This document shows, piece by piece, positions 1-64,000 of a DNA stretch of 64,000 nucleotides. The translations under genes were made by a program, and so were the position numbers. The notes under the pieces are model-generated. The model did no database searches and was not told the DNA's origin. It saw only the letters and a list, made by a program, of their open reading frames with translations. The DNA is taken from positions 62,001 to 126,000 of the forward strand of contig JAACJM010000132.1 of NCBI GenBank assembly GCA_013368315.1. Direction: 5' to 3'. The first letter of the stretch is position 1. Each line of letters opens with the position of its first letter. Source of the DNA: Tetrapyrgos nigripes (Eukaryota; Basidiomycota; Agaricomycetes; Agaricales; Campanellaceae).

Positions 1-1536
1 GGGGAGAAGGAGAGGACCATCCACATCTGAGTCCGAGCCAGCAATCGCTCAGATGGCGCCAGATCATCCGATCCGATAAGAGCCCTAAATGGGGTGGTTT
101 ACGAGGGGAGGAGGATGATGATATGAGAGGATGCCTACGCCTCTGCATAAAGTACACAAGAGGAAAGGACAGCATTCCTCTTAGGCAACAAGGACAAAGG
201 GAGGATGGGGATATCATGTTGGGCGGTGAGTTGAGTTAGGCTTTGGCTTCCTCCTGCTTCTCTTCTCTGTTTCCTATTCTTTCATTCTTTTTCTTTTCTT
301 TTCTTTTTTTTTTTGCTTCCTACTTTCTTTTTGCACTCACCGTCTCCCTGATTTCCTCCCTTTTCGCTTCTCTCTTTAACCTGAATAATTTGTGATATTT
401 CGCCTGCCCCATGCCCCACCTTGGACTTTGACGTGACATTCCTACTATACTAGACTATACTTCAGCTCTGTCATCCCATGCCTTCCCCTTTCCCATTCAT
501 CTCACTTCCCTCTTTATGTCGATGTTGATGTCACTGTTGATGGGGGATGATGATCGTTGTCTGGAGTTGGAGTCAAAGTTGGACATTGGTGTTTTTTCGT
601 CCTCTGTTTGCGTTCATTACTTACTCCCCATCCTCCCTCCCCGTCCTCATCCCCATTACCCATGTCCCTGTTCCATACCTTAATTTGTTATTCTCTTGTT
701 CCTTGTTCCCTGCTCCCACATATCCCCATTACCCATTTCTCATCTCCTAAGATTCATACCTCGCGAATCTTTTCTTTCCACCTCTTGAGACGCTGAGTCT
801 GACTCTGACTCTGACTCTGACTCTGACCCTGGCCGGCCCACTGGGTTCTAGGTGTTGGTGTCGATGTCAATGTCATAAGGATTTGGGATGCGTTCATTTT
901 ACTTTCACTTTCACTTTTATGTTTCCTCCCTTTCGCTGTTCCGTTGTATACATCGTATACTTTTTTCTTCTCGTCTCCTGATTCCCTTTTTTTTTCTTTC
1001 ATTTTCCTCATCCATAAACCACAGATCGACTGACTATCCTTGTTTATATTTACTTGCTTCTATTGCAGATACTTAACACAATCAAACCCTCGCAATCAGC
1101 TTTACCAATACCTCACAACACCATCCCCATCCCCAGTCGTCCTAAACTGCGCCTTAAGGAGTAGCATATGGAAGAGAAGGAGGTAATGAAGCGAACGAAG
1201 TGAACAAAGGAGCTCGTCTACGGGGTCGAGATTGGAGAAGGGGGTGGATGGAGGTGGGGGCATGGTGGAGACGAGTGGGGCTCAGATGAGAAGAGGAGAA
1301 GGGGAGAGTTGGACAATGTAATGTGTGATAAAGAGAATCTGTAAGGTTGGAGGAGGAGTTCGCTAGGATGAAAGAGGGGGAGGAGGGGAGCAGTGGCAGC
1401 GCATTGTATTGCATGTGGCCTGTATGTGCTCGTCAGCACTGGACTGTAATCTTATGTGAAAAACGACAAATGAAATCACTGGCCATAGAGGCCACTGTAC
1501 TAGCCCCAGTGTATGCTGACGTGTCCTACCGCAAAC

Positions 1537-1643
1537 ATGGAACTTGCAGTCGACTCAGAGCCTGACGTCACCAGAATTACTTGGCGCGATGGTGAGTCAA
1601 CCCTCACCATACTATCTGTACTACTAACACTTCCATGCTCAAG
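1537..1643 (+). pseudogene. Possible first exon and intron of a lost gene
   Basis: An ATG at 1537 opens 18 codons (MELAVDSEPD..., ending at Trp-Arg-Asp) followed by a well-formed fungal intron. The donor gtgagt is at 1592, a TACTAAC branch site at 1622-1628, and the acceptor aag ends at 1643, giving a 52-bp intron. Splicing there runs into a stop codon at once, and no continuing exon was recognised. I read this as a remnant of a host gene or a chance intron-like signal. Family unknown. Confidence 0.2.
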
Positions 1644-2040
1644 ACTGATGAAATCAACCATATACAAGGGCATGACTGTTGAGACTCATACAAAACAATT
1701 ACCATCAGCTTATAGCCTCTCCAAAACACGTCTTTTCCAATGATTCCCATTACTCCTATTACTAGCGCCTTCCTGACAGTGTTTTGTGTCCTTGTCATGC
1801 GTAATATAAAGAATAAGCACAGGAATGGATTGGCTGCTACATATTATTAGATACTGACCATATCGCTGCCGTAAAACATAGAGTGAGCCGCGTTGTGTCT
1901 TTGCATTCTTGTCCCAAAGGTATTCCATCAATTCTCTTCCACCTGCCGTGGGACTACCGTCACGAAGGATGACGTGCTTGATTTCATTGGTTAGTACTTA
2001 GAGTAGATGTAGGCCGTGGCAGGCTATAGTACATCTACAC

Positions 2041-2081
2041 TGGGGAAAGATGCCACTGGTTCACATGGCAATATACAAGGC
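2041..2081 (+). repeat. Hairpin end of the TTACGAGGCC repeat family
   Basis: The sequence TGGGGAAAGATGCCACTGG... contains the stem-loop GCCACTGGTTCACATGGC followed by an aatatacaaggcc tail. The same module (GCCAC-loop-GTGGC then an A/T-rich link and aaggcc or gaggcc) recurs at six other places in the window. The opposite family end (aactcagcctaaaggcctcgtaac) lies at 3855-3880, so 2041-3880 could be one 1.8-kb member, but no matching target duplication was found. Confidence 0.45.
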
Positions 2082-4323
2082 CCTCTTTTTCCTTTGGGTG
2101 TCTATGTGCTCGAGTAGTGGCGTTATTGAATCCATAGTCTTATACTTCTTGACAGATCATACCTACTGACATGCAGGTGTGAAACAGCAGGAAAATTTGA
2201 TAAACACGGAAGGAAAGGGACTGGAGCAAAAACCAATGCACAGATCAAAGGAACCAAAACACAGTGAAGCATTGAAGCATGGCAAGCAGCGAGAACTTTG
2301 ATGCACTTGCCGGTGGTATCCAAAAGGAGTCTAAATGCTAACTACAACGGAGCCCCAGTAACGCAGAGAAATATTACCGAAATACAAAGAGGCAGAGCAA
2401 AAGAATAAAAGATGGAATATAGGAGCAGCAACGCTGACCCCATGCACAAAACAGGAAAGAAAAGAACTAAAAAGGAAAGAAACAAAAGCGCGAACTTCAA
2501 TGCCAACCCCAATCTTGAACCACCCAAATTCTCCAGCACTCTACTCAACAGCCTGGCATTCCTTGGGTTCTTGATGGTGATTTGACGGCTTGTCTTTGAG
2601 GGTCCTACGTCCCAAATATTTTCAGATTCATGTCATTGTCAGGATACAGACAAAGTCAAACAGGCACGAGAGGGGGTGAGGGAGCCGTAACAGGAAACGC
2701 GAAGTTGAAGAGGTAAAGAAGAGGAGCGTAAGGGGGAACAAATGAAAAGAAAGTCAGCCACATATTCAGTAACGAGTTAAGGACACACAAGGGAACGAAG
2801 TCATGAAGAAGTGGGGAGGGAATATTTGCCCGAAGCCCAAGATTAAATGATAGAGTTCTTGAGCTGGTCGCAACCATCAAGAATAGATGTAGTGGTTAGA
2901 AAGGTGTTTTTTTTTGACATCATAACTGTACAGTTTTCGGTAAATACCATGGCTGGCATTTCGACGGCAACAGTTGTGGTTGTCAACATCATTGGACCCG
3001 GTCCAGACCGAGTCCAGACATTTCAGTCATCAGGAAGGTAGAGACCAATGAGGACAACTTGCCTTTGTAGTTTCGACTGAATGATCTGAAATATCTTCGT
3101 TGAGGGTGACATCAGGGCATTGGGTACTGGGAGAGGATGGATCGGACGTTTATAGAAGCAGAGTCAAGAATAAATGTGTGTTAGTCAGAACCGTCTAACA
3201 CAAAAAGAAGGGAGACGCACTACATGGTCTACTATTCCAAGCTGCCCTGTATTAGAGATCGTTAGTGTAAGCTCAGACGAAAAGTAGTCAGTAAACACAC
3301 CATCTTAATCCCAGGAACCTGGGACGGGCTGTACAGTATATTGTGTGCTCTTGCTGAGAGCTCTATGTCGGAACATTGTTGGTGAGATATGCAATGAGGT
3401 AAGTATCGTTCTAAACAAAGTGTTAACCAAAGGAAGAGAAGAAAGAAAGTAGAAGACACACTTTTGGGTTAAATACTGACCCCTTCTCTCTTTACAATCC
3501 TCGTTCGCTGGTCAGTACATGCCTGGCATTGACATCTGCATATTTTTTTCTTTTCCTGCAAGTGACAGCGTATTTAGACTTGTGGATGGAGTACTCACTT
3601 CAAGCTGAAGGTAGAAGAGAAAGCTCAACCAGTATGAGAATGAAAATGGGGAGGACGCAGAAGAGCTACACCAACTTCGTGACAGTTGAGAGGAGGAAAC
3701 ACGTGTCAATGATGACACTGTACAGTTGTCGGTTTTTCGGGTTTTTGGTCAAGTATGTATTGGAGACATTTCGGTTGTCGGGAAGGACAGAGACCGGCTT
3801 AGGGGTGGGAGATTGAACCCGTGGAAAAGATTGGGGAGGTTGCTACGACATAAATTAACTCAGCCTAAAGGCCTCGTAACCCAGCATGTTCGTAGAGGAC
3901 CATGCCGTGTATTTCTATCTATCCATCTGATGTTTCGGCGTTATAGATTTTTGACGGCAAAACATCTTGCAATTCGACAGGTTGTCCGAGGTTCTAGAGC
4001 AGCTATACATCTTCTTTGGTCCTTCTATATACACATCAGGTCTCGAAAGCACTGGGTTTGACATTGTACATGTCATCAAGGAGCTCTCTTGAAACCTCTC
4101 TTATCCTTTGCAGTTGTGCTTACCTGTCATCTGGACCAAGGTATCTCTGAACGTCCCTATTTGCTGGTCATCTGAGTTCAATAGCAAAGGACACCAGGTC
4201 GCCAAAATCATCTGAAAATTGTTCTTTTACCTTCATTTTGCAATTGACCTTTAGTAAATCTGGAGTTGGACAGGATGGATTGGACATGTCAAGGCAACTG
4301 AGGACAATTTCTCTGGAATCCAC

Positions 4324-4659
4324 TGTTAGAATTTTGTATTGATCTATACTTACAACAAACAATCTTATCTTTCTTTCTACTTCATTAGTATACACGATCC
4401 ACTTGTATCCACATATGCACCGCTTACTTTTTGTTTTACTCTGTACTTACATTGTCTCTTACATCGTTGACTCCGAACTGATATCAGACATTACATCGTA
4501 GTATCTGCTTTCTCCACAGTGTTATATTTATGGACTCGTGTAGCCACCGTAGCTAACAGTATAAATACTTAGTAGTTCACTGTCTATACCTCTAGAGCTG
4601 CAATAGTATTTTTCGCCTCACTTGTTTAACAAGTGTCCTCATATTCATTTATTCTCATA
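4324..4659 (+). repeat. Copia-1 5' LTR
   Basis: It begins TGTTAGAATTTTG and ends ATTCTCATA, and is repeated at 10143-10476. It contains a possible TATA region near cagtataaatac (about 4557-4568). It is preceded by the target duplication tccac, and the primer-binding site starts at the next base. Confidence 0.93.
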
Positions 4660-4674
4660 GGTTATGGGCCCTGC
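4660..4674 (+). promoter_or_regulatory. Copia-1 primer-binding site, initiator tRNA-Met half-molecule type
   Basis: The 15 bases ggttatgggccctgc directly after the LTR are complementary to the anticodon stem-loop of eukaryotic initiator tRNA-Met (GCAGGGC-CAUAACC region), not to a tRNA 3' end. Priming from a cleaved initiator tRNA half is known for Drosophila copia. The match is direct; its use in this element is inferred. Confidence 0.75.
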
Positions 4675-4754
4675 CCTAGCCTAATCATATCTCATTGTCT
4701 AGCTCTCAACGTTGTATGACTAGTAGCTTGTAACACTACAGCTCAAGGCACGGA
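4675..4754 (+). other. Copia-1 leader between primer site and gag
   Basis: An 80-nt leader with no ATG in the gag frame. The frame is closed by TAA at 4731-4733. Confidence 0.5.
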
Positions 4755-6449
4755 TTGCCAGCACCCAGGGTTGACAACCCTGAACAGATAATCAGATCAC
4801 AGTCAGGATCTAGAAACCAGTCTAGGAGAGGCAGTCCCAGACCACAAGAGTATGTCCCACCAGCACCAGATCTCCATTGTGCATATCAGGCACATGTATA
4901 TGACTTTGATGACTACATTGATCGTTTTTGGGACATACAAAGCGAAGAATTTTATCGGTGCAACAAAACAGCTCATCCCTGTCCAAATTGCTACAACTCC
5001 ATCCCATTACCACCAAAGGCAAACCCAAATCCTTGGGGACATCACATAAACAGAGGACAAGAACCCCTTATCAATGGTCATTGAGAACGCACAGCACCAC
5101 CACCAAGGAATCCACTCATATTTCCACCTCCAGGACAGCCACAAGAAGCTGCGCCACAGCCCTCCGCATCATCAGATCCACAACCATTGTCATCATCAGC
5201 ACCAGAAGCCCCAGAACAGCCACTGAAAAGAGATCCAATGCCACCTCCATCGAATCCTCCATCACGTCATTCACCAGATCCTGATCCAAACCCAGATCCA
5301 GAACCACATCCTAATCCACCACCTCCACCACCCAATTCTGATCCTGATCCATCCAAACCAAACAACACAATTGATTCAGATTCAGACTCAGATGACGACA
5401 TGTCCAAGGCAACCAAAGCATTCGATAAAGTTATGAAACTTGAGAAGGACAGATCTAATTGGAGTACATGGGTAACGAGAGTACAGAGAGCAGCAGGATC
5501 TATCGGATACAATAAGTATCTAACCACAGCACCCACATCAGCGGCAGAAGAACAACAGCAGGATAAAGACCTGTTGAATGGCATTATTGGCACACTACCA
5601 GACACTATTTTTAGGCGTTACAAGAACAAGCCGACATCGAAAGAGTTGTGGGATGCATTGAAGCAGGAATATGATGCAAAGGACCCCCTCACTGAACCCA
5701 GCTTGGAAAAGCAACTTATCTCCCTCACTTGTACCAACCCAGCTAAATTTGGTAAACACCTCAACAATCTCGTCGCTATCATGGATGAATTAGCTGATCG
5801 AGGAGTTTCTATCCCTGATTCCCAATTCAAATCAGCTATCATCTCTTCCACTCCCAATATGTATCAAGCCACCGTCAAAGTCCTCATCACTGTTTACAGA
5901 GAAGAACCAAGCAAGTTGACACCAGAAATGTTGATCGCAGCCATTCGTGCAGAAGCTCAGGGCAAGAACTTTGCTTCTAGTTCCAACAAATCTCAAGAAT
6001 CTGCAAATTACTCCAACAACAACTTCCAAGGCAGAGGGCGTGGTGGATTTAGGGGAAGAGGAGGAAGAGGTAGAGAGGAGGCTGAGGAGGATCATCATTC
6101 AGAGGTCAAGGAAATTTCAGAGGAAGAGGCCAAGGTGGAGCAGGAGGAAATTGGCAAGGCAACAATCCAACAAGGGAGGAACCCAACTGTTACAATTGTG
6201 GAGGACTTGGTCCATCTAAGCACATGCAGTGTGCTGATGTTGCCAGAGAACACTGAGATGATAGGAATTATAGAGAAGACAGAAAGAATGGAGAGAATGG
6301 ACAACAAAGGAATGGAAAAGAAAGGGATACAGCAAGCAGTGCTAGAGAAAGGAACGAAGAAAATAGTGAAGAAGAAAGTTGGATGGCCATTGAAATTCCA
6401 GAAATCAAAGACTCCATTGAGCACCCCACTATTGATTGCTCTGATATAG
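4755..6449 (+). pseudogene. Copia-1 gag, broken
   Basis: Gag forms the virus-like particle and packages element RNA. One frame runs through this interval apart from a TGA at 5082-5084. It has no ATG near its 5' end, so the original start is lost or unclear. After a Pro-rich spacer, the block from about 5407 (ATKAFDKVMKLEKD..W..W) is typical of copia-type gag (UBN2/DUF4219-like). An RG-rich segment (RGRGGFRGRGGRG) follows near 6035-6070. A one-base slip near 6070-6085 moves the frame. In the new frame a stop near 6085 is followed by more Gly-Arg repeats and a degenerate zinc knuckle CYNCGGLG...H..C near 6188-6232, whose histidine is displaced from CX2CX4HX4C. Confidence 0.85.
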
Positions 6450-8645
6450 CTGAAGAAGCAGCTTTCATACCATTGGAACATACTCCACCGATTTTATTCG
6501 ATTTCAGATGCTCATCCCACATGTCCCCACTCCGAGATCAACTACGAAACTATCAGACCATTCCCACTCGTCGAATCCAAGCCGCTAACTCTGATACATT
6601 CACATCCCAAGGGAAAGGCACTCTACACATTGAGACAATTGATACGAAGGAGAAACCCCACTTCTTACCCCTACACGACACTCTATTGTCCAGACATGTC
6701 AAACATGCTAGTATCATTGGGTAAATTGGATGACACAGGGTACAACATTCATATTGAAGGAGGAATCATGGTTATCTCAAAACAAGGTTGTAATGTTGCT
6801 CATATTCCAAAAGTGCATGGGCTTTACCAAATCGTTGAGCATGAAAATGCTTATTCTGTCACCAATCGTACCCTATCCTTATACAAAGCCCATTGTGCTA
6901 CTGGACACCAGAGTTATCAATATATCGAAACCTTATTTGAAAACAATGCAGTTAAAGGACTATGTCTTGATCCGAACAAAATGGAGCAGATTGAATGCAT
7001 TGTATGCATGTGCACCAAAGGAGCTCATCTCACTATTCCAAAATTACATCTTACTCCATGCACTGAGAACTTTGGAGACAGAATGAACATGGACATCTGG
7101 GGACCAGCATCAGTCAGGACTATCAATCATCAGGAGTATTCGCTCACACTTATTGATGATTGGCTAGAAACCCCTCTACTGCACTCTAAAGACGAATCAT
7201 TCACCAAATACGTCATCTTTCAGACCATCCTTGAAACCCAATTCAACATTATCATTAAAATCCTACAGTCTGATCGAGGAGGAGAATTTCTAGGAGGAGA
7301 ATTTATGAAGTATTTGGAAGAAAAGGGCACGGAGAGGAAACTCACAGTTCACGATACACCAGAACAGAACAGTATTGCAGAAAGAAGTCATCATATGCTT
7401 CTCAACACTGTCTGAGCTATGCTCATCTCATCAGGTTTACTGCAACAGTATGGCAATGCTTTATGCAACCTATATCTGGAATCATACCCCACACAAAGCT
7501 ATCAACGTGAAGACTCCATACAAGAAACGATTCAGAACTATCCCAGATATCTCAGATCTTCATCCATTCAGCTCTATTGTTTATGTCAAACGCACTCCAA
7601 AACCCAACAAATTGGAAGACCAGGCAGTTGAAGGACATTGGTTAGGACCAGAGAAGGAATCACAGGGTTACTACATCTACTGGCTGAAGAAGAAATCCAT
7701 CACCGTCGAACGGAACATCCAATTCACCAATCAACCAATCCAACTCAGTGAGGAGGAGGATAATGATTTCATCAATTTGGAACGGAAGATCCCTGAGTTG
7801 GATACAGTTGATCCCGTCATCGAAATCACTGAACCCATCACACCCGAGATCATCATTCCACCTGAAATTGTCACAGGAAGAAGACCTATCACCAGATCTA
7901 TGATGAAGAAGACAGAAGTAGAATCTGCCAATTTGCTAACCACTAGTCTCGCTCAGGTTACATCTGAACTTGAAGCTTATGACCCACTCTCAGTTCCAGA
8001 AGCGAAACGACAACCAGATTGGCCCAAATGGACGGAAGCTATGGAAGAGGAAATGAGGAGGCATAAGGAACAAGGAACATTCATTCCAGTCTACACACCA
8101 TCAGACCCCAACATTCTCACTGGAAAATGGGTTTATAGGACAAAGAAGGACATACATGGAAAGGTTAAAGAACATCAAGCATGACTATTTCCCAGATGAA
8201 ACATTCACATCAGTTGCCAAGATGACATCAGGATGCATCATTCTATCCATTGCAGCATATTGTAACATGGAAGTTCACCAAATGGACGTCAAATCAGCAT
8301 ACCTTTACAGCAAAACCGATCCCAATGAAAACATATTCATGAAACCACTCCCCAGCATCGAGATGGCAGGTGTCAAACCTGGATAAGTACTCTGTCTTCG
8401 ATTAGCTCTCTACAGACTCAAACAAGCCAGACGCTGTTGGTATCTATGATTCTGCGAGATCATGAAGGACATTGGACTCACACATTCTAACTTCGATCAC
8501 GCTGTCTTTTACCGACTTAATCCATTCATCATTTTATTCATTCACGTCAATGACATGACATTGGTTACTGACACTATGGCAGATATGGAGAAGTTTAAGA
8601 AGAAAATTGAAGAGAAGGTAGAAGTCACAGAGGCAGGAGAATTAC

Positions 8646-9039
8646 TGTCATGACGTCTATATTTGGTACTATTTATTTCTTCTTATCTCTGTATCCTCAG
8701 ATCTTTACACCATATGACTCTTGTTCCACATGCTACACACCGGACCTTTCATTTCTCTGATACAGCTTCGATACAGCTTCTTGACAGCTTCCCTTACAGC
8801 TTTCTTTACAGCTTTCTTTACAGCTTTCCTTACAGCCTCCCTTACAGCTTTACTTTTACATATATAAACCCTGTCCTGACACCTGGTTCCCCATCTCGAC
8901 CTCTTCATCGTTGGGACCAGGTGTGTATTTCTCTTTTCATTACTTCTTTCACCTTTACTGATGGACACTGCTGTCTGTTAGTCAAGTCGAGCCCGTAGCT
9001 CCTTGTTATCGCTATCTAAGTGCTCACCTCTTTGTGACA
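8646..9039 (+). mobile_element. Solo LTR inserted in Copia-1 RT
   Basis: A 394-bp TGTCATGACGTC...TTTGTGACA sequence is flanked by the 5-bp duplication attac (8641-8645 and 9040-9044). Pol motifs stop just before it and resume just after it, so it is an insertion. It holds a run of about 13-bp units (tttacagcttcc-like, about 8790-8855) and a TATA box in acatatataaacc. A diverged inverted copy lies at about 14958-15386. No internal region accompanies it, hence solo LTR; the source element is not in the window. Confidence 0.85.
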
Positions 9040-9771
9040 ATTACATTGGATGCTAGGAATTGAAATATGCAGGAACAGGCAGGAACGCACACTCCAAATG
9101 TCACAACAATCCTACATCAACTCCATCATCGCACGTTACAGATTCACTGACACCAAACCTGTCTCTATACCATTCAATCCACATACTTGCTTGTCGACAT
9201 CACAAAGTCCTACTACTGTTGAAGAAATTGCCCAGATGCACGACAAACCATATCGACAATATCTACACCATGCTACACGCCTGGATCTCGCTTATCCAGT
9301 CTCTCAACTTGCCTGATTCGCTCATAATCCAGGCATCATACACTGGAACGCTTTATGACATGTATTCGCTTATCTTAAATCGACAAAGGATCATTGGTTG
9401 ACTTATGGAAAGAAGCAGACGGACATTATTGGCTATTCAGATGCAGATGGAATGTCTAATGACAACTGACATGCCATATCTGGTTATGTCTTCATGCTTA
9501 ACAGTGGAGCTATATCTTGGTCTTCTAAACGACAAGACACGATTTCACTCTCCACTACCAAAGCCGAATACATCACCCTATCTCACACTGCCAAGGAAGC
9601 CATATGGACTCGGAACTTCATATCTGAAATCTTTGGATCTATTACCAATTCTATTCATATCCACTCGGATAACCAATCAGCTATCACATTCGCTAAGGAC
9701 AACTGTTATCATGCTCGCACCAAACACATCGACATCTGATATCACTGTATTCGCTATGTCATTGAAGAAGG

Positions 9772-10014
9772 CACTGGGTGCAAACACTTTTAATTCCTTG
9801 GATATACCAAGGAATTACATAAGACTTACAGAAGTATTACCAGGGACCACTGTGAGACTTCATGCCTTACAATGGTCATATATAATTGTTTCATTTTTTT
9901 TGGTCTCTGGTAATACTTCAGTAAGTCAAGTGGACTTACATATTGAGTGTACCAGTGTAAGTCTTATGTAATTCTTCAGTATATCCAAGGAATTACAAGT
10001 GTTTGGATCCAGTG
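9772..10014 (+). mobile_element. CACTG-ended MITE (CACTA-like) inserted in Copia-1
   Basis: The 243-bp element begins CACTGGGTGCAAACACTT and ends with the near-perfect inverse of CACTGGATCCAAACACTT. The inverted repeats extend inward through AATTCCTTGGATATAC and a taagtctta block. It is flanked by the 3-bp duplication agg (9769-9771, 10015-10017). Removing the element and one agg restores the RNase H reading frame into the KMTADIFTKAL motif, which confirms the borders. CAC termini with 3-bp duplications are the hallmark of the CACTA superfamily. There is no coding capacity. Confidence 0.88.
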
Positions 10015-10133
10015 AGGCAAAATTCGACTTGCATATTGCCCTACTGACAAAATGACTGCCGACATTTTCACTAAAGCTTTACTATCTCTTAAAGCCAAAC
10101 ACTTCGCTTCATTTATGGGACTCGCAAAGGTTT

Positions 10134-10142
10134 GAGGAGGAG
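10134..10142 (+). promoter_or_regulatory. Copia-1 polypurine tract
   Basis: The purine run gaggaggag sits directly before the 3' LTR, where the plus-strand primer is made during reverse transcription. Its position against TGTTAGAA fixes the LTR start. Confidence 0.85.
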
Positions 10143-10476
10143 TGTTAGAATTTTGTATTGACCTATCCTTACAACAAACAATCTTATCTTTCTTTCCACT
10201 TCATTAGTATACACGATCCACTTGTATCCACATATGCACCACTTAATTTCTGTTTTACTCCGTACTTACATTGTCTCTTACATCGTTGACTCCAAACTGA
10301 TATCAGACATTACATCATAGTATCTGCTTTCTCCAGTATTATATTTATGGACTCGTGTAGCCACAGTAGCTAACAGTATAAATACTTAGTAGTTCACTGT
10401 CTATACCTCTAGAGCTGCAATAGTATTTGTCGCCTCGCTTGTTTAACAAGTGTCCTCATATTCATTTATTCTCATA
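10143..10476 (+). repeat. Copia-1 3' LTR
   Basis: This is the copy of 4324-4659, beginning TGTTAGAATTTTG and ending TTCTCATA. The target duplication tccac follows at 10477-10481. Confidence 0.93.
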
Positions 10477-10823
10477 TCCACCTGCTCAAACACCAAGGAT
10501 AACTCTTCTATTCTTCCTATAGGAATATTTGGGGCTAATCTGTGTCCTCGAGCATTCTTAACGTCCTAACCAGTTGATCGAAGTGGCCTGCCAGGCAGAG
10601 ATCTCCTCTGTAGCATCCAACAATTTATCTTACCAGGTCACTGATACTCAGCCTTTCTACTCAGACTCACACTGTTATTTTACCCCAAGAAGCAACCAAT
10701 GCACTTGAACATGTATACATGATGTGCTCATGCATGCTTGCAACGTCCATGGTACTCTTTAATTTCAAACTGCTTGTGTGTCACCGTTGCGTGAACTAGC
10801 ATACTGCGCCACTCCAGAATCCA

Positions 10824-10831
10824 TATAAAAA
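10824..10831 (+). promoter_or_regulatory. TATA box of the broken polygalacturonase gene
   Basis: tataaaaa lies 77-84 bp before the ATG at 10908, in the context ccatataaaaagg. This is a normal distance for a fungal gene with a 40-60 nt leader. Confidence 0.6.
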
Positions 10832-11251
10832 GGTGTTCCTCATCCTAGTGATACCCCCAGGCTACAGGCTACATACTATCTTCATTCTCATTGGCCCCAT
10901 CTCAAAAATGAAGTCTCTCTCAACCCTCGTACCCATCGTTCTCCTTCTCTTACTCTTGCTGCACCTTTCGAAAATGCCTCGAACACCACTCGTCGATACC
11001 CCCAAAAGATCAGTAAATGATGCACAGGAAAGATTTCCTCTCTCTCGGGTGTCGCAGCTGCACAGGAGTGTACAACTGTTGTTGTGAGTTACTTGCCTTT
11101 GACGCTATGTTCTTCTGGGCTGATAGCTGCACCCTCTTGTGTTTAGATCAAAGCCTTCACTGTTACTACTGGTCGTGAGTACTAATGATCATTCTTCTTA
11201 CCTTCCTACTAATCAAAGTGCCGTGGTTTGCATGATACTATCCTTACATAG

Positions 11252-11400
11252 TTACGAGGCTGAAGAATGAGGACGAGTTCCTTACACTGCGTTTCCATGT
11301 GTGGCTATGTTGAGTTTGTCCCAATTTCCTCTGTCTGTCTCAATCAAATTTCTTTCCGATTTTCTCCGGTAATAGAGAATATGCACCCCTATTCTTGTAA
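11252..11400 (+). repeat. 5' end of a TTACGAGGCC-family repeat in the polygalacturonase intron
   Basis: The start ttacgaggctgaagaatgagg and a gtgtggctatg block about 60 bp in match 24914-25000, and more distantly 16570, 26976 (-) and 17153 (-). The right border is not visible. Confidence 0.45.
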
Positions 11401-11691
11401 CTGTTATAAATTGAAGTGCACGTTCTTGTCTCTTATTCGCTCCCTTGACTCACGGACAGTGGCGCACTGTGGCGCAAGCTTATTTCGGTTCCGGAAAGTG
11501 CGGACATCCTATTTATTCAGACTTCCATACTGACATCTTGCTTGTGGCAAGATGTCTTATATACCTTTGTTTTGTATCTCGCACCTCAGCGTTCATCCTT
11601 CTGCGCTGAGGTGAGTAGCACTACTGATACTATTTCTTATTTATCTTTACTGATGTTACCTATGTAGACTTACCGTCTATTCTATTAGTAA

Positions 11692-11823
11692 CATGCCGAA
11701 AAGACAAAAATATCCACTCGACAGATAGATCACATGACTACTACTGATATAAGACATATCTGTAAAAAAAGTGTATTTCTGTACGCCTTTCTGCTGAGCA
11801 GATATTTTTGTATTTTCAGCGTG
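11692..11823. mobile_element. 132-bp MITE related to the 23210 foldback element
   Basis: Its ends, CATGCCGAAAAGACAAAAAT and the inverse of CACGCTGAAAATACAAAAAT, are inverted repeats that also resemble the ends of the 1085-bp element at 23210. It is flanked by the 3-bp duplication taa (11689-11691, 11824-11826). It has no coding capacity and lies in the second polygalacturonase intron. Confidence 0.7.
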
Positions 11824-12507
11824 TAAGTATTCTCTTTTCAAGAGCTTGAGGGCTGTATCTTCTTCTCATGTATATTGATTATAGCTCTGAAACTCTGATT
11901 CTACACAATGATCTACACTCAGAAATTGAACCAGCAATATCCATTTTTTGTTGAATATCTTTACTGGAGTGTGGTCTAGCATCTTAAATTTTAACTCACC
12001 GGACTTGTTTCTGCCATGCTCATTCATATACTGACTTCATTCTGCTCCTTGCTCTCGTTCCCTGTTCCCAGAAACATTCACACTGAACCCAGCTGATGGC
12101 GCCACGGTTACCATGAATGGAGATGTTACCTTTGGATTCAAGGTTAGCATGTCCATCCTATTTATATGCAGTCCTTTACTATTGTGACTGCTGCCAATAC
12201 CGAGATGTCGCAAAACTCAACATCTTGGCTTCCTCCATTAACAAATTATATTGCTTCTATTGCTTCGAAGTCTTGACCCGTGCCAGCTTCCCCAAAGCTT
12301 AAACTTTCCAATCCGTCTGTTATTTTTACACTACTTTCTCCGAAATTTCATGTTGTTGTTAAGATTGTCGTTTTGTTTGATTTGATTTGACTCAATTAAT
12401 GCCTCACATTATGCTGGGCCGATTGCACATTTATTCACACCTGTTCTCATTGAAATGCACCTGTTTTCATTTCCAAAATTTTCAAAACTCAGACCTGTTT
12501 TCAACCC

Positions 12508-14957
12508 GTATTCATTGACTGGTTGACCTGTTTTGACAGACCATTCTGTCCATTCTGTCCACCCGTTTTGAAATAAGTGTACAGTACCTGTTTTCATTGC
12601 GTTTTCATGTAATTCCTGATACTTTAGTATGAGGGAGTGTAAGAACAATTTCTTTGACCTTGAAAAAACATGATAAACATGCACATATCACATGGTCAAA
12701 TCATGTGCAGTGTTGCCACGTTGAGAACTCCTCACCTTGGGCGGCGTTGCATATTTCCAAAGATCTCTGTGCAAACTTAAATTTTGGATTTTTTAGTGCC
12801 ATTTTTGCTCACCTGGGTCTACTCCATATGGTACTGATTTGAGGCTGAACAGCCATATGGAGTAGCTCCAGCGCTGAGCATAAATTCGTCATTTATGTTT
12901 GCCCAAAAGAACTTTCCAAATATGCATTGCTGCCTAAGGTGCCTATCAGCTTGCCGTTAAATGGATAGAAGCAAGCCGGCCTGCAGATAAAGCTATTTAC
13001 TCATTTACTTGTGGTTGCTATAAGCTTGGTAGCGTGCATGGCCCTCCAATAGCTAAAATGCAAAACTTGAATGGTTTGGCGCTCAGGCCAGGCTTTGGGC
13101 AGGCTTACTCGTGGATTATTACTTAGGGCACAATCATCAATCTCACTGTTCGCGTGGACTTTCGCATGTTTGAGGGCGGCGTTATACCATTCATAATCGC
13201 TGATAGTATTGAAGTGGCCATGCTAGGTGCTAAGTGGTTCGAAATAGCTAAGGAACTCATATTGTAGTAAATAATGTATGTTCAGTATCAGGTCTCGCGT
13301 CCTGTCAGTGGCGCGCTGCACTAAATGTAGTAAATCTAATCTAGTAAGATAAGCCAAATTTAGTAGTTCTCATGAAATTCTCGTGACAACTCTTGTGTAA
13401 GCATTACCTGATTCTTCAACCAGCACATTCCCATCAGGATTCGGCACATGCTTCACTGTCCGTCTCCTGTGATGGAAGGTGTCCTTTACCTGTTGGGATG
13501 GAACCTTTCAGAAATTTTGATGGACAAATTTTTTTTACTTTCTGAGTCTTGATCATGTCGAGAAAGTTGGGGATTGCGTTAAGCCTCACCTGATTCTTCA
13601 ACCGCATGGCGGGCATGATGTGCTGTGGGATGTACTTGTTATTCCCGAAAGCCTATAGCTTCAGACATTTGGCAAAGAAACCAGCTTATCGTCAAGAATT
13701 TGAATTGGATTTGGAGAAATACTTCCCACTCTTTTACTCATCTTGAGAAGGTCTTTTGACCACTTCTGACTCAGGATTATTCCACAAAGTTGCTATCTTT
13801 AACTACCATTCCTCTCAAATAATTATTGCAGAAAGTATTTGAGATAGTCACTTTCAGGTTTTCTGCACCATCTACTGTCTTCTTACCTTAGTTATTGATT
13901 GGAAATAGCTTACAAAGATAGAAAAGCCTTGAGGAGTATTAAAAGAGCTGTAAAAGTACACAGAATTCTCGTACTGGTCCTAATCTGGACATAGATCTGA
14001 TAAGAATACAGGTGCTTCACTGTCTGTCCTGTCATAATGCCTGAAGGTCTGGAGGCTCTCATATTATTTGAAACACTGTTTACTCAAGCTATCACTCAAG
14101 CTACTGGCTCAATTCATGACAGCTTGCATTTGGTCAGATACTAGAAAGTTTGAAAAGATAATTTTATCTTTATATTCATCCAGATTCCTTTTATTATTTT
14201 CACAACCACATGGATGCTAGATATGTATGAGCACTGTGTCTCTTTGATAGGTAAGTTAGTTTCAGATAAAAACCAGTGGTAAGCAATGAGAATCATCCAT
14301 GGTTGCCAGGTTGATCATACCTCAAGGCTCCAGTGAGAGAAATAGCGGTGTCACTCATTCATTGATGCACACATAACAGATGTTCCAGTCAACAAATGAT
14401 CATTCCATTTATCTGGTATCAACTATAGCATCTCTTCTGATTGCTGGAGAGTAATTTTATTTACACAATATTGACAGAACAGGCTTGAGCATAGACCTCA
14501 AATAAAATGAATTTAACCACAGCAATATTGTAAGAGATTGTACCTACATAGTGGAGAGCCCTCAATCTTGTGAAGTACTGCTAAGCAATATTACTACACA
14601 TATGTATATTTCCTGAACTTTGAGGAAGAGCAGTCAGCTACAGTAAATATTTGGGAATAAGTACTAGATATTGGCTGGAAAAAATAGGAGAACCTTGCTA
14701 AAGTGGTCTTAATGTTTTTGAGAGGCTGACAAAGCAGGGATAGTATGAACGAGAAACAATTTGCTGAGTAAGAAGTAGGTAGAGGAACATTGGACTAGTT
14801 ACCGTAAATAATGATAATTAGTAGCTTATATACTTACGGGGAGGAGTCAGAGTGAGTTGCGTAGACTGGATATGACTAGTACTTGACTGTACATTATGTG
14901 GCTGAGTCATAGAAAGGAATGAGTTGACTTAGTGAGCCAGAATGAAAAGGCAATTGG
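12508..14957. other. Interior of the 5.8-kb insertion, no gene seen
   Basis: No convincing coding region. A hairpin-forming pair ctactccatatgg / ccatatggagtag lies at 12821-12865 inside a longer imperfect inverted repeat starting gctcacctggg. The segment near 13880-13960 resembles 15600-15680 (cttaccttag..attg..aacagct), a direct repeat that may mark another very old element. Confidence 0.4.
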
Positions 14958-15386
14958 GAGCGCTTAGATAGTGATAACAAGGAGCTACAGGCTTGACTCA
15001 ACTAACAGACAGCAGTAAGTACTGGAACTGGTCCCAACAACAAAGAATGTATTAAATACCTAACAGACAGCAGTAAGTACTGGAACTACAGTGCCCATCA
15101 GTAAAGGTGAAAGAAGTAATGAAAAGGGGAATACACACCTGGTCCCAATGATGAAGAGGTCGAGATGGGGAACCAGGTGTCAGGACAGGGTTTATATATG
15201 TAAAAGTAAAGCTGTAAGGGAGGCTGTAAGGAAAGCTGTAAAGGAAGCTGTCAAGAAGCTGTATTGAAGCTGTATTGGAGAAATGAAAGGTCTGGTGTGT
15301 AGCATGTGGAACAAGAGTCATATGGTGTAAAGATCTGAGGATATGGAGATAAGAAGAAATAAATAGTACCAAATATAGACGTCACA
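14958..15386 (-). repeat. Inverted, diverged copy of the 8646 solo LTR
   Basis: Read on the minus strand, this matches the LTR at 8646-9039 almost throughout (tgacgtctatatttggtact, the tacagctt units, acatatataaaccctg). It carries an extra segment that duplicates the 26-bp agttccagtacttactgctg block (15003-15028 and 15061-15086). The left border is uncertain because similarity fades near 14958. The target duplication was not identified. Confidence 0.75.
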
Positions 15387-16424
15387 ACAGAGTGTGGAAA
15401 GAATACCTGGTATAGCTGCTGAGTCTTTATGCCGCAGGTTCAGGCCACGTGATGGCCTCTATCGTGAAACTGACATCTCAAGTCTTAGATATCCCAACTG
15501 TGGCTAATAGCTCTCCTCAAGCTCAATACTTATACTTATGTGCAGTCATTTTTCCCAGTGGTTCTTTGTACTCTAGAAGCTCTATACTATGTACATGGAC
15601 AACCATCCACTTATCCTCTTACCTTAGTGAGTGATTGGGAACAGCTCACAAAAATACAGAAGCCCGTAAAAGTATGTAGAAAATCAGCTGTATGTGTGCC
15701 TGATAGAAAATTTTAATTTGTTTTAGAACAGTTTTTTACTCATCTAGTAATGCATGCAATTGAACGCATTTAAGCTTTGAGTCTCGTATTGTAGTGAAAA
15801 CTCATAAACCAGAATTTCACTGGTGAAGCTCCCTATCTTTATTGCATACCTGAGTACTACCTCATCATAAATACCCTCAAGAGGAAGGGATCTGACTTGA
15901 AGCATTTGAACCATTAATAGATAAGAAAATGTGTATTTATGCAGCCCAACTAGCAACAGGACAGTAATGTCTACCTACAGACTGGGGGAGATAAAAAAAT
16001 ATCCTGTAGTGTGCACTATGAGTACTGTTCACTCCTATCTACCCTAGACTTACCTCCTATTGACACCATTCCAAGTTGCAGGGGCACAAACTCGTCATCG
16101 TCGTTATACGTGCAGTTACGTACAGTTGATGGTCCACAGACCCGGGGAGTCAAAAAAAGAGAGCACAGCGAGTACTCCCACTTCCTATCTACCCAAGACT
16201 GTTCTGAGTTCGAGGCACATACTCGTTGTTGTCGTTGTACGTGCTGGTTGGTGGCTTACATTGGATCTACAGACCTGAGTTCTTGAATGAACACCCTGTA
16301 ATATTCACTGTCAGTGCTAACAGATTTGGCCTATAAAATGCTCACCTTTGTTTAGCACTGTTATGCGTTGCAGGGCCATAATCATTGTCTCTGTAGGTAT
16401 TGGGGCTGCTGATTAGTAATGAAA
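15387..16424. other. Repeat debris, no gene seen
   Basis: No gene recognised. Two imperfect copies of about 130 bp, both with cctatctaccc..gac, a cgt-rich block and a trailing cagacc, lie at about 16030-16145 and 16180-16285 as a direct duplication. Confidence 0.4.
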
Positions 16425-16538
16425 GATAAGATAGGACCAGCAAGATTTTTTCTTGCTGCGTGTTTTTGGTCCTATCTTATCGTATCTTATCAAGGTTCAA
16501 AAAACCTGCGCAGATTCTTATCTTGCGCAGGTTTTTTG
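16425..16538. repeat. Twin strong hairpins
   Basis: The first stem is gataagataggacc (16425-16438) against ggtcctatcttatc (16468-16481), with an inner agcaaga / tcttgct stem. The second is caaaaaacctgcgca (16498-16512) against tgcgcaggttttttg (16524-16538), a perfect 15-bp stem with an 11-nt loop. They lie immediately before the TTACGAGGCC repeat at 16570. Confidence 0.7.
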
Positions 16539-16569
16539 AAACTTTAAGGTATATGTATAAGATATGGGA

Positions 16570-16812
16570 TTACGAGGCCCTTTAGGGTCTCGTTCTTATA
16601 ACCTGACGTTTCTGCGTGTGGCTATGCTCGATAACTCCACCGGTCCCCGGTGCCATTTGATCACCGTAACCGGTCATCGGCCGTTGCCGCAAAGGCGCGT
16701 GATCTGCAACGCTCATCATCTTTCACCCTTACTCATCGCTGCTCACCATCCATGAACTGATTACTTGGGCCTCGTTACTGCCACGCGAAGCGGTGGCCCA
16801 CAGCTCCTTCAT
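16570..16812 (+). mobile_element. TTACGAGGCC-family short element
   Basis: It starts TTACGAGGCCCTTTAGGG, has the gtgtggctatgctcg block, and ends with the hairpin module ggcctcgttactGCCACGCGAAGCGGTGGCcca. A closely similar inverted copy occurs at 26735-26976. It is GC-richer than its surroundings. No coding capacity and no clear target duplication. Confidence 0.6.
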
Positions 16813-16839
16813 AGTGAGCGGGGCATTGTACGCAGTCAA

Positions 16840-17153
16840 TCAAACATCAACTCCAGTGGAAAGCATTGATATAATAGAATAAAATCTTCAATGAAACGAG
16901 GAAATGTGGGCCATCGCTGATGCGTGGCATATACACAAGGCCCATTGAAGCAACAACTGTCAACTGTGAATCTGTGATGCTGCTGAGCTCTGAGTTTAAA
17001 TTCCGGCCAAACAGCAGAAGCACTGCAACAATACGGGAATTGCCGAAATGCGGATCGGAGTGAAAAAGATAACCGAACCGGTGGACCATTTGAGCATAGC
17101 CACACAGCAAATGGTGGGTTTGTAAGAACAAGTCCCTTAAAAGGGCCTCGTAA
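16840..17153 (-). mobile_element. Second TTACGAGGCC-family element, facing the first
   Basis: The right end is the inverse of TTACGAGGCCCTTTTAAGGG (17134-17153), followed inward by gtgtggctatgctca on the minus strand. The far end carries a degenerate gcgtggcatatacacaaggccc module near 16921-16942. It lies head-on to 16570-16812, separated by about 30 bp. Confidence 0.5.
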
Positions 17154-18109
17154 AAGAGACGACCTACCTGCGTTAGTGAAGTTCAATGAAACCTTTCTGG
17201 AATAAAGCTGCAAGGTTCCCCTTTTTTTGCAGCCAAAGAGCACTCGCGTTCAGGTCAAGGCACTTGGCACTTACTTCAGCAGTGCAGTAGATAATGAGAG
17301 GGGGAGTTGAGGCTGGAGTGGAGGGGGGAAGGAGGCATACAACCTGCAAGCGACCGTCGACATGTCACCAGAGGTGACTAAGGCAGCTGACACAAGTACG
17401 TGGACTGCCGAGCCAACTAATTGCTGCGCCTTCTAACGCGAGTCAAGAAAAATCAGGCAAGAGAAGATATAGGCGGATTCGTGACAACCCAGAGAGGCCG
17501 CCCGTACAGTAAATGACATTAGGATGAAAGGAAAGGGCTACTACGACATTTCAGTAGATTAAGTACTACAAAGGCCGTAGTAGGGTAACGGTAAAAACCT
17601 GCGGGGGAAAATCACTTTGGGAGAAAGCCCCTCGCCAGGAAAAGTTTGCCACTACTCGGGAGAGAATGTGAACTGAGGGTGGGAATGGGAGGGTGAGCGA
17701 AAAATTTCTCGAGTGAACGGCGAGTGAACGAGAGAAATAAACTAAGAAGAAAGAACAGAAAGGGAAAGTATATATAAGGTGAATGATGGAAATATGAAAA
17801 AGATGAAGGATGTGGGGAAGGTTGTAAGAGGAATGTTTGAGGAGGATGTTTGGAAGGATGCAGGAGATTAGCAATTTCACTGAATTGTGATCGGATCACA
17901 AACTGCTAGTAAGGAGGGTCCGATCTCGATGAGATGTATGAACCAAGATGGAGGATAGGAAAGGATAAGGAGTGGAGGAAGTGAGAATGCTAGACTCTGA
18001 AGCACTCGCAATTAGACTATATTAAAGTAAACATTAACCACGATTAGCTGAGACCACGTCAGCAAAGCATGTCAGCAAATAAAATAAAACTACTGAAAAA
18101 CGGGTACAA
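17154..18109. other. Interior of the 5.8-kb insertion, right part
   Basis: No gene recognised. A TATA-like aagtatatataagg lies at about 17765-17778. The neighbouring purine-rich plus strand (pyrimidine-rich minus strand) resembles the composition of the G1/G2 LTRs, so a very diverged LTR is possible, but I could not find a second copy. Confidence 0.3.
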
Positions 18110-18274
18110 CTTTTGAGAAAAAGTTTGAGAACGGGTCTGAGATTTGAAAAAGTTTGAAAACGGGTGCATATTTAAATGAAAACGGGTACCTGAATAAATG
18201 TGCATTTCGAGCAGCATAATTCCTCGCTATAACTCGAGGACTGGTTACTGATTGACCTGAAAATGGAACATGGA

Positions 18275-18660
18275 ACAGAATCTTAGCTGCAGGAGACGCG
18301 GCCAACTCTGCCTCAGGAGAGAAACCTGCTGGATATAACACCGATGGGTTTGATATTTCGGCTGATAGTGTGATGGTCGAGAACAGCGTTATCATGAATC
18401 AAGGTGAGTTGAAGCCTGTTCTATTCTCGTCCAAATCAATCTCAAACGCGATTAAACAGACGACTGTCTTGCCATCAACCGTGGCACCTCCATCACCTTC
18501 CAAAACAACCGATGCTCAGGCGGACACAGTATCTCGGTAGGATATATCGACTCTGATCGCGTCGTGTCGGATGTACACATTACGGGAAACACTGTGACGA
18601 ATTTGATGCAATGTGTTTTAGGATTAAGACGGATGCAAACGCTACTGGGAGTAGTGATGA
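18275..18660 (+). pseudogene. Polygalacturonase (GH28), C-terminal half, broken
   Basis: The frame reads LAAGDAANSASGEKPAGYN, then the active-site block NTDGFDIS. After an in-phase intron (18404-18459) come DDCLAIN and CSGGHSISVG. These hold the GH28 aspartates (NTD, DD) and the histidine; the usual GHG is GHS here. The substrate-binding RIK motif (FRIKTDANATGSS, about 18617-18655) follows only after a two-base slip. Nothing of the usual C-terminus is recognised beyond it. It lies in the same orientation as the N-terminal exons at 10908-12142 and does not overlap them in protein space, so they are most simply two ends of one gene split by the 12424-18204 insertion. Two separate relics remain possible. 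Confidence 0.85.
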
Positions 18661-18761
18661 GTGTGTCTATCCTCTATTCTCTATTCGCATTCGCAGATTC
18701 TTCTCAAAATCCACGAGCGAGGTGCTGATTTTACGTTCCCTTTTTCTTCTTAATCATAGTC

Positions 18762-19260
18762 TTGGACTTGAGGAGCATTTGGATGGTACATCATATTGAG
18801 ATACATAAAGTCCCCGTATCCATGCTGATTCACTCATTCCTGGGCGATACCAGGGAAGCACGAGATGGTGCTGCCACCATACCTGTCCCTCATGAATTCC
18901 TGCCTAACTGGTATGTCGAGGATAGTCTTTATGAGGTTGATGGGTATCGGATCCAGTTGAATGCCTTCAAGTTGGAGACGGCTGTGGAAGGCTTTGTTGC
19001 TGAGCATCATCTTTTCCTCGATTTTGGTCATCTTGGTCTTGGGCTAGGATGTTTCAAAGACGACGCATCAGTGGAAGACACACGTTTTTCAGCTTTTTAA
19101 ACATTCTTTTCAACTCCCGTTTCCTCCTCTCTGATCTCAGAATTCGATCAAAAACACGAACGAAAATGCCCTGGAGTTTTATTCTGCGCCGTTTGTGTGC
19201 CCTGTTAGTACTACCGGAAGGAGACTCCGAGTTGTGATCAACGTCCTCACTCCCTTCCAA
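18762..19260. other. Unidentified ORFs on both strands
   Basis: An open frame runs on the plus strand from 18762 to 19100 (112 codons, with GDTREARDGAATIPVPHEF). Minus-strand frames run 19260-19054 (basic: HKRRRIKLQG, then RILRSERRKRELKRMFKKL) and 19031-18834. I recognise no family on either strand and cannot tell which is real. It may be the remnant of a gene next to the polygalacturonase. Confidence 0.2.
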
Positions 19261-19381
19261 TGAGTGCGCTCCATCATCAATCTCCAGTGATGTTCGAATT
19301 GAAGTATTTGGGAGAGGTTAAGATGAAACGCAGCTTACGCGTCAACGGGGAGCTTGAATTCATCAGCATTTTGTCTGATCA

Positions 19382-19431
19382 CTTACAGGCACTTGCGGCC
19401 GCTTACACAAGTGCTTGCAAGTGCCTGTAAG
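19382..19431. repeat. Short inverted repeat, MITE-like
   Basis: cttacaggcacttgc (19382-19396) and gcaagtgcctgtaag (19417-19431) form a perfect 15-bp stem around a 20-nt loop. Related taagtcc/ggactta words recur at 19760-19810. No target duplication was assigned. Confidence 0.55.
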
Positions 19432-19832
19432 CTGGAAGTTTGTAAGTTCGTAAGCCCACGCAAATTTTCAGACATGCCGATTTAAAAGGTAGGCTGGGGA
19501 CTTGTCCTTTTCTTTTCCCCCTCCATACCATATACCTATGAGTCTGTTGAAGTCATCTAAATGGTAGGAGGTGATAGTTGTTGCTGTATAGAGACATTGT
19601 CTTCACTAGAGGACTTTCTGCGGAAATGGCTCTACGTACCATTAAAGTATATGTATTCGCATGCAGAAACTTGAAAGTCATTTTAGATGTCATATTCATC
19701 ACTTCAATAGTATTGTGGGCCTTTCTAATGCTGAGAAGGCGTAAAAACTGAAGCGCCTGAACTTGCGGACTTACGGGTGAGCGGGTAAGTCGCGTAAGTC
19801 CGTGAGTAAATATACCGATTTGCTGATGTTTC

Positions 19833-20600
19833 AGCTCTGGCAATGTGAAGCTCGAACACAAAACTACAGCCAGCAAGAGCCGCAAATCAGGGGGCCGTCG
19901 TAAATGTACAAATAATGTCAAGCTACATGTCAGTACATCCTCTCTCTTGCTGCTCAGTTTCTGACTCAGGATCGATTCAAGGCTGAGGTCTATGCCAAAG
20001 ATATTATGACGGCGAGCATTTATCAATTGGGGACACATAACGAAGCTGCAAAGCTGGCACCCTCACTTTATCTGAGGCAGATAATTCTCATGGATGCTAG
20101 TATAGCCGACATGACAGCTGGTCGTATTCAAAGGCGTACGTTGCATGACTCTGCCTTTACATGACTCAACCTTATTATCTCAGAGCTCATTCATGACTTT
20201 GATCGTTTCGATGTGCCCTTATACCGTCGCCCGGATAATAAGCAAATACTGAATATGGTCAGCAACGTTCGACGTAGAGAAAGGCTTATCAGCAATCCAC
20301 TCCTGGCAATAGGGATATTTGCCAAGCACAATCCGGACAAAGTCTTCAGGTAAGTGAGATTTTGACACTATATCAATTTTAGAAAACTAAATTGGCAATA
20401 GCTATGTATACTCCTCAAATGAAGCATTTATTAAATTCCAAGTTGGCATCAAGAATGATTACTGTGTGCAAAACATGGTACTGTATGCCCGAGCAAATGG
20501 ATTGGGACTGGATTCATCCTATCGTAACAAAAATGAGGATAGAGCACCTGTTACTTTTCTGGTCACCTTGGATAAAAACAAGAGGATGTTACCAGGGACA
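19833..20600 (+). pseudogene. MULE-like transposase fragment with three introns
   Basis: Four exons join in phase: 19833-19905, 19958-20135, 20184-20349 and 20402 to about 20600, with GT-AG introns of 48-52 bp. The product has a basic segment (SKSRKSGGRRK), then LTQDRFKAEVYAKDI, and ends with LGLDSSYRNKNEDRAPVTFL followed by VTLDKNKRMLPG. I associate that pattern with the start of the DDE domain of basidiomycete MULE/FAR1-like transposases; the Asp in LDSSY would be the first catalytic residue. The rest of the catalytic domain is absent. After RMLPGT the sequence changes to A/T-rich tgctgaat repeats. The start codon was not identified. A domesticated host gene cut short is an alternative. Confidence 0.5.
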
Positions 20601-21010
20601 AAATGCTGAATCATTCAACAATAGAATTTATGGAATGCTGGATCAGAATAGCTCCTACATGTCTAAAATGTCGACTCAGTGGGACAGTATAAGTTATGAA
20701 ATGCTGAATCAGTGAAAAGTAAAATCTATGGAATGCTGAATTAGACGAGAGTCGGGATGGTCAAAATGCTGAATCAGTGAAAAGTAAATTTTACGAAATG
20801 CTGAATTAGCCAAAGGTGTAATATATTGAATGCTAACTTGGTGCTATTCTGAGTAGGTCAAAAATGCTACATTACACCTTGCGATCTCATTATCTGGATG
20901 CTGACTTGGCGGTTGCCACAACTTCAAATTCAAAATGCTGGATATGTAGTTTCCGAATGGCAAAAACATATCCTGCATTTACGATTTAGGTTTTTCCTGA
21001 AGGAACAAAT
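20600..21010 (+). repeat. aaatgctgaat repeat region
   Basis: The words aaatgctgaatcag and gaatgctgaatta recur six or more times at irregular spacing. The end (gtagtttccgaatggcaaaaacatatcctgca) matches 54105-54145, where a related tandem array also precedes it, so both are members of one repeat family. Confidence 0.55.
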
Positions 21011-21132
21011 TATATTATACATGAAACTAGCTATCAATACCATCGTTCTGCTTAGGCTTATCGTCTGGTTCTCTGCTCGTGTTGTTGTAATCCGTTGAAG
21101 TAAGGAGTCGCGTTGAACTTGAGAATACTAAG

Positions 21133-22712
21133 CTATATCGCATTTCTGATATCGTTCAAGCTATCGACGCTAACGCCAAGTTGGACTCGGACAATAATGA
21201 GGGTTGGTGCTAATCCCTGCATGATGAATTAATCAAATTATTCAACTCGATGAATGCGGCGTTTTCAAAAATTTTACTTACAGCGATGGTCGACACGACG
21301 GGATACAAGCTTGGAGCAACAGAACCAGCATGCAAAATGACGAGAAAAGTAATCAAGGCGGCGGGGTATAGAAGGCCGGATTCAAGTCTAAAGATATTTT
21401 GAATTTATTAATTACTACATAGACAATTGTATGAGAAAAAAACTCACATTAACACCAAGGTCGTCCAATAACGCTTCTTGATTTGCCCAACCCCCTCCGA
21501 GGAGACATCGTGGCTTATTTTCTCCAGCTCTCTCATGATCCACCAAACCCTTCCAGCTGGATTAAATTTTAAAGGGCGCCCCTCAGTTAGTGAAATTAAA
21601 ATGTTTTCAAGTATTACTAACCACTCACCAATCAAGAGAGTCAAGAGTAAATTAGGAATGACATTAATACCAAAAAAAACCTGCATAATCCTATTCGCCA
21701 CATTGAATTTTTTTTGGGTTGTTCCATGAGAAGGGTCATCGGCAAAAAGGACAACCATCAAGATAATGACTGCTGAAAATCCAAGAGCTTCATGGAAACT
21801 CGATGTAAATTCATTGATCCGTAACTTCTTTTGAAAGTCTACGCACAATTGACAATGACAGAAAGAACCATCGGGAAAAGAATGACTTTGAATCTTGAAT
21901 TCCAGACAATGTAGCAGCGGCGCATCTGATAATAATGTGATGTAGTACCGTAATCAGAAATTCAGAAAAAAGTACTTACTAATACACAGTCCGACAGGAA
22001 ACTGCAATTGCACTAGCACTGAGCTGCCGCTTTCACAAGCTAAACAAACTATAAGGTACATACTTTGCCAGAATAAATCCCATTTCTGCGATCATTCTGG
22101 GAATTAAAAAGGAAAATAAATCACGCTGAGAAACTGCCAAAGAGAGTACTACTTACTGCATAGATATTTCAAATTGGTGACTCTCCGTGGTAGAAAGTCC
22201 CAGATGAAGCCCACCCAGGCCAAACGTTTCATAAAGAAGTGAAGCATTCGAAATGAGATCGGTAACTGTGACCGCCGTAGTTATGAGGAAGATGAGTACA
22301 AGGGCACAAACATCCCATCGAATGCCTGAATTGTTCTGTCTTTTGAATTTCATGACATACATGGACACTCCAAAAGTCACCATGTAGCAGCCTTGAAGGT
22401 AATAAGGACAAGACTACAGTGTTTTGAGGCAACGCACCATAAACTAAGCACTCTAGCTTGAAATTAAGAAAAATACAATTATGCTTTGATGAAAGACAGG
22501 TAATAATTCAACGGACAGACTTACCGCAGATTGCACCAAGTAGAGCTTAACACTAAGCCGACTGGCAGCGATATCCTGGCCGTCACCGAGAACTAGATCG
22601 GAGTCTGGCCTATTTTCCCAACCAGTCAACATTGTGGGGAAGAAGGGGTATAGCATACGTAGGATGGGCTTACTTATATGTACTGCATTTCAGCGATTTG
22701 ATCGGTACCCAT
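21133..22712 (-). CDS. Putative seven-transmembrane protein (agaricomycete family), intact, ten exons
   Basis: My ten-exon model is 22712-22684, 22609-22525, 22413-22157, 22096-22064, 22001-21980, 21925-21847, 21772-21629, 21556-21448, 21387-21282 and 21216-21133. All introns are GT-AG, the exons total 948 nt, and the product is an uninterrupted 315-residue protein with a TAG stop. Hydrophobic segments alternate with family-like words: GCYMVTFGVSMYVMKFKR, LMRRCYIVWNSRFKVILFP, LLLTLLIAGRVWWIMREL, LESGLLYPAALITFLVIL and PTLIIVRVQLGVSV. I associate these with a large agaricomycete family of seven-helix membrane proteins of unknown function. It is the only gene here that looks intact, and it has no transposon in its introns. 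The first two exon borders are the least certain. Function unknown. Confidence 0.78.
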
Positions 22713-23209
22713 AAGTATTTTTACAAAACTGTCCCGAACGAAAAGATGGAGATGTTGATTTGGATGCGGGATGTTGCCGTTTGATCATAGTTACGTTGGT
22801 GGTAGTTGAACGGTGATTTGGCGGCGAGACACAAAATTACACTCCATGCTTCTCTCAACTCTTCCATCGAAGTTACAACCAGATTGCAGCTCGGTGATAA
22901 TTGGGTTATGAGAGTTATAACCCAGTTGTATTGGACTAGAGTCCAATATAATCCAATATAATCCTCAAAATAGGGTTGTCATGGAGAGTAATTTTGTGTG
23001 ATATGACAGCAGCGAGGCGTTGAGGCGTTGAGGTTCCATCCTCAGTACTATTTATCTCCACATCCTAGAGCCAAAATGGCGGTTCATATAATCGTGATTG
23101 TGATGCATGTCAATGCATTGGCCAGAGGCACCCGAGGATTCCCTAGGAGAAGTCCTATTAGGGCGTTGACCGATTGATATATGAAAGATGATCAACAAAG
23201 AAGAAGCTT
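22713..23209. other. Upstream region of the seven-transmembrane gene
   Basis: No gene seen. Short palindromes such as gggttatgagagttataaccc (22901-22924 region) and tggactagagtcca lie here. It probably includes the promoter of the minus-strand gene starting at 22712. No clear TATA box was found. Confidence 0.35.
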
Positions 23210-24294
23210 CACACCGAAAAGGGACAAATTTCCACTCGACGGATATATGACAGGATATGTGAATGAAAATGACATATATTTGGAAACTAGATATAAGTAC
23301 AAAAAGATGATGTATCTGTAAGCTAGATACTTGAACAGAAAACTGCTATATATGGATGCCTTTTAGTATATTTGATTGGTGTGTAGACATATTATGTATC
23401 AAAGTATTGAAAGAAGTACAAAAAGACCTCAAATCAAGAATCTGGACATAGTTACAGATATGCATCTGAAAAGACAATAAATCCGGCTTCCAGATATGGG
23501 TGCCAATAGTTCATATGTCTGTTGAGCAGAGATGTGAATTCTGGCATATCCACTCAACTCTCAACAGACATATGAACTATTGGCACCCATATCTGGAAGC
23601 CGGATTTATTGTTGATTTATTGTCTTTTCGGATGCATATCTGTAACTACTGTACTATTTCGAAGAAGTGTTCAGTCATGCATAACGGCGATGACTGAACT
23701 GTTCAATTTTCATAGTTCGTCACGCATAACGCACATAGAATGAACTGAGTGACCAACTACCTATTTCTATGCTATTTCGAGGCCCGAGAAACAAAAAAAA
23801 ACTGCGTCATACGGCTATTGGCTACTACAATCTGGAAGCTATTTACAGTAAGTGTTGTCGGTGGTGTTGTCTCACAACATTGTACTACCTCAGTCCTTCG
23901 AGTTCCACACTGACAGCCTGCAAATCAGTTCACTTTGACTTTACATACATAAGTAGTAATATCTGTATGAACTGGGCCATAAATGACCTTAAAATGAACT
24001 GAACTCCTTGACTGTCACGCGTCACCCCCCCTGAACACTTCTTCGAAATAGTACAGTATGTCCAGATTCTCGATTCGAGGTCTTTTTGTACTTCTCTTAA
24101 TAGCTTTGATACATAATGTCTACACACGAATCATATACTAAAAGGCATTCCTATATAGCAACTTTCTGTTCAAATATCCAGCTTACTAATACATCATCTT
24201 TTTGTACTTAGAACTAGGTTTCAAATATATCTCATTTTCATATACATATCTGGTCACATATCTGTCGAGCGGAAATTTGTCCCTTTTCGGCGTG
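23210..24294. mobile_element. Foldback DNA transposon, CAC termini, 3-bp target duplication
   Basis: The ends CACACCGAAAAGGGACAAAT and (inverted) CACGCCGAAAAGGGACAAAT head inverted repeats of about 270 bp, covering 23210-23475 and 24040-24294. The flanking duplication is ctt (23207-23209, 24295-24297). A further inverted pair of about 50 bp lies inside (23476-23526 and 23560-23610). No transposase remains. The CAC ends and 3-bp duplication suggest a CACTA-like non-autonomous element. The 132-bp element at 11692 and the partial copy at 55292 share its ends. Confidence 0.85.
23649..24056. mobile_element. TA-flanked element nested in the foldback transposon
   Basis: The inverted repeats CTGTACTATTTCGAAGAAGT... 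(23649-23674) and its inverse (24031-24056) are flanked by TA on both sides (23647-23648, 24057-24058). The related foldback copy at 55292 lacks this segment, so it is a later insertion. TA duplications suggest a Tc1/mariner-type MITE. No coding capacity. Confidence 0.7.
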
Positions 24295-24297
24295 CTT

Positions 24298-24450
24298 AAG
24301 ACATTCTTTAAGGAGCTGTCACCTCTGTTGTCACGAGAGCGACGGAATATAATCAAGCTCAAGCACTCGAAAGAGGAAGAAGCTATAAGAAGAGGTCACT
24401 ACGCTAAGATACATGTTGAACTCTATATGGCAGATGAACAAACGATCTGA
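24298..24450 (+). other. Short charged ORF of unknown origin
   Basis: A frame encoding FFKELSPLLSRERRN...IHVELYMADEQTI ends at 24450. With the foldback element removed it extends a few Lys-rich codons upstream. I recognise no family. It may be a relic exon. Confidence 0.15.
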
Positions 24451-24504
24451 TGGGCTAGTTCAAGTGAAACCGGCACAGGGTGTTATCGGCACCCAGAAAG
24501 GTGC

Positions 24505-24618
24505 GAGTACGGGGGTACGGGCACAGTAGGTACAGGTATGGGTACGGGTACGGGTACAGTAGGTACAGGTATGGGTACGGGTACGGGTACAGTAGGTACG
24601 GGTACGGGTACGGGAGGT
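24505..24618. repeat. GGTACG-type simple-sequence array
   Basis: Variants of the hexamer ggtacg (ggtaca, ggtatg) are organised in higher-order units of about 36-42 bp ending acagtaggtacaggtat. It is a minisatellite. Confidence 0.85.
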
Positions 24619-24913
24619 GCTGGATACAGCTACAGCATCAATGTTTGTACATGTGGTCGTAGAGATAGAGTAGTACAATAGCGATAGGAGATGAACCGCT
24701 GGGTAATATGACTGGAAGGAATATGGAGTAGATACTGATTGTTGCCGCAATCAGGAAGTTGACTGGAGGAGGGTAGATTGAGGTCGAGTGAAAATAGAGG
24801 ATGATAAACGAGCTGCTGTTAAGGTTGAAAATTCCAGAAAGCCAATTCCTTGCAAAAGAAAGTTTGTATTTAGGATACTGGTAGGTATGTGTAACAGAAT
24901 AACTAGGGTAAGG

Positions 24914-25000
24914 TTACAAGGCTGAAGAATGAGGCTGAGTTCTTTACACCCGTTTTCCGCTTGTGGCTATACGAATTGTTCCCGATTTTCCCCGGTCCTT
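24914..25000 (+). repeat. 5' end of a TTACGAGGCC-family repeat
   Basis: ggttacaaggctgaagaatgagg and the following gcttgtggctata match 11252-11320. The right border is unclear. Confidence 0.4.
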
Positions 25001-25065
25001 TGTCTCCGGTTTTTGCCTTGGGCCCTTACCGCTACATATGTACTAATGCGGCATATGGAAATCTG

Positions 25066-25784
25066 CGAACACCCCCTGCTCAGATTTGCGGTGACCATTC
25101 CAACTTATTATATATGACTTCATGTACTGTAGAAACAATGTATATGGACTCAGAACTCTCTTAAAGTTGGTATATCTGGTGTAAGGAAATTGTAAAAATC
25201 TTCAAAAAAGTTGGATAAGCACAGCCACTATATAACTTTTCATCTTGTTTATCCTCTATATTCATACAGATTCCCTCTCCAAGAGCATATTAAATGTAAT
25301 TCAATGCCCAGCCTTGATTCTCACTCATGAAATGCCTACATAAATAGCAAATCACCTTACTAAGTTGACATCTCACTTATTTCTTTGTACATATTTAGCA
25401 CTAGAACTGAGCTGTCATCTTTCATTATCAAGACTAGAGAGTGAAGGGAAGCTATAATAAGTCTATTATATACCCTGTAATGCCATACAAGGAAGTTCTG
25501 AAGATACTAAATACCCCTATGTCAGATGGTGGCAACAATTGCTTCAACCTCACTTTACAAGCGATGAGTTTGATTATTGAAGGGTCAGTTGTATCAGTAC
25601 TCATGGTTTTGCACATATGTACAAGTTAATAAACTTTACCAGCCTCAAGATTTTTAGAGGGTGTCCGCAGATGCACAGCCACATGCGGACACCCTGTGGA
25701 AACCCTAGCTCAGATTTGTGGATAGCATTGTAACTTATTGTATATGACTTTCTGTACTGTACAAATCATTTATATGAGCTCAGA
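25066..25784. other. Direct repeat pair and hairpin, no gene
   Basis: About 95 bp at 25070-25165 (gctcagatttg..gtatatgac..tgtactgta) is repeated at 25700-25795, about 630 bp apart. Between them, near 25659-25694, lies the hairpin gggtgtccgca / tgcggacaccc. This could be a short element with terminal direct repeats. No gene recognised. Confidence 0.4.
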
Positions 25785-26386
25785 ACAGCTATACAACAAG
25801 TGGAATGTTTGGTATGTAAAAACTGAGCACTGAGAAGATGAAGTTGAGCAGCTCAAGAGGTATGACACCTCCCACTGAAGATGAACTGTAGATGACTGCT
25901 TTCCACAGTAACAATACTTGTATTGCGGTTGCACTGTATCTGTATGAAGGCGGTTACAAGTGGTTGTTGTATGATAAGGTAATCGAAGTGCACTTTTATA
26001 GTCAGCCACACGATTAGCTAAGTACTATATAGTAGCTTACTATGGTCCATCAAGCCTCTGAGTCCATATGTGGTTTGCAGGTAATTGTTGAGTGTTAGTA
26101 GGAGTCAGGGATTGTAAGTACATGCTGAACACATCATCAATCACAGTCCAGATGAGATGGTTCTCATCTGAGTAGTAAAACAAAGTCAGAAATCTGGTAA
26201 ACAAACTGTTTTGTATAGTGACCGTATCCAAATGAAGGATAGTAAAGTCCAAGTGTGCTTCGATCAGCATGTTATCAACTGCGTTTATGGTAAAACTCTT
26301 GAGATTAAACTAAATGAAAGCTTTTGTCTTAAAGGGTACCTGTTTGTGAGTCATTCTAGTGAACAAGCTAGACAATTCATAGGTTA
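25785..26386 (-). repeat. Family X, copy 1 (LTR-like with TATA box)
   Basis: This is nearly the same sequence as 57527-58140 in opposite orientation, over about 600 bp. On the minus strand it has a TATA box (TATAAAAG at 26000-25993) in the context gactataaaagtgcact. It may be a solo LTR or another non-autonomous repeat; borders are only approximate because copy 1 is cut by the element at 26387. Short ORFs are conserved on both strands between the copies, which is expected for recent duplicates and does not prove coding. Confidence 0.6.
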
Positions 26387-26976
26387 TTACGAGGCCTCTT
26401 AAAGGCCGAGTTAACTTAGGTCGACTTTTGCAATCTTCCCATGCCTGCAGATTTGTATTGCGGTCTCTACGACAACCAAATTGCGTTCTGGACCGGGTCC
26501 AAGGACTAATGACGTTGACAACCACGATGTCAGGCGCTCATGACATCAACATGGCTTCCTCAGACCAACACGTAACCAACGCAGCGTCCAGGTGCACCCT
26601 TGCTTCTGCACCCATTTCACCTCCCCCTCTATCAACTGGATGGCCTTGCGACTTGTGAGGTTTAGGTGGAGAGTGACCTTCCACCCCTATTGACTGGCAC
26701 TTGTCAAGCGCTGATTCAGAGTCATCCGGCATCATGAAGGAGCTGTGGGCCACCGCTTCACGTGGCAGTAACGAGGCCCAAGTAATCAGTTCATGGACGG
26801 TGAGCAGCGATGAGTAAGGGTGAAAGATGATGAGCATTGCAGATCACGCGTCTTTGCGGCAACGGCCGATGACCGGTTACGGTGATCAAATGGCACTGGG
26901 GACCGGTGGAGTTATTGAGCATAGCCACATCCAGAAACGTCAGGTTATAAGAACGAGACCCTAAAGGGCCTCGTAA
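26387..26976. mobile_element. TTACGAGGCC-family element, 590 bp
   Basis: Both ends carry TTACGAGGCC in inverted orientation (26387-26396 and 26967-26976). The right half contains the hairpin module GCCACCGCTTCACGTGGC with agtaacgaggcc (26749-26778), and from there matches the inverse of 16570-16812. The left part shares gaccgggtcc and gttgacaaccac words with the inverse of 2960-3015. It interrupts family X copy 1 (compare 57527-57560). No target duplication was identified and no transposase is present. Confidence 0.6.
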
Positions 26977-27225
26977 TGGTCGAGATCCTCTGATGACATT
27001 GTACTACCCATTGCCCAGAAGTGAAAAAGAAAATGTTGATATAGAGAAACTTTGTTAATTCTTATCCATTGCTCTAGAAATTTTACACACATATACTATG
27101 TAACCTATTCCTTCAATTCATCTTTTTTTTTGAGTTTTCTGATGATGTCTGTCTAAAGCCACAGAGATCTGATGAAGGAGAGGATATTGGCGCACAGAAG
27201 TGAAAAATGTGATCTGCGTGTGACA
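26977..27225. other. Short spacer before G1, no gene seen
   Basis: No gene or repeat recognised. It ends in the target site cacac (27226-27230) used by G1. Confidence 0.5.
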
Positions 27226-27230
27226 CACAC

Positions 27231-27710
27231 TGTCAAGGTTGTCGGTACACTCGATAACCACCCAAGTCACACAATACGAGAAAGCCGGTTTACAAGAGAA
27301 TAGATTGATCAAGAGAGATAGAGAGATAAAGAGATAAAGAGAAAGTAAGCTGACTAGGCTCTACACTGCGTAGTAAAAGTACGGAGCGGAGACGAAGTGA
27401 ACGAACTAAGGAGTAGGTTACAAAGATCACAGGTATATAAGTAAAATATGAACAGATGGGAAAGAGTGAGTAATAATAGACGGTATCATGTGGAAATGTC
27501 AAGGGCGAGAGAATAATGAGTCAAATATGGATAGATGAAGGTACTGGATCATACGGAGTGATTGACAGTGAGAATGTCCATAGATATAGAGAGATGGTAA
27601 CTATAGGCGATGATGAGAAATGGTTGATGTTTATGGGGTTAGAGTGGGAAAAAGGTAGTAAAGAGAAAAGAATAGAAAGGAAATGAATAGGCGGGAGACG
27701 ATTCATGACA
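27231..27710 (-). repeat. G1 3' LTR
   Basis: Identical to 34756-35235 except G at 27383 and 27388, where the 5' LTR has A. Both differences are CG to CA. Confidence 0.95.
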
Positions 27711-27724
27711 TTACCCCCTCTTTA
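27711..27724 (-). promoter_or_regulatory. G1 polypurine tract
   Basis: On the minus strand taaagagggggtaa directly precedes the 3' LTR (TGTCATGAATC). It overlaps the ORF3 stop codon. Confidence 0.85.
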
Positions 27725-28294
27725 GGACGAGCTTTCACCAGAGCTCGTCAATCCAGTCTTCCAATGCTCCACCCATTGCTTGCGGAGTCGTTGGTCTACA
27801 TCCCCTTGGCTCGGCTAATATTTGTCCCAGTCTATGGTGTAGTTTCCAATCTCCCATCTAGGGTCGTTCCAGTCTAAGTTCCCCCACTCCGTTGTGTTGG
27901 TGGCTGTTCCCCATCTAGGGTCGTTCCAGTCTAAGTTCCCCCACTCCGTTGTGTTGGTGGCTGTTCCCCATCCCCCTCCATTGTCGTCCATGTTCCATTG
28001 CACAACGTTGTCCGCCCCCCATATGCTGGCGTCTCCCCATCCTAGATTTCCTCTGTGTTCTGCACGTAGCGACGTCCAGTGTACCACGCAACGGGCTTTA
28101 TGTCCTCTACCCAGTCTGCACCGTCCTGGTCCATCCTCCCCTCCCCATGTGCAGCGTTGACACCCGTTATGAGGTCCTGCGTGTTGTTTTGCCATTCGGC
28201 ATCGACGTCCGGAGCGGGTTCCATAGGTGCAGCGTCCCCTATTGGTTGGGAGCGTGTCGTTCGTGGTGGTGTTGATGGAGGAAGTGGTTGACAT
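27722..28294 (-). pseudogene. G1 ORF3: Cys/His module plus GW/WG repeats, amber-interrupted
   Basis: ATG 28294 (MSTTSSINTTTND) opens a protein with nine spaced potential metal ligands, C-x9-C-x5-H-x3-H-x2-C-x2-C-x10-C-x5-H-x3-C, identical in spacing to G2 ORF3. NLGWGDAS follows, then a GW/WG-rich region with an in-frame 57-bp tandem duplication (GTATNTTEWGNLDWNDPRW twice). A TAG at codon 160 stops it. The same frame then continues into RLRKQWVEHW..GLTSSGESSS and a stop overlapping the purine tract, matching the G2 C-terminus. The position is that of env in retroviruses, but no signal peptide or membrane segment is visible, so it is not an envelope. Function unknown; see findings. Confidence 0.8.
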
Positions 28295-28381
28295 GGCTAT
28301 GATGGAGGTGTAGTATGAGGGTAGCAAGGTGAAACTGGTGGATGTGGTTGAGTTCTGTCCTTCTTCGTTGTGGAGAGGGGT

Positions 28382-28389
28382 CTTTTATA
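28382..28389 (-). promoter_or_regulatory. TATA-like box before G1 ORF3
   Basis: TATAAAAG on the minus strand lies between the pol stop and ORF3, about 32 nt before the block CAGAACTCAACCACATCC (28357-28340). That block is conserved in G2. The ORF3 ATG follows about 46 nt later. Together this looks like an internal promoter for ORF3. Confidence 0.55.
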
Positions 28390-28464
28390 CTCGTTTGTCT
28401 GTATGGAGGGAATTTTGAATGGACGGTCAAGTCACTCCGAAGATGGTTTTGACAGTAAACGCCG

Positions 28465-29589
28465 TTAACGAGGGAATGCGATCGATGAGTGATGACAGAA
28501 GTCTGAGTTCGATTGCCGAGTGGGGTGTGAAGGCAGGCATAGGATACCCACAGTTCGTAACAGTGTTTCTCCTCGGAGTTGTGCTTTCGCTTGAAGCACA
28601 TGGGTACTTCGCCATATGTCTTCCATGGCGATTCCCAGTGAGCGGACCGTTGTTCCTGGGCGTATCAGGTTCTTGGGTCGATATGCATCTGGATGTTGTT
28701 GATGGAAGGTCTCAATCATCTCCTTCACCTTCGTCAATCCTGACACTGGCTCCCATGAATTCTCCGAGTCAGCATAATCTAACCATTTGACAAGGTATTG
28801 CACTCCCCGTCGGTTTCTCGTTGGTTTTGAATCTAGAATTGCTTCCACATCGTATTCATTGTCTTCGGGTAGTAGCTCGGCAGGTTCTCCCGGGTAGTTC
28901 ACTCCGTGGGCTTCGGTCTCTTTGTACGGCAATAGGAGTGAGGCGTGGAACACTGGGTGAATGCGCCAGCCATTCGGTAATTTGAGTCGATAATTGACTT
29001 CACTGATAACGTCAGTGATTTCGAATGGTCCGTGACGACGATTTGCCAACTTAGCTTTCGGTCTAGTCGTTTTCAGATTCTTCCCGTCCAGCAGCACTTT
29101 ATCTCCAACCTTAAACTTCACTCCTTTGTTCTTGTAATCCTCGTTTTGTTCTTTCATCAATTCAGCCGCCGTCGCCAGACTTGCTTTTAGTTCTTCTCGA
29201 ACTGCATCCAAGTTCTGGAGGCGTTCTTCGACTTTTGGTACGTGTGAAGTTGGATTGATGGAAGGGAATAGTCGGGGCAGAAATCCATGGAGTAATTCAA
29301 ACGGCGATTTCCCAGTCGCTGAGTGGACCCGGGTGTTATGACAGAATTCAGCGTACAGTAGGTATTTGACCCAATCGTCTTGACGATAGTTACAGAAGGT
29401 TCGAAGGTATTGTTCCAATTCTTGATTGAACCTCTCTGTTTCGCCGTCTGTCTGCGGGTGATAAGCTGTACTGAGTGCCGAAGTGATACCTAACTTAGCG
29501 TAAATGCCTTTCATCACTTGGCTTGCGAATTGAGGTCCGCGGTCAGATATCATTTTATCCCATAAGCCATACCGCCGCCAAGTGTTCAA
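28465..29589 (-). pseudogene. G1 pol, second part (integrase end, chromodomain)
   Basis: It continues the split pol with NTWRRYGLWDKM, then integrase catalytic Asp (ISDRGPQFA) and Glu (YHPQTDGETERFNQELE), a GPFEI module (RHGPFEITDVISEVNYRLKL), and a chromodomain (EAILDSKPTRNRRGVQYLVK, then WLDYADSENSWEP). Compared with G2, it has about 70 extra residues after HPDAYRP before the shared stop region (gttaacggcg.. tactgtca), so G1 gained or G2 lost a segment. The frame is out of phase with the first part by 8 bp. Confidence 0.9.
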
Positions 29590-29594
29590 GTGTT
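29579..29594 (-). other. 8-bp duplication that breaks G1 pol
   Basis: caagtgtt is present twice in tandem (29579-29586, 29587-29594); G2 has one copy at the same place. It shifts the frame inside integrase and creates an immediate TGA. Confidence 0.9.
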
Positions 29595-32582
29595 GTCGAA
29601 CAATAGGTCGATTGTTCCGTTGCTATCAACATCTTTTCTACATGGGGAAATGACAACTGTTTTTGTTGAACGGTCGACTGTGATGTGAATTGCATTGAAG
29701 CCGTCACATTCTGGCAGGTCCGTGATGAAGTCAGTTGTAATGGTACCAAAGGGCCGTTCCAGTATTTTGTTCGGGATTAAGGGTATGTGCGCAGGGTGGT
29801 TGTTTGCCTTGGTTAACTGGCAGGTAGCGCATCCTTCAACGTAGCTGTGAACGAATACTGACATACCGGGCCACCAGAATTCTCTGCTGACGAGTTCGTA
29901 TGTTTTGAATCGTCCCGGGTGACCGGCAGTAAGGCTGTCGTGATGCATTTTAACGATGTCCCATCTGAGTTGTTGATCGTTTGGGACGTAGATCTTCCCT
30001 CGGAACAAGATAATTCCGTCTTCATAGTTCCATTCCTGTAAATTCTTTGCCAAAGCGCGGGGTCCGTTGTCAAAGATAGTTTGTAACGCATTCACGACTT
30101 CAGCATCCTTATCCGGACATTCCTTAATCTGCCTTTTCAACTCCGCATCTCCTATTGCGGTTACCGTTCCTGGTCGTGTCGCTCGAATTCTGAAGAATCT
30201 AGGGTCAAGTAAGACCCTATCCTTGTTGTCGTTTTCAACCCCCTCTTTATGGTCCGATCTCCGAGAAAGTGGGTCACTTCGATTCAGATTTCCAGGTTTA
30301 TGGGTGAGCGTAAAGTCGAATCTGGTCAGGAACAAGGCCATCCTTGCTTGCCGTTGGCTAAGTTTTTGAGCCGTGGTGAAGTATCTAAGGTTGTCGTGAT
30401 CGGTCAAGATTTCGATGGTGTGTGGCCCTCCTTCCAGGTAGTGCCGCCAGGCTTCAAGTCCACGTATGATCGCTAGCAGTTCTTTGTCATGGATGTCGTA
30501 ATTCCGTTCGGTTTCGGATAACGCTTTTGACAGGTAGGCTACTGGGTGCCATTTGCCATCCGATCCTTGTAGTTGCAGGATACCTCCTGTGGCGTAATCT
30601 GACACGTCAACTTCTACTCGGTACGGTTTAGAATGATCGGGCATGAGAAGAACTGGTGAAGTCGTGAACGTATCTTTGAGTGCCTGGAAGGCCCTTTGAG
30701 CTTCCTCGGACCATTCCCATGGATGTTCCTTTTTTGTGAGATCGAACAGTGGTCGTGCGATTTTTGAGAAATCTCGTATGAAACGACGATAAAAGTTCCT
30801 GAAGCCGAGGAACGACTGTATGTCTTTGACGTTCCGTGGGACTGGCCATTTAGTTACGCCTTCAACCTTGACTGGATCCATCACCAATGTGTTATGTGAC
30901 ACGATGAGGCCGAGGAATTCTACTGAGTCAGTTTCGAAGGTGCATTTTTCTGGTTTAGCGTATAAGTCGTTATCATGGAGTTGTGCCAGTACTTGTTTTA
31001 CCATGTATCGATGTTCTTCTAGTGATTCCGTGAATATGAGAATATCGTCCATATAGATTACGACTTTTCCAGAGTTGATCAGGTCCTTGAATAAAGTGTT
31101 CATCATCGCTTGGAATGTGGCTGGAGAGTTCATAAGACCGAAAAACATCACCGTTGGCTCGAAGAGACTGCGGTTGGTTTTGAACACCGCTTTCCATTCA
31201 TCTCCCTTCTTGATACGTACGTTGTTATATCCCCACCTAAGGTCAATTTTGGAAAATATTCGTGCTCCTTTGAGTTTGTCTATGAGTTCTGATATAAGCG
31301 GTAAAGGGTATTCGTTCTTGACGGTTCCTTTATTTAGGGCACGGTAATCCTGTACTGGTCGTAGTTTTCCGTCTTTCTTTTTTACAAAGAAGAAGGGACT
31401 TGCCATAGGAGACTTCGACGGTCTTATGTACTCTTTCTCCAAGTTTTCCTTGATGAATTCATCGAGTTCCTTTTGTTCATTTGGGGACAGCGGATATGTT
31501 TTGCAAGGGCGTGGTTTAAAGTCCGATTTTAACTCGATAGTGTGATCCCATTCGCCACGTTTCGGTAATATTTCTGAGGTTTGTTTGTCAAAGACTTGTA
31601 GGAACTGATGATACTGCGAAGGAATCTTATCTTTAAGAGGTACATCGACCTGAACGTTCTGAGCCGCCTCTGCGAGTTCTTGTGCTTTCGTAAAACCCGC
31701 ACGGATGTTCAGATCCGGTGTCCCTGATGCTTCTTCATCGAACCTTTCCTCTTTCCCTAACAATTCTTCCATTACGTCCTGTTCCCACTGTTCTGGGATC
31801 GTATCTCTCCCGTAGTCGTCTTCGGTAAAGATTGCCGTTTCTTCTGAATTTCGGTGGAAGGATTGAATAGGAATTCGACGTCGTCGCCCTGCAATTTTCG
31901 ATTGGGCGATTGGTTTGAATCGTCCAACTGGTTCTATCCATCTGACTTGGTACTTCTTGTGATGGGTTCTTGGATCGATGACTGTGGGTTTCAAGGTTTT
32001 AGTTTTCAAGTGAAGAACGGGAGGTTTTGCTGTGATACATGTTTCTGGGCATCTAGTCATGTCTACCCGTGAGTCTGACCAGTCTATATCTGGGTTATGC
32101 TCTTCCAACCAGTCGGTACCAAGGATTATATCGTGATCCCCAATGTCCGTTACATAGAATTTGGCCTGTTCTTCATGGTACGCCTTGTTGTCTTGAGAGT
32201 AGATACGAAGATTTTGGATAGTGTATTCCCGTACCCATCCCATGGTGTTTTCAGAGCCGTCAATGTTTCGAACTGGGAACGGGTTTTTGATAGGAAGGAG
32301 GGTTAGTTGATTTCTTTGTGCGAATTGACTGTTAATGATTATGCCTTCTGCACTGCTGTCTATTAGAGCGTTTGCGTTGATTTTTCTGCCAGTAATTTTG
32401 CTGATTAGTTCAGTTTTGAGTGTGATTGATGGTATCTGTTTATTGCGAGTGATTGCTGACATTCTTATTTCTGAAGGAAAGGCTCGCTCACAAGAGGGGT
32501 ATAACACACTATATCGATTGTTTTTTAACTGTCCGGTGTACTGTTTTACTCCTACTGACGACGTAGCAGAGGATTGATTCAA
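29586..32582 (-). pseudogene. G1 pol, first part (protease, RT, RNase H, integrase start)
   Basis: The 998-codon frame opens at the gag stop with a TTG, not an ATG, so it needs a -1 frameshift or another bypass. Protease: ALIDSSAEGIIIN at 73-85, where DSG is expected (AGT for GGT, a CpG-type change at 32352-32354). RT: VKKKDGKLRPVQDYRALN, FGLMNSPATFQ and YMDDILIF, all intact. RNase H: Asp in VEVDVSDYA, Glu in NYDIHDKELLA, Asp in ILTDHDNL. Integrase: HHCC finger (HHDSLTAGHPGRFKTYELVS... CATCQLTK) and the first catalytic Asp (TTDFITDLP). The frame ends after LLFDNT because of an 8-bp duplication (29579-29594); the remainder continues at 29589. Confidence 0.92.
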
Positions 32583-34090
32583 AAATCCAATTTAGACATA
32601 ATGTCCTTCAAATAGACGGTTGCTTGCTCCTTTTCCTCTCCTTCTAACCCTTTAACCCTATTTACCATGTCGGAGATTTCTTTGATCGTGTTTCGAGATG
32701 AAGACGCCTGTGCTACTGTTACCGGTGGAGGGGATGCGGTTTCGGCTGCTCGAATAGTACGAGAGGGGAAAGTTCGAGAAGTGTTCTGAGACGACGTCTT
32801 TGGGAATGTTGGACATTCGTTGCTCATGTGTCCAGTTTGTCTACATGCGAAGCATGCTCCTGCCTTTTGAAGTCGGTCCCTTTCATCGGGTGTCAGTTTA
32901 GGCAGTAGATTAAAAGACGAGTTAGCACCTGATCCCATGAGCGCATTGACGCTTGCTACTGTTCTCCCTTGAGACGGACCTGAACTACTCTTCGTTGTTG
33001 AAGTATTCTTCCAGCGTCCCTGTCTTTCTCGTTCCTTCAACCACTCTAAATGAAGTTCCACAGCTCTTTCCCTATACTCGTCGAAGTCTTCCCATTTCAG
33101 ATACGTTCTTCCAACTGCTTCTCGGAGTTTGGGTGGCAACCCGTCCTGATAGAATTCCAACAATGCTGCTTCTCTGAATTCGGACTCTTCTCCATATGTG
33201 TCGAAGATGCTGTTGTAGCCGCTGATATCCGTCCCCTTCATTCTGGCAAACTTGATCTTCGTCCTGGCCACATCTTCTGAGGCTAAAGGTTTGAAGTCCT
33301 TTTTGAATCTATCACGTATCTGTTTTAAAGTTATCCATCTCCATTGGTTTGGTGTAGTCGCCAACTCCTCGTTTTCCTCATCTGCATCTCGTTCCGTCAA
33401 TCTCTGTGTTGCCCAATCTCCTCCTTTTTCTCCTGTGAAGAACGACAGGAACAATGAAACCTGGCTTTCCTCAGTCGGGTACTTTCCTTTATTCATGCGT
33501 AGATAGTTATTAAACTGGGCCAACCATCGTTTTGCCTCGCTACGTTCTCCGTTGAAGGGATCCGGTTTTCTCCCTCGTTCAGAAGTTCCGTTCGACCCAA
33601 TAGGAGGTGTATCAGCCATGACTGAGTCGTTTGGGTCTGATGGGTCTGGAGAAGGAGGTGTAGGGGGACGACGGGGGGCTACGGATGGTCCTTCGGCGGA
33701 TGGAATGATGGGCAAAGAAGGTGGGGAAGTGGGGTCGTTTGGTTCTGGTGGGTTATTGGAAGGTGTTTCTGGTACTGGGTTGGGTTCGGAAGGTTGGTTG
33801 GTAGGTGTAGAAGTTCCTTGGCCTGATCTGGTTCTCGGTTTTCGATGTGCCTTTTGAATCGCGAGTTCTTGGAGCTGGGTTATAACGTGTAGCCAATTCG
33901 GGAGTTCTACGTCGGTAAGTCGCTGAGTGTTGTATCTGTTCAGGCAAGGTTGTGCTTTACACGGAACCCAAGGATTGTCGCTGTTTTCAGGGATATAGCA
34001 GGCGTCTTGGTTCGATGCGGGGTGGAATACGTGTGGTCGGTTGGCACAACGGAGTTTCGGATCTGCAGATGCGGACCGTCGCTCAGTCAT
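32579..34090 (-). CDS. G1 gag polyprotein, intact
   Basis: The 503-residue Gag has an ATG at 34090. Its N-terminal Cys/His cluster (C15, H20, H23, C31, C44, C49) is also found in G2 gag. A long Pro/Ser-rich linker with weak homology value runs about residues 85-175. The capsid-like retrotransposon gag region covers about 180-345 (PFNGERSEAKRWLAQFNNYL). One zinc knuckle, C413-x2-C416-x4-H421-x4-C426 (CFACRQTGHMSNEC), binds RNA. The end is a charged helix, closing KLDF-stop. The stop overlaps the start of the pol frame at GATTTTTGA, a candidate -1 frameshift site. No lesion seen. Confidence 0.92.
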   Translation of the reverse strand: MTERRSASADPKLRCANRPHVFHPASNQDACYIPENSDNPWVPCKAQPCLNRYNTQRLTDVELPNWLHVITQLQELAIQKAHRKPRTRSGQGTSTPTNQPSEPNPVPETPSNNPPEPNDPTSPPSLPIIPSAEGPSVAPRRPPTPPSPDPSDPNDSVMADTPPIGSNGTSERGRKPDPFNGERSEAKRWLAQFNNYLRMNKGKYPTEESQVSLFLSFFTGEKGGDWATQRLTERDADEENEELATTPNQWRWITLKQIRDRFKKDFKPLASEDVARTKIKFARMKGTDISGYNSIFDTYGEESEFREAALLEFYQDGLPPKLREAVGRTYLKWEDFDEYRERAVELHLEWLKERERQGRWKNTSTTKSSSGPSQGRTVASVNALMGSGANSSFNLLPKLTPDERDRLQKAGACFACRQTGHMSNECPTFPKTSSQNTSRTFPSRTIRAAETASPPPVTVAQASSSRNTIKEISDMVNRVKGLEGEEKEQATVYLKDIMSKLDF

Positions 34091-34099
34091 ACACTGATT

Positions 34100-34462
34100 T
34101 TATGAAAGGTAATTGGGTCCCAGGATATAGGAAGATGCTAGGCCGTATTCGGGGGAAGGTGCTAATGGAGAGTAGTCGACGTATTCTTTGAGGAATAAAG
34201 GTCCTTTAATCTGAACCACAGTCTCTCCTGTATCAAAGTCCTCTTTTACTGTTATGTACGAGAATGTTGAGAGGACTACGTCACCTGAGATAAGTTTCCA
34301 CACCCAACGTCTTGTGCAAACGAAGTGTCGGTCGAGACTCCAAGGATCCGTTCGTAGTTTTCTTCCGTGAGAGACCGCGTATTCGGAGTACAAGAGATAA
34401 CGGGGAAGGGGAAATGGGATCCGTTCGTAATCTCGAGGGGTTTCAGGAGGTTCGATACGAAT
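34100..34462 (-). other. G1 leader ORF0 without methionine
   Basis: An open frame of 120 residues lies between the primer site and gag, ending 7 nt before the gag ATG and in the same frame as gag. It contains no Met codon. The product resembles the G2 leader frame: (I/F)EP....PFP(L/I)....Y(L/F)..Y near the start, then LD..(F/W)(V/I), then G(D/E)V.(L/I)S.(F/Y)..I.(V/I). The resemblance between diverged elements suggests it is or was translated, perhaps from a non-AUG codon or as a former N-terminal part of gag. A structured non-coding leader that keeps some similarity is the alternative. Confidence 0.4.
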
Positions 34463-34743
34463 TCAGGGGCATGGGGTAGACAGAGTGAAAAGGTTTCTTT
34501 GGATTTCAATTACAGAACCGGTCGACCACCTTACTCGGGTTTAGCAAGTCTGGTATTACGTCTCGAGACTGTGTAGACGGGGGATGACCTCGTGTAACTG
34601 CTCCTTGAGTAGTTCACGCCTGCCAACCTGTGAGGCTCCTCACACAGGGTAGAGTTGCTGGGCTTCTGCAGCACCGTAGGGGAGGGATAGGATAATAGGA
34701 AAGTCCAATACGATGGAAGGATTTTGTGAGGTGGGTGTATGGG

Positions 34744-34753
34744 AGTTTGTTCA
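34744..34753 (-). promoter_or_regulatory. G1 self-primer binding site
   Basis: TGAACAAACT (minus strand), just inside the 5' LTR, pairs with AGTTCGTTCA at the predicted RNA 5' end, with one C-A mismatch. No tRNA 3'-end complement (TGG start) is present. Self-priming from the RNA 5' end is known for Tf1/sushi chromoviruses. G2 shows the same arrangement with a compensatory change. Confidence 0.6.
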
Positions 34754-34755
34754 AG

Positions 34756-35235
34756 TGTCAAGGTTGTCGGTACACTCGATAACCACCCAAGTCACACAAT
34801 ACGAGAAAGCCGGTTTACAAGAGAATAGATTGATCAAGAGAGATAGAGAGATAAAGAGATAAAGAGAAAGTAAGCTGACTAGGCTCTACACTGCGTAGTA
34901 AAAGTACAGAGCAGAGACGAAGTGAACGAACTAAGGAGTAGGTTACAAAGATCACAGGTATATAAGTAAAATATGAACAGATGGGAAAGAGTGAGTAATA
35001 ATAGACGGTATCATGTGGAAATGTCAAGGGCGAGAGAATAATGAGTCAAATATGGATAGATGAAGGTACTGGATCATACGGAGTGATTGACAGTGAGAAT
35101 GTCCATAGATATAGAGAGATGGTAACTATAGGCGATGATGAGAAATGGTTGATGTTTATGGGGTTAGAGTGGGAAAAAGGTAGTAAAGAGAAAAGAATAG
35201 AAAGGAAATGAATAGGCGGGAGACGATTCATGACA
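34756..35235 (-). repeat. G1 5' LTR
   Basis: On the minus strand it begins TGTCATGAATCG and ends ACCTTGACA. A TATA box (tatataa at 34959-34965 on plus) lies about 32 nt before AGTTCGTTCA (34932-34923), the likely RNA start. That start block is complementary to the primer site at 34744-34753. Confidence 0.95.
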
Positions 35236-35240
35236 CACAC

Positions 35241-35887
35241 CCAAAAAGCAGATGCCGATTGGAGTTTTAATGGAGATGCCTTTTCACTCTGACCTCTCTC
35301 GCAAGATAAGAGTGCATAGCACACCATTCCTGGTCTCAAAAAGCTCCAGTAACAATAATCTCTGCTACTCTGAAGTATCGCACAAGGCCAAGCTGTTTTC
35401 ACTACTGTCACACTTGTGGATTCTTCATTTTCTAGGTATTCTGGTGTCTGGAAAATGCTCAGCATTTTCCTGCCTCATATAAAGCATATAGTAGTGTAGA
35501 TAGATCCTATAGATAGTTACTACAAGTCTTTGACCACCAGAAATGAAGGGACACAGGAAATACAAAGAGAATTTCTCGGTTTTTCATATCCAGACCATGA
35601 GTAGTAAACAGCTTTCTCGGATCCACCAACTGTAACCAAGGCAGCATTGTCGTCTTCCTCTGACCTCCCCCATTCCTCACCGCGCCTAAGTCCCTCCACA
35701 AATGTTCTGCCTGCCATTCCCATGCTTTTCAACCTACACAATACTAAGTATATGGAACTAAACCTAATGCTGATTGCAGGCATATAACTAGTACATTGAC
35801 CACTATATCAAGTGATAACTACACAATAACGCCAATTTTTCTATGCGTGTTCATTCCTCTGCTTGTCCTTATTGACATTTGGAATGG
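35241..35887. other. Flank of G1, unidentified
   Basis: No family recognised. Minus-strand frames at 35465-35246 (EYLENEESTSVTVVKTAWP) and 35783-35520 (NAALVTVGGSEKAVYYSWSG) have a coding feel but no motifs I know. They may be relics of a gene or an older transposon into which G1 inserted. Confidence 0.2.
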
Positions 35888-35992
35888 GGCCTCGTAACTT
35901 GCCATGTGAAGCAGTGGCCCCTTACCCCAGTTGCATATATAGTGAGGTTGCACTACTTTGATTAGAAGTGCACAAAATGATGGGGTGCATGG
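35888..35992 (-). repeat. Hairpin module joined to a family X fragment
   Basis: The minus strand carries GGCCACTGCTTCACATGGC with aagttacgaggcc (35919-35888). Next to it lies a block (ttgcatatatagtgaggttg... ggtgcatggccagg, 35930-35992) also found inverted at about 57465-57530. It abuts the truncated end of G3 pol. Confidence 0.5.
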
Positions 35993-38370
35993 CCAGGTGT
36001 GAGACAAGTTCAAGGGTTTTGAACTGTCCAGGGTGACCAGCAACCTTGGTGTCATGGCGTTGGAGGTCATGGGAAGGAGGAACATAGATCTTGCCCTGGA
36101 AATACAGCAGCCCTTCATGTTCATCCCATTCCGCACTGTGAATAGAGCGAGTGTGGGACTTGTGCAAGGCTTGCACAGCACACATGACTTGTTCCTCTAG
36201 CTTGTTTTCACAAACAGTGAAGTGGACATCTCTCATGATCTTGACTTCTTCACCAGTCAAATCAATTGCAGTAGTGACAGCGATTGAGAACATCTCTGGC
36301 TTGAGTAGCAGAATGTCTGAATTGTCATCAGCACCAGTACCATGATCAGGTCAGCAGGACAATACATTGGGCTTGCCCATAGTGTGGCCAGGGCAATGGT
36401 GTAACTGGAAGTCAAAATGAGAGAGGTACAGGGACCAACGAGCTTGATGTTGATTGAGCTTTTTTACAGTTTGGAAGTACTCCAAGTTTTTATGGTCTGT
36501 CCAGATCTCCACAGGAAAATGTCCTCCTTTGAGGAAGTGTCTCCATTCCTCGAGGGCTTAGATGATGGCTAGCATTTCCTTATTGTGGATCTCATAGTTG
36601 CGTTCAACAGCATTAAGACTCTTGGAGTAGAAGGCAATGGGGTGCCACTTGTTGTCATCTGGAGACTGCTGGGATAAAACTGCTCCCATAGCATAGTCAG
36701 AGCTATCTGACTCCAAGTGATATGGTCGAGAGTTGTCAGGCATGGTGAGGACAGGGGAGGAGGTGATTAGGGACTTCATGATGTTGAAGGCATCCTGAGC
36801 ATCCTTAGACCAGTCAAACTTGAAGTCTTTTCAGGTCAGTTTGAACAGCAGTTGTGCATGATGAGAGAAATCCTGGATAAACCAACAGTAGAAGTTAGTG
36901 ACTCCAAGGAAGGAGGAGACCTCTTTCTTGCTTTTGGGTACAGGCCACTCTGCAACACCAGACACCTTGACGGGGTCCATTTCAACACGATTATGGGAGA
37001 TGATGATGCCAAGGTACTCAATGTGAGTCTTCTCAAACTCACACTTGTCTGCTCTAAGGTATAGCTTGTAGGACTAGGTGAGTCACATGACAATGCTCCT
37101 CAACAGTCTTGGTGTAGATCAAGATGTCATTGAGATAGACAGATACAACACCCTCCATAATTAGATCATGGAGAATGTCATTCATCATTGTCTGGAAGGT
37201 CACAGGGCTGTTGGTGAGACTGAAGAACATGACAAGGGGTTTGAAGAGACCACGGTTGGTGCAAAAAGCTGCCTTCCATTTGTTGCCTTCACGAATCTGG
37301 ATGTTGTTGAAACCCAGGCATACATCTAATTTAGTGAAGTATTGTGCACCTTTGAGGTTATTAACAAGTTTGTTAATCAAGGGCAATGGATAACAGTTCT
37401 TAATGGTCATCTGGTTTAGCACACAATAGTCTTGGACGAGTCGAAGGTTTCCATCCTTCTTCTTTACAAAGAAGACTGGAGATGCCATAGGGGATTTTGA
37501 GGGACGAATGCGACTGGTAGACAGATTCTCTGTGAGGAACTCATCAAGGGCCTTTTGTTCATTAGGAGCGAGTGGGTAGACCTTGCAGTTGGCAGGTTTA
37601 GAGTCAGGGACTAACTCTACTGCATGGTCCCATGGTTTGTGATCTGGTAGCACATCAAAAGAGTCCTTGGAGAAGACATCTATGTACTCATAGAAGTGAT
37701 CAGGGAGGCCATCGTTAGTGTTCCTCAAAGCCTTGGCATGTGCTTCTGCTAGACATTGAGAAGTGGTGCTTGTCACTCTGATGAACTCCAACTCTGGAGG
37801 AACTGAGGTAACAAATATGTGTTCACCTTCCTCAATAGAAACATCGTCAGGGAAGTCATTGCAGCCAAAGGTCCCAAGGTTGTTCATCTCATCTTCACCA
37901 GGGTCCAATTCAATAACATGGGGAGATGGACCTTCCCAACAACGTTCCAGAGCTTGGTGTTGACAATGGGCAGCAGACAGGGATAGTTGATGTTCCTGTT
38001 GTACCTCTTCATGACATGTAGAGTACTGGCTGAGCTTGATGTTGCCATTGTCCCAATCCACCTCAGGGTTATGGGCTTGTAGCCATCCATAGCCAAGAAT
38101 GATGTCCTGGCTGCCAAGCTGAGTGACTGCGAGCTGAATGCGTTCAGAGTGATCTTTGAAATGCAGGATAGTGTCCAAGATCTTGGTTACGGCTTGTTAG
38201 GAGTGCCATTGACATTGAAGATGGGGATAGGCTTCTGGAGTTTTCAGGTAGGAATAGAGTTCTTGGTGACAAACTCAGTGTTGGCATAACCCATACTAGT
38301 GGCTCCACTATTGATGAGCACACTGCCAGAGATCAGAGAGGCATTAGATGTGGACTGTAGCTCTATTGGG
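35993..38370 (-). pseudogene. G3 pol, frameshifted and truncated
   Basis: Protease: VLINSGATSMGYAN near 38320, where Asp is expected for the first Asn. RT (about 37640-37060): VKKKDGNLRLVQDYCVLN, FSLTNSPVTFQ and VYLNDILIYT, in which YLDD has become YLND through AAT for GAT (37131-37129). Frameshifts and a TAG follow. RNase H pieces: ESDSSDYAMGAVLS, NYEIHNKEMLAII, WTDHKNLEYF. Integrase is cut after GHPGQFKTLELVSH. The catalytic losses and stops show long inactivity. Confidence 0.88.
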
Positions 38371-38605
38371 ACTGTTAGGCAGTGGCTTCTGTCAGAGGAG
38401 ATTACTAATTTGCGAGGTAGATGGCATTCCCAATGCTTTAAACAGTGTCAAGGAACTGGATGATGAATGGAAGGAATGGAAGGAGACACAACCAAGGCAA
38501 TTACTTCACACATGGACTCAGGGACAGAGATACAATTGTTATCATTGGTAGAGTCTGTAGATAAACATGCGAAGTAATTATTTTTTGACCATGAGGGCAT
38601 GTCCA

Positions 38606-39906
38606 TCACTCCTGGTCCTTGGCAAAATCCTCCTGAGTAGGCTTGTTTGTCAGAGCAGTTTGAAAATCCTGGAAAGCTGCATACGCTTCTGTGATCTCCT
38701 GCCAGTCATCAATAGACATATCCACAATGCAAATATGTTCACATTGGTCTGGACATGCTGTGGAGAAGTGACCAGTCTTGCCACATGTGTAGCAGGTGCA
38801 GCAGGCTAGGAACCTCTGCTTTGAAGTGTCGACTTCCATGGGAATGCCTTGGGGAAGAGGAGCTTGGGTGGAGGCTGGCACATGAGGGGCAGGAAAGGGA
38901 GTGGCAGCAGGGGTAGGGAACTGGATTGTAAAAAGGGAACAACCCTGAGGTTGAGCACGAGAAGGGAAGGTAGGCTTAGGTGGACCAGGGGGCACACTTC
39001 TCTGAGCACCACAGAAGATTGCATCTTCCCGTTCATTCTTATCAAACCTCTTGGCCAGGGAATACCAAGCCATGATGTCCCATTCCTGTGGACGGGCCTC
39101 TGCTTCTGCAACCTTCTTCTCTAAAGCATGCCGCAGTCCATGTCAGAATTTGAGGACCACTGTCTGACCAAGATGTTTTGCGTCCTCAAGTCGGGCCTTG
39201 ATGGTAGGTTCAGTAGGGTTCGTGGAGTAGAGGACAGGCTCAATGTTAAGGCTAGCCATAGTGATAAGAGCACGGAAGTTGTTGACGTATTCATCAACAG
39301 AAGCTGTGCCCTGAAAGTAGGAGACACCTCTAGGGTAAGACTAGCCTGGGTGTGTTCGTCTTCTGGCATGAACTCCTTGATGAACTCAGTTTCGAATTCT
39401 CGCCAGGTATCGAAGTGGGAGGAGCCATAGAGGTGTCCGTGGTCAATGAGGCTTTGGCAGTAGGTGGCAGCACAAATTGTCCAGAAATAGGGCAATGCCC
39501 ACATGATCTTGGCAACGTCATCTTCAAAACAAACAGTGCTAGCATAAATGATCGCACTGGTCCACCAGACTCAGCTGTTAGCACATTGACCATCAAAGAT
39601 GACAGGTGGGGATGCCTTAGCATGTGAAGCTCCAGAAGAGTGATGAGAGGGAGGAGTAGAAGATGAAGCAGAGGATGGAGGTTGAGTGGGGTGGTGTGAT
39701 GGGGGTTGAGAAGGTGGAGGAGGATTTCTCCCTTGGAGGGCAGCGAGGATCTCAGTGAGTTGTTCACTCTGACTCTGAGAAGCCTGCTTTAAGTGGGCCA
39801 GACAAGCATCAAATTGTTCAGACGTCGTGGGAGACCCAGGTAATGAGGCAAAAGAAACAGAGGGTGGAGAGAACTGAGGAGTGGAGGAGGAGTCTTGGGG
39901 AACCAT
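38606..39906 (-). pseudogene. G3 gag, frameshifted
   Basis: MVPQDSSSTPQFS begins at 39906. A Pro/Ser-rich linker follows, then a capsid-like region (SHFDTWREFETEFIKEFMPE, about 39440-39380) in a second frame. A final frame has WDIMAWYSLAKRFDKNE and a zinc knuckle CYTCGKTGHFSTAC (about 38787-38746). At least two frameshifts separate these. It is not functional. Confidence 0.82.
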
Positions 39907-40037
39907 AGGAGGAGGAGCAAGAGCAGTGTGAGTGCTATCAGAGTTGCTCTCACTGGTATCTGGAGCTCAGAAGGAAATGGTTGCCAAATAAGACTAGTCC
40001 ACTTGGTGAGGAGTTTTTCTACTGTATGGACAACTCC

Positions 40038-40410
40038 TGACATGTGAGGCACTCAACCAACAACTGCAGGAGGAGATCCAAAGATATATAAATCAGAACT
40101 AGAAGATACAAGGCTGACATACTATGCACCTGCAGGAGGAGATCCAAAGAGAAAAACTCAAGGATACTCATCTGCAGGGAAGGGGTATATATACTCATAT
40201 GAAGGCCTGGGAAAAGATCTACAAAACTGTACAGTTGAAACAAAGTAATAGAAAGGTGGAATGATGAGAGATCAAATGATGAATGATGAATGATGGATGA
40301 TGAAACAATGAAACAGGGATAAACAAGTTGATGAAGTCCAGATAAAACAAGAACAAACAAGTCCTAAAGGAGAAGGGAAGGAAAAAGGAAACTGTCCCCT
40401 TACAGTCACA
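40038..40410 (-). repeat. G3 5' LTR
   Basis: On the minus strand it begins TGTGACTGTAAGGGG and ends CCTCACATGTCA (373 bp), with TATA-like sequence in agtatatatacc. A ctgcaggaggagatccaaag word is present twice inside. Only one copy of this LTR is in the window, so borders rest on TG...CA ends, the break in G4, and the adjoining gag leader. Confidence 0.6.
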
Positions 40411-40411
40411 T

Positions 40412-41206
40412 GTTCACAACAAAGATTCCATCCCCTTCCTCAATATCTTCTTCGTCTTCTTCTTGCCACAATTTCCATTGTTTCTTCCTTTTGCAGTCCC
40501 CGGGGCACCTATCAAACTTGATGGTCCCTTTCTTCCAATCTACCGATGGATTGTGGTGTTTCAACCAATTAAATCCAATGATAATATCATTTGAGCCAGT
40601 ATTAGTGACCACAAATGTAGTAAATTCTGTGTGATCATCAACAGTTAGTCACAGTTTGGTTGTATATTGGATTTTTCCATTTTTGTTGGCTGTTCCATCT
40701 GTGTTGTATACTGGAATTGGTTGATAGAGACATTTCAGGAACAAATTATTCCTAAAGGTGAAGTCTTGATTGATATAGCATCCCGTGGCCCCACAATCAA
40801 GAAGAACATTGGTGACTTGGTCTTTATGTGAATCCAAAGCCTCAACTGTGACTGGGAGTAAGATAGATTCCCCACTAATTTTCTGAATCCATTCTTCTGG
40901 AGTCCAGAGGTCCCTGAATACAGTGAGAGCCACATCAGGTTGCATTGAAGCTAGATCGAACCTTAGTTCATCATCTACTTCATGCTCCCTTGGTATGTGG
41001 ACCCATCATCATAACAAATGAGCAACCATGTTCCAGTACACCCAATAGGGTCCTACTTTTTTTTCAGGTTTCAGTGGAATACAAGAAGGGAGGCATGAAG
41101 GAGGTCAAATATGGTGCTTGCATTGGAAAGGGTTTGGAGTTTGTTGAGAATCTTTACAAGAATCCTCCAGGGGATTTTCAGATACATCTTCAGTTTCAGT
41201 CAAGTC
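40412..41206 (-). pseudogene. G4 pol fragment (pre-protease and protease)
   Basis: This is the older Gypsy element into which G2 and G3 inserted. The protease block reads VLLDCGATGCYIN (DCG for DSG), then YQPIPVYNTDGT and, after a short break, NDIIIGFNWLKHHNPSVDW. It is cut at 40411 by the G3 LTR. Upstream, the frame reaches the G2 border. With G2 and one aagtc removed it continues into 48627-48700 (HNKFASYNRFSVLTNERD then LTETEDVSENPLED), so the two parts were one reading frame. Confidence 0.82.
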
Positions 41207-41694
41207 TGTCAAGAACGTTGTCACTTAGCAAAACCACCCAAGTCACACAATGAACGAGATAGATTCGGCGAGTTACAATGAGACGAGATAGGGAAAGAAT
41301 AATAGAGACGAGAAGAGATCGAGTAGCTGACTATGCTCGACACTGCACTGTACTAGGAGCGGAGTGGAGGCGAAGTGAACAGACTAAGGAACCTGGCTAT
41401 GAGATCTACGATATATATAGAGAAGAAGTGAATATGTGAGAATGTCCATGGAGCTTGGGGATCGGAGGAGATAAGAGTATGAGTCAAGTAAGAAAATATA
41501 TATGTGAGAATATCCATGGAGATAAAGGAAAACGGAGGAGTGAGTCATAGATCCAAGAGACGATGATGAGAGATAATTAGTATTTATGGGTTTATGGAAG
41601 GTGATAGAATGATGAACAAAAGTGAATAGATAGTAAAAGAGAATAGAGGAGAAAGTGAAGGGGGAAATGAAGGAGACGGAGGTGATTCATGACA
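41207..41694 (-). repeat. G2 3' LTR
   Basis: Copy of 48139-48626 with three differences. Two of them (T at 41400 and 41683) are CpG to TpG relative to the other LTR. Confidence 0.95.
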
Positions 41695-41710
41695 CCTACC
41701 CCCCTTTTTA
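41695..41710 (-). promoter_or_regulatory. G2 polypurine tract
   Basis: taaaaaggggggtagg (minus strand) directly precedes the 3' LTR start TGTCATGAATC. The ORF3 stop codon TAA is its first three bases. Confidence 0.85.
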
Positions 41711-42247
41711 GGTCGAGCTTTTGCCGGAGCTCAGGAGCCAACTTGTCCACTGCTTCGTCCACTGCTTCCTGATTTTCTTGTCCAAACCGCGCATAGTCGG
41801 CCAAGTCTCTGGTAAGTCGTGGGGAAAGTTACCCCATCCTGTTAGAGCTGACTCGCGTCCTTCCCATCCTCCTACCCAGTCACCCCATCCATCGTGAGTG
41901 TTGACATTCACTGTACCCCATCCAGCGTCGTCATCGTTGTTTAACTCTATGGTCCCTCCCCATGCGCTCGCATCCCCCCATCCTAGATTGTTTCGTTCGT
42001 TCAGTCGCAGACTGGCCGGATAGGTAATGCATCTTGACCGGTGCCCCTCCCCCATCCTACATCGTTTCGATGAGTCCTGTCCTGGCCAAATGCACTGGCG
42101 ACATCCGCTGTGTCTCCCCGCATGCCCTTCGTCCAACCTACAGCGCCGGCCTGAACGTTGGCCGTATCTGCATCGTCCGGTGTTGTCCGTTAATGGGTTG
42201 ATTGTTGTAGTGGTGGTTGAGACGGTGATAGCGATGGGTGTGGTCAT
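41708..42247 (-). CDS. G2 ORF3: Cys/His module plus GW/WG-rich protein
   Basis: The 179-residue protein starts at ATG 42247 and sits between pol and the purine tract. Residues about 26-78 hold C-x9-C-x5-H-x3-H-x2-C-x2-C-x10-C-x5-H-x3-C, which reads as a duplicated C-x(9-10)-C-x5-H-x3-(H/C) unit joined by a CxxC-type link and likely binds zinc. A shared SLR...NLGWGDAS block follows, then GW/WG dipeptides (GWG, AWG, GWG, GWG, GW, GWG) in an acidic, disordered-looking stretch. The end is KKIRKQWTKQW..LLSSGKSST, conserved with G1. No membrane segment or signal peptide is present. I know no named family. GW/WG clusters can bind Argonaute in other proteins, so a silencing-related role is conceivable but unproven. 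Confidence 0.82.
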   Translation of the reverse strand: MTTPIAITVSTTTTTINPLTDNTGRCRYGQRSGRRCRLDEGHAGRHSGCRQCIWPGQDSSKRCRMGEGHRSRCITYPASLRLNERNNLGWGDASAWGGTIELNNDDDAGWGTVNVNTHDGWGDWVGGWEGRESALTGWGNFPHDLPETWPTMRGLDKKIRKQWTKQWTSWLLSSGKSST

Positions 42248-42331
42248 GATGGAATGTGGTATGAGGATCCGGAAGTGTTTTGGTAGGATGTGGTTGAGTT
42301 CTGTTCTATCGTTCGAGTTCGATGTAGTCGG

Positions 42332-42338
42332 CTTTTAA
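42332..42338 (-). promoter_or_regulatory. TATA-like box before G2 ORF3
   Basis: TTAAAAG (minus strand) lies about 35 nt before CAGAACTCAACCACATCC (42303-42286), the same 18-bp block found before G1 ORF3. The ORF3 ATG (42247) is 38 nt further on. It is weaker than the G1 TATAAAAG. Confidence 0.45.
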
Positions 42339-42402
42339 CAAGTTCGTATCCGCAGTAGCGCGGAGTGGCCAAGTTTGTGATAGAATGTGACAGTAGACGC
42401 CG

Positions 42403-45400
42403 TTAATGTCGGTAAGCTCGGGGATGTTTCTGGTGGAATTCTTCGATCATGTCCTTTACCTTGGTCAGGTTTGACGTGGGTACCCAGGTGTTTTCGGAGT
42501 CGGGGTAGTCCAACCATTTGATCAGGTATTGAGTACCTTTTCTATTCCTGGTTGGTTTCGAGTCCAGTATCATTTCAACATTGTACTCTTCGTCTGCGTC
42601 TAGTAGTTCTGCCGGAGGATCAGGGTAGTTTGGTCCGTGGGCATCTGTTTCCACGTACGGTGTTAACAGGGAAGCGTGGAAGACGGGATGTATCTGCCAG
42701 GTTGTCGGTAATTTCAATTTGTAGTTAACCTGGCCGATTACTTCAATGATCTCGAATGGCCCATGACGATGATCGGACAACTTAGCTTTTGGTCTCGTTG
42801 TCTTCAGGTTTTTTCCGTTGAGTAGTACCCTATCTCTGATTTTGTACCCGGTCCAAGAAATGGAGTGGTTGCCATGCTGTGCATTCATCATTTCGGCAGC
42901 CGACGTCAAGCTTGCTTTGAGTTTGTCCCTGAGTTGGTTGAGGTTCTGGAGTCGTTCCTCTACTGTCGGTAGGTTAGAGGTTGGATTAAATGATGGGAAG
43001 AAGCGTGGTTGGTATCCATGTAAGAGTTCGAAGGGGGATTTTCCCGTTGCCGAATGTATTCTAGTGTTATGGCTGAATTCAGCGTATGGTAGATAGTCTA
43101 CCCAATCTTCTTGTCGATAGTTGCAAAAGATCCGTAGGAACTGTTCCAATTCCTGATTGTATTGCTCCGATTCCCCGTCGGTCTGTGGATGATAAGCGGT
43201 ACTAAGGGCTGAAGTGATCCCTAACTTCTCATGGACCGTGGCCATAACCTTGCTAGCGAACTGCGGACCCCGGTCTGATATCATCTTGTCCCATAACCCG
43301 TATCGTCGCCAAGTGTTGTCGAGTAGTAGATTCACCGTCCCGTCACTGTCAATTGTTTTCGTACACGGTGATATGATGACCGTCTTTGTAGACTTGTCAA
43401 CTGTGACGTGGATTGCGTTGAACCCCTTGCATTCGGGGAGATCCGTGATGAAGTCGGTGGTGATAGTTCCGAACGGACGCTCTGGGATTTCGGTGGGAAT
43501 CAAGGGGATCCGAGTGGGATGATTGTTGGTTTTCGTTGTTTGGCATTTGGCGCAGCCAGTTACGTAGTCCTTGACGAAGACTGACATTCCTGGCCACCAA
43601 AATTCCCTGCTGACTAGTTCGTAAGTTTTGTATCGTCCGGGGTGTCCCGTTGCCAGGGAGTCATGATGTAGTTTTACGATGTCCCGTCGGAGGTCGTTGT
43701 CTGCTGGCACGTAAATCTTTCCTCGGAATAAGATGATCCCATCTTCGTAATTCCATTCCTGTAGGTTTTTTACCAGCGAACGTGGTCCGTTTCGTAGGAT
43801 GACATCCAAGGCACTCACTACCTCTAGGTCCCTCTTGGGGCATTCCTTGATTCGCCTTTGTAGTTCTACATCTCCTATGGCTGTTACTGTTCCTTGTCTA
43901 GTTGCTCGGATTCGGAAGAATTTGGGATCGAGAAGGATTCTGTCGGTGTTATCGTTCTTGGTCCTGAGTTTGTGGTCTGGTCGTCTAGATAGCGGGTCAG
44001 CTTTATTAAGACTTCCGGGTTTATGTTGGAGGGAGAACTCAAATCGTGTCAGGAACAACGCCCATCGTGCCTGTCGTCGGCTGAGTCTTTGGGCAGTCTG
44101 GAAATATTCCAAGTTCCGGTGGTCGGTGAAAATTTCGATAGAATGGGGGGCTCCCTCCAAATAGTGCCTCCATGCTTCCAGTGCACGTATGATTGCCAAT
44201 AGTTCCTTGTCGTGGATGTTGTAGTTTCGTTCGGTTTCAGAAAGGGATTTGGAGATGTAGGCGACTGGGTGCCATCGATTGTCTTCCCCGGTTTGCATAA
44301 GTATTCCCCCCGTTGCGTAGTCTGATGCGTCTACTTCCACTCGGTATGGTTTCGTGTAATCTGGCATCAGTAGAACGGGTTTCGATGTGAAGGCTGTTTT
44401 GAGGGATTGGAATGCCTTTTCGGTCTCTGTTCCCCAGTTCCAGTGGTTGTCCTTCCTTGTCAGGTCGAAGAGAGGACGTGCAATCTTTGAAAAGTCCTTG
44501 ATGAAGCGTCTATAGAAGTTTCCGAATCCTAAGAACGCCTGAACTTCCTTTACTGTTTTGGGAGTTGGCCATTTGAGTACTCCTTCTACCTTAACTGGGT
44601 CCATTGATAGAGTGTCGTGAGAGACAATCAGTCCCAGAAAGTCGACTTTGTCTGCTTCGAATATGCATTTTTCAGGTTTGGCGTATAGGTTGTTGTCCCG
44701 TAGTCGTCGTAGGACTGTTCGGACCAATTCTCGGTGTTCGTCTAGGTCACGAGTGAATATTAAAATATCATCCATATAGACAACGATCTTCCCTTGGTCA
44801 ATGAGATCCTTGAAGATAGTGTTCATCATTGCCTGAAAGGTCGCTGGTGAGTTCATTAATCCAAAAAACATGACTGTTGGTTCGAATAGTCCGCGGTTGG
44901 TTTTGAAGGCGGCTTTCCATTCGTCCCCTTCCTTGATACGGATATTATTATATCCCCATCGTAGGTCGATTTTACTGAACACGTATGCATTTTTGAGTTT
45001 ATCGATTAGTTCTGGGATGAGGGGTAATGGATATGCGTTTTTCACAGTGCCCTTGTTGAGCGCTCTGTAATCCTGTACTGGGCGTAGTTTTCCATCCTTT
45101 ATCTTTACAAAAAAGAAGGGACTTGCCATTGGTGATTTCGATGGTTTAATGTATCCTTTTTCGAGGTTTTCGGTCAAGAAAGAATCGAGTTCGGATTGTT
45201 CGTTTGGAGAGAGAGGGTACGTTTTACATGCGCGTGGTTGGAAGCCGTCTTGTAGTTCGATCGCGTGATCCCAATGACTTCGTTGGGGTAAGCGTTCTGA
45301 AGTCTTTTTGTCGAACACCGATAAGTATTCATGGTACTGTTCTGGTATTTGTTCTTGTAACGAGGCTGCTGAGTTCGTGGATTTGTTTTCAGTGTTTTGT

Positions 45401-46320
45401 AGCGCTTGGGTAAAGGCAGCTCGGATACTCAGCTTGGTATCTGATAAGCCTTCATCAGGATCGGTGGGGGTGTCTAGGTATTCCATGACGAGTTCACTCC
45501 ATTGCCCTGCAACATTCCATTGTCCGGTCGTGTCTTCTGAGGAAAGCATTGGTCCTAAGTCGATCTGTTGTAATCGGGTCTTCTTAGGTCGTTGTGATCG
45601 ACGTTGTCCCGCTATCTTGGGTTGTGGCATTGTTTTGTGGGGACCCACGATGTCTTTGAATAACACTTGGTAGTCTCGGTGGTATGTTCTAGGGTCGATT
45701 ATTTCGGGTTTGTTCATTCTTGGAGGAGAGGTTTTTGACTTAACTTCGGTTTTTACTGGGGTTTTTTCCAGTGTACAAGCGCTGGGGCATCGCGTTAGGT
45801 TGATTTCCGATGTTGTCCAGTCAATCTCCGGGTTGTGGTGTCGTAACCAGTCGGTACCCAGAATGATGTCGTGATCTCCAATATCCGTGATGTAAAATTT
45901 GGCAGTTTCCTCGTGATGGGATTGGTGATCTGGGGTATAGATCCGTAGTTTTTGGATGGTGTAATGTTTTACCCATCCCATTACGTTTTCTGATCCATCG
46001 ACATTTCGAACTGGAAATGGTTTTTCTAAGGGAATGCGACTGAGATGATGTTTTTGGGCGAAGGTGTTATTAATGATGATCCCTTCTGCTCCACTGTCTA
46101 GTAGAGCGATTGCGTCGATTTTTCGTCCAGTTATTTTCCTGATCAACTCGGTTTTAAGCTCTATTGATGGGGTCTGTTGATTTCGAGTGACTGCCGTGAT
46201 TCTTAATTCAGATAGGGATCGTGGCTTACGAAAGGGTATAGGGCTCGTGTATTGCCTGTGTTTTACTGGTATGTATGTCCATGTTCCTCCTCCTGACGAC
46301 GTAGCAGGGGAGGTATTCAA
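42403..46320 (-). CDS. G2 pol polyprotein, uninterrupted
   Basis: The 1305-codon frame is in the -1 register to gag and starts with TTG at the gag stop, so it is read by frameshift or bypass. Protease: ALLDSGAEGIIIN with DSG at 75-77. RT: VKIKDGKLRPVQDYRALN, FGLMNSPATFQ, YMDDILIFT. RNase H: VEVDASDYATGG, NYNIHDKELLAI, IFTDHRNLEYF. Integrase: HHCC finger (HHDSLATGHPGRYKTYELVS, CAKCQTTK), Asp in TTDFITDLP, Asp in ISDRGPQFAS, Glu in YHPQTDGESEQYNQELE. A GPFEIIEV module and a C-terminal chromodomain (EMILDSKPTRNRKGTQYLIK, WLDYPDSENTW) follow. The chromodomain would target integration to certain chromatin. All catalytic residues are present. Confidence 0.95.
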   Translation of the reverse strand: MNTSPATSSGGGTWTYIPVKHRQYTSPIPFRKPRSLSELRITAVTRNQQTPSIELKTELIRKITGRKIDAIALLDSGAEGIIINNTFAQKHHLSRIPLEKPFPVRNVDGSENVMGWVKHYTIQKLRIYTPDHQSHHEETAKFYITDIGDHDIILGTDWLRHHNPEIDWTTSEINLTRCPSACTLEKTPVKTEVKSKTSPPRMNKPEIIDPRTYHRDYQVLFKDIVGPHKTMPQPKIAGQRRSQRPKKTRLQQIDLGPMLSSEDTTGQWNVAGQWSELVMEYLDTPTDPDEGLSDTKLSIRAAFTQALQNTENKSTNSAASLQEQIPEQYHEYLSVFDKKTSERLPQRSHWDHAIELQDGFQPRACKTYPLSPNEQSELDSFLTENLEKGYIKPSKSPMASPFFFVKIKDGKLRPVQDYRALNKGTVKNAYPLPLIPELIDKLKNAYVFSKIDLRWGYNNIRIKEGDEWKAAFKTNRGLFEPTVMFFGLMNSPATFQAMMNTIFKDLIDQGKIVVYMDDILIFTRDLDEHRELVRTVLRRLRDNNLYAKPEKCIFEADKVDFLGLIVSHDTLSMDPVKVEGVLKWPTPKTVKEVQAFLGFGNFYRRFIKDFSKIARPLFDLTRKDNHWNWGTETEKAFQSLKTAFTSKPVLLMPDYTKPYRVEVDASDYATGGILMQTGEDNRWHPVAYISKSLSETERNYNIHDKELLAIIRALEAWRHYLEGAPHSIEIFTDHRNLEYFQTAQRLSRRQARWALFLTRFEFSLQHKPGSLNKADPLSRRPDHKLRTKNDNTDRILLDPKFFRIRATRQGTVTAIGDVELQRRIKECPKRDLEVVSALDVILRNGPRSLVKNLQEWNYEDGIILFRGKIYVPADNDLRRDIVKLHHDSLATGHPGRYKTYELVSREFWWPGMSVFVKDYVTGCAKCQTTKTNNHPTRIPLIPTEIPERPFGTITTDFITDLPECKGFNAIHVTVDKSTKTVIISPCTKTIDSDGTVNLLLDNTWRRYGLWDKMISDRGPQFASKVMATVHEKLGITSALSTAYHPQTDGESEQYNQELEQFLRIFCNYRQEDWVDYLPYAEFSHNTRIHSATGKSPFELLHGYQPRFFPSFNPTSNLPTVEERLQNLNQLRDKLKASLTSAAEMMNAQHGNHSISWTGYKIRDRVLLNGKNLKTTRPKAKLSDHRHGPFEIIEVIGQVNYKLKLPTTWQIHPVFHASLLTPYVETDAHGPNYPDPPAELLDADEEYNVEMILDSKPTRNRKGTQYLIKWLDYPDSENTWVPTSNLTKVKDMIEEFHQKHPRAYRH

Positions 46321-47618
46321 AAATCCGCTTCTGTTACGAACTTCTTTAGTAGCCCTTCTTTTTCCTCTCCTGATAATGCTCCGATTCTGGCTGTGAGTTC
46401 TGAGATGTTGTCTGCGGTAGTGTTGGTTTTGGACTCCGAGGTCTCTGTGGTGACTGCGGCTTGTTTTATAGAGGGTCTCCAGGCCGTGCTATTGGGGACC
46501 GTTGGAGGTGTGTTAGGGAATGTCGGGCAATTGCGGGGTAGTCCCTTTCGATACCATTTCATTAACGCCTTGTCGTTATAGCCAGTATCGTCAGCGTATC
46601 GTTTGAATTGGGAGTTGTACTTATCTATATCAGCCAGAGCTCCCTCCATTTTGATGTGTTCGATCTTGGTTTGGGCCTGAGTTTCCCGAGCTGAGGGTTT
46701 GAAATCTCGTAAGAACTCTCGCTTCACTTTGTATAGAGTCCAGAGCCTTTTCTTCATTTCTGGTTTCGGAGCAGAGGAGTCCTCGTTGGTACTTGTATAC
46801 TCCTCATCACTATCACTGAAATCATCTTCCTCCTCGAAGACGGTTTTCATCATATTATGTGCCCATCGTTTCGCTTCATCTCCTGAGAATAGCGTGAGGA
46901 AGAATGATATCTTTTCGTCTTCGGTAGGGTAGACTTGGTCGTTGAGACGGAGATAGTTGTTAAATTCGGCCATCCAGTCCTTCGTTTGGTTCCGGTCTCC
47001 TGTGAACTTTTCTGGCTTTACTCCACGTTCCTTGGTAGTCGTATTAGGAAAGACCGAGGACTGAGTGTCCTGAGCCTTGTCGTCGGGTGGTGCGGTGTCT
47101 CGAGGGGCTCGAGTTCCTCCCGCAGCAGCGGTGGCCGAGTCAGGATTTTCAGACATTCTGAGAGCAGCGTGAATAGAGTGGAAATCGATCGGGAGTGTGG
47201 GGTTGATTGAGATGGGTTCCTGGGCTGCACTAGGAGTGCTGTCCGTCGGAGATCTGTCGTGAGGGGAATGGGGTTCTGAGGAGTGTTTGTGAGAAGGAGT
47301 TGGTGATGGGGTTGTGACAGGATCTGGATTTTCTGTGATTGGTTCTGTTGGAAGTGATTTGAAGAGTGAGACCGGTTCGATACCGATTTCTTGTTCTTCG
47401 ATTGAAAGGGGTCGGTTGTTTACTGAGAGTCGGTTGGGACACGGATGGTTCATACAAAGCTCCCACCGGTTTTGGTGTGAGAAGTAGCAATCTTGTTGTC
47501 TTTGGGGGACGTGTCCGTGAGGTCGTCTGAGGCAAACAAGTATGGGGGAGGAAACACGGCTGGGGTTTTGTGAGGCTGTGCGTGATCTAGTGGCTCTTGG
47601 AATTCCACTCTCGCTCAT
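46317..47618 (-). CDS. G2 gag, zinc knuckle deleted
   Basis: The 433-residue Gag has an ATG at 47618. The N-terminal Cys/His cluster (C-x4-H, DCYF, W-x2-C-x4-C) matches G1. After a Ser/Pro/Thr-rich linker, the capsid-like part holds KFTGDRNQTKDWMAEFNNYL (about residues 200-222) and an acidic loop. Near residue 345 the sequence jumps from WYRKGLPRN to CPTFPNTPPTVPN. G1 has more than 100 residues between the matching points, including CFACRQTGHMSNEC, so an in-frame deletion removed the nucleocapsid zinc knuckle (junction about 46530-46540). The end ADF-stop overlaps pol at GATTTTTGA. Confidence 0.9.
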   Translation of the reverse strand: MSESGIPRATRSRTASQNPSRVSSPILVCLRRPHGHVPQRQQDCYFSHQNRWELCMNHPCPNRLSVNNRPLSIEEQEIGIEPVSLFKSLPTEPITENPDPVTTPSPTPSHKHSSEPHSPHDRSPTDSTPSAAQEPISINPTLPIDFHSIHAALRMSENPDSATAAAGGTRAPRDTAPPDDKAQDTQSSVFPNTTTKERGVKPEKFTGDRNQTKDWMAEFNNYLRLNDQVYPTEDEKISFFLTLFSGDEAKRWAHNMMKTVFEEEDDFSDSDEEYTSTNEDSSAPKPEMKKRLWTLYKVKREFLRDFKPSARETQAQTKIEHIKMEGALADIDKYNSQFKRYADDTGYNDKALMKWYRKGLPRNCPTFPNTPPTVPNSTAWRPSIKQAAVTTETSESKTNTTADNISELTARIGALSGEEKEGLLKKFVTEADF

Positions 47619-47682
47619 TCACTCGTTTCAGCTTCTGGGAATAAGAGATCCCACTGTTCTCCTGAGACGTCTTCCCAAGAGG

Positions 47683-48102
47683 TCAGTGATCTACTCGGGT
47701 TTGGAGATATTCGTGGTATTCTTCTTGGTTGAACTCGAAGATGTCGCTATCTTCGTAGTCGGCGTGACTGAACCAATATGGGAGGGTCGTTTCTCCTAGT
47801 TGAACGAGGTAGCACGTATCTGCAATTGCAACGTAGCGTGGAGAGGTGTTTTCAGGTGATATCTTTATTCGGAGGTATTCGGAAATGGTCACTTCACCTG
47901 GGGTCCACGATCTCTTGTTGAGTATGATCCAATAGTCGTCAAGTTCGATAGCGTGCTTGTATACTGTTGTTTCGAGTTCCTCTTGGTAGTTTATGAAATA
48001 TTTTGATTTTTCGATAGGGAAAGGGTAACACGGTGGAGGTCGGGTTCGTAGGTTGTTAATAAGGGGTTCGAAGTTAAGAGCCAGTGTGTTTTTGTCGAGG
48101 GT
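47683..48102 (-). other. G2 leader ORF0 without methionine
   Basis: A 139-codon open frame starts right after a stop near the primer site and ends 62 nt before the gag ATG, in a different frame from gag. It has no Met codon. Its product (FEPLINN..., PFPIEKSKYFINYQEE, IELDDYWIIL, PGEVTISEYLRIKI) resembles the G1 leader frame. The acidic tail ends EEYHEYLQTRVDH. Translation would need a non-AUG start. Confidence 0.42.
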
Positions 48103-48126
48103 TTATTTGTGAGGTGGGTGTAAGAG

Positions 48127-48136
48127 AGTCCGTTCA
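48127..48136 (-). promoter_or_regulatory. G2 self-primer binding site
   Basis: TGAACGGACT (minus strand) pairs over 10 positions with AGUCUGUUCA at the presumed RNA start, with one G-U pair. Where G1 has a U-A pair, G2 has C-G, so the pairing is kept by a compensatory change. Confidence 0.65.
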
Positions 48137-48138
48137 AG

Positions 48139-48626
48139 TGTCAAGAACGTTGTCACTTAGCAAAACCACCCAAGTCACACAATGAACGAGATAGATTCGG
48201 CGAGTTACAATGAGACGAGATAGGGAAAGAATAATAGAGACGAGAAGAGATCGAGTAGCTGACTATGCTCGACACTGCACTGTACTAGGAGCGGAGTGGA
48301 GACGAAGTGAACAGACTAAGGAACCTGGCTACGAGATCTACGATATATATAGAGAAGAAGTGAATATGTGAGAATGTCCATGGAGCTTGGGGATCGGAGG
48401 AGATAAGAGTATGAGTCAAGTAAGAAAATATATATGTGAGAATATCCATGGAGATAAAGGAAAACGGAGGAGTGAGTCATAGATCCAAGAGACGATGATG
48501 AGAGATAATTAGTATTTATGGGTTTATGGAAGGTGATAGAATGATGAACAAAAGTGAATAGATAGTAAAAGAGAATAGAGGAGAAAGTGAAGGGGGAAAT
48601 GAAGGAGACGGAGGCGATTCATGACA
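48139..48626 (-). repeat. G2 5' LTR
   Basis: On the minus strand it begins TGTCATGAATCG and ends GTTCTTGACA. A TATA run (48343-48351) lies about 34 nt before AGTCTGTTCA (48317-48308), the presumed RNA 5' end. That block pairs with the primer site at 48127-48136. Confidence 0.95.
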
Positions 48627-48705
48627 AAGTCCCTTTCATTTGTGAGGACACTAAATCGATTATATGAAGCAAACTTGTTATGAAACACTGATTGTTCTGT
48701 AGGTG
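48627..48705 (-). pseudogene. G4 pol segment on the far side of G2
   Basis: The minus-strand frame reads HNKFASYNRFSVLTNERD up to the target site aagtc and continues in phase beyond G2 at 41206. It links the gag fragment above with the protease fragment at 40412-41206. Confidence 0.7.
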
Positions 48706-49250
48706 GTGTATCATTCTGTCTATGGGTTCTTAAAAACCCACATCCTCACTAAGTTTCTGGAACTCCTCCTTCACTTTGTCTGTCTTCAAGACTTCCTGCA
48801 TGCTTCGTATGAGGCAATTCCTAGAGATATGTCCTTCTTCTCCACACCCATAACACTTGTGAACCCCATCCTACATCCCTTTGTTTGCTTTAGTACAATC
48901 AATCTCCATGGGTTTCCCCTGTCCACCAAAGGTAACTCCTGTTCCAGTACGAGTCATCAGTGCCTCTGATGGAGCCCCAACACTTGTAGTGGCATTTTGG
49001 GTAGTGGTAAACTGTGTTCCCACAGAGGTATTTCCACTAGCAGGAATCCCTCTGGAATCATTTCCAAGAGTTCAAATTCTCTGATCACAAAGATCAAGTC
49101 ATACTGCCACAGCTTTCCAACAGGGTCCATTTGATAGATCCTATGAACAATTCCAAACTGGAGGTTCTGCTTCAATAGCATGATGAGTCTCTCTTCATTC
49201 AATTCTTTGAAAGAAAGGAAAAACTGTGTAGCCAACACAGTGCCTTGCTT
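48706..49250 (-). pseudogene. G4 gag fragment
   Basis: On the minus strand, QFFLSFKELNEERLIMLLKQ followed by NLQFGIVHRIYQMDP is a typical end of a Gypsy capsid domain. After a frameshift come MTRTGTGVTFGGQGKPMEID and a zinc knuckle CYGCGEEGHISRNC (about 48852-48811), then KVKEEFQKLSEDVGF and a stop at about 48731. Stops within the linker show it is inactive. Confidence 0.82.
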
Positions 49251-49329
49251 GATACTTTGTAGCTTTTGCTATGTGATGTCTGTCTGATTTCCTCCTGTGA
49301 ATTCCCTTTGAATCACTAATAAGTAGTCT

Positions 49330-50970
49330 TTGGTAAATATGTACTTTATGTACTAAAAACACAAAAACCTTTATACAATCTTGAAAGAAGACGAGTGTTC
49401 CGAGTAGTCAGATACTCAAAGTCTCAACCAATCTTGTACTATAAGAACTTTTGTGGGGGTTTTGATAACACTTTTGCGCTAGTGTGCGAAGACACAAATA
49501 TAACACCAAATGGACTAACAAGCCCCAAAGATCTAAAACAGTTTTTGAAGGCCACAAATGCCTTAGTTCAAAATCACAAACACACACACAAAGACCAAAG
49601 GTCAAACACAATAAGTTCACAATTTTATAACCACACTTGTTAAATTTTATAGACACTTGTTATAACCAACACACAATTTATACTCTTTTGGAGTGCAAGG
49701 TAAATGATAGAAGCTTTAGTCCAGTGTTTCACGTTTCCACTAATTACTAGTGAAATCTGGTACTCTACAGTATGTGGCTTGGGTAGCTACTAGTAATACC
49801 TGGTCCTTTTATACTACCGGTAGCTACAACTATAAAGTTACTGCTTTAATTTGAATGTCCGCAAAAAGGTACGCAAAGAAAATTACAAATGCACAATAAA
49901 ATCGCTAGCAGGGTCTACCTACTTTCCTTGTAAGTAAAATCCTGCTATATCGGGTATCTAGAAACTGTCCGTTCATTATCTAAATTTTGGTTAGGGATTT
50001 CTTTAGTCCCTCTTGCTTAATCCGTCTTGTTATTCTGAGTACCACTCTGGTTAGCGCAGCCAGTATTGCTGACACACCAAGCTCCACCCATGACTACAGT
50101 ATCCACTAGCGAACCTTTCGCTAGGAATATACTTGTGTAGCCATAGTTTCTTTAGGCCGCTGTTATTCCCATTGTTCAACCTTATTCGTCTAACACCAGG
50201 CCGCCCTGACTAGGTAAGTACCATATTTATCTTCTACTAGAGTCCAGCTCTATGTAGCACTTTATTCTACCTTCCTAGCATTGTCCTACACTCTTCAACA
50301 CTTTTTCTAGCGTTTGCCGAGCATATAGTCCCAATCCAGAAATACTGTTACCCATTTGGGTCATATTCCAATCTTTTGGATCTGCTGTGTTCTAGCGCTT
50401 CTATCCTCTATATCTCTTTATAGAGTGTCCCGCTAGGCGTCCCTTCTTCATAGTTAGATTCCTGACGTTTCTAGGGTTCTATACATATACATATTGTCCT
50501 ACTTCTGCCCACACATGCTCTGTAGGATCCCATAATATTCCTCCAATACTCTCGGTACCTTCGGAATCCACCGATCTCATAGATATAGACCCTAGCGGGG
50601 CTATTTCCAAATGTCTGATACCGCTATAGCCTTTCCAATCAGCCTTCAGCCGAGGCTTGTGTTGCGTGCACGTTTGCCCTTGCTCATGAATAGGGGCTAT
50701 CCCTACTTCACCACTGGGGGGTAGAGGCCAAGCTGTTGCTGGCAAGACGATTACTATATTACATATAAAGGTCAATGTTGGGCATATATATAGGAACATG
50801 CAGGATCATCATTATAAGTAGCATTGTGGTGTTATATCCTCCTTCTGGTGATGAAGTGTTTCCATGCACCATGCCATCATTAAGCCAAACTGTGCCATCT
50901 TTTCTCACTACATGCACCACAAAATGGTTCTCGTTAATCCAGTAAATGGACAACTGAACCAGAAATAATA
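49330..50970 (-). repeat. Long LTR-like region of G4
   Basis: It lies 5' of the G4 gag fragment on the minus strand and is similar over long stretches to 59130-61340. Shared words include gagtagtcag.atactcaa near the start and ggtactctacagtatgtggcttg-like plus ccttttatactac in the middle. I interpret both as long LTRs of one family. The outer border is not determined. The frame at 50953-50759 (HFVVHVVRKDGTVWLNDG) may be foreign to it. Confidence 0.5.
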
Positions 50971-51289
50971 AACTGAGTGTGGCACTGTAAATGTTTCAGA
51001 GAGTGAAGTTGGGCCTTGTTGGAGTGTACAGCTTCAGAAATTGAAATAAGAGATGGAGAAGGGCATCAACTCATCCATAGAAAGATGGGAAAGTACCCTA
51101 TCCACCAATTCAGGGGACCTAGATGCAATGAGTACAATGACAACAGGTAGCCAAAAGGAGCACACAGCTCCCCAAAATCATACATAGTGATGGTTGACAA
51201 CAACAAAGACAGGTGAGCGGCAAAGACACAGGTGAGGTATATCTTGTTCCAAAGTTAAATGAGACAAGAATTGGCCCATAATAAGGATA
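50971..51289. other. No gene seen
   Basis: A/T-rich sequence without recognised motifs. It leads into the tandem array that starts near 51290. Confidence 0.4.
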
Positions 51290-52025
51290 TATTGAAGGTA
51301 AACTCTCCTGCTCTCATGTACCTTCCCCTCACTCACCCAAAACTCATATCTGTAGATCCAGAGAACCTCTTAGTATGGGGTTTCTTTCCCTGTTTTTCTG
51401 GAGTTTAATGAGGCCAGAAATGCCCCAGATAAAAAATAAATTGATGGTAAACTTCCCAGCACTCACATACCCTCCCCTCACCCACCCAAAAACTCATATC
51501 TCCATATCCAGAGTGTCTATGACTCCATGTTTTCTTTCCCTCTTATTCTGAGGTTAAATGAGGCCAGAATTGCCCCTGAACAAAAATATATTGATGGTAA
51601 ACTCCTTCACTCTCACATACCTTCCCCTCACCCACCCAAAAACTCATAGCTCCACATCCAGAGCACCTATAACTCTAGGTTCTCTTTTCCCCTTATTCTG
51701 AGGTTAAATTAGGCCAGAATTTCCCCAGAACAAAAATATATGAATGGTAAACTTCCCCCTCACCCACCCACAACTCATATCCATAGATCCAGAGTACCTC
51801 TCAGTATGGAGGTTGTTTCCCTATTTTTCTGGAGTGAAATGAGGCAAGAATTGGCCCAGACCAAATATATATTGATGGTAAACTACCCTACCTATTATTG
51901 TGGGCTTTTTTTCCTTCTCAATCTAGAGTTAAAGGAAGCCATAATTGGCTCAGCATACCCCCCCTCACCCCTGCAAACTTTTGTTTCCCATCCAAAATAG
52001 CTCCTTAAAATGAATTCATAATAAA
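51290..52025. repeat. Tandem array of about 150-bp units
   Basis: About five imperfect units are each marked by ttgatggtaaact (51290, 51441, 51590, 51742, 51873, and a weak one near 52010). They are followed by cccctcacccacccaaaaactcat, atccagag and ttaaatgaggccagaa. Unit length varies from about 130 to 152 bp. Confidence 0.8.
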
Positions 52026-52163
52026 CTTCTCTGCACTTACATATCTTACCCCCCATAAACCAAACCCACATCTCCATAATCCTTGATGATGTTGAACAAA
52101 AGGTAATGAACATATATTGATTGTACAACTAGATATGGACCTTTATGTATGCAGTTTAACAGT

Positions 52164-52248
52164 TGTCCTGTGGTGTAATGGTTTTGTGCTGTGCCAAAGT
52201 CTATGTCAATTATGTTTGGCTGGTGTGAGTTCAATCCTCACACTGGCA
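52164..52248 (+). tRNA. tRNA-like sequence (pseudogene or SINE head)
   Basis: An internal promoter A-box (TGGTGTAATGG) and a B-box-like arm (GTGAGTTCAATCCTCAC: a 5-bp stem with the TTCAATC loop) are spaced as in a tRNA with a short intron or long variable arm. GCCAAA / TTTGGC can form the anticodon-side stem. The acceptor stem pairs at only about four of seven positions (TGTC.../...GGCA), so this is not a good functional tRNA. It may be a tRNA pseudogene or the head of a SINE. Confidence 0.4.
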
Positions 52249-52436
52249 TGCTTTTTAGAGATACGCAATCACTTACTGTAAGCAAATAGATCACATGAAT
52301 TTTTCAGCTCAATATAGTGATAAGTTCCCATGGATCACAGATCCGCGTTTGAATGCGCAAAAATTTGGGTGGGTAGACATCAAAAAATAATGATTACTAT
52401 AAATAGTAATTGTAATCCCTTTGAGTTACTTTAGCC

Positions 52437-53204
52437 ACACTCTGGACACAACCACACAACCTGCACGCACCATGGACACACTCTGGACGCAACCTGCGCG
52501 CACTCAGGACACAACCTCCACACACTCTGGATGCAACCTGTGTGCACCCTGGATGCAACCTGCACGCACACTGGATGCAACCTGCGTGCACTCTGGATGC
52601 AACCTGCGCACACTCAGGACGTAACCTGCACGCACTCTGGATGCAACCTGCATGCATCCTGGACGCAACCTACGCACACCCTGGACACAACCTGCGCACA
52701 CCCTGGACACAACCTGCACACACCCTGGACGCAACCTGCACACACCCTGGACGCAACCTGTGCACACCCTAAACGCAACCTGTGCGCACTCTGGACACAA
52801 CCTGCGCACACTCAGGACGCAACCTGCATGCACCCTGGATGCAACCTATGCACATCCTGGACGCAACCTGCGCGCACTCTGGACACAACCTGCGCACACT
52901 CAGGATGCAACCTGCACGCACCCTGGATGCAACCTGCGCGCACCCTGGACACAACCTGCACACACCCTGGATGCAACCTGCATGCACTCTGGATGCAACT
53001 TGCACACACTCTGGATGCAACTTGCACACACTCTGGACGCAACCTGCATGCACTCTGGTGGACGCAACTTGCACGCACTCTGGACGCAACTTGCACACAC
53101 TCTGGACACAACTTGCGCACACTCTGAATGCAACTTGTGTGCACTCTGGACACAACCTGCGCGCACTCTGGACGCAACCTGCACGCACTCTGGATGCAAC
53201 CATT
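52437..53204. repeat. 21-bp minisatellite, about 36 units, open in several frames
   Basis: Variants of ctctggacgcaacctgcacgca repeat every 21 bp through the block, with one 24-bp unit near 53058. Because 21 is a multiple of three and stop codons are rare in the unit, long frames stay open on both strands, coding heptapeptide repeats such as HSGCNLH or CRLRPECAQ. There is no start context, neighbouring exon or known family, so I treat it as DNA repeat rather than a gene. Confidence 0.9.
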
Positions 53205-53488
53205 TTCCAGCAATACATTTAATTTTTCAAATATATTCTTTCCTTTTTGTTGTAATGTTTTCATAATCCTGGCTGACTTACCCCAATATTACTGTGACTG
53301 AAATGTCACAGTAAGTCTCCTGTAAAACATTTCCCATCACTGTATATTTACTGTATACTTGAATGATGTAAATCCTTTGTAATACAGACTTGAATTACTA
53401 GAAGATATACTGTGACTTTTTGTCACACTGAAATACTTCTGTATTTCTTGGCTGTATTACCTAATGTATTACTGTGACACCATGTCAC

Positions 53489-53831
53489 TCTGAAATGTTC
53501 CTGTAATCCAACTTGTCTTACAGCAGTCTTACAGCATTGCTCCCAAAATTTCTTCTCTCTGTAATACTTCTGTAATCCAAGGCAGAATACTTGTTGAATG
53601 GCTTGGTGTAAGGTTGCTGTAATCCCTATGTAGGGCACTGGATCTACAGGGATTTGGCCTCTGAAATGTCCCTGTAATACAACTTGTCTTACAGCAGTCT
53701 TACAGCATTGCTCTGGAAAATTCTTCTCTCTGTAATACCTCTGTAATACAAGGTGGATTACTTATTGAATGACTTGTTGTAAGGTCACTGTAATACTTCT
53801 GCATGGCAGATGATTTACAGGGATTTGCCTC
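53489..53831. repeat. 171-bp tandem duplication rich in ctgtaat
   Basis: Two units (starting at 53489 and 53660) share tctgaaatgt.cctgtaat, acttgtcttacagcagtctt, and a tail with tacagggatttg. The preceding 53270-53488 is built of similar ctgtaata and tgtgac words. Probably part of a degenerate element. Confidence 0.75.
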
Positions 53832-53836
53832 CAGTG

Positions 53837-54150
53837 CTACATAAGACTGAGTAAAATGCTGACTTGTTTGTAGTTTGAACAATGAGGAATGCTACATAAG
53901 ACTAAGTAAAATGCTGACTTGTTCGTAGTTTGAACAATGAGAAATGCTACATAAGACTAAGTAAAATGCTGACTTTTTCATAGTTTGAACAATGAGAAAT
54001 GCTACACAGTAAAATGCTGACTTGTTCTGAGTTTGATCACAGATAAATGCTACATTGGTGCTTAAAGTGCAATGCTAGATCAGTGGTTGCAAGGTGATTG
54101 CTGAATTACTACTTTCCAAATGGCAAAAACATATTTTGCATCGTAAATTT
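53837..54150. repeat. 55-bp tandem units, same family as 20600-21010
   Basis: Units tgctacataagact.agtaaa, atgctgacttg and gtttgaacaatgag repeat at 53837, 53890, 53945 and 54000 (shortened). The end, tttccaaatggcaaaaacatattttgca, matches the end of the 20600 repeat. Confidence 0.75.
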
Positions 54151-54399
54151 CCGTAAATACCCATAAATCCCTGGTCAATGTAGCAGCCATTGTGCAAAAT
54201 TGTACATAACTATGTACCAATACTTCAGTCGTTTATCATAGTCTGCAAGAGATCTAAGTCAAAGTCTGTTGTGCTACTCTATGCTGCATCAGTCCACAAC
54301 TTCGCATTAGTTACCTTACCAACTCCGTAGCAAAACTCCGAACATGTTCTCACAAGTCATGAAGCTCCGATTTAAGGTCATAATTATCCCTCTCCAGTA

Positions 54400-55280
54400 G
54401 CCTAATTGACTTCTTCAGCTGATTTTCTTGAGGTGCTGTTCAATGACTTCGCTTTGGATCCGGGCTTTGAGCAGCTGCTTCAGCAGTTCAGGGATGGTAG
54501 GGGTGACTGACTCTGGCATGAAGTTATCAGGTGGATATAACAGTGGAGAACATGAGCATACGCACCTTGATTTCGCAAAATATCACTAGTAGCATCCATT
54601 ATCTTCCGTGGTGAATCCCATAGCTCTTCGTCCCTCTGTACTTTTGACTGTATATTGGCATATTCTTTATCAAGCTTGCTTCGCCATTTCTGCCCATTAA
54701 GCGTTGGTCTGGCAGAACGAATGGGACTCGCCATACTGTTGGTTTCAGCCAAACAACCAGAGTCTTCATTTGGACATCTAATACGGATGCAATGAGTACT
54801 ATAGTCCTGCAGTTTTACTTGCTGATACAGCACTTTTAGCCTGAGATACTACTCATTGAATGCCTCGGAATTCTCATGGCATATATCCAGCTTCCCCATG
54901 ATCTTGATCATATCAACAGGATCTAAAGAAATGCTCTCCAGAATAAAAAATCTTAACCAGACTCGAATTTGGATCGTTCCAACTTGTCTGAAGCAATGAA
55001 CAAACCTGTAATCCTCAATATCTTTCTATAAGTTAGGTCATCACCTTCCAATTTCTTAACATTGTTCTATGTACATACTACAGCTTATGATAACAACATG
55101 GTATCTTGGTATGACCATGACTTGGAATAACAACTTGTCTATTACATTGTTCACTTCAGTAAATGGTACTGCTGGCACAACAGCGAAAAGTTCAAGCACC
55201 GATTCCATGTCCCTTCTAGATCCATATTCTGTAGTAATAGCTGTGAACAGAGTCAGGGAAAACATGGACCTTTCATGATA
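54400..55280 (-). pseudogene. Unidentified decayed gene, minus strand
   Basis: Several minus-strand segments look coding and could be exons: YGSRRDMESVLELFAVVPAV (about 55230), KKLEGDDLTYRKILRITGLF (about 55030), PVDMIKIMGKLDICHENSEA (about 54910) and KWRSKLDKEYANIQSKVQRD (about 54690). A stop after FNE separates two of them. I recognise no family. The 3' part of the region (54230-54400) has no clear frame. It may be a host gene relic next to the foldback element at 55292. Confidence 0.25.
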
Positions 55281-55291
55281 TATGTACCCAC

Positions 55292-55895
55292 CACCCCAAA
55301 AATACCAAAATATCTGCTCGACGGAGAGGTGACCAGATAGGTGTACGAAAAGGAGATACATCTGTAGTCTAGATAGAAGTCCAAATAGATTATGTGTCAG
55401 TAAGTTAGATATTTGAACAGAAACTTGATATATTCAGATCCCTTTCAGTACATTTGATGGGTGAGGAAACACATTGCCTATCAAATATATTGAAAAAACT
55501 ACAATAAGACCTCAAAATCAGGGCTCCAGACATGGTTACAGATATGCACCCAGAAAGACAATAAGTCCGGCATCCTGATATGGGTGCCAATAGTTTATTT
55601 GTCCATAGAACGGATATATCAGAACCCATTCAGTTGCGGTATATCAGTACTACGGAAAAATGAAGTGTCGCGACATACCGTTTTTGGACGCGTATCCATA
55701 ACCATGTCCAGAGCCCCAATTTAAGGTCTTTTTGTACTTCTTTCGATAGCTTTGATACAGAATATGTTCACACACCAATCAAATATACTAAAAAGCATCC
55801 ATATATTGCAAGTTTCAGTTCAAATATCTAGCTTACAGATACATCACCTTTTTGGACCTATATCCAGCTTCCAAATATATCTCATCCTATTCTAT
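55292..55895. mobile_element. Second copy of the foldback transposon, right end lost
   Basis: The left end CACCCCAAAAATACCAAAAT is followed by ctgctcgacgg. The interior repeats most of the arms of 23210-24294 (gatgcatatctgta-like, ggtgccaatagtt, ggtctttttgtacttcttt) in both orientations. It lacks the TA-flanked insertion of the first copy. The right terminus is replaced by an (atatcct)n microsatellite at about 55890-55921. Confidence 0.75.
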
Positions 55896-55921
55896 ATCCT
55901 ATATCCTATATCCTATATATT

Positions 55922-56596
55922 AAGATACAATCTCCCGATGACAAGAATATTATATAATCTTTACTAAGCAAGCTTCCGACAGAAAAAAAACAGGCGGCCA
56001 TGTGTATGGCCACGTGACCTCAGACTTTTTCCTCAAGGTTTGATGTAGGTGCTCGCACCTTTGGAGGGCTCCACAAATAGCAAGCGGAGCCTCATTCAAT
56101 ACTCCTTTCTGACATCCGTACATAATTTCATTTATTTCTTACAAGTTTGCAATTTATTTGTTTCAACCCCTTTCCAAGGATCAGATGCGGCAGGTGCTGT
56201 GGTCTGCAGCAGATGCCCGTCGTAGACCAGTATGATCCATCAATTATATATCCTCAGTTTGACTTCCTCCCAAGCCCCAGAATTTGCTCACACTTTTCTT
56301 CTGCCCACCCAACCCACCCTATATAATATCATTCAGACTACTAGTACATATGTTTGTATCTACAAGGCCCTAGCGCTCATTCACAATCTTCACATTTCGA
56401 TGGGGGCAGTTGTCCCTGGTTTTGCCTATTACTTATTTTGTGAAGCTTGCGAGTAAGGTGGAGGCACAAACTTTTGGCTATGTAATGTGACTGGGACACT
56501 TTTTGTGTCCTCTGCTCTGCTTCTACAGCTACTTCAGTAGTACATGTAAGGCTGATTTATAAATCAACTGGAGTGCCACAATTATGAAGGGCTTGT
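55922..56596. other. No gene seen
   Basis: No motif recognised. It leads up to the hairpin module at 56597. Confidence 0.4.
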
Positions 56597-56628
56597 GGGC
56601 CACCACTTCACATGGCAATAACGAGGCT
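56597..56628 (+). repeat. Hairpin module of the TTACGAGGCC family
   Basis: gggccaccacttcacatggc followed by aataacgaggc is the same stem-loop plus tail as at 26747-26778. It is fused to the 3' end of the P450 fragment. Confidence 0.6.
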
Positions 56629-56629
56629 C

Positions 56630-57412
56630 CTAAATGTCGAAGGTCAGGTCTGGGGGGAAATGCTGGTAGGTTGACTTGGCATAGCGACAGCTGAAGTACA
56701 TATAAGAAACAAGTCCCCGCAATTTCTCACTATCCAGTGCCTGAATATCTACAGGAAACACAGCTTGAACACAACACCATTTCCACCAGGTGGGCAGTCC
56801 TCTGATGCATGCAGAGAGATCAGGAAGGGAGATGCCAGAAATGAGATCCACAGTAGGATTCTGATTGTCTCCAAAAACTTGTTTCACTTGGATCTCTGGA
56901 TGGCACGCAAGGAAGTAAAACAGAGTCAAGATAGATCCAGCTGTGGTGTCCTGGAATTTATTGGAGTTGAGTGTTGTCGCAATAGCATCAGAGATGTTAC
57001 TTACATGTCCACCAAGAAAGAGAACTATCATGTTGTCCCTGAGCTCCTTCAAAGTCATTCCCGGATCCTTGAGCATGTAAGTCATCATATTATTGCCAGG
57101 GTCTCTCTTATGCTCCAACAAATCCATGAACTTGCTAGTGAGATTCTCGATGCGACAGATGAGTTGTTTCTGTGGCACCAACCATTTCACCCAGGGGAAG
57201 AGAAGATAAAGAGGAGTAGCAATCTTTGCCATGACCTGATTGTACTCCTTTAAAAACAGATTGTCTGTCTCAATGGCCTCAAAATTATGACCCAAGACTG
57301 ATGACCCTATGGCATCGAGAGCGAAGCGCTGTGCCAGATCATCCCACAACACTGTCCCCTCCTTGACGATTAATTTGAACAGACAGTATGATAACACCAC
57401 AAACACATCCAC
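56630..57412 (-). pseudogene. Cytochrome P450 fragment
   Basis: P450s are haem monooxygenases. The 260-codon frame has family-like blocks: WDDLAQRFALDAIGSSVLGH (about 23-42), a middle region with LFPWVKWLVP, and the I-helix position LFLGGHVSNISDAI (131-144). The usual A/G-G-x-D/E-T-T is degraded to GGHVSN, without the acid-Thr pair. FYFLACHPEIQ follows. The ExxR, PERF and haem-Cys motifs are absent. It starts with GTG, has no N-terminal membrane anchor, and both ends abut repeat sequences, so it is a fragment. The sequence preceding it is family X. Confidence 0.72.
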
Positions 57413-57526
57413 AGGTAGTCATGCAGTGAGCACATCATTTATTAGTACAGTGATATGGCAGGTAAACACCTGGCCATGCACCCCATCATTTTGCGCACTT
57501 GGAATCAAAGTAGTGCAACCTCACTA
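57413..57526. other. Junction between the P450 fragment and family X
   Basis: It includes a block (about 57465-57530) also present inverted at 35930-35992. Confidence 0.45.
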
Positions 57527-58140
57527 TATATGCAATCAAACCTATGAATTGTCTAGCTTTTCCACTAGAATGACTCACAAACAGGTACCCTTTAAGACAA
57601 AAGCTTTCATTTAGTTTAATCTCAAGAGTTTTACCATAAACACAGTTGGTAACATGCTGATCAAAGCACACTTGGACTTTACTATCCTTCATTTGGATAC
57701 AGTCACTATACAAAACAGTTTTTTTACCAGATTTCTGACTTTGTGTTACTACTCAGACGAGAACTATCTCATCTGGACTGCGATTGATGATGTGTTCAGC
57801 ATGTACTTACAATCCCTGACTCCTACTAACACTCACCGATTACCTACAAACTGCATACAGACTCAGAGGCTTGATGGACCATAGTAAACTACTATATAGT
57901 ACTTAGCTAATTGTGTGGCTGACTATAAAAGTACACTTCGATTACCTTATCATACAAGAACCACTTGTAACCACCTTCATACAGATACAGTGCAACGGCA
58001 ATATGAGTATTGTTCCTGTGGAAAGCAGTCGTCTACAGTTCATCTTCAGTGTGAGGTGTCATACCCCTTGAGCCACTTAACTTTGTCTTCTCAGTGCTCA
58101 GTTTTTACATACCAAATGTTCCACTTGTCGTATAGCACTG
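57527..58140 (+). repeat. Family X, copy 2 (LTR-like)
   Basis: It matches 25785-26386 in opposite orientation over about 600 bp. A TATA box (tataaaag, 57924-57931) lies in gactataaaagtacact. The following 58100-58200 holds two similar cttgtcgtat..gca.t.cttgcagagg units. Possibly a solo LTR. Confidence 0.6.
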
Positions 58141-59129
58141 TACTTGCAGAGGTGTGTTCGTATAGTCACTTGTCGTATTGTGCAGTACCTTGCAGAGGCA
58201 TACCAAGTCTTCTTCAATCCCAAGCCATTTTTGTTTTCACCTTTGTCTTGCACTTAGTTTGTCTTCAGAGGTGGCTGCACCTATTCAAGCAGTGTATTAC
58301 CATCCACTTCTGCCCATCCCCAGTTTTGTTTTGTGTATTTGTTGGCATATCACCACAGGGCACCCATACATCCTCTCTCCCTCATCTGTAATCCTCCCCC
58401 TCATCATCTACCCATCCTCTACCATATTCTGATCCTCCCTGTCACCTACCCCTTACATCCTTTTACCCTTCATCACCCAGTTGAAGTGCTACTCTATCTC
58501 ATCTTCACTTCGATTATACTTCTTTTGCTTCTTCCTTGAAGATTTGGTTTTTCTAGATCTACTGTGAGAGCTTTAGCATCTCCCTACCCCTGAACTAAAC
58601 ACCTCATCTAGAATGGAAGGTAGTTGTTGGTTAAGTCATTTGCCTTCAACCCCATGCTTAGCATCTCAACGGATTGCTTTTCCCATTGCATTCCATTGGA
58701 TATTAGAAGGCTCTTCATGCCAAAAAATCACCAGAGCAGTGATGCATCAGAAGGTGTCTCTTTTGGAAAGCAATGAGTGTTGTTGCAAATTTTTTGAGCC
58801 AGCTAAAACTTCTCAGAACAGAGTTACTATAAAATCAGAATATGTTACGGACCTTGAATTCGAGAATGTGAACCATCCAATGTCCAAGAGCCCAAACCAA
58901 GACCACTTCCTCCCCATGAGCTTCAGCAAATGGTAAAATCAGATGCTGCATTTTCTTGTCCTCAGATTCCTGCTTCAGATAGCTTCTAAGAAGCAGAAGG
59001 AGGGGCACTCTGGGAAGGTGACACAGATCAAGGGAGGGATGATGAAGAAAGACACAAGAAGTCCTGGAATTGCTATCAGTGCAAGATACAAAATCGGTAA
59101 TAGGTGTCCTTTGTGTAAGTGTAGAACAA
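58141..59129. other. Unidentified, no gene supported
   Basis: A pyrimidine-rich plus strand to about 58560 is followed by a plus-strand frame at 58613-58936 (LEFENVNHPMSKSPNQDHFL) with no motif I recognise. I see nothing that supports a real gene. Confidence 0.3.
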
Positions 59130-61336
59130 ACACAAACTTAAAGACTTTTATACAAATTTTAAAGTCCAAGTGTTCTGAGTAGTCAGGATACTCAACAGTT
59201 CACTTGTACTACAAGGACTTTTGGGTTTTTGGTAAGGTTTTGCATGAGTGCACACAAATTAAACACACACAAAGACTATAACAAGTCCACTAAGGTATAA
59301 ACTAACAGTTTCAATTTCACTGGGGAAAGAGCCACTGCTTTGCATGGCAAGTTACAAGGCCCATAGTAGGGTTGCAGCGTTAGCCATATTAGGAATATCA
59401 TACTGTGGTTATTCAGTAGATAAGTAATCATGCAATCAATGCCTATTCGTACTTAGAACCCCAGTGTTTCTATTGCTCGGCTTGTACAACTGAATAAAGG
59501 CAGGGCATGTTGCCGTTTAGCTGCTGTGAAGCCAGGCAACCGAGTTAATTAAATCGCAGCTTTTTCTGATGGCCTACACACTAAAAACTCACTATATTCT
59601 TGAACCGCGTTGTAGCTGATCATGATTGCAAAAACAGGGCTGATCAATTGACTGACAGTGTGTACTTGTATGTTTGTGTATTGGCTACATAAATACGTAC
59701 ATACATACATATCGTAAGGTGAAGGCGAAAGGACTTAGGAAAATCCGACGCGACTTGGGTTATGTCATTGTTTGTTCATAGTTGACGACAGCTTGAGTCG
59801 GATTGAAAAGCCGATGCGTCGTGAGTCTAGACCGATCATTCAGTTGTCGGCATCATAGACTGGCCAATAGAAATTGCAGGCGTGGAAAAGTTGCGATTGA
59901 ATTGCAAAGGTCACCTAAGTTAACTCAGCCTAAAGGCCCAAATGCCTTATAACCAATTTCACAAGTCCAAGGACACACACAAAAGGTAACACACAAAACC
60001 AACAAATTTGATTCAACACTATTGATTCCAACACACTATGTTTATACTCGATGTGAGTGAGGTAGATTTGATAGAAGCGTAGTCTGTGTTTCGCAGTCTC
60101 TACAGGTAGCGCTAGTGAGATAACTGATACTCTACAGTACGTGGCTTGAGTAACTACAAGAAATACCTAGTCCTTTTATACTACTTGCAGCTACTACTAT
60201 ACAGTTCTACATTTCTATTTAATCCCTGCTAAAAGGTACCTAAGAAAAACAGCCAGTCTAGATTAAGTAGGTACTTTCTAATTAGGGTATCTAGGAAATG
60301 TAGAATATTATCTGAAACTAATAGGGCTTTCTATGTTCCCTTTGCTTCATCCTCTTGACTAAGAGTACCTTCCTGGAACTGGTGGCCATACTCATTCTGA
60401 CTCCCATAGCTCCACTTGTATGACTTACATTCCTTTACTGCCAGTCAGATGTTATAGGTTTACTCCTCTTATGTTTTTCTGGCACTACTATAGACTTGGT
60501 GTTTATAGACCTCGTTTCTAGCATACCACTAGTTAGTTTTTGTATAGATAAGTCCTGCCCTCTATAAGGTCCTACATATCTTTTGTAGTAGCGCTTGTCC
60601 CAACAAGAACGCCTCAGTCATCAGGCACACATCTTGCCGATCTTACTGCTGCATTCGGAAATAGCTTTACCCTTTTGGGGCTCTCTCATTATGACTCCTT
60701 CCTTAGTTCACGTACTGGCAGTAATGAACTATGGGCTTTATTCCTTCACCGCTAGTTCATCCCTTTAGTGCACTGTGAAAGCTGAGCTTTCTAGGAACTC
60801 ATACATATATACTTTGTCCTACTTTTCTATCCTTACTGCCTTTCAAAAGACTATTCCTTCTATTTTGCTTACAAGCAAGGTATCGCTTGTTATACTGCTA
60901 GTTCAGACATAGTCGGTTACTATGGCTTTCCTCTGATTTCTCCAATTATGGCGCCATTTCTAAACCAGTGATCATTTAGCGCTAGAGTCTGGGTCGTATA
61001 GCCTACGTGTTCCTTGCCTGTGAATAGGGGCTTCACTTTCCCTTGAATCACACTGGCAGTACTAAGCGTGTTATAGTAAGAATGGTTACAAAGTCCTTAT
61101 AGAACTTTGTATAGTATATGGTGGATCTCTGTACACATCAACCATAGTACTTAGAATAAGCATACCCTATTAATAAGTACTTAGTTTTATTGTACTGGCG
61201 CATACACTTATTCCACTAGCACTTTAACTAGCAGTTCAAGACTCACTCTAGTTCTTCTATATACCAATTGAAGTGGTGAATCAGCTTTCTAATTGCCAAT
61301 TGGCGTTTCTATACACGAATTTTGTAAGGCATATCA
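59130..61336 (-). repeat. Long LTR related to the G4 LTR
   Basis: It shares extended similarity with 49330-50970. On the minus strand the presumed 5' edge (61336) is preceded by a purine tract, gttggggggaga (61348-61337), as expected for a 3' LTR. It is interrupted by the element at 59321-59953. The distal border near 59130 is approximate. Confidence 0.5.
59321..59953. mobile_element. Hairpin/TTACGAGGCC-family element with 9-bp target duplication
   Basis: It begins TGGGGAAAGAGCCACTGC, with the stem-loop GCCACTGCTTTGCATGGC and agttacaaggcc, and ends aactcagcctaaaggcccaa then atgccttataac. It is flanked by caatttcac on both sides (59312-59320, 59954-59962). The 633 bp have no coding capacity. 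A 9-bp duplication fits MULE-type transposition. This is the best-defined member of the family. Confidence 0.75.
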
Positions 61337-61348
61337 TCTCCCCCCAAC

Positions 61349-62045
61349 TAAAGATCTTGACCATCCTTGGTCAATAACTTTTATTGGTAATCCCACCAAA
61401 TGCATATGTCTTTGACACTTCTTATTTAGACAGTTCCCACAGTCTGGATAACTCTGACCATTCTTACATCATTGTACCTTCCAAATCTGGGAGTGCCAGA
61501 GTCTGGTGTGATGTCTGATTTCCACCAACTTCTTTCATGAACCCTTTTTAAGGCATACCCATTCTTCTTCACTTGATATTCTGGAAAAGAAGCGCTCTCT
61601 GGGAGAACCCATTTGAGTCACTGCTATTCTCGACAGGGTCTAATGTCCATCTTCTTCCCATGTTTTCGCTTCTAGTGCCCATATAACTTTAAGTGCCAGT
61701 CACATGCTATCCTAATATAGTCTTCAGGGTCAGTGCCAGTTAGATCTGGGGTGAGCCACTCTGTCTTGCAAGACTTCTTGGAATGGACAGAACGACATAA
61801 AGATGACTGCCAAAATCCATATTTCCTGTCACTGTGCCCTCTACTGAGACCAAGTCCAGCAACAACAAGTCCTTGTCGTTGAAGAAGACCTGCACTCTCC
61901 ACCAGAAGTCGTTGACTGACACTTCTCATGGTGGTTGCATGCTCAATCCTCTCAGTCAGGAATTCTATGCACGACTCGAAGTCCTTTGTGTGTTGTATGA
62001 GCAAGCGTACCACGTCCTTTGTGTGTTGTATGAGCAAGTGTACCA
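61349..62045 (-). pseudogene. Decayed retroelement coding debris
   Basis: Minus-strand frames such as KKNGYALKRVHERSWWKSD and VHSKKSCKTEWLTPDLTGTD lie just upstream of the purine tract of the long LTR. They may be the end of its pol, but no diagnostic motif is present. A 33-bp unit (gtcctttgtgtgttgtatga...) is tandemly duplicated at 61981-62013 and 62014-62046, up to the border of Copia-2. Confidence 0.3.
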
Positions 62046-62285
62046 TGTCTAATAGACTTAGGTTATCTTAGCGAATAGTCTTAGTGAAAGTCACAAAGTG
62101 GGGGGTAAGAGCGTGCGAACGTATCTCGCTTGACTCTCAAGTATATATCATTAATCAGAGTAGTATAATAATATAAATAGTCTAAGTATATCCGTATGAT
62201 CATTTGACCGTATGTCCGCAGTATCTGATTGATTGCCATATGCGTAGTAGCTTAGTAATATGATCGTTATCATTAAATTCCAACA
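62046..62285 (-). repeat. Copia-2 3' LTR
   Basis: On the minus strand it begins TGTTGGAATTTAATG and ends CTATTAGACA (about 240 bp), with a TATA-like tgatatatactt inside. Its start is fixed by the preceding purine tract aggggag. The far border is inferred from the TG...CA rule and the end of the 33-bp duplication. Confidence 0.7.
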
Positions 62286-62292
62286 CTCCCCT
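62286..62292 (-). promoter_or_regulatory. Copia-2 polypurine tract
   Basis: aggggag (minus strand) lies between the pol stop codon and the 3' LTR start TGTTGGAA. Confidence 0.75.
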
Positions 62293-64000
62293 TCAAGCGG
62301 ATATCCCTAGTAATCGGGAGAAACGCTTGATCTTATCAGCGGAGAGAGCTTTCGTAAGTATATCCGCAAGTTGATCATTAGTTGACACATGTTTAACTCA
62401 TATGTATCGTTGATGTATCCGATCAGTAAGAAAGTTTTTACGGATATTGAAATGCTTAGTTCTCTGAGTATGTTGTTCTTCAGGAGCACGTATAATTGCC
62501 AAAGTAGATGCACTATCTGAGTTGATAAGTACTGGCTCCTGTTCGGCATTTAGAATTTCTTCTATAAAACCTTTCAAATAAATAGCTTCTTGTGAGGCAT
62601 GTGCGAGTGCGCATAGTTCAGCCTCAGTAACTGATAAAGTTACCAGTGTGCCTCGCTTACTTGACCAAGAAATAAGTGATTCAGCAAATTTGAATGCATA
62701 GCCCATGATTGGTTTATTGCCATACGTGGACATACCATCAGAGTCGGCAAATCCATAAGTAGAAGTAATAATAGGGCTCCCTAGGTTGAGCCAGTAATCG
62801 CAAGTTCCTTTCAGATAAAGATAGCATTGTTTAGCTGCAGCGTAATGCTCTTCACCTGGATCATTAAGGTATCTTGCTAGTTGACCAGTACAATATGCAA
62901 TGTCTGGCCTAGTACAGTCAGCAACATATCGTAAACCACCGACTAGTGACATATAGTGTTTAATAGCAGCGGCGTCCCGTTGCAGTTCACTCCCAGGTCT
63001 AGGGCTAAGATTTTGCCCGGGTAGCATAGGTGTACGGCGTGCATGTAATTGGTCAAAATTGTATCGTTTGAGAATATTCTCAATGTAATGTTTCTGATGG
63101 AGTTTAATAGTATGATTATTCCTATCTCGTTGAATTTCCATACCGAGAATCCAGTGGATTTCTCCACCGTCAGTGACTTGGACGTGTCCACTAAGTGCAG
63201 TAACAAAAGCTTGTGCAGTAGCTTTGTTAATAGTACATAAAGTAATGTCATCGACGTGACAAGATAGTATTAAAATGAGTTTATTCTCATGATATCGGTA
63301 GAATACCGCATTATCGTAAGTAGACTTCTTAAGTCCTAGTAACTTTATGAGAATATTGCATAATTTTTCATACCATCGACGACCAGCTTGTTTCAACCCA
63401 TATAGAGTCTTTCTGAGTTTAAGTACGTAGCCTTCAGGTAAGTTAGGTAGTAAATTACCCGGAGGTGGACGAAGGTATAACGTTTCCTCGTCAGTAACGT
63501 TTCCGTAAAGATAGGCAGATTTAATATCAATCTGAGTAGTTTCATAGTCTAATGAAGCTGCAAGAGCAAGTATAAAACGTGTACTGCTCATGCGTGCTAC
63601 AGGGGCAAAGATATCATTTGTGTAGTAATCAATGCCTTCTTGTTGACTAAAGCCTTGTGCTACTAGTCTAGATTTCAATTTGGTCTGTTTGCCAAGTTCG
63701 TACTTAGTTTTGTAGACAAATCTGGAACCAATGATATTCGCATCAGCAGGAGGTTTGACGTATTCCCAGGTTCCTAGACTTTCTAGAGATTCTATCTCAG
63801 TTTTCATGGAATCAAACCATGCATCACGTTGTGGATGATTGAGTACATCCTTAAATGAAATTGGATCGCCAACGTTATCAGCGTAGTAAACATTGAATTC
63901 TGTTAAGAAAAAAGCAATGTTTTGTTCAACTTCATCGTAGAGTAAACCTCTGGCTTCTCGAATCCTTTTTGATCGTCTTGGGCCATCAGGTTGTTTAGTT
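62293..64000 (-). pseudogene. Copia-2 pol, RT and RNase H, one in-frame stop, 5' end outside window
   Basis: The frame is open from the right edge to a TGA at 62398-62400, then continues in phase (VKHVSTNDQLADILTKAL) to the natural stop at 62293-62295. The lesion is CGA to TGA, a CpG transition, in the RYIRVKH context. Upstream of RT is the PRRSKRIREARG block usual after integrase. RT has WYEKL, LYGLKQAGRRW and an intact CHVDDITL active site (Asp-Asp). RNase H has ADSDGMSTYGNK, WSSKRGTLVTLSVTEAEL and INSDSASTLAI. It is the best-preserved Copia in the window; restoring one codon would reopen the frame as far as can be seen. Confidence 0.9.

Follow-up and report, generated by a model that had tools for sequence, protein, structure and literature searches.

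Additional open reading frames (ORFs), lying beside gag and pol, are found in LTR retrotransposons of plants, fungi and animals, and the accessible text of a review on the subject (PMC12786077) names added domains such as a dUTPase and an AlkB demethylase. A second group of proteins that is relevant here is characterised by paired glycine and tryptophan residues, the GW/WG motifs. In the P1 protein of sweet potato mild mottle virus these motifs are required both for AGO1 binding and for silencing suppression (PMC2904775), and the same paper names Tas3 among cellular GW proteins. In Cryptococcus, a basidiomycete yeast, the GW proteins Gwo1 and Gwc1 have been connected with RNAi (PMC4778953).

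The gene described here, ORF3, is carried by chromoviruses of the basidiomycete Tetrapyrgos nigripes and has something in common with each of these systems. Like the additional ORFs it is a non-gag-pol gene that has been kept, in this case downstream of pol; compared by description, as far as the accessible review text goes, it differs in having no Pfam match in place of a named domain. With P1 it shares several GW/WG pairs set amid small and acidic or amide residues, and a place in a parasitic element of an RNAi host. The P1 protein and its carrier are unrelated to ORF3 as far as known, and the Argonaute binding shown for P1 would in ORF3 be predicted from the motifs. Moreover, the zinc-type ORF3 contains Cys/His fingers, whereas a zinc finger is unmentioned in the accessible text of PMC2904775. 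Gwo1, Gwc1 and Tas3 are likewise GW/WG proteins of fungal silencing, a likeness taken from their descriptions, but these are host genes and ORF3 is transposon-borne. No such ORF was found in the titles and abstract openings of the literature on chromovirus additional ORFs, GW/Argonaute suppressors, transposon anti-silencing and Tetrapyrgos nigripes, a scope outside which most subscription papers fall.

The window, which is the whole stretch of 64,000 nucleotides that was analysed, contains two such elements, both on the minus strand. Chromovirus G1 (41207–48626) is bounded by LTRs at 41207–41694 and 48139–48626 that are 99.0% identical and is flanked by the target-site duplication AAGTC, and chromovirus G2 (27231–35235) has LTRs at 27231–27710 and 34756–35235 that are 99.6% identical and the target-site duplication CACAC. 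Each has a gag and a pol in which Pfam recognises reverse transcriptase (RT), RNase H, integrase, SH3_Tf2-1 and a chromodomain, the organisation of a Ty3/Gypsy chromovirus, with the pol of G2 split over two frames. The initial annotation proposed that both have an extra gene following pol and preceding the purine tract, and such a gene is indeed present on the minus strand. ORF3 of G1 (41708–42247) runs from ATG to stop over 179 amino acids and starts 155 nt after the pol stop; on the plus strand of the same interval the frame that was read is interrupted by stops. ORF3 of G2 (27815–28294) is 159 amino acids long, contains a 19-residue tandem duplication inside its GW region and ends early at a premature in-frame TAG. 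The two proteins match with an E value of 2e-37 and 43% identity over 165 aligned positions.

Both genes belong to a large family. A search of the 98.46 Mb genome (587 contigs) gave at least 150 matches for each query, these being the best 150 of 529 candidates for G1 and the best 150 of 496 for G2, and the combined lists hold at least 230 start positions, of which a few represent halves of a single copy. Many other copies thus carry homologues, the lack of which would have spoken against the gene. Sixty loci were taken, from which 14 were left out as broken, short or frameshifted, and the 46 intact frames (25 G1-like and 21 G2-like) are all of the zinc type. The end of pol was recognised in 44 of these 46 and is followed, in varying frames, by ORF3 after 146–175 nt in 40 loci; in four G2-like loci, where the pol stop comes earlier, the gap is 277–316 nt. 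ORF3 is a conserved extra gene that the LTRs enclose together with gag and pol, and a real accessory gene in one chromovirus branch of Tetrapyrgos nigripes. In one gene model of this species, D9758_002048, the C-terminal half of an ORF3 is joined to a Tc1-like DDE transposase, which is either a fusion or an annotation artefact.

The initial annotation took the similarity between the two proteins as a sign of selection, and the copies bear this out. By the Nei-Gojobori method, as a ratio of sums, dN/dS is 0.135 among G1-like copies (300 pairs) and 0.156 among G2-like copies (210 pairs), with every pair below 0.5; selection is purifying, and the ratio stands at about 0.14 instead of near 1. Between the families the value is 0.21, a rough one with dS near saturation and 205 of 525 pairs undefined. 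The C-terminal part of pol at the same loci gives 0.071 (16 copies) and 0.090 (17 copies), so that ORF3 is constrained, yet about twofold more loosely than this part of pol. Constraint is uneven along the protein. The Cys/His module is the lowest region in G1 (0.060) and the second lowest in G2 (0.083), where the stretch containing NLGWGDAS is lowest (0.058); the GW part has values of 0.202 (G1) and 0.174 (G2), and the N-terminus of G2 reaches 0.515. These ratios, together with the silent codon changes described below, speak against ORF3 being a chance open frame.

The Cys/His module of G1 (42029–42172, minus strand; residues 26–73) contains the nine positions that had been read with one spacing in both elements, C-x9-C-x5-H-x3-H-x2-C-x2-C-x10-C-x5-H-x3-C. 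Each is 96–100% conserved in the 25 G1-like and 21 G2-like copies; the codon itself varies synonymously at eight of the nine in G1 and at five of the nine in G2. An alignment of 21 copies from three subfamilies shows no variation at any of the nine. A fourth subfamily, represented here by the copies L081 and L133, has Val at the fifth position, which is the first Cys of C-x2-C, and L081 has also lost one His of the module. Because of this Val the core is likely to comprise eight positions, and the best reading of the module is a pair of fingers with four ligands each, C-x9-C-x5-H-x3-H followed by C-x10-C-x5-H-x3-C. These two fingers look duplicated: when the ligands were held fixed and the remaining residues shuffled, four copies gave P values of 0.0000, 0.0002, 0.0074 and 0.0054. 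Judging from spacing and conservation, the fingers are predicted to bind zinc and probably serve nucleic acid.

A familiar comparison is the retroviral-type CCHC zinc knuckle, likewise a small Cys/His module within a retroelement. That knuckle is spaced C-x2-C-x4-H-x4-C whereas the ORF3 fingers are spaced C-x9/10-C-x5-H-x3-H/C and have no match to it in Pfam, and gag has a knuckle of its own. ORF3 and both modules match zero Pfam families, and the description of the Cys/His module as new-looking holds for Pfam, NCBIfam and PDB sequences, scattered sub-threshold matches apart. One PDB sequence search gave a single match at an E value of 1.9 and another gave none. The sub-threshold Pfam matches were judged to be due to chance; the zinc type gave Hirudin, InlJ_IG, SCD, Trypan_glycop and DUF3716, and the W-type protein introduced below gave MLKL_N. 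AlphaFold, supplied with three sequences, returned a mean pLDDT of 30.1. Whatever ORF3 does, it adds a selected gene with a new-looking Cys/His module to elements that are usually called gag-pol only.

Beyond the fingers lies a Trp/GW-rich stretch (41801–41989 in G1, minus strand; residues 87–149). Tryptophan makes up 7.1% of the zinc-type ORF3 vs 2.0% of the pol part, and past residue 85 the Trp columns are conserved at 99.3% in G1 and 99.5% in G2, compared with 79.9% and 90.0% in the remaining columns. Of the glycine columns adjoining Trp, eight of ten in G1 and three of seven in G2 are encoded by two or more different codons. The abundance of GW/WG pairs had been pointed out for both elements. 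Against 2000 shuffles of the same composition the excess is clear in two G1-like copies, which have 10 and 11 pairs where the shuffles average 3.2 and 4.0 and none of the 2000 is as high; it is weaker in two G2-like copies, which have 7 and 8 pairs against means of 3.5 and 3.7 (P 0.056 and 0.02). The four positions on either side of a Trp are filled mostly by G, N, D, T, A and E. ORF3 thus holds several conserved GW/WG pairs among small, polar and acidic residues, as is typical of Argonaute hooks.

The same slot is occupied in a sister family by a different gene, a Trp/GW-rich ORF unlike the zinc-type ORF3, which was first met in the copy L076 and is referred to as the W-type. It gave 71 matches and 44 typed places, is 9.0% Trp and has GW/WG pairs, the excess of which is seen in five copies (P 0.0005 to 0.0135); up to four positions away from a Trp, the commonest residues are D, N, G, T, W and S. 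No Cys/His module is present in the W-type copies that were read. Its dN/dS is 0.25 (17 copies, 135 pairs). Of the best 150 of 913 candidates in a search with SH3_Tf2-1, at least 68 have a zinc-type ORF3 within the next 2.5 kb and at least 16 have a W-type ORF there; for 66, neither type is among the matches listed. Seven of these 66 were examined: five (L075 and L077–L080) represent another chromovirus branch with no ORF3 seen within 2 kb, and two (L081 and L082) carry a divergent or broken zinc-type ORF3.

The C-terminal part of the L076 pol is 87–89% identical to that of G1, 89–92% to the fourth subfamily and 69–73% to G2 and G3. In a tree of this part, based on a short stretch with one W-type copy and with the root placed on ORF3-less elements, the W-type and the fourth subfamily form one group with a support of 0.98, which falls inside G1 or next to it. 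From this tree it is likely that the fingers are ancestral in the branch and that the W-type is derived. The DNA of L076 matches that of the zinc-type L081 at 83% over 503 nt up to a TATA-like box, and shows no match across ORF3; similarity returns, at 78%, with the inverted repeat and continues into the LTR. When L076 is compared with L133 and L005, the match stops 19–45 nt earlier. L081 and L133, which belong to one zinc subfamily, match throughout at 82%. A similar DNA gap also separates L081 from the zinc-type L005 of G1, the proteins of which align at 44%, so that a DNA break alone is no proof of a swap and the sharp L076/L081 boundary was not accepted as a proven cassette exchange. A profile comparison of zinc-type and W-type proteins gave a probability of 24% over 47 columns, and nine single comparisons gave P values from 0.29 to 0.000. 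The W-type may have arisen by replacement or by strong divergence from a common GW part. An exchange of ORF3 between the G2/G3 and fourth subfamilies was also considered and set aside, since the sums of pairwise distances favour the pol grouping; the identity of the L081 ORF3 is 49–57% to G2/G3 and 40–44% to G1, with G1 and G2 at 46–48%.

ORF3 lies between conserved DNA blocks. The sequence GTYTACTGTCA is found at the end of pol in G1 (42388–42398, minus strand) and in G2 (28450–28460, minus strand), and in the 64 kb it occurs only at these two places and not in the LTRs, with 0.11 occurrences expected. It is present in exact form at the expected place in 45 of the 60 ORF3 loci and is common to zinc-type, fourth-subfamily and W-type elements; it could be a promoter or an RNA element. 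Further downstream come a TATA-like sequence, GTTAAAAG, before the ORF3 of G1 (42332–42339, minus strand) and TATAAAAG before that of G2 (28382–28389, minus strand). The distance from the TATA-like box to the ATG is 94–99 nt in G2 and 88–92 nt in G3; TATA[AT]A[AG] is found in 20 of 21 G2 and 13 of 15 G3 copies, TATAA[AG] in all 21 G2 copies and TTAAA in the upstream stretch of all 25 G1 copies. Twelve W-type upstream stretches, inspected by eye, show a TAAAA box in ten, TATAAGG in one and neither in one. The 65-nt leader before the ORF3 start is free of ATG in all 46 copies, where 200 shuffles have a mean of 11.6 and a minimum of 3, and the interval from -150 to -101 likewise contains few, with 4 in 2300 nt. 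The base at -3 is A or G in all 46. The simplest reading of these features, supported by comparison with shuffled sequence, is that ORF3 probably has its own promoter and a short mRNA, although the scarcity of ATG in the interval further upstream counts against it. Splicing was discounted as a route to ORF3, no splice acceptor common to G1 and G2 being seen before the ATG by eye rather than in a formal test.

At the other end, an inverted repeat of the form GAGCT..AGCTC overlaps the 3' end of the G1 ORF3 (41715–41732, minus strand), next to the polypurine tract (41699–41710, minus strand), and an inverted repeat also precedes the purine tract of G2 (27726–27749, minus strand). GAGCT-N4..8-AGCTC is present in 42 of the 46 copies, while 43 have the purine tract and 44 the beginning of the LTR; among the W-type stretches, several of which stop short of the repeat, it is seen in 10 of 18. 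The repeat is translated as SSGESS or alike in the zinc type and, where the frame reads through, as APVQA in the W-type, and dS between G1 and G2 is lowest over it (0.93, against 1.24–2.21 elsewhere in ORF3). For these two reasons much of the shared C-terminus is to be attributed to DNA constraint. The L.SSG.SS similarity that the initial annotation noted coincides with an inverted repeat conserved as DNA, is partly a matter of nucleotide constraint and had been over-read as protein selection; in the G2 of the window the frame ends before this motif. As RNA, the repeat of G1 folds no better than its shuffles (z 0.74, with 151 of 200 as good) and that of G2 has a z of -1.09, with 25 of 200 shuffles as good.

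The host appears equipped for RNAi, since its genome, with 21 Piwi, 26 RdRP and 2 Dicer_dimer exon matches, encodes Argonaute, Dicer and RdRP. That an element in an RNAi host encodes a small, GW-rich protein suggests that ORF3 may be an Argonaute-hook silencing antagonist, a proposal that is put forward tentatively and with somewhat less than even confidence. In this mechanism ORF3, encoded in the 3' slot between the conserved DNA blocks after pol and the inverted repeat before the purine tract, would be made from its own short mRNA, the GW/WG motifs of its tail would hook Argonaute and so weaken or divert the RNA silencing directed at the element, and the fingers would hold the protein on the RNA or chromatin of the element. 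In favour of the hook, the family is under purifying selection and past residue 85 its Trp columns are conserved above the rest, the context of the ORF3 tryptophans is like that of the WG/GW motifs in the accessible account of P1, and the W-type ORF in the same slot is also Trp/GW-rich and constrained, in a host with RNAi genes. The connection of GW proteins with RNAi in Cryptococcus points the same way. The weak GW/WG excess in the G2-like copies tested counts against it, Trp-rich sequence could serve other contacts, and ORF3 is constrained, neither fast-evolving nor positively selected, where an arms race might leave faster change. If ORF3 does hook Argonaute, it would represent a protein answer of a fungal retrotransposon to RNAi, and the many copies within this one genome would make the contest between host and element readable.

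A more specific form of this proposal, and one that is rather unlikely, is that the promoter-like stretch and the inverted repeat bound a slot in which Argonaute-hook proteins have been swapped, as an exchangeable anti-silencing cassette in the contest with RNAi. If true, the slot would be the retrotransposon counterpart of the GW suppressors of plant viruses. Two Trp-rich genes in one slot constitute a natural experiment, in which the features they have in common are the candidates for function.

Among the other explanations, that of a packaging or reverse-transcription helper survives best, although it is unlikely. Here ORF3 would be a second nucleocapsid-like protein, its fingers binding the element RNA and its Trp tail contacting Gag or Pol, which accords with the conservation of a Cys/His module within an LTR element, invariant in the 21 aligned copies, and with the retention of ORF3 beside pol and the purine tract. 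A CCHC knuckle is, however, already present in the gag of the window's G2 and of all four other G1-like copies read (a fifth stretch in this comparison, from the G2-like copy L132, fell outside gag), and the W-type ORF has no Cys/His module. Hence the hook is favoured over packaging, both because gag has its own knuckle and because the fingers can be absent while the richness in Trp/GW stays. The gag of the window's G1 (46320–47618, minus strand) is without a C-x2-C-x4-H-x4-C knuckle, seemingly through an internal deletion there. This had prompted the idea of ORF3 as a nucleocapsid substitute, which was abandoned since the four other G1-like gags have the knuckle.

ORF3 may alternatively act with the pol chromodomain as a chromatin or integration-targeting factor, steering the element to silenced chromatin where Argonaute and the RNAi complexes, left unblocked, possibly serve as a beacon. 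Both the chromodomain and the RNAi genes of the host are compatible with such a role, but the chromoviruses of the other branch (L075 and L077–L080) have a chromodomain with no ORF3 seen, and the explanation is considered improbable. Regulation of transcription or export of its own element by ORF3, to which the Cys/His fingers and the conserved DNA blocks nearby would be suited, is improbable to at least the same degree, as GTYTACTGTCA is found in the window at the two pol ends only and is absent from the LTRs. That ORF3 is untranslated, its open frame reflecting conserved DNA or RNA elements, draws on the nucleotide constraint at its 3' end but is largely refuted by a whole-frame dN/dS far below 1 and by synonymous variation in the codons for most of the invariant Cys/His residues and for many Gly residues.

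Relatives of the zinc type in protein searches amount to one protein, from the same species, with none from other species in databases that are poor in fungal transposon DNA; the corresponding searches with the W-type returned none, and viral contigs contained no ORF3 relative. As a database that holds one protein for a many-copy family says little on distribution, a restriction of ORF3 to this species is weakly supported. No captured host gene that could be the source of ORF3 is found among the matches listed, from databases poor in fungal DNA.

Other repeated DNA accompanies the two elements in the window. Open frames at 37054–39788 (minus strand) indicate a third related element, probably broken, in which the segment 37181–37566 resembles the RT regions of both G1 and G2 at the DNA level, with about 66–67% similarity. 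Tandem repeat arrays are present at 51242–51922, with a period near 150 nt, and at 52436–53201, and an inverted pair of 598 nt, 93.6% identical, is formed by 25788–26385 and 57539–58136.
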